NCBI GenBank assembly: GCA_037974965.1
Contig: JBBPFI010000003.1
Span: forward strand, 1,364,001-1,428,000
Length of the DNA: 64,000 bases
Source: Dacryopinax spathularia
Taxonomy: Eukaryota > Basidiomycota > Dacrymycetes > Dacrymycetales > Dacrymycetaceae
Reading direction: 5' to 3'
Shown: piece after piece, positions 1 to 64,000 of the stretch
How the letters are laid out: each line of letters starts with the position of its first letter
Position numbering within the stretch: the first letter of the stretch is position 1
Translations under genes and position numbers: made by a program
The notes under the pieces: model-generated
What the model was told of the DNA's origin: nothing
Databases searched by the model: none
Seen by the model: the letters and a program-made list of their open reading frames with translations, nothing else

Positions 1-1692
1 ATCCCAAACGTATCAAAGCATAGACTGTGAACGAGCTGTCTCGTATCTAAATCAAGGGAGTCAGCTGGCTCTGTGATGGAAGGGAAACTCGTCTACCCAG
101 GAGTATCTAAGATTGCCCTGTTCCGTAAGGATGTTGTTGGAAGCAATTATTTTGCCTACCTATAGTCCCTGCATGGAGGTTGAGCAAACATGCCACTGTG
201 TGACCCGGCCTACCTACCAGTTTCTTGTGCCGCCGATAAACTCGGGAAGAGAGAACGTCGGTGAAGCAACGATGGCACCAGTCGGTTCATAAATGAGCAT
301 TTTCAAGGCGAGTGCACTGCGATGGACAGCCTCTCGCCATGAGCCACGGTAGGTTGATTTTCCGATCCAATTTTGCCAAAATTTCGTTGTTTCCTACGAT
401 TCGTTCAGAACAGCCCTCGCCTCCAGGACATCCTCTGTGCATTACAAGGAGGAGTTTATCGGTCAGTTCCTGTATGACATGAGGAACAAGTTTTGACTGG
501 TATAAATGTATGACAGACAATGTTTAACAAGGGATCATCAGGCGCGCGTAGCTTGGCAGTTTTAGCAGCCAACTCTAAAATGTTGTGAGAGGCCACATCG
601 ACGGCCTTCAAGAGGTATGCACACCTTCGACAGGGACGTGAAGGGCTTTGGCATGCGAAACATTCGGGCTGGGCTTCTTATCCTTGTCGGCGGACGGCGG
701 TGGGCAGCGTAAGATGAACGTGATAGATTGGCCTGCACAGCGTAAGTCCCGTTTACAGCTGGAGCCTCTGTTCGACGAACCATCGACGAGCTCAAAGTCG
801 CAAACCGCGGAAGGCCCTAGATGACCTCTCAACTGTGTAAGCTGCAGGTCAACCTTGGGCAAGCCGCTGCAGCTTTCAGAGGAATCCAGGACGTAACGCA
901 AGTCAAGATCCATCGACTGACTGCTGAACAGCACCTTGTCTTGGCCATCAGCCAAGATGCTGTCATCCGGCACGAGCCGAGCTGTGTGCTTGTCCCTGGC
1001 GTAGTTGAACGCAGGCGCACACTCCATTCGGATGGGAATGGTTCCTCGAATGGCCGTGACCTTGCGACAAAGCCAGAATAGCTTTGGGGGAGATCCGTCC
1101 ACGGGTCGAGGGAGCCAGTCCACAACTTCTGCAACACCTTGATCCGCCAGGAATCTACCCACCGGTCAGACGATCATTGAACACCGGAACGGCTATTTCA
1201 ACGAACTTGGTCCGGAGCACGTTCGAACTCGGAAGATAGGCCTGAGCAGACACTCGTCAGGACTGCGGCTCGTCAAGAGGAAGGAGGTACGGCACACCTG
1301 TTTCGGAGTGAAACTAAGCTTCGGTGTTATGCTGAAGTGACCGCCCTTGTGGCCTATTTCAGTGGACGTTGCTTTCAGATGATCCGTGAAACACACCTTG
1401 TGCTTGTCCAATATGCGGGCAAAGACACTATGAGGGCACTGAGTGCGGATGCGACCGCCGAACAGAATGCGTACCTCGGGCTGTCAAAATCTGGGATACA
1501 ATAGCTCTCGACGGATCCATCGACTGATATGAGGGCTGCTGTTCTGAGGTTGCCAATAAGGGCATGATCCTGGATTGGCAGATATGGCCCTATACCAGGG
1601 ATATAATCAGCTGGACCGTTGACAGCACATGGGATGACGATGAACGCACTTGCGCCGTCACCCGTAGGTTCCTGGTTATTTGAGTGCGCCAT
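1..1692 (-). CDS. GH15-family glycosidase (trehalase/glucoamylase-like), 3' end outside window
   Basis: Glycoside hydrolase family 15-like protein with the N-terminal trehalase-like domain. The first exon reads a short disordered leader, then [20 protein letters not shown] and IPDFDSP. Later exons give [51 protein letters not shown] and the catalytic-domain signature [20 protein letters not shown]. Exons from the start: 1475-1692, 1397-1427, 1298-1345, 1207-1241, 781-1154, 625-732, 519-574, 446-469, 218-393, 160-168, 97-106, 1-46. All junctions are in phase. Two exons are only 9 and 10 nt, yet they restore residues that are highly conserved in this family. The ATG at 1692 is the nearest one before the conserved domain. 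The intron 1346-1396 needs an AAG acceptor to give the expected DKHKGGHF; an alternative junction nearby cannot be excluded. The substrate is not decidable from sequence. The gene runs off the left edge. Confidence 0.88.
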
Positions 1693-2056
1693 CCTATTTG
1701 CACCACGCAGAAGCAGACGATGGGCACTCGACTGTGGTTTAACAGCTAGTTTACCCGAGTGTGGCGGTAGTAGCGAAAGAGAGGTGTTGCAATGTATGTT
1801 GGTTGAGCATTCATAAGCCGTCCCATAGAGTGAGTGATACGCCCACACCCACCGGACGGGTTCTCCGCGATAGCGCGGGGTGTGTGTGGGTGTTTCAACG
1901 TCAGCTCACGTGGACACGAAAGGGAGTGAAGGTGAAAAGGGGTCAAAGGGAATACATAGGTTTTGGTAGTCATCCTACTTTACTTGTTTGGTTTACTATT
2001 GTTGTTGGTGGGTACATGTTAACTGCAGGCGCCTGCACTCGCAACAGCCACAGTTC

Positions 2057-2757
2057 ATGTCAGCCTCGGTCACTTCAGAACACAGGCGACATCTCACTGT
2101 ACCCGCCTCGCGTACCCGCCCACTATCGCGCACACCGAGCGGGAGGGTCAGCCCAGCATCCCCCGCACAGAACGGCCCGTCGTTAGGCCGGGCTCCTTCG
2201 CCGCCGTCCAGCCTATCGCCATCCAATGCCCTTGAGTCGTTGTTGAACGACACAGAACAACGTTGCGAACGGTTTGAGCATCGTATCGCCCGCCTGCAGG
2301 ATATCCTCGACCACGAATTTGAAGAATGGAGGTCGGCGCTCAGCAGCCGAGATAATGTCAACGACGAGTTAATGCGTCTATCAAACTCAGTGACCCAAAC
2401 AGCAACCCGAGATGTCCCTCAGACGCTCGCAAAGCTTAACGCTGAAGCCAGGGAGACTAAGGGAGTAGCCAAACAGCTGGACTCGATGGGCAGACGGGTC
2501 GTAGAGACGGAGCACAAGCTGAGAGAAGGTCGACGACGCATGGAGCGACTGGAAAAGGTACTCGCCGAGCAGGAGACCGGCAGGGGTTGGCTTACATGGA
2601 CTAATTTCGGTGCGTTCTTCATTGCAAAGCTGTAAGCTTGCTCACACTCGCTACAGTCATTGGTGTGGGAGCGCTGTTTCTGGCCGTCGGGCTCGCTCTT
2701 ATCATGTTCTATTACGTCGCCTGGAGCCCTCGAACGGATCTCCCTGAACCAGCGTAA
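2057..2757 (+). CDS. tail-anchored coiled-coil protein, function unknown
   Basis: Two exons, 2057-2609 and 2657-2757, encode 217 residues. The N-terminal 60 residues are Ser/Pro/Arg-rich and probably disordered. Residues about 65-180 form a long charged helix with heptad spacing, from SLLNDTEQRCERFEHRIARL to MERLEKVLAEQETGRG. The second exon supplies one hydrophobic segment (VIGVGALFLAVGLALIMFYY) followed by a short polar tail of about 16 residues. This is the layout of tail-anchored membrane proteins such as SNAREs and tethers, but I recognise no SNARE layer or named family. Without the 47-bp intron the frame would stop just before the membrane segment, so the intron decides the localisation. 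The gene is divergent from the GH15 gene and convergent with COQ3 (44 bp between stops). Confidence 0.75.
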
Positions 2758-2801
2758 CGAACAGCGAGCTAAGGGACTGCGCACCAATTGGACGAATATG
2801 A

Positions 2802-3794
2802 TCACACGTTTCTCGGTTTTCTCGTCCAGAAAAGATAGTTACATTGCTCGCTCAATCGCCCATCTGCCGGACCAAGCTGCCACTTTCCTTCCCAAGGAAG
2901 ATAAACGATGCCCCTGATCTCTGCCTCCTGCGCCGACGGTCGACCATCGAATACGCTCGTTATCCAACCAAGCTGCTGGAAGAAGGCGATTAGCTCCGAG
3001 GGTTTGATGAACTTGCTGTACGTGTGAGTCCCGGGAGAGACGAGACGCAGAATGTTTTCCGCCATGGTGATCGTCAAGAGGCGAGCAAACGGGGTACGGG
3101 AAATCGTGGAGAGAAATAGATGTCCACCTGGCTGATGATCGCCTTAGCGTGGTCCCGGTGGCGTAACTTGCGACATGCGTACCTTGATCACATCCGCACA
3201 GCTCTTGAGGAAATGTGCAGGCTCGTCGACGTGCTCCAAGACTTCCATTGCACACAGGGCATCGAACTGAGCTCCTTCCGCCGCCAACGTCTCAACCGCA
3301 GCGTGCCGGTACTCCAAATCCCCAAGCGTGCGATCGTAAGACTGATGAGCTCTGGCCATCGCAATATTGGATGCTGCAGCATCGACGCCAGTTACGGTTG
3401 CTCCCAATCTGGCTAAGCTCTGCAAGCTTGATGTCAAAAAAGGCCGCTTCGCGTCTTCGACGTCGTACAGTACCTCAGACAGAAGCCCACCACCGCATCC
3501 TACGTCCAATACTCTCATCCCACTCAGGACTCGCCATGGTTCTGCACCACCCTGTCCCTCAATATCCCTGGTCTCCATCATCTTCTGCTTCAGCCAGGCT
3601 ACCCTTGGCGGGTTCATCCTGTGCAACATTTTGAGTTCTCCATGTTCGTCCCACCATTGAGCCGATAGCCTTGAGAAATGCTCGACTTCGGTCGGATCGA
3701 CAGTAGAAGAGGTGGTGGAAGATTGCGCGCTGGTCTCTAAGTTTCTTGCAAGTCTGACCCCTCTTTGTATTGATCGTAATATACGAGACTGCAT
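2802..3794 (-). CDS. COQ3: ubiquinone biosynthesis O-methyltransferase COQ3
   Basis: Mitochondrial S-adenosylmethionine-dependent O-methyltransferase of coenzyme Q synthesis, acting on polyprenyl-dihydroxybenzoate and demethylubiquinol intermediates. Exons 3183-3794 and 2802-3131 give 313 residues. The N-terminus is Arg/Ser-rich without acids (MQSRILRSIQRGVRLARN), fitting a mitochondrial presequence. Seen in order: EVEHFSRLSAQWWDEHGELK (family start), VLDVGCGGGLLSE (SAM motif I), GVDAAASNI (motif II region), CAMEVLEHVDEP, then across the intron PGGHLFLSTISRTPFARLL and the C-terminal PSELIAFFQQLGW. The acceptor ATCATCAG at 3132 was chosen because it gives PGGHLFLS in frame. The ATG at 3806, four codons upstream, is also possible. 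A 229-bp divergent promoter is shared with MVP1. Confidence 0.94.
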
Positions 3795-4023
3795 CGAGAG
3801 TTGCACCAGCGTCGAGAAGTTGTCTCTGCTGGTTATCGCATGGACAGTATTTTATGTGTCCTGTCAGCGTGGAACCAAAGGCGCCGCGCCGCGTCACAGG
3901 GCACTCGACGGGGACCCATCAGCGCCTGTCTGTGCTCAACACCTCCTCCTCCTCGTCTGAGCCCACTCAGTCGCCTAGCACCTCGCCTCGCCGGCTGGCC
4001 ATCGTTCAGGTCGAACAACCTCA

Positions 4024-6257
4024 ATGTCCCTCTTTAATGCCCCAAGGGCATCTCAGAACCGCATCTCAAATAATGCCGGTCCTTCTCTGAATGGCTTTGC
4101 AAGCTTCATGAGCGACAACCCCCTCTCGTCAGCCTCAGTGTATGACAATCTGAACGATCCATGGAGCGCGGGCGCATCACCCTCTGCAACTCCGCCACCC
4201 GTTGCTGCTGCTGGACCGCTGGCGAGTGTAATAGGTATGCATGCAGCGTCTTACGTATGTCAAGAAGAGCGTTAAGAATGGTCTCAGCACCCGACGCACC
4301 CGTACCCAGTATTTACCACCAGGCTCTCACGACCGTGGACCCAGCTGGGACCGGGGACGTTTCGCTAAATGCCTTACATCGGGTTCTTTCGACATCTCAC
4401 CTTCCTGCGGTAACCATTGAGAGGGTAAGGGCAGTGTATATCCATTGGGACCGGCTCGTTCTCAGGTCGGACAGATCGTCAATCTCGTTTCATCAAGGCC
4501 AAGGGTGTCCAAGCTGGAGTTCTTTGTCGCTCTCGCATTGGTCGGACTTGCGCAGCAGGGAAAAGACATTTCAATTGAACAAGTGGCCGCCCTTGCGACC
4601 CAATCAGCTTTACCTTCTCCAGTTCTGCAACTTGCTGCAATGGGTGAGCTATACTCTGGAGACGCTTCACGGTGTTAACCCGAATACTTAGCTGGCCCCA
4701 TTTCTCCCACGTCACTCCCTGCACCAGCGTACTCGGAGACCGACCCCTGGGGCGTCTCCAGCAGACAGCAGTATGGAACTCCGACTTCCCCAACCAGTCC
4801 CGGCGGAACTGTGCAAGGAGGAGTAAGCAGTGTTAGCGGACCTGGCTTGCCCCGGGAATGGTGGAAGAAACAAGAGAACGTAACAATAACGCTCGTACCA
4901 GAGAAGCAGGGTTTTATGCTTAACCGCTATGTGGTATATCACATTCAATCTGAAGTGAGGCGACTCCTTTGGCAGCGTGATTCTGGAGGCTCATGGTCTT
5001 ATCAGAGAGGGGCTGCCGTGACGCGTCGTTACTCTGAATTTGCGTTTCTGTATGATTGTTTGTTGCGGAGGTACCCGTTCCGCATTATTACTGGTCTGCC
5101 GCCCAAGCGGATTGGCTGTGAGTGCAAGTCTCCGTCAAATGGCGCATTGCCTGCGACTGACCGTACGTAGCGGACGAGGCGTTCCTTGAGGCGCGTCGCA
5201 AGGGTCTCACGCGATTCATCAATTACGTCGCCAACCATCCTGTAATAAAGGAGGATGGTCTCGTCGCAGTATTCCTCACAGAACCATCGTTCGAGGCATG
5301 GCGGAAGCATAGCCTGATATCATTGGACGAGGAGTCGTATTCGAAACGGGTAGATTCAGTCGAGGAAATGAGTATTCCCAGCGATCTGGACGAGAAGCTG
5401 GCTATCGTTCGCAGGAAGATTCCCGCCTTGATCGAGCAATGGAACCGCATATGTGCTACTGCTGAACGCCTTGTCAAGAGGAGGGAAGGCGCCGCTGTGA
5501 GTGTGGACATCTTGAAGGGAATCCAGAGTTGACTAGTCTTTCTATCTAGGCTGACTTGTCCCGAATGACAATGACCCTGAATACTCTCACCGAGATCAAT
5601 CAGGAATGTTGGCGCAGCCCGAGCGACCATGATGGATGCGACTTATGCACAGGAGTTCGAACTGGTCTGTCGCAAGTTTCGGCTTCGCTACAAACACAAG
5701 CAGACATTGTCGAGCAACGGGTACCACGCTTTGCCCCTATCATTACATGACCATTGACGTCTCGGCCAGGCGCGGACTCTCATGATGAACACACTCGAAT
5801 CTTTGAAAATGGAGCGCGACCTATATGTTGCTACACGTGACCTGTTCATCCGTCACGATCGATTGTCTGTTGACCAAGTAGACAAACTGCGAAGACGAGT
5901 GGAGGTCAGTTCCAAGAAGCTTGAACAAGTCAAGTCTGTGCAGAAAGAGGGATGGGAAGCGGAGGCAGACAAAATCCTGGGTAGCATCGAGCAGGATCAG
6001 GCAACCATTTCGGCCCAGCTTGCCAGGAGAGTGTTCGTCCGTCACTGGTGAGCCCACCTGTTCCACCTTGACCGTATTCGATGCCTGATATGCTTAGTAT
6101 GTGGCATGAACTCCGCGTCGTGCTGCACAATCGCGAGAATGCCTTAGTAAGTTTGGCCGTTCAAAACTTCGCGAGAGAGGAACGCCAATTCGCAGAATCG
6201 ATGCGAGGAAACTGGGCAACATTGTCCGACAATGTGGAAGGGATGCCGTATGAATAG
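4024..6257 (+). CDS. MVP1: sorting nexin MVP1 (SNX8-type PX-BAR protein)
   Basis: Endosomal sorting nexin that binds phosphoinositides through its PX domain and remodels membrane through a BAR-like coiled coil for retrograde traffic. Nine exons: 4024-4234, 4288-4424, 4475-4643, 4692-4954, 5006-5117, 5171-5496, 5550-5720, 5770-6047, 6098-6257, total 1827 nt (608 residues). Residues 70-180 resemble the EF/EH-like region of Mvp1 (ALTTVDPAGTGDVSLNALHR). The PX domain follows REWWKKQENVTITLVPEK and includes VTRRYSEFAFLYDCLLRRYP and the loop LPPKRIG. The BAR part includes LSRMTMTLNTLTEINQECW, RTLMMNTLESLKMERDLYVA and ends EGMPYE, the usual family terminus. Convergent with ERG4 (93 bp between stops). 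Confidence 0.95.
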
Positions 6258-6350
6258 AGACAGAGTGACTGCGTTATTGCTCAGGACCACGGAATGTGAG
6301 GCGATGGCAAGGAGTTGAACGCTCTATTCTATGCCAAGATACCCTTACAA

Positions 6351-8153
6351 TTAGTATATTGCCGGAATGAACTTCCACTTGACGATGGAGCAGTACTTCT
6401 CCCAATCTTTGCCATATTTACGTTCGCATCTGGCAACCCATCAGATTATTGGGAGTCGTCACGCTGTGGAAAGCCCGTACCTCTCGAAGTCCCGGCTGCA
6501 ACGGTGGACCAAGACAGCCAGGAAGAAAAGCGGGTAGAAGTACGGAATAGGCGAAGCAGTACCGATGCAGAGGCCCCAGGTGAGACTCTGAATCCAATCT
6601 GCAGTATAGTTGGGCTTCCGGGCGTACCGCCACCACCCGCTGATGAGGAGACGATTGCTACGCAGATTATTCAGTACGACCATCAGGTTATGGGGATCGT
6701 TTACCCACCCGTGCTCGGTCTGGATGTATTGGGGGTTCTCTAGAGTGCCCCAGGGTAGCTGCGGGAAAGTCCAGCGGTACTTGTATGTGCCCTGCATTTG
6801 CATGCGGAAACGGCTCTTCTGGGACATAGAAGTGTCGAAGCTAGTTCCCTGTGAGCACACGAACACGCCGACAGCAAGAGCACTTACACGTAATACGCGC
6901 AAAGGAGCGTTGTGTACAGCGCAATATACGTCGGAGTTGAGAACTCGTACTTTTTCGGGTCGTTGGCCGCCATGTATACGATGGAGTAGCAGTACGTCTA
7001 GCACAAAGAAGAGATCAATGCGATCCAGTTGGAAAAGACGCAAGAAAAGACGCACGAAAGGTACGCCAGAGAAGTTCCAGAAAATAATCATCCATCCCCA
7101 CTTCTCGTGGAACATATCCCAGGTCTGCGGGATGCACTCTTCCCCCTTGGCACAAGCGTTGATGTATAGCCCAGTTGCCAGCACCATGAAGGCCATATTT
7201 GGCGTGACATAGCCGAGCGTCTCGTACTGTTTGCACGCACCGGAAGCTGCAATCAAGAACAGCAGGACCCAGGGAATACGGACTTCCGCCCACATCTTCA
7301 GATCCACCGAACCAATGCGCGGGTTAAGACAAGCCCCCATGAAGAAATCGTAGATGACGTTGCCAGACATGCGGATTTGCTCTCCTCGGGCGACTGTCGA
7401 GACATACATGTACACCGATACCACGTTTGCCCATATCATTGAGACAGTCATGAGGGGCCCAAAGTTGTCGATGATCTCGGTCAGTCGGAAAATGCCGCTC
7501 AGGTGCAAGGCGGCGGCTAGGACGAGGGTAGCATACCAAGATGCCAAGGCGTTGCAGTTGTACATCAACGTCTTATAGTTCAAGGAGGGTACCGGAAGGC
7601 CTTCTTGCTGATACCCAGGCATGATGAAAGCAAGGACGAGCTGAATGACCATGAGGCTCGTATAGATCGCAAAGGCGTATGGCGTGGGCGCCGCATCCTG
7701 TGATGCCCAATGAGCGCTATGGCTGACTTTCCATGGGAATTATCCTTACCTCCTTCACATGTTGCCACATACGGCCTAAGAAAGGCACTATGTCGTCCAC
7801 GGAATTAGGATACACGAGCTGACCGCCATAAAACCATAAACAGATCCACAAGTAGTACATGAGCACCGGGAAGCCGAATATCATTGCAGTCACGCCGGGC
7901 GGACCACCGAATTCATAACTGCACACCATTGACAACATGACATGGAGGCTGCGGAACAGGCGCACCTTTCATGAGTGTCTAGCTTCTTGTCCGCCTCCAT
8001 GCCCACCTCGGTAATGACAATCTGCCCACTGTTGACGATGAGCGCCTTGGAGTCGCCGTTCAGAATGGGGTGCTTTCGCTGACGAAGACTTGAAGGATCA
8101 TCGCCGCTCGCGTTGGCAGCGATGCCATTTTGATATCCACCATCGTGGGGCAT
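6351..8153 (-). CDS. ERG4: C-24(28) sterol reductase ERG4
   Basis: Final step of ergosterol synthesis: NADPH-dependent reduction of the C24(28) double bond, in the ER membrane. Six exons: 7966-8153, 7750-7918, 7056-7697, 6888-6997, 6481-6840, 6351-6429, total 515 residues. ERG4/ERG24 family features seen: YEFGGPPGVTAMIFGFPVLM, several hydrophobic helices, GVPFTYCYSIVYMA after splicing, the cofactor-site region FRMQMQGTYKYRWTFPQLPW, HLLISGWW-type context (NRLLISGWWRYARKPNYTAD), and the C-terminal RDFERC...GKDWEKYC...FIPAIY. The start at 8153 gives a short polar cytosolic leader. The retained introns are 47-58 bp. The upstream 0.4 kb separates it from the ubiquitin-RPS27A gene on the same strand. 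Confidence 0.96.
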
Positions 8154-8568
8154 GGTGATGGAGCAAACAAGGAAAAAGGACAGGAGAACGATGAGGGCAG
8201 AGCGAGACCCTTCAACGAGCAGGAAATGCGTTCACGCTTCCCCTTCCAATGGCTTCTTCCACGGCAGGGCGGCACAACAAAGCGTGTTCCATCGCTCGGC
8301 TCGCTTACCCGTGTGTGAATATGTATGGCTATGGCGGTGGGCTGCCACAAAGTTTGCAAGGCGATGTCGCGGGGGGAAATCGGACTCATCCACTTGGAAG
8401 GCTAATACAGCTAAACTTGCAAAGTGGGACAGCACTATCGTGTACAACTCCAAGTGATTGCTGCACCTCCGAAACAGCACGACCATGTATATTGGCAGAC
8501 ATAGCATAGGCAACGTAGGACAAAATGGACGCAACACGCGCATACTCCCTCGGCAGCGAACCCCCGTC
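8154..8568. promoter_or_regulatory. intergenic: ERG4 promoter and RPS27A 3' flank
   Basis: 415 bp between the ERG4 start and the ubiquitin-RPS27A stop. Both genes read leftward, so this must hold the RPS27A 3' untranslated region and the ERG4 promoter. No credible coding frame or element was seen. Confidence 0.5.
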
Positions 8569-14487
<5,919 letters not shown>

Positions 14488-14805
14488 CGAAGGTGGAAAG
14501 GATTGGGAATGGGGAGATGATCATACCCTTACGCAGCAGGTTGCAGAGGAGAATGGACTCCGGGTCTGATATGGCATTAGCTAGACGGGCACTGTATTCT
14601 GCCTGATGTGTTGGCGCGCTTGTGAATATTATGCCGAGGAGTCAGTTCGCAACTGTCTTGGCGTTGTTTGCGCAGTAGATCGCACTTTTGGAGTGCCCCC
14701 GCACGAAATAAAGGTTGTATCAGTCCGAGAGTAGGGATTAGAGACGTAGCCTCTCTACAATATGAAGAATACAACAAGCCGAAGCACAAGAAGCAGAACG
14801 CCTAC
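14488..14805. other. convergent intergenic, UBP12 and heme lyase
   Basis: 318 bp between two convergent stops. It should contain both 3' untranslated regions and terminators. Nothing else seen. Confidence 0.5.
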
Positions 14806-15750
14806 TCAATGACGATCCCTCTCCTGGCGCTTCCAATCCTTCCAGGCATCCTCAGCGGCAGCAACAATACGCTCCTTGATGCTGCCCACGCTGTCCAGTG
14901 CCGGTCTCACATCAAGCGAGAATACCGGGCTGCCATCCGGCTCAGGCGGCGCGGAGTAGTAGTCGATCACATACCGCACTTCCTCGCCCGACCAAGGTCT
15001 CCGCACAATCCAGTCGTGCCTGTCAAACGGCGGCTCGGAGGCGAAGTGAGAGGGGAAAAAGTATGCGGCGAGCATATGCACGCGCGCTTTGGGTGAGAGC
15101 TGGCCAGGCTTGCCCATGAATCGTGCGAGCTCGATCTTATCCAGCTGGGCGTTCCTAAGCACAGGTAAGCATTTTAATAGTTGTCTCGTATAAGCAGTCC
15201 ATTTTGCAGGACGGAAAGATGCTCACGGGTTCCTCGCCTCCCATTTCAGTACTTCGCCCCACGCGGCCTCATTGAGGAAATTGTGGATTTCCACCATGCT
15301 CTCGACGCTCTCCTCAGGCGTCTCCCATCCCTTCCTCACCAAAGCATTGTAGAACTGCTGAGGGCTCGGGTACTCCCACCGGTTAGGTGACTCCACGCCT
15401 GGCTCTGGTGAGGGAGGTCGGGGGATGGAGGATACAGTCCGCTCAAGCGGGAGTGGGACGCGCTGATTTGGCGCAGGTGCTTGAGCGAGGGCGGGCATCT
15501 GGTTGAGTGGATTGAGCTGGTCGCCATGCACGACGGGACATTGTGCTTGTCCGGTAGATGGTATAGAAGGCGAGTGTGCAACAGGACACTGAGCAGGAGC
15601 AGAAGCAGGAGGAGGTTGTGGTGTTGCTGATGCATTGTGCATTGGGCAACCTGGAGGTGGTGAAGTTGCTGGTGTGCCCACAGGCGGATGACTTGCGGGC
15701 AGGTTTGGTTGAGGTTGAGATTGAGTTGGGAGAGATGTCGTCTGTCCCAT
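14806..15750 (-). CDS. CYC3: holocytochrome c synthase (cytochrome c heme lyase)
   Basis: Attaches heme covalently to apocytochrome c in the mitochondrial intermembrane space. Exons 15227-15750 and 14806-15154 give 290 residues. The N-terminus [10 protein letters not shown] looks myristoylation-like. It is followed by a Pro/Gln/Ala-rich region with three Cys-Pro heme-binding motifs (CPMHNA, CPVAHS, CPVVHG). The catalytic domain shows [55 protein letters not shown] and [20 protein letters not shown] with the conserved His of the family, ending in the basic [14 protein letters not shown]. The 72-bp intron is longer than the window norm. CYC3 versus CYT2 specificity cannot be told from sequence. 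Confidence 0.94.
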
Positions 15751-16049
15751 CGTTCGAATATGTGAGTGGGCTCTGAGAGAGCTGAGAGAGAGAGAGAGAG
15801 CAATGAGCGCCGGAGAGAGAGACTTCCGAAAGAATAATTTGGTGACAGAATCATCTGCACAGCCACAACGCAATAGCCGATCCGCAGTCAGCCGATACAG
15901 TAACCAAATGTCACACCTGACTGCCACCAACCTTCTCTCCGCGTATCTTCAACGCCTTCTGCTTTTCTTTGTAATTTCAGGCGGGAGAACCTGTGTCGGC
16001 GTTGGGGTATCGGAATAAATAGCAACTAGCACAGACACGCCCGGCCAAC

Positions 16050-17281
16050 ATGGGCAACGCTCTGTCCATCATGGCTGCCGTCGGAATGGGTGAGCCACCT
16101 CCTGGGAGCTCTCTAGTCTCACTTGTTGAACTCGCTGGCCACGCGAAGCGATCGGAGCGCCGGCTGTATATTGTATGCATATTCAACATCCATCATGTGC
16201 ACTGTTGAAGAGCTCTTCTAGTCGACCAAGCTTATAGCATGATTCGAAAAAAGTGATGTAGTATCTTCCCATCGAGTGGATCTGGCATGCTCATACTGCT
16301 CGCGCACAAGAAACGCAGCGGGCTTTTCACGAGATATTTGCGCAATACTTCTCATCGCCAATATAACTCGCTGCTTCTTCTGGATCGGAGACCGGTTCGA
16401 GATCGCCCTCCTTGTTCAGTCTCTCCTGATGATTCTGGCTCAGGTTCGTTCCTGCCCTTCCGCCTCCTACAACACCTAATCTGATACCGTGTTTGCGTTT
16501 GATCTGTGGCCTTGTAGCTTGGCCTACTCTATATCTGTATCCGCTTCCGCCCTCTTACAAGCCCGGAAGCCCTCGGCGAATCAGCGAGGCCGTTCAAATT
16601 CTGGCAATGGAAGAGTTACTGGACATACCTAGAATTCCTTGCCGGACTAATGTGAGCTTTTCGTCTCACAAACAGGCTGAGAATGCTGATGGGAATGAAG
16701 AATGCTGCTCACGTTCGCAGTGCTAATTCTCGGAAGATATCAGTGGTTCGTTTCCGCCCTGGGTTACTTCGCCCTGTGGGTTTCCTTCCTCGGTGTATTC
16801 GTCCAGGCGCATTGACCAGACGCCAGAGGGTTAGAAAGCACGCTTCCACTCCCGCAGATGTACAGGTCGGTTAACCCAACCCACTTGCCCACATAACAGC
16901 ATCTCACAACGATTCAGCAATTTTGTCAACAAGACCTTGTATGGCTTTCGGATAACGACACTAGGCGGATGGTTGATTGGAGACACATTCAAGTGTGTGC
17001 TGCGAACCCTTTGCATGCCTTATTACTGAACGGCTGGATCAGAGTGACATATTTTTTCCTCAAGAACGCCCCAATACAGTTCAAAATCTTTGCCATTTTC
17101 TCGCTCTGCATAGACCTCAGTGCGCACACTCCGTCAGCACTTTACGTTGACCAACTGACGGGGGACGGACGCAGTAATTGCGTCCCAACGCGTATTCTAT
17201 GGCGCTGAGCCGAATCTGCCGGAAGACGACCTAGGCGAGTTGGAGGAGGCGCTCGCCCTTGCCGAGCCCGACGAGACATAA
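16050..17281 (+). CDS. PQ-loop repeat membrane protein (ANY1/CFS1, SLC66A2 type)
   Basis: Multi-pass membrane protein with two PQ-loop repeats. Ten short exons: 16050-16089, 16149-16172, 16222-16252, 16311-16443, 16518-16651, 16701-16775, 16827-16865, 16918-16992, 17043-17119, 17175-17281, total 244 residues. The spliced frame reads VGMAIGAPAVYFDQAYSMIR, GFSRDICAILLIANITRCFF, LLVQSLLMILAQLGLLYICI, FKFWQWKSYWTYLEFLAGL, TLPLPQMYSNFVNKTLYGFR and TYFFLKNAPIQFKIFAIFSL, a close match to fungal proteins in the ANY1/Cfs1 group linked to endosomal phospholipid asymmetry. The tail is acidic. Three introns (ending 16148, 16310, 16700) must use AAG acceptors to keep frame and homology. Its 299-bp promoter is shared with the heme lyase gene. 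Confidence 0.88.
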
Positions 17282-19178
17282 ATGTGGCGCTTCGGACGGC
17301 CTAATGACACGCATGTATAATACCTTCAGGCATAATTCCATCCGCATCACTACGCATCTGCGAACGAAATGACAACACCGGACAAGATGTCCAGTTCAAT
17401 AAAAACGTCTAACCCGTAGAGAAAGAGGGGAGGATTGACGATCTGCTATGAACCGGTTCGTGGTTCGTTCTTGCCACGTAGTTTAGCCCCGATGCGGTGG
17501 AAGGGTTGACGCAAAGGTGCAGATAAGCATGGCGTTGGTTGGGAGAGGAAGCAAATGCACAACGCTGACGGACCCCACATCGCTGTTCTCCACAGCATGC
17601 ACCGGCGGGCGACATTGATAAAGCACGAGGGTCACGAAGTCGCTGATCACAGGCAGGCTCTCGTTGAATATGAGATCGGCAGACGTGGACGAGCGTCGTA
17701 ACGAAGCTGGGATGTCGGTCGATTGAAACCCATGTGCGGCGAAGTCAACTCAACCAGTGGGGCCGACCCCGCGAAAGAGGTATACGTGACGCAGCAGACC
17801 CATATCATTTCTATGCGACGCTGACCGCACGCATATACCTGACAAAGACTGTCAGACCGGGCGCAGTGAAGACGAGGTGGAAGAAGAGGCGAAGTCAGGG
17901 AACCATGTTTCGACAGCGAGCGTGCAAGCACGTCTTCGGCCGGCACTTCCTAATTGCATTTGGTTGATGTTCATCCTTGGATGGAAGCTAGAAAGAATAT
18001 AGAGGGCAGGGACACGTACCCGTTCATATGCGCCGGAACCGCCTGCCGCATACATGCTCACACGCCACCAGCAACGAGAACAGCCTTAGCTAGCAACATG
18101 CTGCTCAGCGAGGTCCATGAACGAAACATGTACGAGGTCGTGTCAGTGAAGACAAGAGTTGTCGCGACAGAGACACGCGAAAGGAATGCTCGTTGTGCCC
18201 AAAAAAATCAGCTTGAACATCCCTCAGCTTCCGTCTGATACCGCACGGAGGCATTTCTGCCTCTAGGCCAAAACCTCGTCGGTTCCGGCAGATCGTCATC
18301 TCCGGATCTCTGCAGGTAACAAGAACTTGGGAAATTCCGGCCATAGCCGTATCGAGCTATGGGCATGCGCTGGCTTTGTCAAGCTCGCAAGCAACATTCT
18401 TGTCGCGAGCCTCGGAGGACGCCAGAGCGCGGCAAACTGGGGACTGGCCACGGGAGCTGAGGGGTCTCTTACTGTCGGTCAAAGCATTCCTGTGGAAAAG
18501 TCGACGCGTATACGCGCGCTGCAGGGGCTCATATGTTGAGGCATCACGCGGACATGCATCGCCCGTGGAATGGATGCCGGCGGCGGGGTGCACCAACATA
18601 TATGCACCTGCTGGACGCATACATGCGTCGATCTGAGCACGTATATCTGCTTTGAACCGGGGGATGGACCAGAGGGAGTGTCGACGCTGCTTGACGGCCT
18701 CTCAGGCTCGTAGAGCGCTGTCGATGACCCCTCTGGTCTTGCTTGCGGCTCCGAGTTGGTCTGACATACCACCGGCGATCGCGTTCGCAGGTTCATAACC
18801 CGCTATAGGCAATTGCTGATTGTCCCCTATTCTCATCGTATGCCAGTACCGGGTTACTGGATACGTTGCTCGAATTATAGCAAAGGGAGGGGAGGGCGGC
18901 GTTCGAGAAGGAAGTGGGAGTAGGAGCGTGAGGAGAGATGCGCGCCAACTTTCAATACGGCAGATGGAGGAGGGTGAGAGGGTGACTTATGCCACATGGA
19001 GCCTCGAAAAATGGAATATCGAATCGACTGGACAAGATCGTTTGTACGATATGGAGGCTTGTTGTGCGGTATGCAAGTTTTGCATCACTTCAGCTCACGG
19101 TAAGCATGCAAAGTGGACCGATTTTTCCCGCACGATGTTGAATAAGTCGTGTATGGCCGCTCGTTGTTGAGCAGCAAA

Positions 19179-19196
19179 GCCCGCTACGTGGCGGGC
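19179..19196. repeat. GC-rich hairpin near left edge of AT-rich block
   Basis: Perfect 6-bp stem GCCCGC/GCGGGC around a TACGTG loop. Helitron 3' ends carry a short hairpin near the terminus, but no CTRR end lies at the usual distance here on either strand, so the link to the element is only suggestive. Confidence 0.3.
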
Positions 19197-19237
19197 GGGA
19201 GCAAAGGGCGTTGGCGATGGCAAACTCCGCGTCGACC

Positions 19238-19276
19238 ACGCACCACCACCACCAACACCACCACCAACACCACCGC
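19238..19276. repeat. CAC-rich simple repeat
   Basis: Imperfect tandem CACCACCACCAA-type units followed by a GCC/GTC-rich stretch. Low-complexity DNA lying about 75 bp outside the left motif array. Confidence 0.7.
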
Positions 19277-19350
19277 AGCTGCCACCGCCGTCGCCGTCTC
19301 CTGCCCTGCCGTCGCTGCCCTCCACGTCGCTCTCGCTGTTTTTTTGGTCC

Positions 19351-19491
19351 GTGGGCACTGTCTATCGCGTCGGGACCCCTTTTTTTGCGTGGGAATTCGT
19401 ACTGCTCCATTTTGGGGGTGTTCACGCCACGGGCTCTGCCTGAGCGTTGTGCATCAGATTGGAACGGGCTCTGCCTGACCGGTCTTGCCTG
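19351..19491 (+). promoter_or_regulatory. left array of shared 14-bp motif, upstream of the oxygenase gene
   Basis: Four related copies read along the plus strand: GGGCACTGTCT at 19353, CACGGGCTCTGCCTG at 19428, AACGGGCTCTGCCTG at 19463 and ACCGGTCTTGCCTG at 19478. The last copy ends 33 nt before the ATG at 19525. The same motif, in the same orientation relative to its gene, precedes the Rep-helicase with the same 33-nt gap. Either co-regulating promoter elements or subterminal transposase-binding repeats. Confidence 0.6.
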
Positions 19492-19524
19492 ATTTGGACA
19501 GGGGATTGCTATATTTGGTGGAGA

Positions 19525-21141
19525 ATGTCGACATCAGCAGAGGAGGTTTTGGGGACCAAAAATGGGGGTTTAGGGGCGGCGAAGGATTTAGGGGTTGGGG
19601 AGGAGGATTTTGGGGTCGCGAACGATGATTTAGGGGTTGCAAAGGGGAGTTTAGGGGTTTCGAAGGGAGATAAGGAGCGTGAGGTAAGCTCTTATATGCC
19701 AACTTATTTATGATGTATTTTGACGGGAACCACAGAAAAAGGCTAAGAGGAATGCAGCACGGAGGGAGCGACGAAATCGGGCAGAACTGGTGGCTTTGAA
19801 GGAGGAAGCGGAACTTGCCGATGCTGCTGCAAAAGCACATCGTGAAGCTGAGCAGCAGCGATCTGCGATCTGGTCGAATGCCTTTTCGATATTGCTGGGT
19901 GTCGCTGCACACGAGATTCATATCCATCGAGTGACACGAAAAGACCAACTTTTTGGCGATTTACAACGACTCGAAACACTTCGTGCATCCACCATTTCTC
20001 GAGACGACCCATATTTTCCAACTTCCGATTTTACATGGTTGCACGAGCCTGGATACCATTTGGGTCTTGAGGATGAGATACCTGTATTTGCGGTGCGGAT
20101 CCGTCCATGGTCTACCATGCCACCTGCGGAAGCGGCTACGATTTGTGATGTGCTTCAGAGCATAACCGATTGGCACACTTTGGCCACGAAAATCTCAAAA
20201 AATGGGGCCCAACTCGGAACAGCTCGTGCTCGCAGCAATGCAGCTCTGAGATCTGGACAAGAAATGGCGATGACGGACAAGGGGCTTATGCAGGCTGGTG
20301 GAGGGAAGATGACAGCGCTGCAATGGACGCAGAGTCAGGAACCTGGGAAAACCTTGTCCATCTCCGCTCCTAAGGGTCAGACTCACCCTGATGTGTATGT
20401 TGCCATTATCGTGCAGTTAATGGGCTTCTGACTTAATATTATCCTTAGGTACGAAAGGGTCATTGAGCGGCGTGATGTGATAGAGGAATACTATCGCAGT
20501 CGTCTTTCCCTGCTGCTTCCTTCAGTTGGTGCCAGGTTAATGACAGAAGCCATCGTGTATGTTATTCCTTTTTATCCCCTTTTCATTTACTTATATTGAT
20601 ACAGACATCATGTTCCTTCTTTTGCGGCAACAATCAAAGACCTTAAATCCTCTCACTTACCTTTTGCCAACTCCCTTACCATCACCGATGACGATTTCAC
20701 AAACTATCTGCATTGTGATCAAGATCACGTACCTATCGCCTTTGGCATGTGGTTCATGGCACGAAAGGAGGGGAGAAAATACAAGGTGACACCTGAGCTA
20801 TCGCATGAGCTGGTTAAAGGTGGAGAGTTTATCTGGGGGCATTTCGGAGTTGGAGTGGACTTTTCTAAGTGAGTGTCTAATATACATACTACAGTCCTAC
20901 TGCTAATACTCATGTTAGATGTGACGGAGTTGTGGAGATCTTCTGGAGAGCCAAAGAAGATGCTCATGCAACTCTGCAAAGCATTAGCCCCGGTCATGCA
21001 ACTCGATTCGGCACGTCGATCCAAGTGACAAAGAAAGCTGCTCAGGCCATGCAAAATGTGGAAAAAAGGGGAGATAGCAGCAGAGTTGTGAACACAAATG
21101 ACAGGTATGAGAACTTATATAAGCGTCCTCGGTTCAAATAG
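19525..21141 (+). CDS. probable TET/JBP-like 2-oxoglutarate/Fe(II) oxygenase (block gene A)
   Basis: Five exons: 19525-19683, 19736-20394, 20449-20556, 20605-20868, 20919-21141, giving 470 residues. Exon 1 codes four imperfect repeats around DLGVA/FGVA. A basic/charged helix follows (KKAKRNAARRERRNRAEL). The C-terminal third shows the layout of a double-stranded beta-helix oxygenase: HxD at 345-347 in NYLHCDQDHVPIAFGMWF, GGEFIWGHFGVGVDFS, then DGVVEIFWRAKEDAHATL with His 413 and a downstream Arg 426 in TRFGTS. Fungal TET/JBP families linked to DNA transposons share this pattern, but the assignment is inference from motifs, not a search result. A final alternative splice (donor after 21103) would change only the last few residues. 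Composition is AT-richer than host genes. Confidence 0.6.
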
Positions 21142-21221
21142 ACCTAGATTTAATGTTACTTACCTCTAAGTGGATATTATGCGAGGCTGAATTTTGGGTC
21201 CGGTGCTACTTGAATATGCCT

Positions 21222-21230
21222 GCACTGCCT
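21222..21230 (+). promoter_or_regulatory. short form of the block motif upstream of gene B
   Basis: GCACTGCCT, identical to the core of the copy at 31259-31273, lies 72 nt before the ATG at 21303. Single short match, so weak alone. Confidence 0.3.
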
Positions 21231-21302
21231 CTTATCGGCAGATACATGCTCGAACCCTCAACGTCCTCTCTGCCAATATCTCACCATACTACTTGCTTGG
21301 CT

Positions 21303-22565
21303 ATGGCTACCACAAAGATGCACTCCTCTGTGCTGCACTTGTCGGAAGAAGCTCAAGATATCATTTTCTCAGCATGCACATATGGTAGCCTAACTCGGCT
21401 TGGTGCGACTTGTACTTCTATGCGAAGAAATGTTGGCAGCTACCTCCAGCGACGGCTAGCACCTGAGCATTTGCTTACAATGCTCTTCCGTCTCCATCCC
21501 ACCCAAGATGCTCACATTGCAAACTTGCTGCAGCATTTCATCATTCATCAGCATGCTGTGATCATTGGGAGCTCAGTAACAAACCTTGTTCGCAGTCGCT
21601 TACATGATCCAGCAACCTCATTCACGTCTGGCAAGCCCTTAACATTTCGCTTATGGGTTAGAGGTGGAGATGGTACCGAGGCAGATGAGTTATTGAAGCA
21701 TGCTGGCTTTGTACGGTACGTTTATTCTAATCAGAGCTGGTATCTCTAATAACTGTGATGCAGTACAACAGACGTCAAAGAATCAAGAATGCAATGGAAG
21801 ATGCAGCGGTATCACAAAGCCGGCGTAGTCACGTTGGATGGTGTGGCCGAGTACTCCGACTGCTGGCTTGCATTGCCAAGCCAAGGTCACACAGCATGGA
21901 CAGCGCTCATCAAAGATGAGATGGACATGAAAATCCATGAACATTGCTGTGTGTTTTGATCTATGCCACGATAACCCATCGCATTGACATTATTAACCAG
22001 TTTGCGATTACATCATACTATGCCGATTTGGGGTTGTCATCTGTTACCCTCATGAAGCTTGGCATCATGAGCTTGATCGACCATGTCCCTCAATTCCAGC
22101 ATCTTATAGTAGTGGCCCTATCCGCATGTCCTACCTAGTACGCTGGCCTGGTAACCCCATGGAGCGCCATTGGGGTATTGGAGAAGAATTCGAGGGATGC
22201 AATGCTGTGCGTTTACGCTGGCCAGCAGATGTCTATTGTGCAACTGTGGCATGGCGGGAATCCGGTATGTTACAAACATATCAAGATTTATTTACATAAA
22301 ACTGATAAGCAGACGATTAGGTGTATCTCGACCTCCTTGCAACTCCGACATGGCTTCAGCACTTAGCGGTTGTGCAAGAATACCATATAACACCAATATG
22401 GTGGAAGAGGCCTGGCTAAATACCGAGAATACTTTCTACAAGTCGCTTCTTGACGAGAAGAAAGCTCGCAAGTTTGGTGATAAGAACATGGCGATGGGTA
22501 TATACAATGGGGGAGCACTATGGTGCGATTTTCTGGATACGCAAGAGGGAGCTATTGATGTATAA
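21303..22565 (+). CDS. F-box-like protein of unknown function (block gene B)
   Basis: Four exons: 21303-21715, 21764-21948, 22001-22264, 22321-22565, total 368 residues, all junctions in phase. The N-terminus reads LHLSEEAQDIIFSACTYGSL and LGATCTSMRRNVGSYL, resembling an F-box helix set. The middle and C-terminal parts (AEYSDCWLALPSQG, PHEAWHHELDRPCPS, MSYLVRWPGNPMERHWGIG) are rich in Trp, His and Cys and match no family I can name. The second donor (TGCT|GTGTGT) was picked because only it keeps the next exon open. It follows gene A on the same strand by 160 bp and is convergent with gene C. The shared AT-rich composition ties it to the block. Confidence 0.6.
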
Positions 22566-22669
22566 TAGTTGATGCGATGGTGTGGGTGAACATCAAGGCA
22601 ACATCATATCAATTGAAGGGCCTAAATGTATATACAGATTTCAGACAAATCGTATCTATCTTCTGAAGC

Positions 22670-24111
22670 TTATTTTGGCTTTCGCCCCACCCTTGGCTTC
22701 TTATTCGACTGAGTGGTTGAGTTATGACCACGCTCACCGGTAGGGCTGGGTGGCATCACCTCTGTGAACTCGTCCTCACCCTCACTATCAAGAGTAAAGA
22801 TAGGCACACGAGTGGCACGGTCAGCTCGTGGAGTAGCTCGCGAGGAGGCTGGTGTGCTTGGCATGCTTGCACTAAGTTCCGGTTCCAGTGGGGAAGAATC
22901 CAGCTCGACAATGCTATCTGCAATAAGCTGGTATGTCTGTTGCAATCATTGCCTATCAGCGAGTGCATCGCTCTTAGTAACCAGCAAAAACATACATGCG
23001 AAGTGTCAATACACCAGCAAACCAAACGGCAGACTACAAGCACCAGCGTTCCTTGTCGCAGTATCGTTGCCACATCCCAAGGGGGAATGAGCTTTTTCGA
23101 TTTGTCGTACAAGGGGAGTTGTCGTACACGACTATAGAGCTGACGAAAATTTGGCCCATGATGATCGGGTAAACAGTTGAGATGATATGTTGCATCAAGA
23201 CCAGACCCAAGTGCTGTCCAATAGTTGTTAGCAGATAAGCCTATGTAAGTGATTGGCTTACGTGTGTAGATATCTGCATCACCAGAACCCTCTGACGTCT
23301 CTCTTGTGGATGCAGTACCATTCTCTGCGCCGTCAACAGATTCGCCCCCCCCTCGCTTACGGGCAGAACGCTGCAAACCAAGTCCCTTGATTGGCATAGA
23401 AGGGTTGGCAACGCCATTGACAACCTGAGTCAACCAATCAGACATGTTATGGCCAGCCAGCAAATGAAGCACGAACCTTATATATATTCTCTGTATGCAC
23501 TCGAATCACATTCCTCTCAGTGTAGAAAGGACGTCGCTCGATCTAGGTTCACTGTTGAGGTTTATGCCATACAAATAGGTAATAGACAGACTTACAGCTG
23601 GAGTACGCATAATCCCTGCCTCTCCACCTTCTGCCGCAAGGAATTCGTCTTGCAGAGTGACAAGCTGATCAAGATACTGCGTCTTCAGTGCTCCTTTTGC
23701 GTTTGTTGGTTGGTGTAGCGCAAAGCACCATTTGACGGAGGTTTTGTCTGTGATCTGCTCAATAAGGTTAGTACACGAACTATGCCCACAATACATGATG
23801 CCCGTATGGCTTACCTGTTCCATCATGTTCTTCTTCCCACGTGCACTCGTATTGGTACCTTCGGAGCTAGGCCCAATCTCTCCGAAGAGAACAAACCGCT
23901 TTTCTCCAAGTAGACCATCCGGACCAGACTCCATCCAGAAAATATTGCCGTTTTGGCGTTGCTCTCGCACCACATTGGACATACAGTCCTCAAAGGCAAG
24001 GGCGCTGGGACTTTCGTCAATTTTGCGAATCAAGCGGGCATAAACACCATCATCTTCATTTCGGTAGGCAAATTGGGGATCGTCAAAGCGGTGTGGAGTA
24101 TTATCAGCCAT
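22670..24111 (-). CDS. unknown 405-residue protein (block gene C)
   Basis: Five exons: 23815-24111, 23596-23754, 23477-23542, 22996-23424, 22670-22936. Each exon is a multiple of three, so every intron is phase 0. The spliced protein begins MADNTPHRFDDPQFAYRNED, includes SVKWCFALHQPTNAKGALKT, RRPFYTERNVIRVHTENIY, ANNYWTALGSGLDATYHLNC and IPPWDVATILRQGTLVLV, and ends in a disordered acidic then basic tail (SNKKPRVGRKPK). No catalytic motif is recognised. It resembles the broad class of conserved hypothetical proteins of mushroom-forming fungi. The intron 22937-22995 is needed to join GTLVLV...CWCID to TYQLIADSIVELD. Lies 293 bp downstream of the Rep-helicase stop on the same strand. Confidence 0.6.
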
Positions 24112-24129
24112 TTTTCAGAGGGTGTCGAG

Positions 24130-24137
24130 GGCAGAGC
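24130..24137 (-). promoter_or_regulatory. short form of the block motif upstream of gene C
   Basis: Reads GCTCTGCC on gene C's strand, the central core of the left-array copies, 18 nt before its ATG. Single short match, so weak alone. Confidence 0.3.
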
Positions 24138-24232
24138 TGTTGCCGTGACGAAGGGTGAGATATACAGACTTAAAAGATAAAGCGAGATTCATGGACCCTA
24201 CAAAATAGCCATGGGTCATATCATGGGGCGTG

Positions 24233-24352
24233 CCATGGAGCAAAAACATGGGTGCAGAAGAGCATATAGCAATACACAACACGTGAAATTATGCATGGAG
24301 CAAATCCATGGGTACAGAAGGGTACATAGCAATACATAACATGTGAAATTAT
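24233..24352. repeat. 60-bp tandem direct repeat, two copies
   Basis: Copy 1 is 24233-24292 and copy 2 is 24293-24352, with about 8 differences by eye. Each contains CATGGAGCAAA, a CATGGGT box, AGCAATACA and GTGAAATTAT. The surrounding 150 bp is also crowded with CATGG boxes. It lies between gene C's promoter and the Rep-helicase 3' end, so it may be a subterminal or regulatory repeat. Confidence 0.8.
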
Positions 24353-24385
24353 CTACATTTGAATGTAGAAATGCTGCATTCTAAT
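24353..24385 (+). other. hairpin followed by CTAA-T, Helitron-like 3' end signature
   Basis: CTACATTTGAATGTAG can fold as a 7-bp stem (with flanking T/A). Twelve nt later comes CTAA followed by T, which is the spacing and end (CTRR|T) of canonical Helitron 3' termini. It sits on the plus strand, opposite to the Rep-helicase, whose stop is only 20 bp away. May be chance. Confidence 0.35.
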
Positions 24386-24404
24386 TGGCAATTGGAGGCT
24401 CATT

Positions 24405-27400
24405 TCATGTTTGACGGCTTCGCTTAGGAAGACGTGATGTACCAGGAGGCGGTGTTAATTTCTCGATTTCCGCAGTTGTTTGGTTCCTTTTTCTTCTGCT
24501 TCTTTGGCGGATAGGCCCGTATATTGGCACGTGTGGAACAGCATCTGGAGTAGCATCATCTAAAGGCACTTGTTCGGCACGCGACTGATATTCTTCTAGT
24601 AATGCATAACTTTCCTGTGCATCTGTGCGATCAATCACTTGTGTTGGTGCAAGTGGCACATTATGATAGTTGCGTAATGCTTGTTTGGATTGCAGCTTTT
24701 GCGCATGAGTACCATGAGCAGCCAAAGTACATAAAAATAGCACTTCTAGGCGACGTATTTCCCGTCGCATGTCTTCAGAAGAGTGGCATTGAATGCGACG
24801 TGGTTGAAATTCACGAAGTATCAGCAACCCATCTAAAGTCCGAGCCCGTGAGACCATAACATAGGGTGGTTCAGTCCCTCGACAACTTTCAAGATCAACA
24901 ATAACATTATCCAAGCTTTCTCCTTGGGCCTTATGCGCTGTGATTGCGAATGCAGGCTGAAGAGGAAGCTGCTTACGGTGAATTGTCACAGACCGACCTG
25001 TATCAGGATGGCGGAGATCTACCTCAACATCATCAGATATAACGGCAGCATAGCCAGATGGAAGCATAGGCAATGACGTACCCTGTAATCCAGGGATCTC
25101 TACAATGCAGGATGTTGCATGGCGTGTGTCTGTACCTTCCACTTCGATGTAGCGGATCTGGCGAAGAATACCCTTACTGCCATTGACAACTCCTGCCTCT
25201 ACGTCAAAATTTGTTGAAATCATCACTGGCATACCAGGCACAAGAGGTACCAAACCCATACGCTGCTGTGTTTTTCCACTATGCAAGCGCTCAAGCATTG
25301 CAATTAAGACAGAATTTTCCACTGGCTTCCCTTTATATGTATCTACGCACTTATATGAATGGACCTCTTGACCAGTTTGAACTGCAAATGCAAGTGCCCC
25401 TGCACGGTTGAGAACATCCTTTGATAAGTTATCTGCAACAATCACTGGTGCCGTTTGCCATAAGGAATCAGTAAGCTCCACATCTGTACGTCCAAGAATA
25501 CGTGTATTCAACAGTTCATAGTCAGCCAATGTACATCGCCCTTGGCGCAACCGTGAAAGAAGCTCCACAAATGGTTGATTTGCATCGCCTGCCTGTCGAT
25601 ATATTTGATGCAGCAAAACCACCTTATTTACTGCAAGCCAAAGCATTTTCCCAAAGATTTCCTTTTGACCATATTGTGAAGCTACTTTACGTGGTGTAAG
25701 CTTTAGAGTAGCATATAGCGGCTTCTGCTGTACAGGAGGCAGCTGTGCAAAATCTCCTGCAAAAATCACACTTATTCCACCAAATGGAAGAGGACGTTCC
25801 TTTGCAATTCGCAAGGCTTCACTGACACGATACAAAAGCTCACATCCTAGCATAGAGACTTCATCAATAAACAGGTAATCAACACCAGCCCACATGGCAA
25901 TTAGCTCTTGTCGTGTTTTTCCTTGACCACCTTGTGATCCCCGTTTTTCATTCATTCTGAGTGCTGCATGAAGAGTCATTCCACCAATGTTCTTCGCAGC
26001 AAACCCTGTATAGGCTGCTAAACGTAATCGCCGCTGTTGCTCATGTTCCCGGAGAAAAGCTGAAATCGCTTGAATAACACGACTTTTTCCTGTCCCTGCT
26101 GGCCCTCCAATATACAGATACAGAGGCTCAGTCGTTGCCGGCTGCAAAGCATGTTCACAAACAAGACGAGCAGCCAGCCCCTGTTCTGCGTTTAATCCAA
26201 ACTGTTGAATAAGTTCATTGATTGTCAATGACGATTGTGGAGTTTGTATGGGAACACTGACTGGTAGTTGCATTGATGGCTGGGTGGGTTCTGTATGTAG
26301 CGGAACAATTGGCTCTAACGGTAAACCTGCTACCACTGAAGCAATATAAATATCCATGCTTAATGAGCCCGGATACACAGATGATGTGGTAAGGGTCGGG
26401 GCTACATTCCGAGCAGCATTAGCACGCCAAGCAGCACGATTTGCTTCATATGTCTTCTCCCATAATGCTTCTACCGTAAGATCTGCAGGAGTGATACATT
26501 TAACAGCATCATGTATTACACTGACACCATCCAGAAGGCTATTTCTAGGGCTAGTGCTATATAAACCTGCTTGCGTTGCTGCATGAAGGCATGATAATGC
26601 ATTCATATCCGAAAATGCAGATCGTTGCGAGCGTGCATTGGTTATTGCATTGATATGTGCAAGCAGTAGTGATTCATCGCCTTCGGTATCTGCATTAGGA
26701 TTGCTATCAATTGCAAGTTCAGGATCATAACTGTCATGAAGTTCTGAAGGAAGGATACCAGCTGCACGACGATGCAGGTACCGATCTCGAAAATGCTTAT
26801 CACGGCTATCTTTGCATTCATGAAATAGCTGCATATTGTCCATGATATTCCTAAAGCGAAGAGGACATGTTTGGCAGAAATGCTCAAAGGCATCAGACCA
26901 TTGCTCGCTTGCATCCCGTAAGTCAGCAGCACTTCGCCACGGCTTGAATAAAAGCAGCATGAGACGGCTGTATCGGGGACGCACTGGCTCTTGGTCCCTT
27001 CGTGGGAGGGATGGACCACATAAGACTGGGACACGTCGTTGGAGAATTGGCAAGATTTTTTGACGTTGAGAAGCATGCTCTGGATGACAAGCAAGCAAGT
27101 TGAAAATTCGATCTTGTTTTGAAAAGGGGTCATTCAACAAGCTCTCAACATCAGCAGGCGAAAGTATTGGAGCTTCTTCAGGAGCAGAAGGATCGGTGCT
27201 GGGCATATCACGACCATTAGCAGAGGTTTTTCCTTTACGTGGTTTGGGAACTTTTGTACACTGTGCAGCAAAGTCCCATAAAGCTAAATGCTCCAACAAA
27301 TGACTTCGATGCACATAGTCGTTGACCTGACTTCCTTTCATCACAAGCTCACCATCATCCAAAACCTGAACACCAACAGTATCGGTCGAACCCATTTGGT

Positions 27401-30400
27401 CTGGCTGTATTAGGATATCTTCTTCCTGCATGTCGAATTCAGTGTTCAACGGTAACTCAGGTCCATCATGAGCATCTGAGTCTATACCACTAGAGTCCTC
27501 CAAATCTTGTTCAGCAACAGTGTTTGCGTCTGCATAGTTATTGGGATAGCACTCTGGGCTGGGCTGCTCCTTTTGAAGCCAAGACTCAAAACTCAGCCAA
27601 TACAAAGATTGATAACGATGACTCGTATAATGGTCTCCACCACCACAGAGAAAGGCCATAACTTGTGGGGCAGAAAGTTCCTGGCGAGCAACCATAGCAT
27701 ATGCACACCGTTGCAAAAGACGCTTTGCGATATCCACACGTGTACTAATAGTGGCAGGATTGGGACTCAAAATACTGCTTAGTCGTGTCACAGCCGCATC
27801 AAGAGCAGCAAACGCCACATGTGTCTTGAGTTGACTCTTTGTTATATAGTCAGTAATGTAAAACAGCACTGCTTTAGCTGACACACCAGATCCAATAAAC
27901 TTGATATCCATGTTACAACGCATCGCCTGGATGATTGTGGAGTTATAATTGTTTACAAGTCCATTCAAGCATCGCAAACGTAATTCTCCAGTCTCTGAAT
28001 CAACAGAACTGACGACCCTGATATTGGATGGATCAAGATTAAAGCGACATTCTTTTGGTTCAGGAGGCCCTCTCCAGTATTTGAAGCAGGTACTTGTATG
28101 CTCATGTATTTGGCAGCGAGAAACAAGCCGATGCATGTCTTTCTCCCGTTCCTTTATATAATCAGTACCAATTGTAGGAGATGGTCCGCGCAATGCACAA
28201 GGATGATAACCTTGACGTTGCACACCATACTCAATACCTGGATCAGGAGGAACATCTGTTGATATTACAGAATCTAACATGGTTAACAACCGTTCCTGGA
28301 AATTACTATCACATAGCTCTAGTATACGTGTTTTTATTTGATTTGGGTTCAGCGCACCTTCAACCCAAACAAGCATATGACAATGAAGAGTCCCACGACC
28401 TTGTGCTTCAACACATCCAAAATAACCTTTGAGAACTCCAAATACACCACCGACCAGATCCATGGTACCTGGTTTCCAGCATAGAATATGTTCGATGAAT
28501 GCTTTCATATATAAATCAAAGAACTTAGAAGCAACATATGGATTTTGAGCAACTTTCGATGCTTGTGCCATATAATTTGGGGGATGGAATGGTAAAAGGT
28601 TGTCGATATCAATTTCTTCACCAGTCAGCACACGTATGATTGGATTGTATACATCAGCTGGATTCAGGGTTATATAGAATGACGCAAGTCCTAAATCAAT
28701 CATCATGGCACGGAGCTGGTTTCGAAGCATAATCTGTGAAGCAGCAGATCCTGGTACTTGAGCTGTCACTGCGTTCACCTCCTTTAACAAACGTAGTACT
28801 TTCGCCTCATCAACGGTTGAGGCTGAGATTGGCAACCCAGAAGCCACACGTTGTGAAACAGCCTTCATTGCATCTAAGCTGATTGAAGAGAGATCAGCTG
28901 CTATCTTCTCAAATGCTTGTCGTCGTACTTTCACACTGATTTGAAGTAATGCTTTGCGACGCTGTAGGATGTTAAATACAATGAACAGAAAAGAATAATG
29001 TTCCTGAAATCTACGATCAGCTAATGCAAAAAGATGGGAGACATGACGCTGCATGGACAAAGCAGAGACACGAGAGCGGTCTTCAAGACCCCCGATACCA
29101 TAAGGGAATAACGTAGGGTAGAGCATAGGTAGCAAAGATGGATCAAAGAATTCATTCTGTGGCATGGGACCATGGGGTATTTGCAAAAAACCACCACCAC
29201 GCTCACGTAAGTGAAGTAATGCAGCTGTACGCAGTTCTGTGGAATTTGCATTAACATCAATATTGGTGACCACAACACTCTGAAAATGAGAAACGGTATC
29301 GTTTCGCAATGATTGCTCATTATCAATATCAGGACCGCTAGGAGTAAAGGAGTCATAACGTGAGGTAAGCACATCCGTCGCACTGTCTGGCAGCTGATGC
29401 TCAATATAACACGGTAGTACCTGCTCATTTTCAAGCTCATCGAGAACAGCATTGTTGATGCGAACATGAAAGTATAGGGGATTATTTGCCTTTAGCCATC
29501 TCAATGCATTCAAAACCTTTTCTTTGCGTACAATCAAGGGTTGTGCATGTTCACGAATCCATTCTGGCGTTGGTGGAGAGGCCCCAACAAAAATTACACA
29601 AATAGGGGTGATAACATCATCTATCGGCGGTGGCAATATCTCATCAAGAACTTCAGGCGACTGAGGAAACACAATGATATGGCCTTTAAGACCACGTTGA
29701 TCAGCAGGAGATCCACCTTTACCCTTCTCTCTTAGCTTGATGATCAAACTTTTTGCACGACAGCGAGCAATCATAGATTCTTCTACGATTGTAAGGTTTT
29801 GGAGCTCTGGAGGAACAGGCCCCAAATACAAGCCATTCGCAAGAGCTAGTGCAGGTGTACGGGCAGTCTCTGCAAAGTTAGTCAGGAACCTGTAACAATC
29901 TTTGCAGAGCGAAAGGGAAACTTGACCGGCTAAACTGTGATGAACACCTCGCAAGTCCACCATGACATCGTCAGGTAAGCCTGGAGCTGATGGAAACGGT
30001 GCAGTGGTATACCACTCATCCCTACATACAAGTAAATCGAGGTTTAGATCCTCTGCATGTTCCTCTAACAAGGTTGTTGCGGCAAACGAACCACTGCAAG
30101 ATGCACACACTGCTTCTGAGAGCGCTTGTGATGATGTGGCTGCATTGAAGTTCCGCAATAGACTTTCACAAAATTCAGTTGAGCACGGCACTCCGGGCCA
30201 CTGCTCCCGCAAATGATGGAGTCCTTGGCAATAATCCTCCCACAACCGATGCTCTTGTTTTTCCTCATGCAATGCTATTGCAGCCTTTTGATTTCGTTGC
30301 ATATACCTTCGCAACATGAAACGAAGTCGTTTTAAACTGTCGCTCTCATCATATTCAACTTGACAAAAATTCAATATCAGACATAACATGGGTCGGGCTG

Positions 30401-31190
30401 CAAGCTTTGCGAATGCGCCAAGAATGATATATTCAAGCTGATATATAAGCAATGCTTCTGGTTGAATCTGTGCGTCTTGCGCACATGCGTCAACAATTCG
30501 CAAGCAAGCAGAAGTGGTCTTGTGAATACATGTATCCCGAATAAAATGAGCGAGCAGCAGAAGAACACATTCAACATGGTCTCTTGGCATGGTGACATAG
30601 ATACCATGCAAGTTCGCTAGATATCCCAGCTGCAACTGATTCAAATGCCAAAGTTGCTTTGCGAGCTGCGCTGGTGAAAGCTGTTCAAGAGCAAACCGGG
30701 CATCAACTTCTTGCCGATAAGATGCAACAGCTTGCAAGCAGCGCTGTCGTGTTTGACGAGAAGTATGCCATCCCATAGCCTGACAAATTACCCGCAGTCG
30801 TGAAGTAGGAAGGATTTCGGGAGAGAGCAAGATCAGACTATTGATTAATTCTGATGCAAGCTGTTGTTGTGTACGCCCACTTGCCCACCAGCTACATATT
30901 GCCGACTTATGTTCCCCGCAGCATCCATATAGAAAGTGCTGGATCAACAACGCTCGAACATCATCCAAGGATGCGGTATCCAGGTAAGACACTGCGTGAA
31001 GGTCCAAGAGTTCTTGCACATCAGTAATAGAGAGATCAAAGATATCGCAATGTTCATTGCCGTAAGATGCAACAAGTGGTGCAATAAGACAAGGTAAAGC
31101 ATTGACGGTAACATTAATATCAGATCCCGCATGGGAGGGCATATTGGAAAACCGGTGCTTAATGGCAACACTTGTAGGCTTATGTAACAA
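24405..31190 (-). CDS. Helitron Rep-helicase (RepHel), uninterrupted
   Basis: One intronless frame of 2261 codons encoding the rolling-circle replication protein of Helitron DNA transposons. Seen in order: an N-terminal Cys-rich region (CASC, LVCRDEW, LCKDC, near residues 360-450); the Helitron N-terminal domain; the Rep HUH motif in GRGTLHCHMLVWVEG (His 936 and His 938); the paired-tyrosine motif YITDYITK (Tyr 1111, Tyr 1115); and a PIF1-like superfamily 1B helicase with Walker A GGPAGTGKS near 1695, Walker B DYLFIDEVSMLG near 1770, FAGDFAQLPPVQ, and the C-terminal AFAITAHKAQGESLDNVIVD with VMVSRARTLDGL. All catalytic residues expected for a working enzyme appear present. AT-rich relative to host genes. 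It reads leftward toward gene C. Confidence 0.95.
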   Translation of the reverse strand: MLHKPTSVAIKHRFSNMPSHAGSDINVTVNALPCLIAPLVASYGNEHCDIFDLSITDVQELLDLHAVSYLDTASLDDVRALLIQHFLYGCCGEHKSAICSWWASGRTQQQLASELINSLILLSPEILPTSRLRVICQAMGWHTSRQTRQRCLQAVASYRQEVDARFALEQLSPAQLAKQLWHLNQLQLGYLANLHGIYVTMPRDHVECVLLLLAHFIRDTCIHKTTSACLRIVDACAQDAQIQPEALLIYQLEYIILGAFAKLAARPMLCLILNFCQVEYDESDSLKRLRFMLRRYMQRNQKAAIALHEEKQEHRLWEDYCQGLHHLREQWPGVPCSTEFCESLLRNFNAATSSQALSEAVCASCSGSFAATTLLEEHAEDLNLDLLVCRDEWYTTAPFPSAPGLPDDVMVDLRGVHHSLAGQVSLSLCKDCYRFLTNFAETARTPALALANGLYLGPVPPELQNLTIVEESMIARCRAKSLIIKLREKGKGGSPADQRGLKGHIIVFPQSPEVLDEILPPPIDDVITPICVIFVGASPPTPEWIREHAQPLIVRKEKVLNALRWLKANNPLYFHVRINNAVLDELENEQVLPCYIEHQLPDSATDVLTSRYDSFTPSGPDIDNEQSLRNDTVSHFQSVVVTNIDVNANSTELRTAALLHLRERGGGFLQIPHGPMPQNEFFDPSLLPMLYPTLFPYGIGGLEDRSRVSALSMQRHVSHLFALADRRFQEHYSFLFIVFNILQRRKALLQISVKVRRQAFEKIAADLSSISLDAMKAVSQRVASGLPISASTVDEAKVLRLLKEVNAVTAQVPGSAASQIMLRNQLRAMMIDLGLASFYITLNPADVYNPIIRVLTGEEIDIDNLLPFHPPNYMAQASKVAQNPYVASKFFDLYMKAFIEHILCWKPGTMDLVGGVFGVLKGYFGCVEAQGRGTLHCHMLVWVEGALNPNQIKTRILELCDSNFQERLLTMLDSVISTDVPPDPGIEYGVQRQGYHPCALRGPSPTIGTDYIKEREKDMHRLVSRCQIHEHTSTCFKYWRGPPEPKECRFNLDPSNIRVVSSVDSETGELRLRCLNGLVNNYNSTIIQAMRCNMDIKFIGSGVSAKAVLFYITDYITKSQLKTHVAFAALDAAVTRLSSILSPNPATISTRVDIAKRLLQRCAYAMVARQELSAPQVMAFLCGGGDHYTSHRYQSLYWLSFESWLQKEQPSPECYPNNYADANTVAEQDLEDSSGIDSDAHDGPELPLNTEFDMQEEDILIQPDQMGSTDTVGVQVLDDGELVMKGSQVNDYVHRSHLLEHLALWDFAAQCTKVPKPRKGKTSANGRDMPSTDPSAPEEAPILSPADVESLLNDPFSKQDRIFNLLACHPEHASQRQKILPILQRRVPVLCGPSLPRRDQEPVRPRYSRLMLLLFKPWRSAADLRDASEQWSDAFEHFCQTCPLRFRNIMDNMQLFHECKDSRDKHFRDRYLHRRAAGILPSELHDSYDPELAIDSNPNADTEGDESLLLAHINAITNARSQRSAFSDMNALSCLHAATQAGLYSTSPRNSLLDGVSVIHDAVKCITPADLTVEALWEKTYEANRAAWRANAARNVAPTLTTSSVYPGSLSMDIYIASVVAGLPLEPIVPLHTEPTQPSMQLPVSVPIQTPQSSLTINELIQQFGLNAEQGLAARLVCEHALQPATTEPLYLYIGGPAGTGKSRVIQAISAFLREHEQQRRLRLAAYTGFAAKNIGGMTLHAALRMNEKRGSQGGQGKTRQELIAMWAGVDYLFIDEVSMLGCELLYRVSEALRIAKERPLPFGGISVIFAGDFAQLPPVQQKPLYATLKLTPRKVASQYGQKEIFGKMLWLAVNKVVLLHQIYRQAGDANQPFVELLSRLRQGRCTLADYELLNTRILGRTDVELTDSLWQTAPVIVADNLSKDVLNRAGALAFAVQTGQEVHSYKCVDTYKGKPVENSVLIAMLERLHSGKTQQRMGLVPLVPGMPVMISTNFDVEAGVVNGSKGILRQIRYIEVEGTDTRHATSCIVEIPGLQGTSLPMLPSGYAAVISDDVEVDLRHPDTGRSVTIHRKQLPLQPAFAITAHKAQGESLDNVIVDLESCRGTEPPYVMVSRARTLDGLLILREFQPRRIQCHSSEDMRREIRRLEVLFLCTLAAHGTHAQKLQSKQALRNYHNVPLAPTQVIDRTDAQESYALLEEYQSRAEQVPLDDATPDAVPHVPIYGPIRQRSRRKRNQTTAEIEKLTPPPGTSRLPKRSRQT

Positions 31191-31223
31191 TCACAATCGC
31201 AATTGTAGCCGCTATGATAACTT

Positions 31224-31356
31224 CAGACAGTGCCCGGTTGTTATCCTCACGAAAAAAGCCAGGCAGTGCCCGTACTCAGACGTGGAGCAAGTACAAAGGC
31301 AATGGCAGGCAACGCCCGTTCTATGCCCTCACACTACTGATCAGACCAAGCCCGTG
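31224..31356 (-). promoter_or_regulatory. right array of shared motif, upstream of RepHel
   Basis: Four copies, read on the RepHel strand: CCGGGCACTGTCTG (31224-31237), ACGGGCACTGCCTGG (31259-31273), AACGGGCGTTGCCTG (31306-31320), CACGGGCTTGGTCTG (31342-31356). The nearest copy ends 33 nt before the RepHel ATG, matching the spacing at the left array. Confidence 0.6.
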
Positions 31357-31601
31357 TCAGAGTGCGGTGAGAGAGAAACATATGGCAAGCGCAGAAAGAT
31401 AAAAGGATGAACCTTGTGGCTATGCAAGCCACATACTGTACAGGACTTGATTTTTATGGAAGCAAATATCGTGCCTGCAAACAACACAAACACGTCCTAA
31501 AGAGTGAAGAGGATACGCGTGGGAATTCAAGGTCACGAGGAAAAGGGTCAGAAATTCATGCCGAACGGAAGCAAAGCACGGCATCTGGCCGTTTCATAAG
31601 A

Positions 31602-31648
31602 GGTCTTGAAAAGACCCACCCCATAGAACCCAGCTACTTAAACGTAGC
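31602..31648. repeat. two short hairpins at the composition boundary
   Basis: GGTCTT-GAA-AAGACC at 31602-31616 and GCTAC-TTAAAC-GTAGC at 31633-31648. They could mark an element end, but neither has a CTRR|T at the usual spacing. Confidence 0.3.
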
Positions 31649-31979
31649 GGGAAAACCAGGGGTTCCGAGTCGGCAAAGCTGCGAGCGGGGCGGAAGCGAA
31701 CGAGGGGGGCTTTGTTTCCCCGCGCGTTACCCCGCAACCCCGCCCCATGCCGAGGCGGCACAGCCGAGCCCTTCCTGTCTCGTCCCTGTCTGCTGGACCC
31801 GCACCGAGCCAGAGGGAGCGGTCCTATTGGCCAGCTCTTTTAGCGTGAGAAGACATGAGATGAACCCATTCTTGGACACGAGGCGGTGATTCCCCCGCAC
31901 CGGGCACCGCATTGTCAAACACCGTACACTAAACTACGGAACCTGACAGCGAACGGGTCGGGGTCTGGTGGGAGAAGAG

Positions 31980-31985
31980 TATAAA
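31980..31985 (+). promoter_or_regulatory. TATA box of the NDUFA4-like gene
   Basis: TATAAA followed by pyrimidine-rich DNA, 120 bp before the ATG at 32105, a usual distance for a fungal core promoter plus short leader. Confidence 0.45.
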
Positions 31986-32104
31986 TGGCGCTAAGGGGTG
32001 GAGGGCAACCCCTCTTCTCGTCGTCGACCGCCTAACCTCCCTCTCTCCCTCCTCCTACCACCAGTTCTCGCGGTATCACTGTCGCTACAAGCATTTGAGC
32101 AACA

Positions 32105-32688
32105 ATGGCCTTCCGTTTCGTGCTCAAGAACCCAGGTGACCAGCTTTCCTATCACGGATGGAACGTCGGCTGATTGGATCGTGCCTTCTTATAGCCCTCG
32201 CTCCCCTCTTCGTCGCTGTCGGGGGTGGATGCGTTGGTGCTCTGGGATATGGCGCCTATCGTCTTATCAACGAGTAAGCCTTCCTCTGCTTGCGCCCTTG
32301 CATGACGGTTGATGAAAACTATCGCATAGTCCCGACGTGATTACGCAACGCTGGTCGAACCCCACGCCCCATAACAATGTCCGCCAGGATCAGAACATTA
32401 AGGTGCGTGTTGTCTATATTCCCTCTCATTCCATCCATATCTATCCTATTCAATCTTCCGGCTAGTGTGGAACAGACGTGCTGACCTGAAGTGCAGCTCT
32501 ACTCCCCCAATCGCGAATTCTGGCAATCCCGTATTGGGATGGCTGACCCGCGCGCGGCATTCATGGCTGCTGAGACCGCAGCTGAGAAGGCCGGTAGCCG
32601 TGCTGTGGCCAAGGTGAAGGAGATCAAGGATAAGGCGGCGAAGAAGGCGGAAGGCGCCGTTGAGGCCGTCACTGGCAAGTCCCATTGA
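32105..32688 (+). CDS. NDUFA4/MLRQ-like small mitochondrial inner-membrane protein
   Basis: Exons 32105-32135, 32195-32273, 32330-32402, 32497-32688 give 124 residues. The spliced frame starts MAFRFVLKNPALAPLFVAVG, followed by a glycine-rich single membrane helix (GGCVGALGYGAYRLIN), then DPDVITQRWSNPTP, RQDQNIKLYSPNREFW, and a charged Ala/Lys helix to KSH. This is the MLRQ/NDUFA4 (B12D) layout: a short N-terminus, one membrane segment and a matrix- or intermembrane-facing tail. NDUFA4 proteins are associated with respiratory complex I/IV. The last intron (94 bp) is the longest. The tail is longer than in animal NDUFA4, and its VKEIKDKAAKKAEGAVEAV helix is amphipathic. Confidence 0.82.
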
Positions 32689-33204
32689 GCGAAGGAGTGG
32701 TGTGTTGTACGTTTCCTGTTTATTTGGTTGTGTTGTAGATCTTTCGTGTATGTATGTTAGATGTGTTGTTATGTCACCTCGTTCCTTCCCCTGTGTTTTG
32801 ACCACGGCACGTTGGTAGAGTGATGGGGGGAGAGGTGTCTTTGTCTTAGACGCGACTCAGGCGTCGTTTAGCGGGACCTAACGTGAAGCTCTAATGACAC
32901 GCGACGCGGGTGTGTGATTGGATTTGGGCTCCGTTGTTGCTCACTGTTCCGACCATCGTCTCCCTATTTGCTGTCAGTTTGCACGGTGAGGGACAACACG
33001 CGTATATCGCACATTATTGTTCAAGCAGTCGACGACATTGTCTGCTTACCGCTCCGTTGTCATTACCCTCATCACATATTCATCACACTCATCACACATC
33101 TCAAGTGGCTCCAATCCCCGCGCTCGCGTACATTCACACGCTCCCTCCGCCCCTCCGCCCAACACCCAATCAAGCAATCATTCAAGACGACAAGACGAAA
33201 GTGA
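32689..33204. other. intergenic, KAR9 promoter and leader
   Basis: 516 bp with C/T-rich DNA and several CATCAC units at about 33060-33100, typical of a pyrimidine-rich fungal 5' leader. No gene seen. Confidence 0.45.
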
Positions 33205-36200
33205 ATGCTCAGTCTAGCAAAATCATTCTCAGCACTGCGCGATGCCTCCTCTTCCAAACAACCTTCCTCACCTTCCTCGTCATCGCCAACCGCTTCCTCA
33301 GCAGGTCCTTCGACACCTACTGCCCTGAACTCTTCTTCGAATTCACTGGCTGGTCCTTCCTCACCTGGTCGGCATAGGGCCAGTTCGTCAACGTCCGCCA
33401 GTACTCTAACGGCGTTGTCGATTCCATCGCATAGGCTGAGAACAACGTCATCCGGTACAGTGACCGACCGTGCTGGATCGAGCACACCAGAAGACAGCGA
33501 GCGGCGAAGAAAGCGGTCGATGGCGCCTCTAGGTGAAGAAGGTCGGAGCGAGCCGTACGTCCTTGCTCTGACCCGTATCATGAGGAGGCTGATACAGAGC
33601 AACAGGGAGATCCAGCTACTCGCTATCTCGGCGCAGATCACCGAAGTATGCTACAGTATCTCCGATATCCAAACTCGGATATTCGAGATACAAGAGATGC
33701 GGCATATGGCCTCCGCCAGCGCTGGCGGCTCGTCAGGCGAACAGAAAGTGGACGGTCTACCAGATGAGAGGGACGATGCCGCGGCCGAGAACACGAGTGG
33801 GAAAGGTATCGACAGTGCACTCATGGCCCTGGATGAGCGGCTGGAGAGCGTGTCTGCGTCTGTGAGGGCGATCGATGAGGCTCTCGAGCCGATACTGGGG
33901 GAAGGAGTGGCAGAGCAGACTCCTACGCAGGCCTCTTCCTTTCAACCGTTTCCTGGAAATGGAGTCTCCGCATCGGACAAGGAGCTCGTGTTGAGAAAAG
34001 TGGAGGACATGCGGGCACAATGGGAGGACGTAAGTGCCGCGAGCGAGGAGCTGAAGGAAGAGTTGAGAGAGGATAAGTGGTTAGCGGTGTTCCGTACTGT
34101 GAGCGCTCAGGCAGACGATATGATGGGGAGCTTGGAGAAGGCGGTGAGCATGTGTCATGTGAGTGCATGTCTCCCAGCAAATGAATAATGGTGTTTAAAA
34201 GGGGCATATAGGACTTCATTTGGCAAGCAGGCAAGATCGACGATCATTCTGGCTCGCCTTCCTCATCTTCCCTCCTCTCGCCGACGCGAACAAGCGTCAA
34301 TCTCGAGCGCTTCCGGAACATCCTGGCTTCCTACGAGTCCAAAAAGAAGTACTACGTCCCCGCCACTACCAAAGTCATCTCCGTGATTGACAAGGGAATG
34401 CGTGACCGGGCCACAAAGAACGGCGAATGTCTGCGACGGCATGCTGAACTCCGACTGCGCTGGCGTAACTTGCGTGAACGCATGGGACGGATTGATAGCG
34501 AGATGGAGGGTGTGCGGCTGATGCTCACGCACCGAGAGGAGCTGATAAAGCTAGGAAGCAGCCCCGGGCATAGCCAGGCTGGGGGTGATAGCGACGAAGA
34601 GGGCAGCATGGTTTCCCGCGTTACGGGCAAGAGCAAGCTGAGCACCAGTATGCTGAGCAATGTTTCTGGAGCTTCGGTTACGACAGGCCTGAACAAGCCG
34701 AGACAAAGCACGTTATCCCGGATCACAGCCAAGCTTGGATTTGGTCACTCGCCTCCAACAAAGTCGCCTGGCTCTGCGGGGTCGGATGGCTCACCGCCCG
34801 TCCTTAGGAAACGCTCAAGCTACTTCTCTCTCCGTAGTTCACTGGCGGGTACACCCGAACCACAGCGTGCAAGGCCAAACCTGACCGCACCGCTCGGACG
34901 GAGCACACCGTTGCCCAGCACCGGCAATGGTACCCCCTCTCAAGCACCGCGTTGGAACTCATCGACTAAAGTCCAGTACGTCGATGTCAAGCCAGACGGT
35001 AGCGTCCTCGCCGCGAACGCAAACGGCACGCCGAGCAAGCCCGGCCGACCGGTCATCTCGAACCCCATTCCGATTTTGCCGCCAACGCAGACACCGCTAG
35101 CAAATAGGCGGCTGTCCAGCATGAGCGCTGCGCGGCCACCGAGTCGGGCTAGTCTCCTCAGTCAGTCTTCGTCAGCCAGGCCAACGGCCAACCGGGCTGT
35201 GTCTGGACCTGCGAACACGCCCGCAGCGCCGCCTGTACCTCCTCTGCCAACTACCTTGGGCCCGCCAACAACTCCAACGAGGCGGAGAGCTTCGACGCCC
35301 ACGGGGCATTCGAAGAAACGATCTGTGTCGTCCTCTCGAGCTGGAAGTCCTCCTCCCGTGCCACCATTACCTGCTGGAGTCGTTGCCAGATCCGTCACCC
35401 CGGCTCCGCAGCAAACACCTCGCCCACGCGCCTCGTCGCCATCGCATATTCCTATCCCTGCCAGCTCGCACTCTCGCGCAAACACACCAGTCTCGGTCTT
35501 GCACTTCTTTGGAGGCATGGACGACCCTGATGACCCGCCCACCTCGCTCATGCAGCGTGCCCTTTCGCCTGCATTCTCGACGGTTTCCTCCTCAGGCGGG
35601 GAGTTCAGGAAGTCCAAGAGACGGGAAAGTCATTCCAAGATCCCTATTCCGACTTTCCAAGTCCATGCGGAGCCGCCGTCTCCGCCCGATTCGACCGGCC
35701 GACCCTCGCTCAGTCCGGCCTCAGTCACTTCGTCTATCATCCGCCCTCAGACACCGGAGTCGACCCTCAAAGCACGTGCTTCACAGATGCCGTTCTACCA
35801 GACTCCCACGAAGCGCATGTCAACTCCAGCAACTGGAACAAGGCCGTTGCTGAAGGCGCCGCCGTCCAGCTTCCGCGATTCGGTCTCTCCTACTGGAAGG
35901 GCACCTAGCCGACCCTCTTCTCGCAACGGTGGCATTGCAGATCGGAGTCTCTTCTCGCCTTCGTTGGACGAGAACCCCGTACCTCAGTACATTCCTGCGG
36001 ACCCGAAAGACCCGTTGGACTCCGAGGTGGCAAAGACAGTCAATGGCCTCGCGCACGGGTTCCTCATCGAGCGCGTGGACCCCATCGGAATCGCGACTTC
36101 CGGCGCTGGCGAACATAAAGCCCGGTATGCGGTTTCGAACAGCTTGGGCAAGAAAGTAGTCGTGTGCAGGCTAGTCATTATGACTCGCAGCACAGGAGCG

Positions 36201-36354
36201 GGTACGCCGAGGAAGGAGATGAGGAAGGTTATGGTTCGCGTGGGCGGAGGTGCGTCACCTCTCTCTGGCCATAGAGTGTTTTGCTGATCGCGGTTGCGCA
36301 GGTTGGCAGGATTTGGACATTTACCTCCTCAACAGACAGGCCGGTGTCATGTAG
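33205..36354 (+). CDS. KAR9: Kar9-family spindle-positioning protein with GAR domain
   Basis: Links cytoplasmic microtubule plus ends to actin-based transport during nuclear and spindle positioning in yeasts. Exons 33205-34158, 34212-36249, 36302-36354 give 1014 residues. After a Ser-rich leader comes the Kar9 helical region (PYVLALTRIMRRLIQSNREI, SLEKAVSMCHDFIWQAGKID, YYVPATTKVISVIDKGMRDR, GECLRRHAELRLRWRNLRER). Residues 400-930 are a long Ser/Pro/Arg-rich, probably disordered and phosphorylated region with many SP/TP and SxIP-like possibilities. The C-terminus forms a GAS2-related (GAR) microtubule-binding fold (HKARYAVSNSLGKKVVVCRL, KVMVRVGGGWQDLDIYLLN), completed only by the last exon. 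The intron donor after MCH was chosen for homology with the family's CHDFIWQ. Confidence 0.92.
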
Positions 36355-37032
36355 ACTTTGCATACGAAATGGTTTGTTGTCTCAGCCTTTCCTGTATGTA
36401 GGGATAGAAGGATTCAGACGTTTAATAGTCTTGAATATGGTTGGTCATCTTTATGCAATGTACAGTATTTGAGTGGCATACATCTGCAATGCATCCTTGG
36501 ACTTGGTGGCTTCAGCTTCAGGGTATTATTAGAGGCTCGCGGCATGTTTCTGCCGATGGCGTTTCTTCGGCTTCCATAATAAATAGCAATGGCATATGGC
36601 AGACTTCACCTGGTGCTCGGCAACAGTACCGATTCACGGCCGAACTGTACTAGTAGAATGCGCTAGGACCAAATACCTTGACTTGACGTCAGCCCCAAGA
36701 AAGACCCACGCCGAGACCGCGGGGAAATGCGTGAGGAATGCACCGCCCCACTGGGATGTTCGGTTTCCCTTCTTTGCTTCCTCTTGCTTCTCCTCGCATG
36801 CAGCCCTCCATTCCCGTGAGCTTCTCATCCACTCTGCATGCTTGCCGACCTTCTGGATATATTACGATGGCTATGGATAGACCTAAATGAGCTCGTTCGG
36901 GGCATCTTTTGGAGGGACAGCTGGAGATGGCAGCACATGGTCGTGTCTGTCCTGGTGAATCGCTCGCTCTTGGTGAAATCGTATAAGGCTCTAACGCAAT
37001 GGGTTTGCCAACAGGCGGACGAGTCGTTCCCG
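36355..37032. other. intergenic, KAR9 3' flank and GH125 promoter
   Basis: 678 bp between two same-strand genes. No supported gene or repeat. Confidence 0.45.
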
Positions 37033-39210
37033 ATGAAGATCTTCTACCGATCTGCAGCTCTTTATCTTTGGCTCACCGGAGCCGCCATGGTTCTGCAGTC
37101 GCAAGCTCAATGCCCTGACTTCACGGAATATGCTCAGGCGCCACAAGGCTCGCCCTCTCTTGGGTCCCTCGGCCTGCCATATATGCGGCCTACGCCGGCT
37201 TGTCGGACTTTCAACTCAAGTGCTGTTGAGGTAATGAGGAGCGAGCAAGGTGTACATCTGGTTTACGTTCGTACGCCAGAGGGTTGTCGGAGACATCGCT
37301 TCCCGGATGAAAGACCCAGACCTCGCGCGCTTGTTCGAAAATACCTTCCCAAACACGCTAGATACCACAATCAAATACTTCAATCAGGTGCGAAATCGCT
37401 CCCGTAGCTCTGTGGGATGCTAACAGTATGGTCAGTCCGAGAATCTAGCATTCATAATAACTGGGGTGAGTAGGTCTTCCTCGATGGCATGAGTAAGCGA
37501 GCTCATCCCCTGCGCAGGATATCACGTAAGTCATCGCGCACTCGTGCCACGCCGTGTTTGAGGTCCACCCACAGAGCACAATGGCTACGGGACACAGCGA
37601 ATCAACTACACGTCTACCAGAACTTGCTTCAGGAGGACAGCCTGCTCCAGGCCCTTTGGAAGGCAGTGTTGCACAACGAAGCGCGATACATCTCTGCTTA
37701 TCCTTACTGTGGCGCCTTCCAACCTCCCCCGGAAAGCGGACTAGCCCCGAGCGTCAACGACTACGCTCTTGATGTTATTGTAAATCCGTTAGTACCTTTC
37801 CTCCTGGGAAAGACATATTGCTATACTGCTTCGCTTGCAGGCCGGTGGATAACCAGACTGTCTTTGAATGCAAGGTAGACCGTCCTCTCGCATTGATATC
37901 AGCCGGTCTGACTTGTTATGTAGTATGAAATCGATTCACTCTGTGGCTTCCTGAAGCTTTCTCGCACATACTACCAGAACACTGGCGACAGCAGCTTTGC
38001 CGACCCAGAATGTGAGACACCGTTCCCCCTTTTCTGCTTTGTTGCCAATTGCTGCACAGGGTACACCGCCATGGGCCAGATCTTCCGAGTAATGGATGAA
38101 CAGTCGCAAGGAACCTACACGGATGACTACCACGTTGTTAGCTACTACAACTGGACCGGAACGGCTGGTTCTCTCTCTCCACCTGTGCCAAATGGCGGAA
38201 ACGGGGAGCCAAAAGCATATACTGGAATGGTCGGAACCCACCATCGCCCTTCCGATGACCTGTCGACCTTCGGTGCGGAGTAAACGCCCGCCGTTTGATT
38301 CAACTGATTATGCTTCGCCAGCTTACCTCATACCGGCAAATGCGATGCTCTCGGTCGAGATGAACTATCTAGCATCCATGGTAGAAATCTTCAACTCGAC
38401 GAGCTCCTGGCCGAGCTTGGCTCGAAACTGGTCTTCAACGATACAGCAGGGCATCTCCGGCCACGGACTTGTCAATGGGCAATACGCCTATGAAGCAAAC
38501 GGCCTTGGGTCAGTCTACCTCATGGACGACGCGAATGTTCCGGTATGGTTTAGCCTTTGGTGTAACTGTTGAACGCTGAGCATCTTGCAGTCGCTCCTGG
38601 CTCTTCCTTACTTGGGTTTCTTGTGTTCGTAACATACCGGCTAAGTCTTTTACCGGCTAATTGCGTATGCCAGCTAAGAACGACTCGGCGTATCTATCAA
38701 CAAGACAGCGCTTGCTCTCCCGGCAAAATCCATACTACGCGCAGGGACAAACCTTCTTCGGCATTGGGTAAGTCGCCAAATTCCAAGTCATTACCCCAGT
38801 TGACCGTAAACAGCGGGCCGCATGTCGGTGACCTCGACAACGTCTGGCCAATGTCACTCATCTCTGGCATCTTTGGTACGGACAATGATACGGAGATCAT
38901 GACGATGGTCGACGCTATCCTGCAGGTGCGTACCCAGGAGTGTCGAATTTCTCTTGCTGACCCTGAGTAGAACACCGCCGGTCTGGGTCTTATTCACGAG
39001 TCAGTCAACATCTTCAATCAGTCCGACTACTCGCGCCCGTGGTTTGCGGTAAGCCGGCTTGAGCATAGAGCCGTGAACGATTCTGATCGTATGTCGTAGT
39101 GGGCGAACTCTTACTTCGCCGAGATGATTCTGGACCTGGCTGAGAGGAAGCCATGGTTGATCTTCAATTCTTCGGAGCCGTACGTTGTAGGCTCGAATAG
39201 CACAAAGTAG
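37033..39210 (+). CDS. GH125 exo-alpha-1,6-mannosidase (MUG157-like)
   Basis: Secretory-pathway glycosidase of family GH125. Fourteen exons: 37033-37230, 37280-37387, 37436-37465, 37518-37525, 37575-37787, 37841-37874, 37924-38011, 38060-38272, 38322-38542, 38591-38624, 38674-38767, 38814-38925, 38971-39048, 39100-39210, total 513 residues. MKIFYRSAALYLWLTGAAMV is a signal peptide or anchor, so the ATG at 37033 was chosen. Signatures: CPDFTEYAQ, DPDLARLFENTFPNTLDTTI, TAQWLRDTANQ, PYCGAFQPPPESG, KAYTGMVGTHHRPSDDLSTF, GPHVGDLDNVWPMSLISG, HESVNIFNQSDYSRPWFAW. Exon 4 is an 8-nt microexon that completes ITGDITAQWL. Several N-glycosylation sites (NSS, NQS, NSTS). Convergent with RFC3, 52 bp between stops. 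Confidence 0.95.
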
Positions 39211-39262
39211 TGCTTGATATGTTTTGAACTGAGTGGAACTATATGCTATAAGAACCGTTACA

Positions 39263-40713
39263 TCAATGCGCAGCGGCAAGCTCTACGCCATTCTTGATAG
39301 CACCGAGCAAAGCCGTCAGCTGTACTTTCTCACTTCCGCCTGTTGACAGGCGGTGCCTATCACGATAGTTAGCGGGTATATTAGGCCTAGACTGGGATAG
39401 GCCGTACTCTGTCGTGGCAAGATGGTCTAGCAGATAGACTCTCGTTTGAGGCGGAAGCTCCAATGACTCGAGGTAGTCGAATGCTCCGGCTATTAGATCT
39501 TGCAGAGCCAAACCCTTGTCTGTTTTCATTTGCGATACTTCTGCAAAAGCAATCAGCCGTGTAGCACCCCTCCAAGGGCTCTTGGCACACTTTGGTAGGA
39601 TGTGCTGAACTCGTCGTTCATCATCGACTTGACGATAGCCTCGATATCCGAAGGGTGGGGATTGCCGGTACAGTTGTAGATTTCTGTCTCGCCAATCCTC
39701 TCGTATGCTGCGTGGCATGCCTGAGAGGAGCATCAGCATACATATGTTCTCTATGCAACGTCTTTTACGCGCCTGAAGGATATTAAGCGCTCGTCGCATA
39801 TCGCCCTTAGACAGCTTAAGCAGCGCCTCCTTCCCGTCATCCGTCAAGTTGACGCTGAGACAGGGTCAGGCATGAATATCTAAGACGTAGATAGGAAACG
39901 CACTGTTCGGCCTCCACGACCTGCATGACACGCTTCTCGACCTCCTTCTGCGGTAGGGGGCTGAACCTGAACCTCGTACAGCGAGACTGGATAGCAGGAG
40001 CAATCTTGTTGACGTAGTTACAGATGATGCAGAATCGGACGTTTCTTGTGTACTGCTCGATCACTGCCAACGGTCATCAGTCGCAGCGCCAACAAAGTCA
40101 CAAGTGTGAGCCAATATGTACCTCGACGTAGAGCAGACTGCGCTGCCTGGGTCATCGCATCCGCCTCATCCAGGATGATCAGCTTGAAGCCCTTGCTATA
40201 CAGCGTCCTCATCTCTGCAAAGTTCTTGATCTGCTCGCGGACGACATCGATACCTCGGTCGTCCGAGGCGTTGAGCTGCATATATGCGCGTCAATTCGTT
40301 GTTCTCGGTCCAATAGTGACAGAGAAGGCAAGCGACTCACCTCAAGGATCTGCTTGCGATACTCCGGGCCGTATATCCTGCGAGCCATCGCGAGTATCGT
40401 GCTCGTCTTCCCCGTTCCCGGCGGTCCGTAGAAGAGCAAATGCGGTAGCCGGTTCTGCTCGATAAACTTCTCAACTAGTCCCTATCAGCCAGATCCTAAC
40501 GACTCCGCAAAGAGCCAGCATACTGGTAGTGGTGATATCTTTGTGCGAGACGACATCATCTAGGGTTGTGGGCCGGTACTTCTCCACCCAGGGAAGGTTG
40601 TCACCAGCAGGATCGAGCCCATCTGCAGGGGCTTTGCCCTTCCCTTTGCTGCTGCTGAAGACGGGAGCCGGAGGAGCGGCATCAGACATAGGGATATCGT
40701 CGTCGCTGTCCAT
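39263..40713 (-). CDS. RFC3: replication factor C small subunit (RFC3-type)
   Basis: AAA+ subunit of the clamp loader that places PCNA on primer-template DNA. Exons 40524-40713, 40341-40474, 40122-40275, 39904-40063, 39773-39854, 39591-39720, 39263-39540 give 375 residues. Motifs: [16 protein letters not shown], Walker [12 protein letters not shown] (80-87), [16 protein letters not shown], Walker [14 protein letters not shown] motif [23 protein letters not shown], and the C-terminal collar [33 protein letters not shown]. The intron 39721-39772 is best explained as GC-AG, since only that gives [16 protein letters not shown]. The last exon keeps an in-frame segment of about 18 residues ([18 protein letters not shown]) absent from the family; no canonical intron would remove it. 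Confidence 0.94.
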
Positions 40714-42580
40714 TCTTGTCACGGCGGAAATGGTCGGTGCTAGAGGTTCAATAAGAAAGTGCTTGAGGCTGAGGTCAAGGAATGCGCAGAATGGAGTTGG
40801 TGCAGACGCGTCCCTGACGCGCGCTCATATTACGCGTTGCTCCCCCTTTCAGCACTTGACTAATGATCGCGTTGTCTTGTGACCCCATATAGTCTTGCAT
40901 GCCCTAACGAAGTTTCTCGATCGATGTCTTACCTACGTCGATGTTATACCAATGGTTAGGGTATCTGATCGATGTTATCACGGAGCTGGCCATCCTCCGG
41001 AATTGCCACTGCAGTCCGCTCACTGGGAAGTCCAGAGATAGACTATTTAGCTCATGTGCACCGCAGACATTTGTACAATGACGTGGCTCTCTCCTGTAAC
41101 CGGCCTGCAAGAAAGCGATGATAGTGACGACAATCTATCTTCCCTTTCGGTGGATGGAGCAACATCCGAGGACAGTGTCGAGCCGCAGATCAGGATGCCT
41201 GCGGCGAGATGAGAGCATTGCTTATCAGCGTTGTCCTTGAACGAGAACAGGGCATATAGGAGGACGGATGCTCGTCGCAAGCGCGCTTACGTCTCTACTT
41301 CAAAGGCGAATAGTTGCCACACACCGTATATTCGCGCGCCTTGAGAGGATTAGGATTGCCCAGCAAAGTGGACAGCGAGGCGCTGACTGGGCAAAGGAGA
41401 CATTGCTGCTAATCGTGTGGGCACACAGCATGCCTGCCTAGTGAGCCAAGAATAGCACGCAGCACCAGCCTCCAACCCCTCCAGTGTCTGGCAATGTCCT
41501 CCCCACTTACAGATATGACATGCAAGGTCCCTCCAGCGGAGGCATGTAACATTCCCTCGACGTCACCGACGCGCGCACTGGCGGTTCATTGTCACGTCTC
41601 GTAACATATAGCATTATCCTCATATCCATTAATAGTCGAGCATATCGGAATTGTGGGGCCACCGAATAGTGCCCGACTTGTGTTGTCCGCGAATTTTGTT
41701 TTTGTGTGTAGGTACCCACACTCACTCAGCATGTTTGGGCGCACGATCGGGTGCTCAGTTTCAGCCGAGGTGGGCGGGAAGAAGCATTGTGCGGAAGTAT
41801 TCGGTCCGCGGTTGTTGTTGAATTGCACCAGTTGTCAAGGGAGCAAGGGTCCGCTGAATAGGGAGAAGGGGTAATGGTAACCGCCGGTCTGAGCGTATGG
41901 TGCACATCAAGGGGTACAGAAGAGTGGTGGAGGCATAACGAAAAAGGGGGAATAGGTCGCCGATGATGAAGACGAATGTGCGAGGGGGAAGAAGGAGAGT
42001 TTGGTCTGTCTGTGGCTTCGTTCTCCTGGCGCTGTTGAATTGGCTTTTTTGTGGTCGTGAAGTGTGGGAGAACAATCAGGGTTCTGATGTCGCGCGTCAT
42101 CGCCGAGCGAATAGAATACGGAGGCATGTGAAGCACAGCCACTATCCATTCATTCACACCGAATGAGGCGACGGTAATGCCAGTCCGGTGGGAACCATAC
42201 GCTTCTCAAAAGGGTCGGCGGGGGTTTGCTTGGCGACCCTTTTGTGTTTCCCATTCCCCCCTCATCCCCCCGTCAGGCCCATCTGTACCTTCTCTTATCC
42301 TTTTCCATATCCTCCATCCCTGTGACCCTGTCTACCTCTCTACCTCCTCCCCTCTTCCTCACTCGATCCTCCACTGCTTGAGGCAAGACCTCGCTCACCG
42401 CCGCCCTCTCCTCATCGATAACAGCACACATAAGCAAGTCGCCGCAGACGCGACAGTCGACATTCTTTAGACAACAGACACTCACTCAGACATCCTCGCC
42501 TCTCTCGGCTCCTTGCACTCCTTATATCTCCCAAACAACCCAAAACATCAACAGATACACCCACAACAACAAGCGACAAG
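40714..42580. promoter_or_regulatory. divergent intergenic region, RFC3 and GH71
   Basis: About 1.9 kb, the longest divergent gap in the right arm. Short open frames exist on both strands (for example 41726-42157) but show no family signature. The 300 bp before the GH71 ATG is C/T-rich, as expected for a fungal leader. Confidence 0.4.
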
Positions 42581-44098
42581 ATGCACTTCTCTGCGTTCTT
42601 GCTTGCCATTCCTCTGGGTGCCTTGGCTTCGTCTATGCACACCGTCCCGCACAGGCGGCATCACGCTCGCGCCGCCAAGCGCCAGGCCATCAACGTCGCC
42701 GGTACCGTCCAGCCCGACCTGACAATCCCGTCCGCTGGTGGCCAGAAGGCTGTCTTCGCCCATCACATGGTCGGCAACACCTATGGGTACTCTCAAGATA
42801 CCTGGCTCTCCGACGTCCAGCTCGCTTCCTCGAAGGGTATCGACGCGTTCGCGCTCAACTTCGGGTCCGATTCTTGGCAGCCGCAGCGGATCCAGGATGC
42901 CTACGCCGCGGCACAGTCGTCCGGTACTGGCTTCAAGATGTTCGTCTCCATGGACATGACCGTCATGCCGTGCGCCAGCCAGAGCGATGCCGACAACCTG
43001 TTCAACACGTTTGTCGGTCCGTACCTCAACCACCCGAACCAGCAGACCTACCAGGGCAAGCCGCTCGTATCCACTTTTTCCGGTGAGAGCTGCACCTTCG
43101 GCATGGGCTCGGTCGATGCTGGTTGGAACTACTTCAAGTCCAAGGGGAACATGTTCTTCATGCCTGCGTTCAACAATGACCCCGCCACTGCCGCGTCTTG
43201 GTCTTCCGTGGATGGCCTGTTCCCATGGAACTCTGGTTGGGCCTATCAACCCACGAACGAGGCTGTCCTGGACACGAGCGTGATCAACGTTCTTGGCGGC
43301 AAGCCGTACATGGCTGCCGCTTCGCCCCACTTCTTCACTCACTACGGCGCTGACACGTTCAACAAGAACTTCCTGTTCCCCTCGGACAGCTTCTGGTTCG
43401 CCAACCGATGGGCGCTTATCGTCTCCCAGCGTAACCTGTTCGACCTTGTTGAGATCACTACTTGGAACGACTATGGTGAGAGCTCGTACATTGGGCCTCT
43501 GAACGGTGACGAGCCGACCGGCACGACATGGACGGATGGATTCGACCATACGCCCCTGCTCGACGTCGCTGCGTACTACATCACCGCGTTCAAGACGGGC
43601 GGCACGCCTTCGCTCAGCCAGGACGCAATCTACCTCTGGACGCGCCCGCATCTCAAGGACGCGAACGCGCCTGACCCGATCGGCAAGCCCACATACGCAG
43701 ACACGACCGATGACAACATCTATGCCCTTGTCTTCGCCACGTCCCCCGCGTCCGTCCAGGTTTGCGCTGGCAGCTCGTGCCAGACATTCTCCGCCATCCA
43801 GGGTGTCAACCAGTTCACCGTTCCTATGGTTCCTGGTTCCGGCATGAGCGCGACCATGACCCGCAACGGTCAGACGGCGGTCAGTGTTGACGGCGGTGAC
43901 TTCACGGTCAATGGCAGCCCTTCGCTGTACAACTACAACATCCACGTTGTCGGTGCACAGGGCAGCGGCGCGCCGAACGGCCAGTCATCAACCCCCTCTT
44001 CGAGCTCTTCGAGCTCCTCGAGCACCTCGAGCACCAGTTCCAGCTCGAGCGCCAGTGCGAGCCCAAGCCCCGTGACGGCGGCCAAGTGCAAGGCATAA
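42581..44098 (+). CDS. GH71 alpha-1,3-glucanase (mutanase), secreted
   Basis: Hydrolyses alpha-1,3-glucan of fungal cell walls, in autolysis, wall remodelling or attack on other fungi. Single exon, 505 residues. Signal peptide MHFSAFLLAIPLGALASS, followed by a basic propeptide-like stretch with HRRHHARAAKR, a possible Kex2-type site. The catalytic domain shows KAVFAHHMVGNTYGYSQDTW, KGIDAFALNFGSDSWQ, FKMFVSMDMT, MPAFNNDPATAASW, WNSGWAYQP and EITTWNDYGESSYIGP, with the acidic residues typical of GH71. The C-terminal 45 residues are almost all Ser/Thr/Ala, a linker that here ends without a binding domain. Lack of introns contrasts with its neighbours. Codon third positions are strongly C/G, suggesting high expression. 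Confidence 0.95.
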   Translation: MHFSAFLLAIPLGALASSMHTVPHRRHHARAAKRQAINVAGTVQPDLTIPSAGGQKAVFAHHMVGNTYGYSQDTWLSDVQLASSKGIDAFALNFGSDSWQPQRIQDAYAAAQSSGTGFKMFVSMDMTVMPCASQSDADNLFNTFVGPYLNHPNQQTYQGKPLVSTFSGESCTFGMGSVDAGWNYFKSKGNMFFMPAFNNDPATAASWSSVDGLFPWNSGWAYQPTNEAVLDTSVINVLGGKPYMAAASPHFFTHYGADTFNKNFLFPSDSFWFANRWALIVSQRNLFDLVEITTWNDYGESSYIGPLNGDEPTGTTWTDGFDHTPLLDVAAYYITAFKTGGTPSLSQDAIYLWTRPHLKDANAPDPIGKPTYADTTDDNIYALVFATSPASVQVCAGSSCQTFSAIQGVNQFTVPMVPGSGMSATMTRNGQTAVSVDGGDFTVNGSPSLYNYNIHVVGAQGSGAPNGQSSTPSSSSSSSSSTSSTSSSSSASASPSPVTAAKCKA

Positions 44099-44886
44099 GC
44101 CAAGATACTCTGAAGAATACCTCCCGTGCTGCTGGGACGGCACGGTCCTCTATACCCCACCCTGGTCCGTGCGAGCCGCGTGCCAGCAAGCTCATCTCAT
44201 CACTCATTCTTCCGACCTGCAATTTACCCGGCGCGAGTCGTTCAGCGCCCATACTTTCACGTTCACGTTCACACCTGTGCATCATATCGCACACACTTGC
44301 ATTCCTGGTCGGGGCTATGATCCCTGCATTCTATTTTCTCACCCCTCCTGGCACAGGATGGGATGAAGACGACGACGAAGAAGTTGACGACGCTCCCGGT
44401 GGGCCGGCTTGCCTTGGCTTTCTAGTTATTGTTGTACAGCCTGCCCTTGCGATCGCATATATTTGTATAGACTGAGGACGGGCCACCGCGTGGTTGCTTA
44501 CTCTGGGGTTTTTCCGGCTGGATTTATTTGCCTGCGGGGATACGTAGCTAGCGATTAGTAAGTTTTCTTGCGATCCCTGGGGGAGATGAATATATTGTTG
44601 TTCTTGTACCTGTGCGTTCGCGACTCTCAACATGGTTGGCAGTGGTGTGTTGATGTTTTCGTTCGAACTCTAAAGTGGCAGGGACGGAAGAAGCGGGTCT
44701 GTGGCTGTGCGGGCGGAAGGGAGGCTTGGCGAGGGAAGCGTGGCTCAACATCCGACCCCCGTTCCCCCGTCCCTCATCCCCCGTTCGTCCCTAAACAGTC
44801 CTCATCCTCCTCGACATCGTCCCCTTCCAACGCGTACCCGTCCTCAAACTGAGTAAATCTGTCCACCACGGCCACCGTCAATTCAG
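44099..44886. other. GH71 3' flank and leader of the AT-hook gene
   Basis: About 0.8 kb. Ends in C/T-rich DNA. The first coding exon or start codon of the AT-hook gene should lie here, but I could not fix it. Confidence 0.4.
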
Positions 44887-46481
44887 TCATAGCCTCGGCA
44901 GGCCCGTCGGGCCGGCCGCGGGGCCGCCCACCAGGCTCGAAGAACAAAGTCGGTCGCAAACCGGGAGGGAAGAACGCACCAGGTCACAAAGCAGGCGGGT
45001 TACGAATGGGTGCTGGGAGACCAAAGAGAGGTCCTGGACGACCACCAAAGTCTGCTTCTGCTGCTCTGCCGCCGCGTCTGCCTCCTTCGAGCCATAGGGC
45101 ACCCGCGTTGTCGGTACCTCCTCCTCCGGCTGCTGTGCTGCATCCCAATGGTACGTCGTCTTTCTTTCGTACCAACGCGTTGACTCGATGCTTACGGTCA
45201 TTCTTAGGGATTGGAGAACGCATGATCCCGTTCTCAGCACTTCATCCGGCCTATTTACCGTTCATCAACCACCCACACGACCAAGGACTCATCGTCCTCC
45301 CCGTCCAAGCGGTAATGGCTCTCGCTCAAGCGTACCAACCGCAGACCTTGCCGCTTCATCTCCTTGGCCTGCCAGGTCTGCAACCTGGACTCGCCGCTGC
45401 CCATCTGCAGCCTCAGGCTCCTCCTCCTCCCCCGGGTTCGAGCACTGCCTCGCCCAACTCGGCGCGTGGGGACGGCCCGCCATCGCGTAAACGTCCACGT
45501 ACCGAGCCCCCTCCACCGCCACCGCCACCGCAGTTCTTCGCACTCGCGCCTTCCCTCGTTCCTGCTAGTGCGGACACCTCCGGCTCGCTGAGAGGCGGCC
45601 GGAAGGCGCGTACCTGCCAGCTTTGCTTGCAAGCTGGTCATCCGGAGACGGCGCTCACGTGTCCTGGAAGAGGACAACGCGCGCTATGCCCGCACAACCC
45701 TGCCAATGGTGGTGCCGCAGGCGCCGCAGGGCATGAAGGAGACGAGGACGCGGATGGAGACGCTGTGAGCGACGACGGAGACGACCAAGATCTGCAAGAA
45801 GAAGCTGCAGTGAACGCGCTCACGTTCGCTCCTCCCGCTCAACCGCCTGCACCAGCACCAGCTCCACCCGCAGGTGCACCAGTCACGTTGCCGCAGGCTG
45901 TGCACCTCCTCGCGCCTGGCCAGCCGCACCCGCTGCTGCAGACTACATTCCCCTTCCCGCTGCAGAACGGCTTCCCGGGGCTGAGGATCGCCAACCTTCC
46001 GGGTCAGGCAGCCGGTGGGCTTCCGCTCCCTATCATCCCCGGCGCTGGTGGACTGCCTACACAAGTCGTGTACGTTGCTCAGCCTCAGCCACAACAACAG
46101 CAGCAGCAGCCACAGCAGCCACAGCAGCAGCAGCGCCCAGGCAAAAGAGGACCAAGACGTTGCGTCGTCTGCAATCTTACTGGTCACCCGGATGAGGGGA
46201 TGACCTGCCCCGGCCGCGGTAACAGGAAGCTCTGCAAGTATTACCAGGCGGAGCAGCATGCTCAGGCGGAGGATACGACCGTCGAGCCTGAGCCTACTGA
46301 AGCCGAAGCTGAAGCCGAAGCTGAGGCTGAGGCTGAGGCTGAGGTTGAAGCCGAGGCAGAGGTCGACGCAGATGCAGAGGAGCCCGCGGAGGAGCCCGCA
46401 GAAGAGCCAGCGGAGGAGCCAGATTTGTCCCAAGGCAGTCAGCTTGATGGGCAGATCGAAAGCTTCATGCAAGAGGTATAG
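44887..46481 (+). CDS. AT-hook and zinc-knuckle protein, unrecognised family
   Basis: Exons 44887-45150 and 45208-46481 are clear; the start is not. The open frame upstream of the first in-frame ATG (45006) already codes AT-hook-like GRPRGRPPGSKNK, so translation should begin in an earlier exon. A second hook, KRGPGRPPK, follows. Two similar Cys/His motifs occur: CQLCLQAGHPETALTC...C near 45612 and CVVCNLTGHPDEGMTC...C near 46162, each C-x2-C-x4-H-x6-C-x8-C and each with CPGRG. Between them are Pro- and Gln-rich stretches and an acidic patch. The C-terminus is a Glu-Ala repeat then EEPA repeats. This suggests a chromatin or transcription factor. I know no family with this pair of knuckles. 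The intron 45151-45207 is well supported. Confidence 0.7.
46297..46425 (+). repeat. coding Glu-Ala / Glu-Glu-Pro-Ala repeat
   Basis: Tandem GAAGCC/GAGGCT hexamers give an EA dipeptide run, followed by four EEPA-type units. Likely length-variable between strains. Confidence 0.8.
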
Positions 46482-46735
46482 GTGAATGGGTTGTTCACGG
46501 TGACCGCTTTCCCGTTGTATATTTTTATGATAAGTAGGGACCAAATGTCTCCTTTCCGGTTGTTCTATTATCGGTTAAGTGTTTCCGCATTCTACGAGTA
46601 TATAGGTACATTTCCCGATGTGTTGTAGGGTATCATCTACGTTAGCTGGAATAATCTCTAGTGTACAAATGACATCCCGTTTGTGGTTGAAGGTTATTAC
46701 ACTGTATGTTACAGGCTAACGGAACCAGCTTGCTG

Positions 46736-49700
46736 TTACTCATCGTCGGGTTCCACGGGTATACCGCGGCCTCCTACAGGCTCTGCCTCTACAACGGTGA
46801 TATGGTATGGGTTATACTGCGGAGCAAGGTTCTCCACATCGATGGGAAGGTTCAGGACACCACGAAGTACGACCTGAGCGCCGATCTTGTTCTGCACGAT
46901 GTTGTGCTCGCGGCAGCTGATACTGCGTATGCATGCCGGACAGCCATCTTCGCAACCGCAGTTTTCGAGGACTTGTAGCGCCTTCTCCAGGACGTCGTGT
47001 GCTGCCAGGCGCGTCAGAACCGCCTTGCTGGGAGGGAAAGGCAAAGCACTCACTCCGGTCATACACCTTCGCACAGATGCCGCTCGCTGCAGACCCATCA
47101 TAGAAGATCAACCTGCCTGGTCGTTTCCTCTGTGACTCCTTCATCATATACTCCTTCTGCGGGGCCTTACATTCCGTCCCCACGTCCCCAGGAGCAATAA
47201 GGACGAATACCGGCAAAATGCTGAGGACGGCATGGCACGCCGCGTGGATCGCTTCGGCCGGGTTGATGGCCTTGTCTACGAGCAAGTTCAGCGTTGAGCG
47301 AGGGACGTCGATCCAGAATCCTGTTGAGGAGCGGACGAAGGGTGGGGAGTCAAGGTCGACCGTGTCGAGAATGGTGTTCTCCCTACGAACAACAATCAGC
47401 CTTCATGCCTTCAAGTACGAGAGTACAACGGGCTTACCGCATCTTGAAGAAACCAAAAACGATAGTCTTCCTCGTGATCCTACCAAAATATGATCGCTGC
47501 TGAGACCCCTTGATCTCCCTGATCCGATACGTCTGCACAGGATCGACGTCCGTATAATCCCTGGGCTTTGTAAAGTAGTTCACGTCCGCACGGGCGATCT
47601 TGGCAATACGGGTATCATGGTCGACTTCCCGGACCAAGAACGTAAGACCCTGATGCATGAACTGTGCTACATGTAAGCCACGGTGTATGGGAGTGAAGGT
47701 GAATGGGACTTACGATACCGCCTTCGTACGTCTCGAAAATCGCCCGGGAGAGCTCGATCTCCTCCAGGACGCGGGCTGCTCCGTTGGGCTCGTGCTCGGT
47801 AGTGACGTCAATGACGGTATACTTCTCCTCCTGGATACCACGGAGTGAGACCATGGTCGTGGGTCGAGGCTTGTACGAAGGATGGGTGGTGTACCTGTCC
47901 ATGTGTCAACATTCTCCACCTGATCAAGACACAGAGGTGTACGTACCACCCATCCTTATCGCAGACCAACCGGCTCTGGCAGACCTCTTTGAACGAAGGA
48001 CCGAAATACTTCTCGTCATCTTGAAGCCGGATAGGAAGTTCGTCAGCCGCACACTGAAGATGACTCTCGAGCACGCCTTCGTTCGTGATGTCCACAATCA
48101 AGCTTTCCGTAGGCTGCGACTCTCGTCAGTCGCCTCGAAGGTGGAGGATATGAGGACACAGGCAGACCTTCTCGAACACCTCGTTAGGGTTCAGCATATA
48201 ATGCTGATCAATCGGCAACGAGTCTCCCACTAATATGGCAAGGGAGTCTCGTGCTCTCCGACCAGCACGACCAGCTTGTTGACGCTACTTCCCCCGCAGG
48301 TCAGACCATGCCACGAAAGGGGAAAGAAAGAAAGGAGAGGACGTACCAAGCTAGCGATCCCGAATGGGAAGCCAAGCATTATCACTGCGTCCAGGGTGCC
48401 TATGTCGACACCGAGCTCAAGGGCGTTGGTAGCTATGATTCCCTGCAAGCCTATCAACACAAATCACACCAAGAGGCACAAGATGAGGGCCCACCAGAAG
48501 ATGTCCAGAAAAGGCGTCCTTCTCTATCCTTCGCCTGTCCTGCACCACCGATTAGTCCATTGCGGAAGGAGTGTAGATGGAAAGGCGAGCATACAGCAAC
48601 CGAATACCCTCCTCGATAAGCCGACACCCTATCCAGGATGTCCGTCCTTCCCTCCGCGGTCAGCTGCTGCCTAATAGTCTTCATGACCAATTCACAAGTC
48701 CTCCGAATCTTGCAGAAGAGGATCGTGCGGACGCCGTGTTTCATCAGATAGCGGAAGAGGTAGCAGGCTTCTTGCATGCTTGAGGATCTCCCCAGTGTGG
48801 GGTCGAGTGGGTCCAGGTAAGGCGGGTTCCAGAGGAGGAAGTCTTTGTGTCCTGTTGGGGCGCCGTCTTCTGTTATTACTTCGACGTCCTGCGAGCACGC
48901 GGGGATTAGCACAACCTAGTCCCTGAAGGGGACAACAGAGTGGAGAAAGCAGCAAGAAGGGTCGAGAGCAGGGAGGAGGAGGAGCGGGAAGGAAGCGGCC
49001 CCGGAAGACTGACAGGGAGGAGGAGGAGGAGGAGGAGGAGGAGGAGGAGAAGGAGGAGGAGGAGGAGAAGGAGGAGGAGGAGGAGAGGAGGAGGAAGAAG
49101 AAGAAGAAGAAGAAGGAAGCAGGACAGAAGAGCAAGGAAGGAGACGCACCTCAACCCCAAAGATATTCATCATATGCCCCCTCGGATCATTAATAGTCGC
49201 ACTACAGCTCACAAACACGCATCTCCTATCTACGCCCCCAAACGAAAAGTCAGCACGCCGCACAATTCATTCTTGAAACGAGGAAACGAGGAAAAGGAGA
49301 GGAGAGCCAATCACACGTTGCTCCTTCCTGTCTTTGAAGGGGGAATAAAGCGGGAGAGCGTGCTCTTTTGAACGGCAGATAAAGAGAGGAGAAGAGAGAG
49401 AAAGACACGCACTCCCAACAGCAGCACACAGCCTCCTCAGCCTCCGCGCCACAAACGACACCTGCGTGCCCATCAAGCCGGAATAATAGTGCAGCTCATC
49501 GACGACGACCATCTTCAGGTTCCGGAGGAAATGCCGCCAGAGGTCTTCGTTCGGGAGGATGGAGGCGTGGAGGGTGTCGAAGTTTGTGAATATTATCGAG
49601 GCGTTTTCGCGGATGTCTGTCGGCAACGGCATCAGCACTGTACCATACCACAGACACAGCGGGCGCTGGAACTCCAGAGGACAAGGTGGGGCGCAGGACA

Positions 49701-51481
49701 TGCAAGACGGGAGGATCAAGAGGAACATGGGACAGTGAAGGACAAAGATAGTGTGGACTCAGCGTACGCACCCTGCCTCCTCTCCCTCGGCGTATCCCCA
49801 TCAAACGCCTCCACCCTCACCCCCTCCAGCCCCCCCACCCTCACAAGCAGCTGCCTAAGCGCAGCCAACTGATCCTGCGCGAGCGCCTTAGTCGGATAAA
49901 TAAAGATCGCCGTCGCAGCCCTGTCTTCCTCCAGGTTACACAGCGCGGGCAGTTGGTAGATTATACTTTTCCCGCTTGCTGTCGAGGTGGACACGACGAC
50001 GTTCTTACCCGACCAGATGGCGTTCAGGGCGGCGGCTTGATGGGTGTAGAAGCCTGTTACGCCCCGGGATTCTGAGAGGGCGGAGAGGATGGCAGGGGAG
50101 AGGGAACGCGAGAGTTGGCCGTAGGAGGCGGGCTTGGCGGGGAATTCCCGGTGGGCGACGATTTGGGATTTGTAGTGCTCGTCTTGCTTGAGTTGGTCGA
50201 GGATCGTACTGATTGGAAGCCGGCGGGCGGGGTCGGGAACGGTCTTGGGTGGGCCGGAGAGCGTTTCGCCGTCGGGATTGGGTTCGCCCGAGTCGTCGGG
50301 GTTGGAGTTGGAAGAGCTGGGACGAAGGAGGGGGTTGACGGGTACGTGCGCGCGGGCGGCGTCCTTGACGAGCTGGACGGGATCGTCGCCGTTTGCCGCA
50401 CAGGCAGCCAAAAGCCTGGTCACATTGTAGTCAGCATATCCCTAGGGAAGAAGGAGAACGAGAGGAGGGAGGAGAAAACGCACTCGTTAACAGCCCTCGT
50501 GAAAGTCTGAGCACGCTTCTCGATCAACTTCATCAACTGCTGCTGGGTCAACGGCGGCGGAGCCGCAAACTTGCCCGCAGCTTCCTTTCTGTTCACCACC
50601 ACGATCTCATCAATGTTCTGCCTCACGAGAGAAGGAAGAGAAAGGAAGAACAGGGAAACAAGAAGGGAAGGAGTAGGGAAGAATGGATGAGGTAGAGAGG
50701 AAGAGACAGGGAAGAGAGACGAGCGGGGACGCACATCTTCTGAGTATTCTTATTAGTCTCCACGAAATCCAACACCAACACATGATCCGCCTTGCTCGGA
50801 TCCTCAGTCGGCGCCAAATAAAAATCCGGCGATCCCTTTCTGTCTCCCTTCCTCGAGTAGGATGAGGAAGAGGAGGAGGAGGGGCGGTCGTGGTGGACTT
50901 CGAGGGCGGAGGAGGGGAGGTAGGCGAAACGGACTAGGTCGGGGAGGATCGCTCTGCGCCAAGGCAAGAGGGGTCAGTGTATGCTCTCGGATGAGGTTAT
51001 GGAAGAGGGAGGCAGGCGGGTTGGAAGGGGAAGGGAGGAGGAGGACGTACTTGATCTCAGCTACTTTGGCGAGCTCGAGTGGCCTGCAACACGGTGAGCG
51101 GGCTGTAAGGAAGAGGAGGAGGAGAAGGAGGGGGAGGACGCACTGCTTGATCAGAGCCTCGACCGAGCTCCTAATCGTATCAAACGTAACCGCCAGATGC
51201 TTTCTCGCATGACAGAAAGCGATCACCGTATTCAGACTCTACCAACCGGTCCCCTCCGATCAGCACCTCATCCTATCCACCTCTCTCTACGAGAGAACAA
51301 AGGAGAGAAAGCGCACCTTAAACAGCCTCTCAAGCCCCTTAAAATACTCCGGCCACGGTCCTACCTGCACTGGCGCCGGTTTCTTCCTCCCTCGAGCGCG
51401 TTTAGCGGCAGGAGTGGACTCCTGGACGGAAGTGAGGAAGTCTGTGATGGCCGCTTTGCGTTTGGTGTTCCGTTCGGGCAT
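46736..51481 (-). CDS. HRQ1: HRQ1-type RecQ4-family DNA helicase
   Basis: 3'-5' superfamily 2 helicase used in crosslink repair and telomere upkeep. Seventeen exons, 1099 residues: 51317-51481, 51144-51238, 51051-51083, 50735-50953, 50484-50621, 49772-50415, 49413-49616, 49150-49229, 48601-48888, 48495-48539, 48347-48442, 48168-48284, 47947-48113, 47714-47894, 47438-47661, 47067-47382, 46736-47023. Motifs: [13 protein letters not shown], Walker A TSTASGKS (near 362), [36 protein letters not shown], and the C-terminal Cys cluster [11 protein letters not shown] of the DUF1998 region. The N-terminus is short and basic. The last junction (about 47024-47066) is uncertain. Introns are unusually long and pyrimidine-rich for this window. 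One needs a GAG acceptor (50622). Divergent from CCZ1. Confidence 0.92.
49018..49120. repeat. GGA/GAA-rich purine tract inside an HRQ1 intron
   Basis: About 100 bp of almost pure purine on the plus strand, mainly (GGA)n with GAA interruptions, within the 261-bp intron 48889-49149. On the HRQ1 sense strand it is a (TCC)n polypyrimidine run. Mirror-repeat character could allow triplex (H-DNA) formation. Confidence 0.85.
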
Positions 51482-52071
51482 CGTCCTGGGATGGGATTAT
51501 ATGGGGGGTGTGGGACGAGGGTGTGGGCCAAGGGTTGGCGTGGGACGAGGGTTGGAGGTTCAACTCTATGCGGTCTTCGGGGGTCGAGGGGGGATCGAGG
51601 GGTCAACTTCTATGGGTCTTGGAAAGGGGTGAATCGAGGAGAGGGGGGATGTGATGCCCCAAGAGAGTGATCGACCGAAAGAGGTGGGTGGTCGCAAGTG
51701 AGACCCAGACTGTGATGGCGAGCCAGAGAGAGGACTGATCGACCAAAATAGCCAGAGAGAGACTGTGAGAGTGAAGAGCGAAGAGTGAGACCAGACGATG
51801 CGATGGGATGTGAGGAAGGGATGAGGAGTGGATGATTTGGATGAGCGCCCGCCCCGCATTGATATGCACGTAATTTAGCGCTCGTGGATCGGTGACTGGA
51901 TTCAGGGATCGGGCATAGCCACCAACTTCGATCATCCTCCATTGTCCTGCAGCAGCTCGTTGTCTGCGCGCTTTGCCACCACTGCATCCCCTACAGTAGC
52001 AGGCATCCATGTCACCACATCTATAACCACCCCCCCCACCATCACCGCACACTCAACCCAAAGCCCCAAAG
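51482..52071. promoter_or_regulatory. divergent promoter region, HRQ1 and CCZ1
   Basis: 590 bp between two outward starts. G-rich on the HRQ1 side. No gene seen. Confidence 0.45.
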
Positions 52072-53076
52072 ATGTCCCAACCCGCCCACCTCTCCCATCT
52101 CTCAATCTACAACCCCACCCTCCTCCCCACACCCGCACAGCTCGCAGCAGCCGGTCAAGAAACAGACGACGCACACGAACACGCCCATATCGTCTTCTAC
52201 AGTTCGAGCGAGCCCGCCGTGTCGAGGGATCGGATGTTGAGGCAGGTCGGGTTGGCTAAGGCGTTGGTTAATTTTGCTGGGTGCGTCTTGCTTGCTCTCC
52301 TCTTCTCTACTTTGCTCTTTTTGCCTCTCCGCGTCTGTCGTTGGTGTTCGGGGAGCGAGCGCTGATGGGGGGAGTAGCATGTTCGAGCCTGATCCTGCGG
52401 AGACACTGGTCCACTCGCAAAAACATCGCCTCATCACAATTTCCCCCGAACCAGACTGGTGGATGCACGCCTCCTACGTCCTCGAACGAATCCCAAAGCC
52501 TCCTTCCTCCGCCTCTTCTTCCAAATCACAGTCAAAGGCCAAGTCAAAGTCGAAGAAGGATAAGGGGAAAGAGAGGGGCAAGGCGGGAGGGAAGGAGGAG
52601 AAGGGAAGGGACAGGGAGAAGGAGAAGGACGAGGAGGGGAAGGACGAGTGGGAGTATAGGGATGAGCTGGACGACGAGGAGCTTAAGGCCAAGCTTATGA
52701 AGGGGTATGAAGAGTTCAAGGTCCGTCTTTCTTCCCCCCCCCCCTCCCCCTCTCCTTCTCCTCCTCCTCGTTGGTCGTCATAAGGCTAAAATAGCGTGAA
52801 TGAAAGGAACAAAACGGCACCCTCACCTCCCTCCTCCTTCAATCCAGATCCCAACTCGAACGCGCCCTCGAGACGTTCTTCACCCCCTGGGCATCCCAGA
52901 ACTCCCTGGCCGTCCCACAACCCGAGGCAGATCCGGACGACGCTGCCGAGAAGGGCGGGGACGGACCGCCTGCGACGGGGGAAGGGAAGGGGTCAGGCTT
53001 GGGGTCAGGCTTGGGGATGGGGATGGGGATGGGGGAATGGAAGAGCTGGTTGAAGTGGCCTGTCTGGGGTGGTTGA
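52072..53076 (+). CDS. CCZ1: CCZ1-like vacuolar fusion protein, short or truncated
   Basis: N-terminal part of CCZ1, partner of MON1 in the Rab7 (Ypt7) exchange factor for endosome and autophagosome fusion. Exons 52072-52280, 52378-52720, 52807-53076 give 273 residues. Recognised: LSIYNPTLLPT, HAHIVFYSSSEPAVSRDRML, RQVGLAKALVNFAGMF, HSQKHRLITISPEPDWWMHA, a Lys/Glu-rich insert, GYEEFK|EQNGTLTSLLL and LERALETFFTPWA. After that the protein turns to a Gly/Met-rich linker and stops at WPVWGG, where fungal CCZ1 proteins usually continue for several hundred residues. The intron 52721-52806 needs an AAG acceptor to give the family's (N/H)GT/SFTSIL stretch. Either a real short form, an internal deletion, or missed 3' exons. 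Confidence 0.7.
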
Positions 53077-53454
53077 TCTACGCCACCTTCGCGACAAGAG
53101 ACGGGAGGTTTTAGAGCTGATTAGGAGGGGGTTGTGGTGGATGGTTTATCTGGGATTATGGCATGTTCATCATATACCCTCGCACCTGGACGGTGCGTTC
53201 ATGTATAACGACTAATATACTAACGATCTCTGCTTTTGTTCATACCGATCCAGCTCGTCCCCGCACATGTGAAAGAAAGTGTGCGCTCGTATCAATGGCG
53301 GGCTCAGAGGGGAGATATCGTTTCATTGGGGTTTCTCTATTGCGGTAATGATACAGTGCTTTTGGATATTACACATTGAGTGGTATACTGAGTGGTCACT
53401 TCATCAGATCATAATCCCCTCTCGCTCATTAACATCATCATGACCATGGCCCGG
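53077..53454. other. intergenic, CCZ1 and BCS1 3' flanks
   Basis: 378 bp between convergent genes. The first 100 bp has an open frame (VLELIRRGLWWMVYLGLW) that could be unassigned coding sequence, but it matches no part of CCZ1 that I recognise. Confidence 0.35.
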
Positions 53455-55380
53455 TCAAGCGACCCTCGCCTCCGCCTCCCGCTTCACATCCTCCCTCCTC
53501 CTCCTCTCCTCCTCCTCCCTCTCCTCCCTCGCCTTCCTCTTCAACTTATCCTCCCTCTCCCTCCCGATCCAAGTCTCCAGCTCGTCCACACACCGCACCG
53601 GGTCGACCTTATGCAGCATCAAGTATCCCTGGAGGGCAGCCATGCTAAATTCCCTGTTTGTGACCAGGGCCGCAAACCTCGCCGCCAGGAGGTCGCGAGC
53701 TTCCCTCGTCAGCGTTGACGGCGGGCCAGCGGAGGGAAGAGGCTCGATCGTAATCAAGGGAGTACCCTCCGGGCTTGGAGTCCTCGGCGGTGTAGGCGGC
53801 AAAGCGGCGGCAGCAACGGCGGTCGGAGCAGCAAAATGCTTGCTCCTCCCAGCAGCTGCTCGCTTCTTCTCCTCCGACGTGCACTCGTCCCCAGGAGCGT
53901 CGGCGTCCTCAACGGGGTAAAAGCACTTGAACAGCTCTTCAGCCTGCGCCTGGCTCGCGTTCTTAAACTCCAGGACGACGTCCATCCTCCCCGGTCTTAT
54001 CAGCGCCGGGTCAAGTGCTTCCCGGACGTTGGTAGTCGCGAACAGGAGCCGGCCCTCGTGTGCCGCCACACCGTCGATCGCGTTCAGCAGGCCGGAGAGG
54101 GTGATATTCCCCGCCGAGATGCCCGCTGCGTCCGGTGTCGGCGCCGCCGCAGTCAGGCCCGTCGGGGCGTTCTCGTCCTTGGCAACCTCCTCTTCCTGCG
54201 AGCCGGAGTTCGCCCCAGCGCCAGCGCGCATGCCGATCCCCTTCGTGAACGCGCAGTCGATATCCTCCATCAGGGCAATACACTGCGGCGGCAGCGCGGC
54301 CACAATCTCGTTCAGCGCACTATCGTCCATCGTCTTCTTCGACAGCGGGATGACATAAATATCCAACTTCAATTCCCCAGCCAGCGCATGGATCAAGCTA
54401 GTCTTGCCCGAGCCGGGCACGCCGTGCAGCAGATAGCCACGGCGGTAGGGGATGCCGCGCTGGACGTACCAGGCTTGACTGGAGAGGAAGTCTTTGGCGT
54501 CCGCTAGGAGCGTCTCTTTCATCCCGGGCTCGAGGACGATACTGGACCAGGGCCGCCGGAGCTTGCTGGCTGCTCGGTTCCAGGACCCATATGAGTCCCC
54601 GACCCAGATCGAGATCCGTTCTTCTTCGTCCTTATCAAACGCGGTCTTGGCGATCGTCAGGAGGCGCTCGAGGACAGCCCGACCACGGGAAGGGACGATG
54701 CTCAGGATACGCAGGTCGAGCGAGTCGATCGACGCGAGCGGGATCCCGAATGCGCCCGTGTTGTTCGCAGGCCCGCTTTGCCGGGTACGCATGACGGTCA
54801 CGTACGTCCCGCCGAAGAAGAACGAGTAGTCGCATTCGTACGCAGGGAGGTAGTGCAGTCGTTGGGACAGATCGCCCGCTTTCGGTCGCTTGCGGCTGCA
54901 TTCGGAGCAGTGGCAGCCTTCGATGTAGCTTGACGCGTTGCCCTTCCCGCGTATGCGGGTCGAGACGCATACGTTCCGCGTGCGGTTGAACGCCGGGAGA
55001 CGCATAAAGTATGCGAGGAGCCACTCGTACGCCTCGTCTTCCTTGTCGATCCTCACGTGCAGATACAGCCCGGAGAGAAGGCTGTCGAAGGACCATGCCT
55101 GGCCCAGGATCCGACGGACAGTCTCGAGCATCCCGCCCAGGACGAAGATCTTGATCCAGTCCAGCGCGGCGGGGGAACGGAGGACGGCATGGACGAAGGG
55201 AAGTAGAGCGGAGGGAATGAAGGCCAGGACAGGCTGGAGCATCATCGGTAGTGCTAGGGGAAGGGTGTCGTTCGCCATCCCCATCCCCATCCCGGAGGTG
55301 GTAGAGTTCACAGGAGTGTTAAGGAAAGAGAACACAGTCTGAGTAGCGGCCATCATGTTCGTCTCCTCTTGGTAGTGCAA
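53455..55380 (-). CDS. BCS1-type AAA ATPase
   Basis: Mitochondrial-type AAA ATPase of the BCS1 family. Bcs1 itself moves the folded Rieske protein across the inner membrane for complex III. Intronless, 641 residues. A hydrophobic segment near 45-90 (LPLALPMMLQPVLAFIPSAL) is the likely anchor. The BCS1 N-terminal domain covers about 100-270 (YLHVRIDKEDEAYEWLLAYF, SIWVGDSYGSWNR). AAA core: Walker A GVPGSGKT (320-327), Walker B ALMEDID (369-375), LSGLLNAIDGV, RLLFATTNVREALDPALIRP, GRMD. The insert between Walker B and sensor 1, and a Pro-rich insert near 510-560, are longer than in Bcs1. The C-terminus ends in a charged coiled coil. Paralogous BCS1-like families are expanded in mushrooms, so this may not be the Rieske translocase. 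The ATG at 55356 is an alternative start. Confidence 0.9.
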   Translation of the reverse strand: MHYQEETNMMAATQTVFSFLNTPVNSTTSGMGMGMANDTLPLALPMMLQPVLAFIPSALLPFVHAVLRSPAALDWIKIFVLGGMLETVRRILGQAWSFDSLLSGLYLHVRIDKEDEAYEWLLAYFMRLPAFNRTRNVCVSTRIRGKGNASSYIEGCHCSECSRKRPKAGDLSQRLHYLPAYECDYSFFFGGTYVTVMRTRQSGPANNTGAFGIPLASIDSLDLRILSIVPSRGRAVLERLLTIAKTAFDKDEEERISIWVGDSYGSWNRAASKLRRPWSSIVLEPGMKETLLADAKDFLSSQAWYVQRGIPYRRGYLLHGVPGSGKTSLIHALAGELKLDIYVIPLSKKTMDDSALNEIVAALPPQCIALMEDIDCAFTKGIGMRAGAGANSGSQEEEVAKDENAPTGLTAAAPTPDAAGISAGNITLSGLLNAIDGVAAHEGRLLFATTNVREALDPALIRPGRMDVVLEFKNASQAQAEELFKCFYPVEDADAPGDECTSEEKKRAAAGRSKHFAAPTAVAAAALPPTPPRTPSPEGTPLITIEPLPSAGPPSTLTREARDLLAARFAALVTNREFSMAALQGYLMLHKVDPVRCVDELETWIGREREDKLKRKAREEREEEERRRREDVKREAEARVA

Positions 55381-56386
55381 GGACGGGGTTCAAGCAAAGG
55401 GCTTGAGATGATGCCCACCAACAACCCCGGCCAAGCGCAGCTCTTATAGGAGTCGACAAAGGGGGAAAGGAAAGAAGAACACGCAGCAAACACGCGTCAG
55501 CTCGGGCAGAAGATGACTCCTAATGACGGGTTCCCTCATTAGCCCCGCGCCCTGGCTAGCTCTCCGCAAATCTGCAAACAAGCGGCACAGCAAATGAGTC
55601 AATCCTTCGCCCGGACACGTTGTCCAACCACGTAAATACCGTCGGCTAACTCGCAGCGATTCATGTCGCCGGTGCAGAAGTTGGAAGGAGGGGTGACTGG
55701 AAGAGGGAATGTATTGATTTTCGGTAAGTTAGGCCGGAAGAGGAGAAGACAAACGGGAAATCCGGAGCTTCGGCTTCAGGGACCAGCTGGGGTCCGTTGG
55801 GCCGGCGGGGCAGTGCATAAGTATGACGCACACTGACAATGTCAACATCACAGGACATCCGGAGGATCATGCAGTCCGAACTGCGATTTGGGGATCGCGA
55901 ATCGCCGACAGAAGACAACTCAATTTTCAGGAAGGTCAAGCGAGCGGATTTGCAGATTGTCGCCCGATGATGATGATGATGATGATCAGGAATGGCCGCG
56001 GGCAATGAGGCGTCTTCTGAGAGGGAAACGAGGCGGCTGACAAAGCATATTTCCGATGATGGGCTGCGGTGTCGTGTGCATCCCACAGATATTTCCATTT
56101 ACGTGTCGTCTTGGGCGCTTGAGGTAAGAAACAGCCCTGGCGTGTGACTCTCTCATCCCTTAAACTTCGGTCAACGCAGTCACGCGCAATATCGGAGGTA
56201 CTGAGCAGGGTGAGCTGCAGTCAGAAAGTCAAGAAGACAACAAGCGAAAGTATTCTACAAAGCCCCCATTTGGTTCATTCATGGTCGCAGCACAACCTCT
56301 CGCACACTACGTTCTTTCCTGTGCAGCGCAGCGCAGCGCTTTGCACCGAGCCCCACCTCCCGATCGCCTTTCTTCCGCGTGAGCGG
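55381..56386. other. intergenic, BCS1 promoter and UPF0662 3' flank
   Basis: About 1 kb. Contains a short (GAT)n run at about 55964-55986 and GCAGC units near 56320. No supported gene. Confidence 0.4.
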
Positions 56387-58219
56387 TCACGTCAACCTGC
56401 ATACACTTTGCTTCGCGAGCGCCAAGGTCATGCGTCTTCTTCTTCCTCGTCCTGGTCCATCGATTCCTTCAACTACTCCCAGCATCAGCGCTCCCCTTTC
56501 ATCAAACTCAAAAAGAGGCAAGGCAAGAAGACGCACCATCTCAAGCAACTCATGACACTCGTTCAGGTGAGCCATGACGATGCCCTGTCCCTCCGGTACG
56601 TTCCCCTCAACACCGATGAACTTGCCGTCTTTTCGCATGGAGTCGATCTGATGCAGGGCGAGTTGATACTACGCTCCGGATTTAGTACGGCAAGAAGAAA
56701 GGGTGGATAGGGGAGAGGGGAGACGGGAGGGAGACGTACAGGCCAGAGATCGCGAGGACTGAAGGACCCCCCGTATTTGAGCACTTCGTTCAGGCATTTC
56801 TTCACCGTCGACAACTTATTCGCCTATTCCCTCGTGTCAGCAGCAGGTCACAGGCACAGGGAGGGAGAGCGAGGGCTCACGATAGGCATCAGTTCCTCCG
56901 ACACCGGCTCGCTGGACGACAGCAACCGATAAATCAAGCCATAACACCTCCTCAGCAAGTACAGCAGCACAAACTGGCCCGGCGGCTTATTCCCCTCCGC
57001 ATCGACAAACTTCCCGTCCACGCGCATACTGTCGATCTCCCGCAGCGCTTGCGAGTAATTCCACAAATCCGTCTCCCGGAGGGTCCATCGGTGGGTCATG
57101 ACGAGTCCTTCGAGCTGCGTGCGCATCTCCATCAGCCGGTCGTAGATCGGTTTGAGCGGAGGGGAGACTTCGTCCTCGAGCGCGCGGATCTCCTGCGTGA
57201 CGTCGAAACATTCTTCGAGAAGGGACTGGCAGAGCGCTTGCGAGGAGGTGACGGGCGCTCCCCCTGGTCCAACGAATTTGCCATCTACTCGTTTCCTACA
57301 GCCTGGTCAACATGCATCTGAATGTGCATTGCAAACGGTTGCGCACGAATCGATATTCCGCAGCTCCTCGAGCAAAGGCTTCATATCCCCCTTCGAAGGT
57401 TTCGGCTTCGCGGCAATAGCAGCGAGTTGCCGTCGTATACTGACAAGCTTCTGATGTATCGGCAGCAGCTCGGGTGACAGCTCAGATAACGAATGCTCCA
57501 GCGCCTTCAACGACGCATCTGTGCCCTCGTCAGCCACTGGAGTCTCAGATAGAACAAGGAAGGCGGCGTACCGCACTTGTCCAACTTCCGCTCGAGCAGC
57601 TTGATCATCGCTGGTGGATGTAAGCCCGTCTCAGCGTCTTTCCTCACGATCTGCCTCAGGTCCGCAAGTCGGTGCTTGAACGGCTGCAGGTCCGTCTCGT
57701 TATACACCCCTGACTCGTTCATATGGTCCAGGAGTTGCTGGTAGGAAGTCATGATCTGCCAGACTTGCGATCACTGGGAGAATGAGCGTACCTGTATGCT
57801 GGCGATTTGGGAGTATGTGGCGGGCGCTTCGCGGTTCTTCCCGATTGTGAGGAAGAATAGGGAGAGCAGGCTGAACACGTCGGCTAGTGTCGTGTCCAGG
57901 CGGTTGGAGACATGCGGGGCTTCGACATCCCGGATCTCATTCAGCTTCGTCACTATATGCCATCGCACTATCAGATAAGGGCCTGTAGGGGAGAAGAAAG
58001 GGATGGACCTTGCTTGACGACCGCTTGGTAGATGTTTTGCACATCCTGGGCTTTGATGAACTCGCCCCGGTTCTTCTTCAGGACCGTAAGGCGGTTACGG
58101 AGACTGCGCATTGATCGTCAGTAACCCAGCAATGTGAGAAGTGGAGGGGTGGGGACGCACTTTATAACGGCTTCGAGGATTGGTAGTTCCTCTTGTGGGA
58201 CAGCAGCCATGGACGCCAT
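56387..58219 (-). CDS. UPF0662 (DUF2408) family protein
   Basis: Cytoplasmic or nuclear fungal protein of unknown biochemical role. Exons 58161-58219, 58009-58103, 57792-57952, 57572-57737, 57347-57518, 56881-57295, 56740-56823, 56387-56668 give 477 residues. Family stretches: LRNRLTVLKKNRGEFIKAQD, LLSLFFLTIGKNREAPATYS, YNETDLQPFKHRLADLRQIV, LLERKLDKC, RVDGKFVGPGG, VTQEIRALEDEVSPPLKPIY, LWNYSQALREIDSMRVDGKF and LHQIDSMRKDGKFIGVEGNV. The repeat of (SMR)xDGKFxxxEG shows the internal duplication of the family. Acceptors at 57738 and 57519 were chosen over nearer ones because they give introns of normal length (53-54 bp) and family residues. The last 30 residues (GRGRRRRMTLAL) may instead be a retained intron. 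Confidence 0.88.
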
Positions 58220-58813
58220 CGTTTACCAGCGGTTCGATTCGAGTGATGATAGGCTAACAAAGTAGCTCGTCGTCGATAGTAGTATCGAGAGAGTAGAGTA
58301 TATGGGCAGGACGACGACCCGTGGATGCCCGCTGGTGGAGGTACAAGTACAGTAGGGTAGGACAGGGGAGGGTGCGACTTGCACGCTGTTTGCCTGTCTG
58401 TTTGGAGTGAGTGAGAAGGAGGCGGAGGAGGAGGAGGAGGAGAAGGTACCCTTTGAGACTGAAAGAGTGCTGGGCGCGGGCTGGGCGGAGTCGGAGTCGG
58501 AGGACGTGGCCGGAGCCGGGGTTACACACTCAGTCAATGAGCCAAGCAAGGGGTCCTCAGAGGTCTGGGCCCACCCAATCTCACCCACCTTACATAAGGA
58601 CGAGAGCACGTGATCTGCTGTGTTGCATTCCTCCCGCGGTGCAGTGCCTCCGTCGCAGCACTGAACAGCAGCACGAGCCCCTTGAGGCGCGGACAGACAA
58701 GAGCCAAACGGTTGCGCATTCCTCGAACGCATACATCCACCTCGTTCACTCACTTCAACTTCAACAATCTTTATCTCAACGTTCACCAGCATATACTTCG
58801 ATAACTCGCTATA
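58220..58813. promoter_or_regulatory. divergent promoter region, UPF0662 and tropomyosin
   Basis: 594 bp between outward starts, with a GGA-rich patch near 58410-58445. The 150 bp before the tropomyosin ATG is C/T/A-rich leader DNA. No gene seen. Confidence 0.45.
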
Positions 58814-59499
58814 ATGGATAGGATCAAGGAGGTGCGTTGTTGTTCTTTCGCCTGGGTGTACGCGTGCCGATGTTGATGGGCCACGCGTCGCGCAGAGGCT
58901 CACCCAACTTCGCGCCGAGGCAGACGCAGCGATCGAGCGCGCCGAAGTGGCCGAAAAGAAGAACAAAGACCTCGAGCAGACCTTGCTGCAGAAGGACCAC
59001 GAGATCGCCTCGCTTCAGCATCAGCTCGGGCTCGCCCAGGGGCAGCTTGATGAGGCCGAGGCGAAGCTGAAGGAGACGAAGGGCGCTGCGGACGAGGGAG
59101 AGGTGAACAGGAAGACGAACGAGAGCTTGACGCGTAAGGTGCAATTGCTCGAGGAGGAGCTCGATACCGCCGAGAAGAACATGAAGGAGACCGTGGAGAA
59201 GTGCGTTCCGCTTTCTTCAACATCTCGCATCCACCCTGTACTGATGCGTTATGGGCAGGCTGAGGCAGGTCGACGTCAAGGCAGAGCACTACGAGCGCCA
59301 AGTCGCGCACGCAGAGCAAGAGCGAGACACCTGGGAGCAGAAGTACGAGGTGCGCACCCCTTCCACCCTCCTTCCACTTTTCCACTTTCACCGTCTCCTC
59401 GTGTACAACCCGCTAACCCCTCCGCAGGAAATGCTCGCCAAATACCAGCAATCCCAGAAAGAGCTCAACGAGCTCGTCGCGAGCCTCGAGAGCGTCTGA
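58814..59499 (+). CDS. TPM1: tropomyosin
   Basis: Coiled-coil dimer that polymerises along actin cables and the cytokinetic ring. Exons 58814-58831 (only 18 nt, MDRIKE), 58896-59200, 59259-59349 and 59428-59499 give 161 residues, the normal length for fungal tropomyosin (four actin periods). Heptads are continuous: RLTQLRAEADAAIERAEVAE, HEIASLQHQLGLAQGQLDEA, NESLTRKVQLLEEELDTAEK, LRQVDVKAEHYERQVAHAEQ, DTWEQKYEEMLAKYQQSQ, ending ASLESV. The tiny first exon carries the N-terminal overlap region whose acetylation controls actin binding in yeasts. Confidence 0.96.
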
Positions 59500-59934
59500 T
59501 CGCCCTGCCTCGCAGCGACCTCAGCGCTCACATACAGTACACGTCTTTACGATTATCGTTCTTGTCTTGCCTCGCCTCGTTTCCTTTCACCGTGCCTCGC
59601 TCGCTTGCCTTGCTTCCCGCAACCCCTTCATCCTACATACCTCTCCTAAACTCGATATGGCTCTCGATGACGTTTCCCGGATGTAGATATTCAAGTGAAA
59701 ATCAAGAGGTTGCTATCTATCCTGCTTGTCCGTCTTCGGATGACAGTGAGCCGCGCCCGGAAATCAGAGCCGCGCTCTCTTCCTTGCAATGGGGAGGGAG
59801 GGCCAACATATCAGTCGATATCAGTTCAGTTCGGTATTATTTGCTATAAGTACAACACTGCCGCTCATTATCACCACGACCACGACCACTACCCTCCACT
59901 GACTGGGTCAATACAACAGAAACGGCAAATGTCA
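59500..59934. other. convergent intergenic, tropomyosin and transporter
   Basis: 435 bp with both 3' flanks. Nothing else seen. Confidence 0.45.
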
Positions 59935-61880
59935 CTACACAGTCTCCTTCATAACAGGCGGCGTCGTCTGTCCGCCAGGCTTATGATCCCCAAAAGAGTG
60001 AGCGATCACCTCCCCATCCGTAGCCTGGATATTCTGCTTCACCATCTGGTTCCTATATTTGGCGGAAGTGATCGGCCAGCTGTGCTGGATAAGGATGTCA
60101 ACTTGTTCCAGGGATAGTCCTTTTGTCTATACGCATTCGTCAGCGTACGAATAGCTAGAAAAGGTGGGGAAGGGCGACTGACCTCAGGTACGAAGAAGAA
60201 GGCGAATAGAAGCGCTGCGGTGCAGGTCGAGCCCCAGATGAAGAACACTTTCGGCCCTAGGCCCGCATCGCCAGGCGCAGTATCGACCAAATACGGCGTG
60301 GCATACCCGATCCCGAAGTTCCAGAGCCAATTACTAGCGACGCTCACGGCGACACCCTTCGCCCTAACGTTCAAGGGGAAGATCTCGCCCACTACGACCC
60401 AGGCGATCGGCCCCCAGGTGGAGGCGAACCCGGCGATGTAGATGCATACTAGGGCGACAAGCGCTTTTTGCCCAGCTTGGTTCGAGACGGAGATCGTTAC
60501 GCCGATGATGGCGATCAGGTATTCGCAGACGAGCATGAGCGCTGCGCCGCCAATAAGGAGCGTGCGTCGGCCGAGGCCGTCGACGGCCAGCATGCCGGGG
60601 ATCGTCATGCTGCGCGTGGCATGTTAGTCAGCGGAAGGTTGGCAGACCTGGGGAAAAGGCTTACAAGACGTTGACAATGTTGGTCGCCACGGAGATCAGG
60701 AAAGGGTTTGGAATACCCGAGTTCTGGAAGAACGTCGTCCCGTAATAGAAAATAAAGTTGATCCCTGCAATCATTTAGCCTCCCATCCGCCAAATCCAGT
60801 AAACCTAGCCGTACCTGTAAGCTGTTGCCAACTAAGCAGATTGTCAGCACGAGCACAACCGACTGATTGAACATGATAGACTCACGCTTGGAGCCATGTG
60901 CCCACGATTGTACGGAAGAGGATTCTCGATCTGCCCCATGAGAGGAGCGCGAGCCAGCTCGTTCCTGCCATTTGTTGCTCGGCAATCCAGTTGGCGCGAA
61001 TCTCGGCCATTTCTTGCTGGACCAACGGGTCCTCGGGTGGCACGGAAAGAAGGAATCCTAGTGCTTTGGCCGCTTTGTCGTCCAGCCCCTTCCTGACCAA
61101 GTGCCGAGGAGATTCAGGGAGGAAGATCATCCCCGTGCAAAGGATGAACGCCCAGATGAATTGGATGGCAATTGGGATTCGGTAGGAAGAGTGATCAGGC
61201 CGGTCTTGTGTTGCATTGTTGATCACAGATGCCAGAAGGAGGCCAATGGTGATGAACCATTGGTAGCACGAGACGACAGCGCCGCGGATCCATTTCGGAG
61301 CAGTTTCGGATTGGTAGAGAGGGATCATTGTTGAGACAAGGCCAACGCCGAGGCCAGCAACGACACGGCCGACAATGAAGACTGGATCTTGTTCAGCTTC
61401 TCATAACAGGTAATTACATTGGAGGAACTTACGAGCCCAAAGACCCTCTCGGGAGCCGGTCTGCATGGCCACACCAACGGAAAAGACAAGGCAAGCAACC
61501 ATCAAACCCGGACGCCGGCCGATCCAGTCCGCCAGCGGTGCACCAAACAGAGCACCAAAGAACGTGCCGGCCGAAAGGATAGAAACGACAAGAGACTCGT
61601 TAGAGGTAGAGATTGCGCAGGGGGCTGGTCCGTCCGGGGTTGGGTAGCCGAACGTGCAAAGCCAGTCCTGCACCCGCGATTAGCCCTCCGAGTCAGGATT
61701 TGAGGTGGTTTGAGAGGAGCTCACATTCATGACTTTTACACCGCTGATCGTGCCTGTGTCGTAGCCATAGAGGATACCACCGAAGGCCGCGAAGGCGACA
61801 ATTATGATGCCGAATATTGGGTTTTTGGGTGTGTCGTGTGAGCCGACACCCTCGCCGGTAGCTACTGCTCCTCCGGCCAT
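59935..61880 (-). CDS. MFS sugar transporter (hexose/quinate permease group)
   Basis: Twelve-helix plasma-membrane symporter of the sugar-porter family. Exons 61725-61880, 61433-61667, 60886-61381, 60815-60831, 60665-60764, 60183-60609, 59935-60126 give 540 residues. Signatures: AFGGILYGYDTGTISGV, ADWIGRRPGLM, GRVVAGLGVGLVSTMIPLYQ, YQSETAPKWIRGAVVSCYQW, FLPESPRHLVRKG, WQQLTGINFIFYYGTTFFQN, LGRRTLLIGG, and VPETKGLSLEQVD. Exon 4 is a 17-nt microexon coding AWQQLT of helix 7. The long loop after helix 1 (DWLCTFGYPTPDG) fits fungal glucose/quinate carriers, but the substrate cannot be assigned. Confidence 0.95.
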
Positions 61881-63457
61881 CTTCTGTTGAGTTGCACTGG
61901 GAGGCAGGAGAGAGCAAGGGGGTTTGAGGTTGTTGAGGAGGAGAGCTTGTTGCGGAGGGGAAACTGGGGAAGAGCGTGAAGTAGGGAGGAACGTAGGGGG
62001 ATTAAGCAGAGCAGAATAGACTGCGTGCGGGGTTTATTTATACGTCTTGCAGGCAGCGTATTCGTTTAAATGGCATCTTCGAGTGAGACCGAGGCTTATA
62101 CGCCCATTGAGGGGGGAAGGGGTGAATGACGCGGTTCTTCCAGGAAGGGCAAGCGGCGGGGGATGCCGGAATAACTCATGCTGGCCGGACAGGGATGTGC
62201 GTCACTTGCCGGACCTTGCGGGGATGAATACAGAGCCGGTCGGGCCATACATCCCATGTCAGCTTACGGCGCATAGAACTAGCTGAAGAGGAGGACCGGC
62301 ACTCATTTGCGATATGGGCGAGTAATGCGGTGCACCAGAACAGTGGGAATCTCGCGACTCGCGGCGACGGTCCCTCGCGGGAGATCGAGATTGCTGAAAG
62401 AACGGCCCTGAGAACGCAGGACCACCGACGCCTTCCTTCGCTTTCTGCGCTCCTCTGCTCCCTGAGACCGGCCCTCCGCGGCTCGGACGGTCGGCATTCG
62501 GGTGATTACGCATATGGGCGCTTCGGCTGAGCAGATTGCGCGCCGGTGCGATAGTCGAGATAGTCCTCAGTAGATGTGCCTGACGCAATAGGTTTTCGCT
62601 GGCAACGAGCGAGAGATCCGCTGGAACTTCGGCTCTTGCCCGGCTTGCTCGAATAGGCAGCAGGATAGCCCATGTAGCAACCTCGACCCGGCCATGCAGA
62701 GATGAACCAGACCCCGAATATCGGCCCACAGAGCGACAGAATCGCACACCAGAAACGGGATGCATGTTCCAGACTAAGCCGGAATTGACGATGCGCGTCA
62801 TCTGCGTCCTTCGGCGCGCCGGAACGCAAGGGCCGGCAGACCAGCAGACCAGGCGTGACAAACCTGCGTCGGCCGGTAAGCTGGCGCGAAGCGAGGGTCA
62901 GCGCGAGAAACGTGTTGCCGTTTGATCAGCTCTTGGTGGTGTTGCTGAAACACCTACCATTGAGCTTGGTTCGTGCGAAGGAGCGGTATGCAAAACGGAT
63001 TATGACCCCCGTCATCACCTGACAACACCTTCAACATCAACCCTAGAAACCGGAGCATCGACCTCTCACCATCCATTCATTCCCCCTTGACATCCTCGAA
63101 GTAAGACCTAGGGGTCGACCAGGAAGGACATTTCCGGCTGGTCATGCCCGCCACACTCCCGCCCGATGGCTGCCCGATACGAGGGGTGGTGATGTAAGCC
63201 GGCAGGCTGGTGGACATGTCGGGCCGTAATGGAGGCCTCCACTGCCGGAGGGCGGTTTCCGGTTACTGAGGAGGCGCCCTTGTTCTAGAGAACATGTCGA
63301 CGAGCGAGTTTTCGTAGTCGGTCGACGGCTAGCTGGGTGAAGAGGCCCCCAAACGCATGGAAGTGGTGCTGAACAACGTGCTGCTGACGTCGGCGCGTAC
63401 CCGATCGAGCGATCGAGTTGATCGACGTGATCAAGGTTGAGCGATAAGCGCGCAAAG
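61881..63457. other. transporter promoter and gene-poor flank
   Basis: About 1.6 kb of GC-rich DNA. Open frames such as 62259-62861 (minus) lack family features and homopolymer-free codon bias, so no gene is called. Confidence 0.4.
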
Positions 63458-63482
63458 TTGAGCGAACGACTCGGATGCCCAC
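63458..63482 (+). repeat. left terminal inverted repeat of the MITE-like element
   Basis: 25 bp; core GAGCGAACGACTC. Pairs with 63931-63955. Confidence 0.75.
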
Positions 63483-63930
63483 ATTTGACGCGAGTAATTG
63501 CTCCGATACCCACGACCCTTAAAGTTGCTCCGATGCCCACGATGAATAAGAACGCTTTTGCACCCATAAGACCCTTACTCGCCAATGAAAAGACTCCAAA
63601 AAGGAGAAAAAAATACTTAACCCTTTATTTACACTTAGTGGTAGCATATTATTGGCATAGGGACGGTTTTGGGTCAAACATGCGCGATTCATTGAGATTC
63701 ATTGAGAGACCAAATTCTCGCTATTTGGGCAACAGTTTAACCTCCCAACTTTTGCCCCTTAACTTAAATGGCCCTATAAATTTGTTTTAATCACAAGGAG
63801 GAGCATACTGGGGGCGAAATTAATTTTTTTAGGGAAAATACAGATTACTTAGATTAATTTACGACGCGCGACGCGTCGTTTGGTGGGCATCGGAGTCTGT
63901 GTGGGCATCCGAGCCCATCCCGCGCGGAAC

Positions 63931-63955
63931 GTGGGCATCGGAGTCGTTCGCTCCG
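63931..63955 (-). repeat. right terminal inverted repeat of the MITE-like element
   Basis: 25 bp; core GAGTCGTTCGCTC on the plus strand. Followed by CAAAG, which also precedes the left repeat. Confidence 0.75.
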
Positions 63956-64000
63956 CAAAGTTCGACGGAGGCGGATTTAGCTCGTTGCGGCGAAGACAGG

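Follow-up and report, generated by a model that had tools for sequence, protein, structure and literature searches.

Within a window of 64,000 nucleotides of Dacryopinax spathularia DNA (the whole stretch that was analysed) lies a block of about 12.5 kb that is probably a complete, autonomous Helitron2-type rolling-circle transposon, in which a Rep-helicase gene (RepHel) is accompanied by a predicted Tet-like dioxygenase gene (gene A) and by two or three further genes (B and C). This reading follows from an asymmetric terminal inverted repeat (ATIR), a 5' hairpin and a 3' hairpin that sit at the very points where homology to relatives in the same genome breaks off, and that the block is one unit, with these ends and a Helitron2-type way of working, is in our judgement very likely. 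Its features, from left to right, are as follows.

19146..31653, minus strand: whole Helitron2-type element, about 12.5 kb; relatives' homology breaks off at both points
19156..19175, minus strand: 3' hairpin with a stem of 7 bp, on the tip side of the 3' ATIR and separated from 19146 by 10 nt
19179-19196, plus strand: hairpin including the 3' ATIR, 6-bp stem, from folding
19180..19189, plus strand: 3' ATIR, an inverted copy of the 5' terminal 10-mer, 34 nt (at most 40 nt) from the 3' tip
19429..19477, plus strand: pair of ACGGGCNYTGYCTG copies with 35-bp spacing, located 48-96 bp before the start codon of gene A and oriented like gene A
19525..21169, plus strand: gene A, 6 exons, 467 aa (predicted), Tet-like 2OG-Fe(II) oxygenase of PF20515 type
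21216..22565, plus strand: gene B region, two genes or one with uncertain splicing, no Pfam match
21216-22138, plus strand: B1 of the two-gene model, 274 aa (predicted)
22126-22565, plus strand: B2 of the two-gene model, 127 aa (predicted)
22670..24111, minus strand: gene C, 6 exons, 380 aa (predicted), no Pfam match
24405..31190, minus strand: RepHel, intact open frame of 2261 codons
31224..31355, minus strand: four copies of ACGGGCNYTGYCTG (at most 1 mismatch), oriented like RepHel and located 82-213 bp before its start codon
31540..31653, minus strand: 5'-terminal region common to the C3 and C6 relatives, from alignments
31629..31651, minus strand: 5'-terminal hairpin including the 5' ATIR, 1-2 nt from the 5' tip, fold of -6.1 kcal/mol
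31642-31651, read on the minus strand: 5' ATIR, CCCGCTACGT, 10 bp, within the 5' hairpin

The original prediction had described an AT-rich block of four genes between GC-richer flanks, holding a full-length Rep-helicase and an oxygenase-like gene, and all of this was borne out, the genes being four, perhaps five. The 11 one-kb bins that span 20 to 31 kb have a GC content of 0.42-0.48, and all remaining bins one of 0.51-0.64; over the element as delimited here it is 0.464, against 0.538 and 0.562 in the flanks (1-18900 and 32101-64000, respectively). GC3 agrees with this, with values of 0.34-0.46 for A, C and RepHel against 0.53-0.78 for the window's seven remaining open frames with 350 codons or more (candidate genes, two of which overlap on opposite strands). 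Rfam at its gathering threshold gave no match in the window, and no tRNA was found there either.

RepHel, whose first Met at 31142 would give a protein of 2245 aa, is a single open frame with matches to DUF6570, Helitron_like_N (E 1.3e-33) and PIF1 helicase (E 3e-21), and its motifs are intact (HUH as HCH, YxxxY as YITDY, and the Walker motifs). It unites in one protein the HUH Rep domain, YxxxY and PIF1-type helicase that mark the Helitron superfamily. Among 20 other RepHel loci that were aligned, all of them copies from this genome, HCH is found in 18 and HIH in 2, while YxxxY is found in all 20. The protein also matches Helraiser chain 7lcc (E 4.4e-11), the best stretch being the helicase part, and a Pfam search of RepHel up to E 0.1 gave no Helentron endonuclease domain.

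Gene A matches PF20515 (E 3.8e-38), and its residues (HCD at 345-347, H at 413 and TRFG from 425) include an HxD...H metal site, which together place it as a Tet-like 2OG-Fe(II) oxygenase of the TET/JBP superfamily. Its model, like that of gene C, is a prediction drawn by eye, with GT..AG introns and no stop. Among the types of transposon TETs, AG is marked by closeness to CcTET and PU by residues conserved in Pucciniomycetes sequences that group together. There was no Pfam match of gene A to Tet_JBP (PF12851), and a comparison with PDB returned only three unrelated weak matches (up to E 5) from a set in which the CcTET chain is possibly absent. Assignment to the PE type of transposon TETs, in which HxE replaces HxD according to the consulted part of PMC12730594, was considered and rejected on account of HCD, that is, HxD. 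As for B and C, neither matched a Pfam family; in NCBIfam, B1 had no match and C only a chance-level match to SoxX (E 0.043), and the only match of C in PDB was again at chance level (E 1.2). In the genome, B and C found their own exons and one weak match at C2:576753 (E 0.37), with no second copy. Folding the first exon of B from its sequence alone proved uninformative (mean pLDDT 36.6), and two readings that were tried, an F-box for B and an OB-fold for C, found no support.

The ends of the element are of the Helitron2 type. Canonical Helitron1 elements have a 3' CTRR and neither a 5' hairpin nor an ATIR; here, no CTRR is read at the left border, the 3' tip being CATACACGACTTATTC, and both an ATIR and a 5' hairpin are present, so that Helitron1 was discarded. 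In Helitron2, the ATIR measures 8-15 bp and lies 0-2 bp (5' copy) and about 20-40 bp (3' copy) from the respective ends, the 5' hairpin contains the 5' ATIR, and a 3' hairpin follows downstream of the 3' ATIR. The element, which is oriented like RepHel with its 5' end on the right and its 3' end on the left, has a 10-bp ATIR at 1-2 nt from the 5' tip and 34-40 nt from the 3' tip, and hairpins of this kind at both ends in the folded stretches. In the 64-kb window, CCCGCTACGT and its reverse complement occur once each, at the two element ends, and an inverted match of at least 10 bp to the 5' end was found in only 8 of 4056 host control stretches (overlapping stretches of 125 bp, both strands). 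Folding was as good in 2, 4, 11 and 14 of 200 shuffles for the four stretches folded, the value of 2 including that for the 5'-terminal hairpin and the two 3' hairpin stretches by themselves being moderate against shuffles (11/200 and 14/200). Helitron2 elements are expected to insert into T-rich DNA without duplicating the target, Helentrons at TT and other elements at TTTT|T/C or TNAT|T. The sequences that flank the copies in the window, on C3 and on C12 would agree with T|T, the exact end bases being uncertain. No empty insertion site was found in this genome.

Three degraded relatives in the genome place these ends. The C3 relative (C3:1787606-1787700) is 94% identical over 95 bp of the 5' end and its homology stops at 31653, while the C6 relative is 71% identical over 103 query bases of the 5' end and stops at 31642. 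At the other side, a degraded C12 relative retains the 3' end and part of gene A (C12:1033620-1034462), its homology beginning at window position 19140 and stopping at about 20777. The left tip is position 19146 or up to 6 bp farther left (19140), since 5 of the 6 bases of 19140-19145 are identical to the C12 copy, and the right tip (31653) is placed to within 1-2 nt. The 29.2-Mb genome yielded a single complete copy, so the two ends are not fixed at once by a pair of full copies; coding sequence of B, C and RepHel was found in none of the three relatives. The original view of one mobile unit is supported in part, by Helitron ends that recur in the genome, with a different extent: its borders of 19351 and 31356 lie inside the element, whose ends are about 200 bp farther left and about 300 bp farther right, and instead of the A-T junction that had been expected these ends are of the Helitron2 type.

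The C12 copy also bears on another explanation, a nested or composite block in which a RepHel-bearing Helitron lies beside another mobile unit, such as a Plavaka element, that brings the Tet-like gene. A Plavaka transposase frame (PF18759, E 9.7e-63) does start about 1.9 kb beyond the point (about 20777) where the gene A copy ends, and PMC12730594 reports TET-bearing Plavaka elements from two species of Agaricales. However, gene A is preceded in the C12 copy by the 3' tip of the Helitron, together with its ATIR and hairpins, just as it is in the window, where the matching 5' ATIR is found beyond RepHel, at 31642, and where no Plavaka-like unit was noticed by inspection. We regard such a composite as quite improbable and retain the single Helitron2-type element.

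Near both borders of the block, the original prediction had seen inverted arrays of one motif, which it took as boundaries; the arrays are real, but they are not ends. ACGGGCNYTGYCTG (at most 1 mismatch) occurs six times in the window, always near the two borders, where 0.48 occurrences are expected and none of 100 shuffles reached six. A cut-and-paste transposon that had the arrays as its ends or as its binding sites, with 19351 and 31356 as its correct borders, would account for one motif in inverted orientation near both borders, yet homology to the relatives runs past the arrays on both sides, each motif is oriented as the gene downstream of it, and an LTR-like repeat on C4, found again on C5, holds the motif pair in direct orientation with the same 35-bp spacing. 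This makes transposon ends very hard to credit. The region of the RepHel-side array is present in the C6 and C3 relatives too. Given their position just upstream of gene A and RepHel, their gene orientation and their recurrence in the LTR-like repeat, both arrays are probably (putative) promoter elements.

The degraded C12 copy has a second use, as a record of decay. In a comparison with window 19958-20777, 82 of the 140 sites that differ are C>T or G>A; the change has struck 36 of the 68 cytosines in CpG, against 46 of the 314 cytosines elsewhere, and the copy's observed/expected CpG ratio is 0.12, against 0.88 in the matching stretch of the window. The decay shows no preference for TCG (TCG 13/24, ACG 11/18, CCG 6/12, GCG 6/14), it extends to the 3' ATIR, which is present in a CpG-decayed form, and two stops interrupt the stretch that matches gene A exon 2. 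Such CpG loss fits pressure from methylation, against which a TET enzyme could act. The absence of a TCG preference, like the hydrophobin matches and the weak Tet_JBP matches in the genome, hints weakly at a mushroom-type basidiomycete and not a rust-type one.

How the element might work can be outlined from these parts, with transposition, promoter role, oxygenase substrate and benefit all being things that we infer. A Helitron2-type transposon would have taken up gene A together with B and C (two or three genes). A nick at the 5' tip (T|TCCCGCTACG) would be made by the HUH/YxxxY nuclease of RepHel, whose PIF1-type helicase would then peel one strand off through all of RepHel, C, B and A; copying would terminate at the left hairpin with its internal inverted repeat; since copying would run from the 5' tip to this hairpin, we propose that all the genes move together. 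Promoter arrays of the same motif near both ends would direct transcription into the element, that of RepHel starting on the right and that of gene A on the left. Provided that it is active, the gene A enzyme would oxidise 5-methylcytosine in the DNA of the element itself, which by our proposal would weaken methylation silencing and reduce C-to-T decay.

For this anti-silencing role of gene A we see the chances as evenly balanced. Against protection speaks the element itself, whose CpG ratio of 0.72 is below that of 20 of 20 other RepHel loci (0.79-1.38, matched stretches) and whose single copy is no sign of success. These CpG values would also suit an oxygenase that is a mere passenger, captured with B and C, of no benefit and not acting on DNA methylation, as would the fact that B and C are without a Pfam family and that PMC12730594, in the part consulted, states that the function of transposon-borne TETs is not experimentally validated. 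On the other hand, the gene A frame is intact over 6 exons with its metal-binding residues, while the C12 copy has two stops. A passenger, which would be compatible with the Helitron unit, is a serious possibility that we nevertheless hold to be somewhat doubtful. The most far-reaching version of our proposal remains unlikely as a whole: a rolling-circle transposon with its own methyl-mark eraser within an anti-silencing set (A, B and C), in which one promoter motif, present also in an LTR-like repeat of this genome, would serve both A and RepHel, and in which a Helitron2 lineage outside the rusts would have acquired its HxD-type Tet-like gene independently.

The original prediction knew of no description of such an arrangement, which does not hold for the oxygenase: TET-bearing Helitron1 and Helitron2 families appear in the consulted part of PMC12730594 (December 2025), and an oxygenase-carrying Helitron is therefore not new in itself. 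According to the same part, the TET+ Helitron2 of Agaricus bisporus is likewise a fungal Helitron2-type element with a TET/JBP-related dioxygenase gene, but of PE type (HxE), whereas gene A is HxD (HCD, PF20515). The TET+ Helitron1 elements of Puccinia graminis (PU type) and Pezizales (PE type) are also rolling-circle elements with a TET/JBP-related gene, but of Helitron1 type, unlike the ends found here; the HxD of gene A is shared with the PU and AG types. KDZ and Plavaka elements with TET/JBP genes similarly carry a demethylation-type enzyme, but with DDE-type transposases instead of HUH/helicase. An HxD, PF20515-type oxygenase in a Helitron2 thus appears to be a new combination. As for Helitron2/FoHeli elements, the consulted parts of PMC3627910 and PMC5148889 give the same ATIR, 5' hairpin containing the ATIR, T at the 5' tip and 3' repeat followed by a hairpin close to the 3' tip, and report an extra gene opposite in orientation to RepHel in FoHelis; the present element adds the oxygenase and two or three other genes. 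HELPO1 of Pleurotus ostreatus is similar in that one to four captured genes, several without an assigned function, come after RepHel, but its ends (T[C/G] and CTRR, with AT insertion) differ, and the consulted part of PMC4289320 names no TET-like gene.

The value of this system lies in an intact, delimited Helitron with a Tet-like gene and a CpG-decayed relative in one and the same genome, which makes the idea that a TET shields its carrier from methylation testable in a single organism. If the type assignment holds, an HxD-type gene in a Helitron2 is added to the combinations already described. No PF20515 match was found near the 20 other RepHel loci among the best candidates scored, and a search of viral contigs with C, RepHel and A confirmed no relative. 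Genome searches scored best candidates only, which makes counts lower bounds, and in these terms Tet_JBP was matched weakly in at least four places in the genome, and hydrophobin at least three times.

The AT-rich block is a real and well-preserved example of a recently described kind of element, with an apparently new combination of parts. That it is one unit with ends as placed is held with high confidence, the oxygenase class of its gene A with moderate confidence, and the roles of the oxygenase, B and C with low confidence. The genome comprises 29.2 Mb in 24 contigs, with the window on contig C3, and GC across ~19.15-31.65 kb of the window is 0.464 (flanks 0.538 and 0.562), which bears out the original observation of an AT-rich block between GC-richer flanks. 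The Rep-helicase (RepHel) was likewise upheld as a full frame, with DUF6570, Helitron_like_N and PIF1 domains, HUH residues reading HCH and two tyrosines in YITDY.

Genes of the element (exon models of A, B and C drawn by eye from the DNA sequence alone)
24405-31190, minus strand: RepHel, single frame of 2261 codons, first Met at 31142
Left of RepHel, minus strand: gene C, predicted, 6 exons, 380 aa
Left of RepHel, plus strand: B region, predicted, one or two genes (B1/B2)
Left of RepHel, plus strand: gene A, predicted, 6 exons, 467 aa

The gene A protein carries HCD at 345 and an H at 413 and matched Pfam PF20515 (Tet-like 2OG-Fe(II) oxygenase; E 3.8e-38); B1, B2 and C matched no Pfam family at a threshold of E <= 5. 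Two repeats were observed: degenerate ~21-bp units in gene A exon 1 (window 19546-19668), encoding DLGV-like units, and, in the gap separating gene C from RepHel (window 24234-24352), a 59-bp unit present twice, the copies being 86% identical with starts spaced by 60 bp.

The arrangement had been thought undescribed, which does not hold for its kind, since a paper of December 2025 (PMC12730594) describes TET/JBP genes carried by transposons, among them Helitron1 of P. graminis and of Pezizales and Helitron2 of A. bisporus. Its lists place the A. bisporus Helitron2 gene in the PE type, which has the hallmark HxE; HxD is found in the remaining types. Gene A has HxD and matched PF20515 but not PF12851 in the Pfam search, and would thus be a case of an HxD-type gene carried by a Helitron2-type element, a pairing that the sections of PMC12730594 consulted do not name. 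From Pleurotus HELPO1, RepHel followed by captured genes of unknown function is already known (PMC4289320).

Sequence comparison fixes the borders through three decayed relatives that this genome also contains, each covering one end. The C12 relative (C12:1033652-1035161, minus strand) starts at window 19140 and spans the left terminal region and then, with gaps, gene A to ~20777; since five of the six bases at 19140-19145 are identical in this copy, the exact left tip is uncertain (19146 or 19140). In the right terminal region, the match to the C3 relative (C3:1787606-1787700, 94% over 95 bp) ends at window 31653 and that to the C6 relative (C6:740042-740134, 71% over 103 query bases) at 31642. 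Further inward, the right-hand motif array is matched by both (C3:1785249-1785388, 75% to window 31295-31436; C6:738821-738887, 78% to 31302-31370), and over 329 bp their array-bearing regions share 87.5% identity with one another. The C3 relative seems interrupted between ~1785490 and ~1787600 by a putative ~2-kb insertion; by-eye reading gives GGAGTAAATTC and GGAATTTACTCC as its ends and AGGATTTT as an 8-bp duplication.

In the RepHel direction, the right border begins T|TCCCGCTACGTTTAAGTAGCTGGG, a hairpin whose first arm contains CCCGCTACGT. The inverse of this 10-mer sits 34 nt inside the left tip if the latter is 19146 (40 nt if 19140), followed by a second hairpin ~10 nt from 19146. Each terminal 10-mer occurs once in the 64-kb window, and an inverted match of at least 10 bp to the 5' end was found in 8 of 4056 control stretches (125 bp, overlapping, both strands of host DNA). 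Shuffles folded equally well in 2, 4, 11 and 14 of 200 cases for the four terminal stretches. By this end anatomy the element is of Helitron2 type, for which an asymmetric terminal inverted repeat, a 5' hairpin that includes it and a 3' copy placed before a hairpin near the 3' tip are described (PMC3627910, PMC5148889); a Helitron1 assignment was not matched.

Inverted arrays of the motif ACGGGCNYTGYCTG had been taken as boundaries. With up to one mismatch, the window holds six sites (0.48 expected), all inside the two arrays: two precede the start codon of gene A by 48-96 bp and four precede that of RepHel by 82-213 bp, each on the strand of its gene. Exact matches genome-wide number 17, versus 4 for the reversed pattern: four in the window element, two in the C3 and C6 relatives, ten on C4 and C5, and one on C1, where no tie to a repeat was seen. 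The eight C4 sites form four pairs with the 35-bp spacing found upstream of gene A, every pair having a same-orientation partner pair 4990 bp off. At two of the four, the sequence was read and proved identical over 267 bp before diverging; the C5 place that was read, out of two, matches them at 96.5% identity. This repeat (C4:2101101-2101400, C4:2106091-2106390 and C5:1261801-1262000, the last with one mismatch in its second site) looks like a long terminal repeat. Because motif pairs recur in it, the arrays were rejected as element ends, and ACGGGCNYTGYCTG is read as a putative promoter element common to unrelated transposons.

A protein search of the genome (37 matching stretches in total) revealed at least 20 further RepHel loci, a lower bound as 21 of 70 candidates were scored. 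Since their matching stretches are 30-39% identical to the window RepHel, the element is a distinct lineage, of which one full copy was found. Among the best candidates scored, PF20515 was found twice, in gene A and in the C12 relative; neither DNA-level nor protein-level searches of the genome turned up B or C a second time. Near the decayed gene A copy on C12 lies a Plavaka transposase frame (PF18759, E 9.7e-63; positions 323-1762 of the C12 stretch L038, minus strand). A separate Helitron family on C1 and C4, starting at TTCCTGGGACC, is identical at two places over ~15.7 kb, to the limit of the stretch compared, with several open frames downstream of RepHel and a piece there matching Rep_fac-A_C below cut-off (E 4.4e-5). 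Four weak Tet_JBP (PF12851) matches without stops (C8:998044-998289, C13:1016521-1016748, C8:499943-500158 and C8:761543-761758; E 2.7e-7 to 8.1e-6, under the Pfam cut-off) may represent further TET/JBP-like genes.

Alignment of the C12 copy to window 19958-20777 shows 140 differing sites, 43 of them C>T and 39 G>A, which affect 36 of 68 CpG cytosines versus 46 of 314 other cytosines; CpG observed/expected of the C12 copy is 0.12, versus 0.88 in the matching window stretch. This pattern is what CpG methylation followed by deamination would leave, and the concentration of changes on CpG, together with CpG depletion, suggests past methylation of copies of this family. Methylated CpG is just the mark that a TET-type enzyme would target. 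An anti-methylation role has been proposed for transposon TET genes, and stated as not experimentally validated (PMC12730594). CpG observed/expected of the whole window element is 0.72, and is higher in 20 of 20 other RepHel loci (0.79-1.38, from matched stretches). The presence of gene A is therefore not accompanied by better CpG retention in this genome, which counts against a methylation-countering role.
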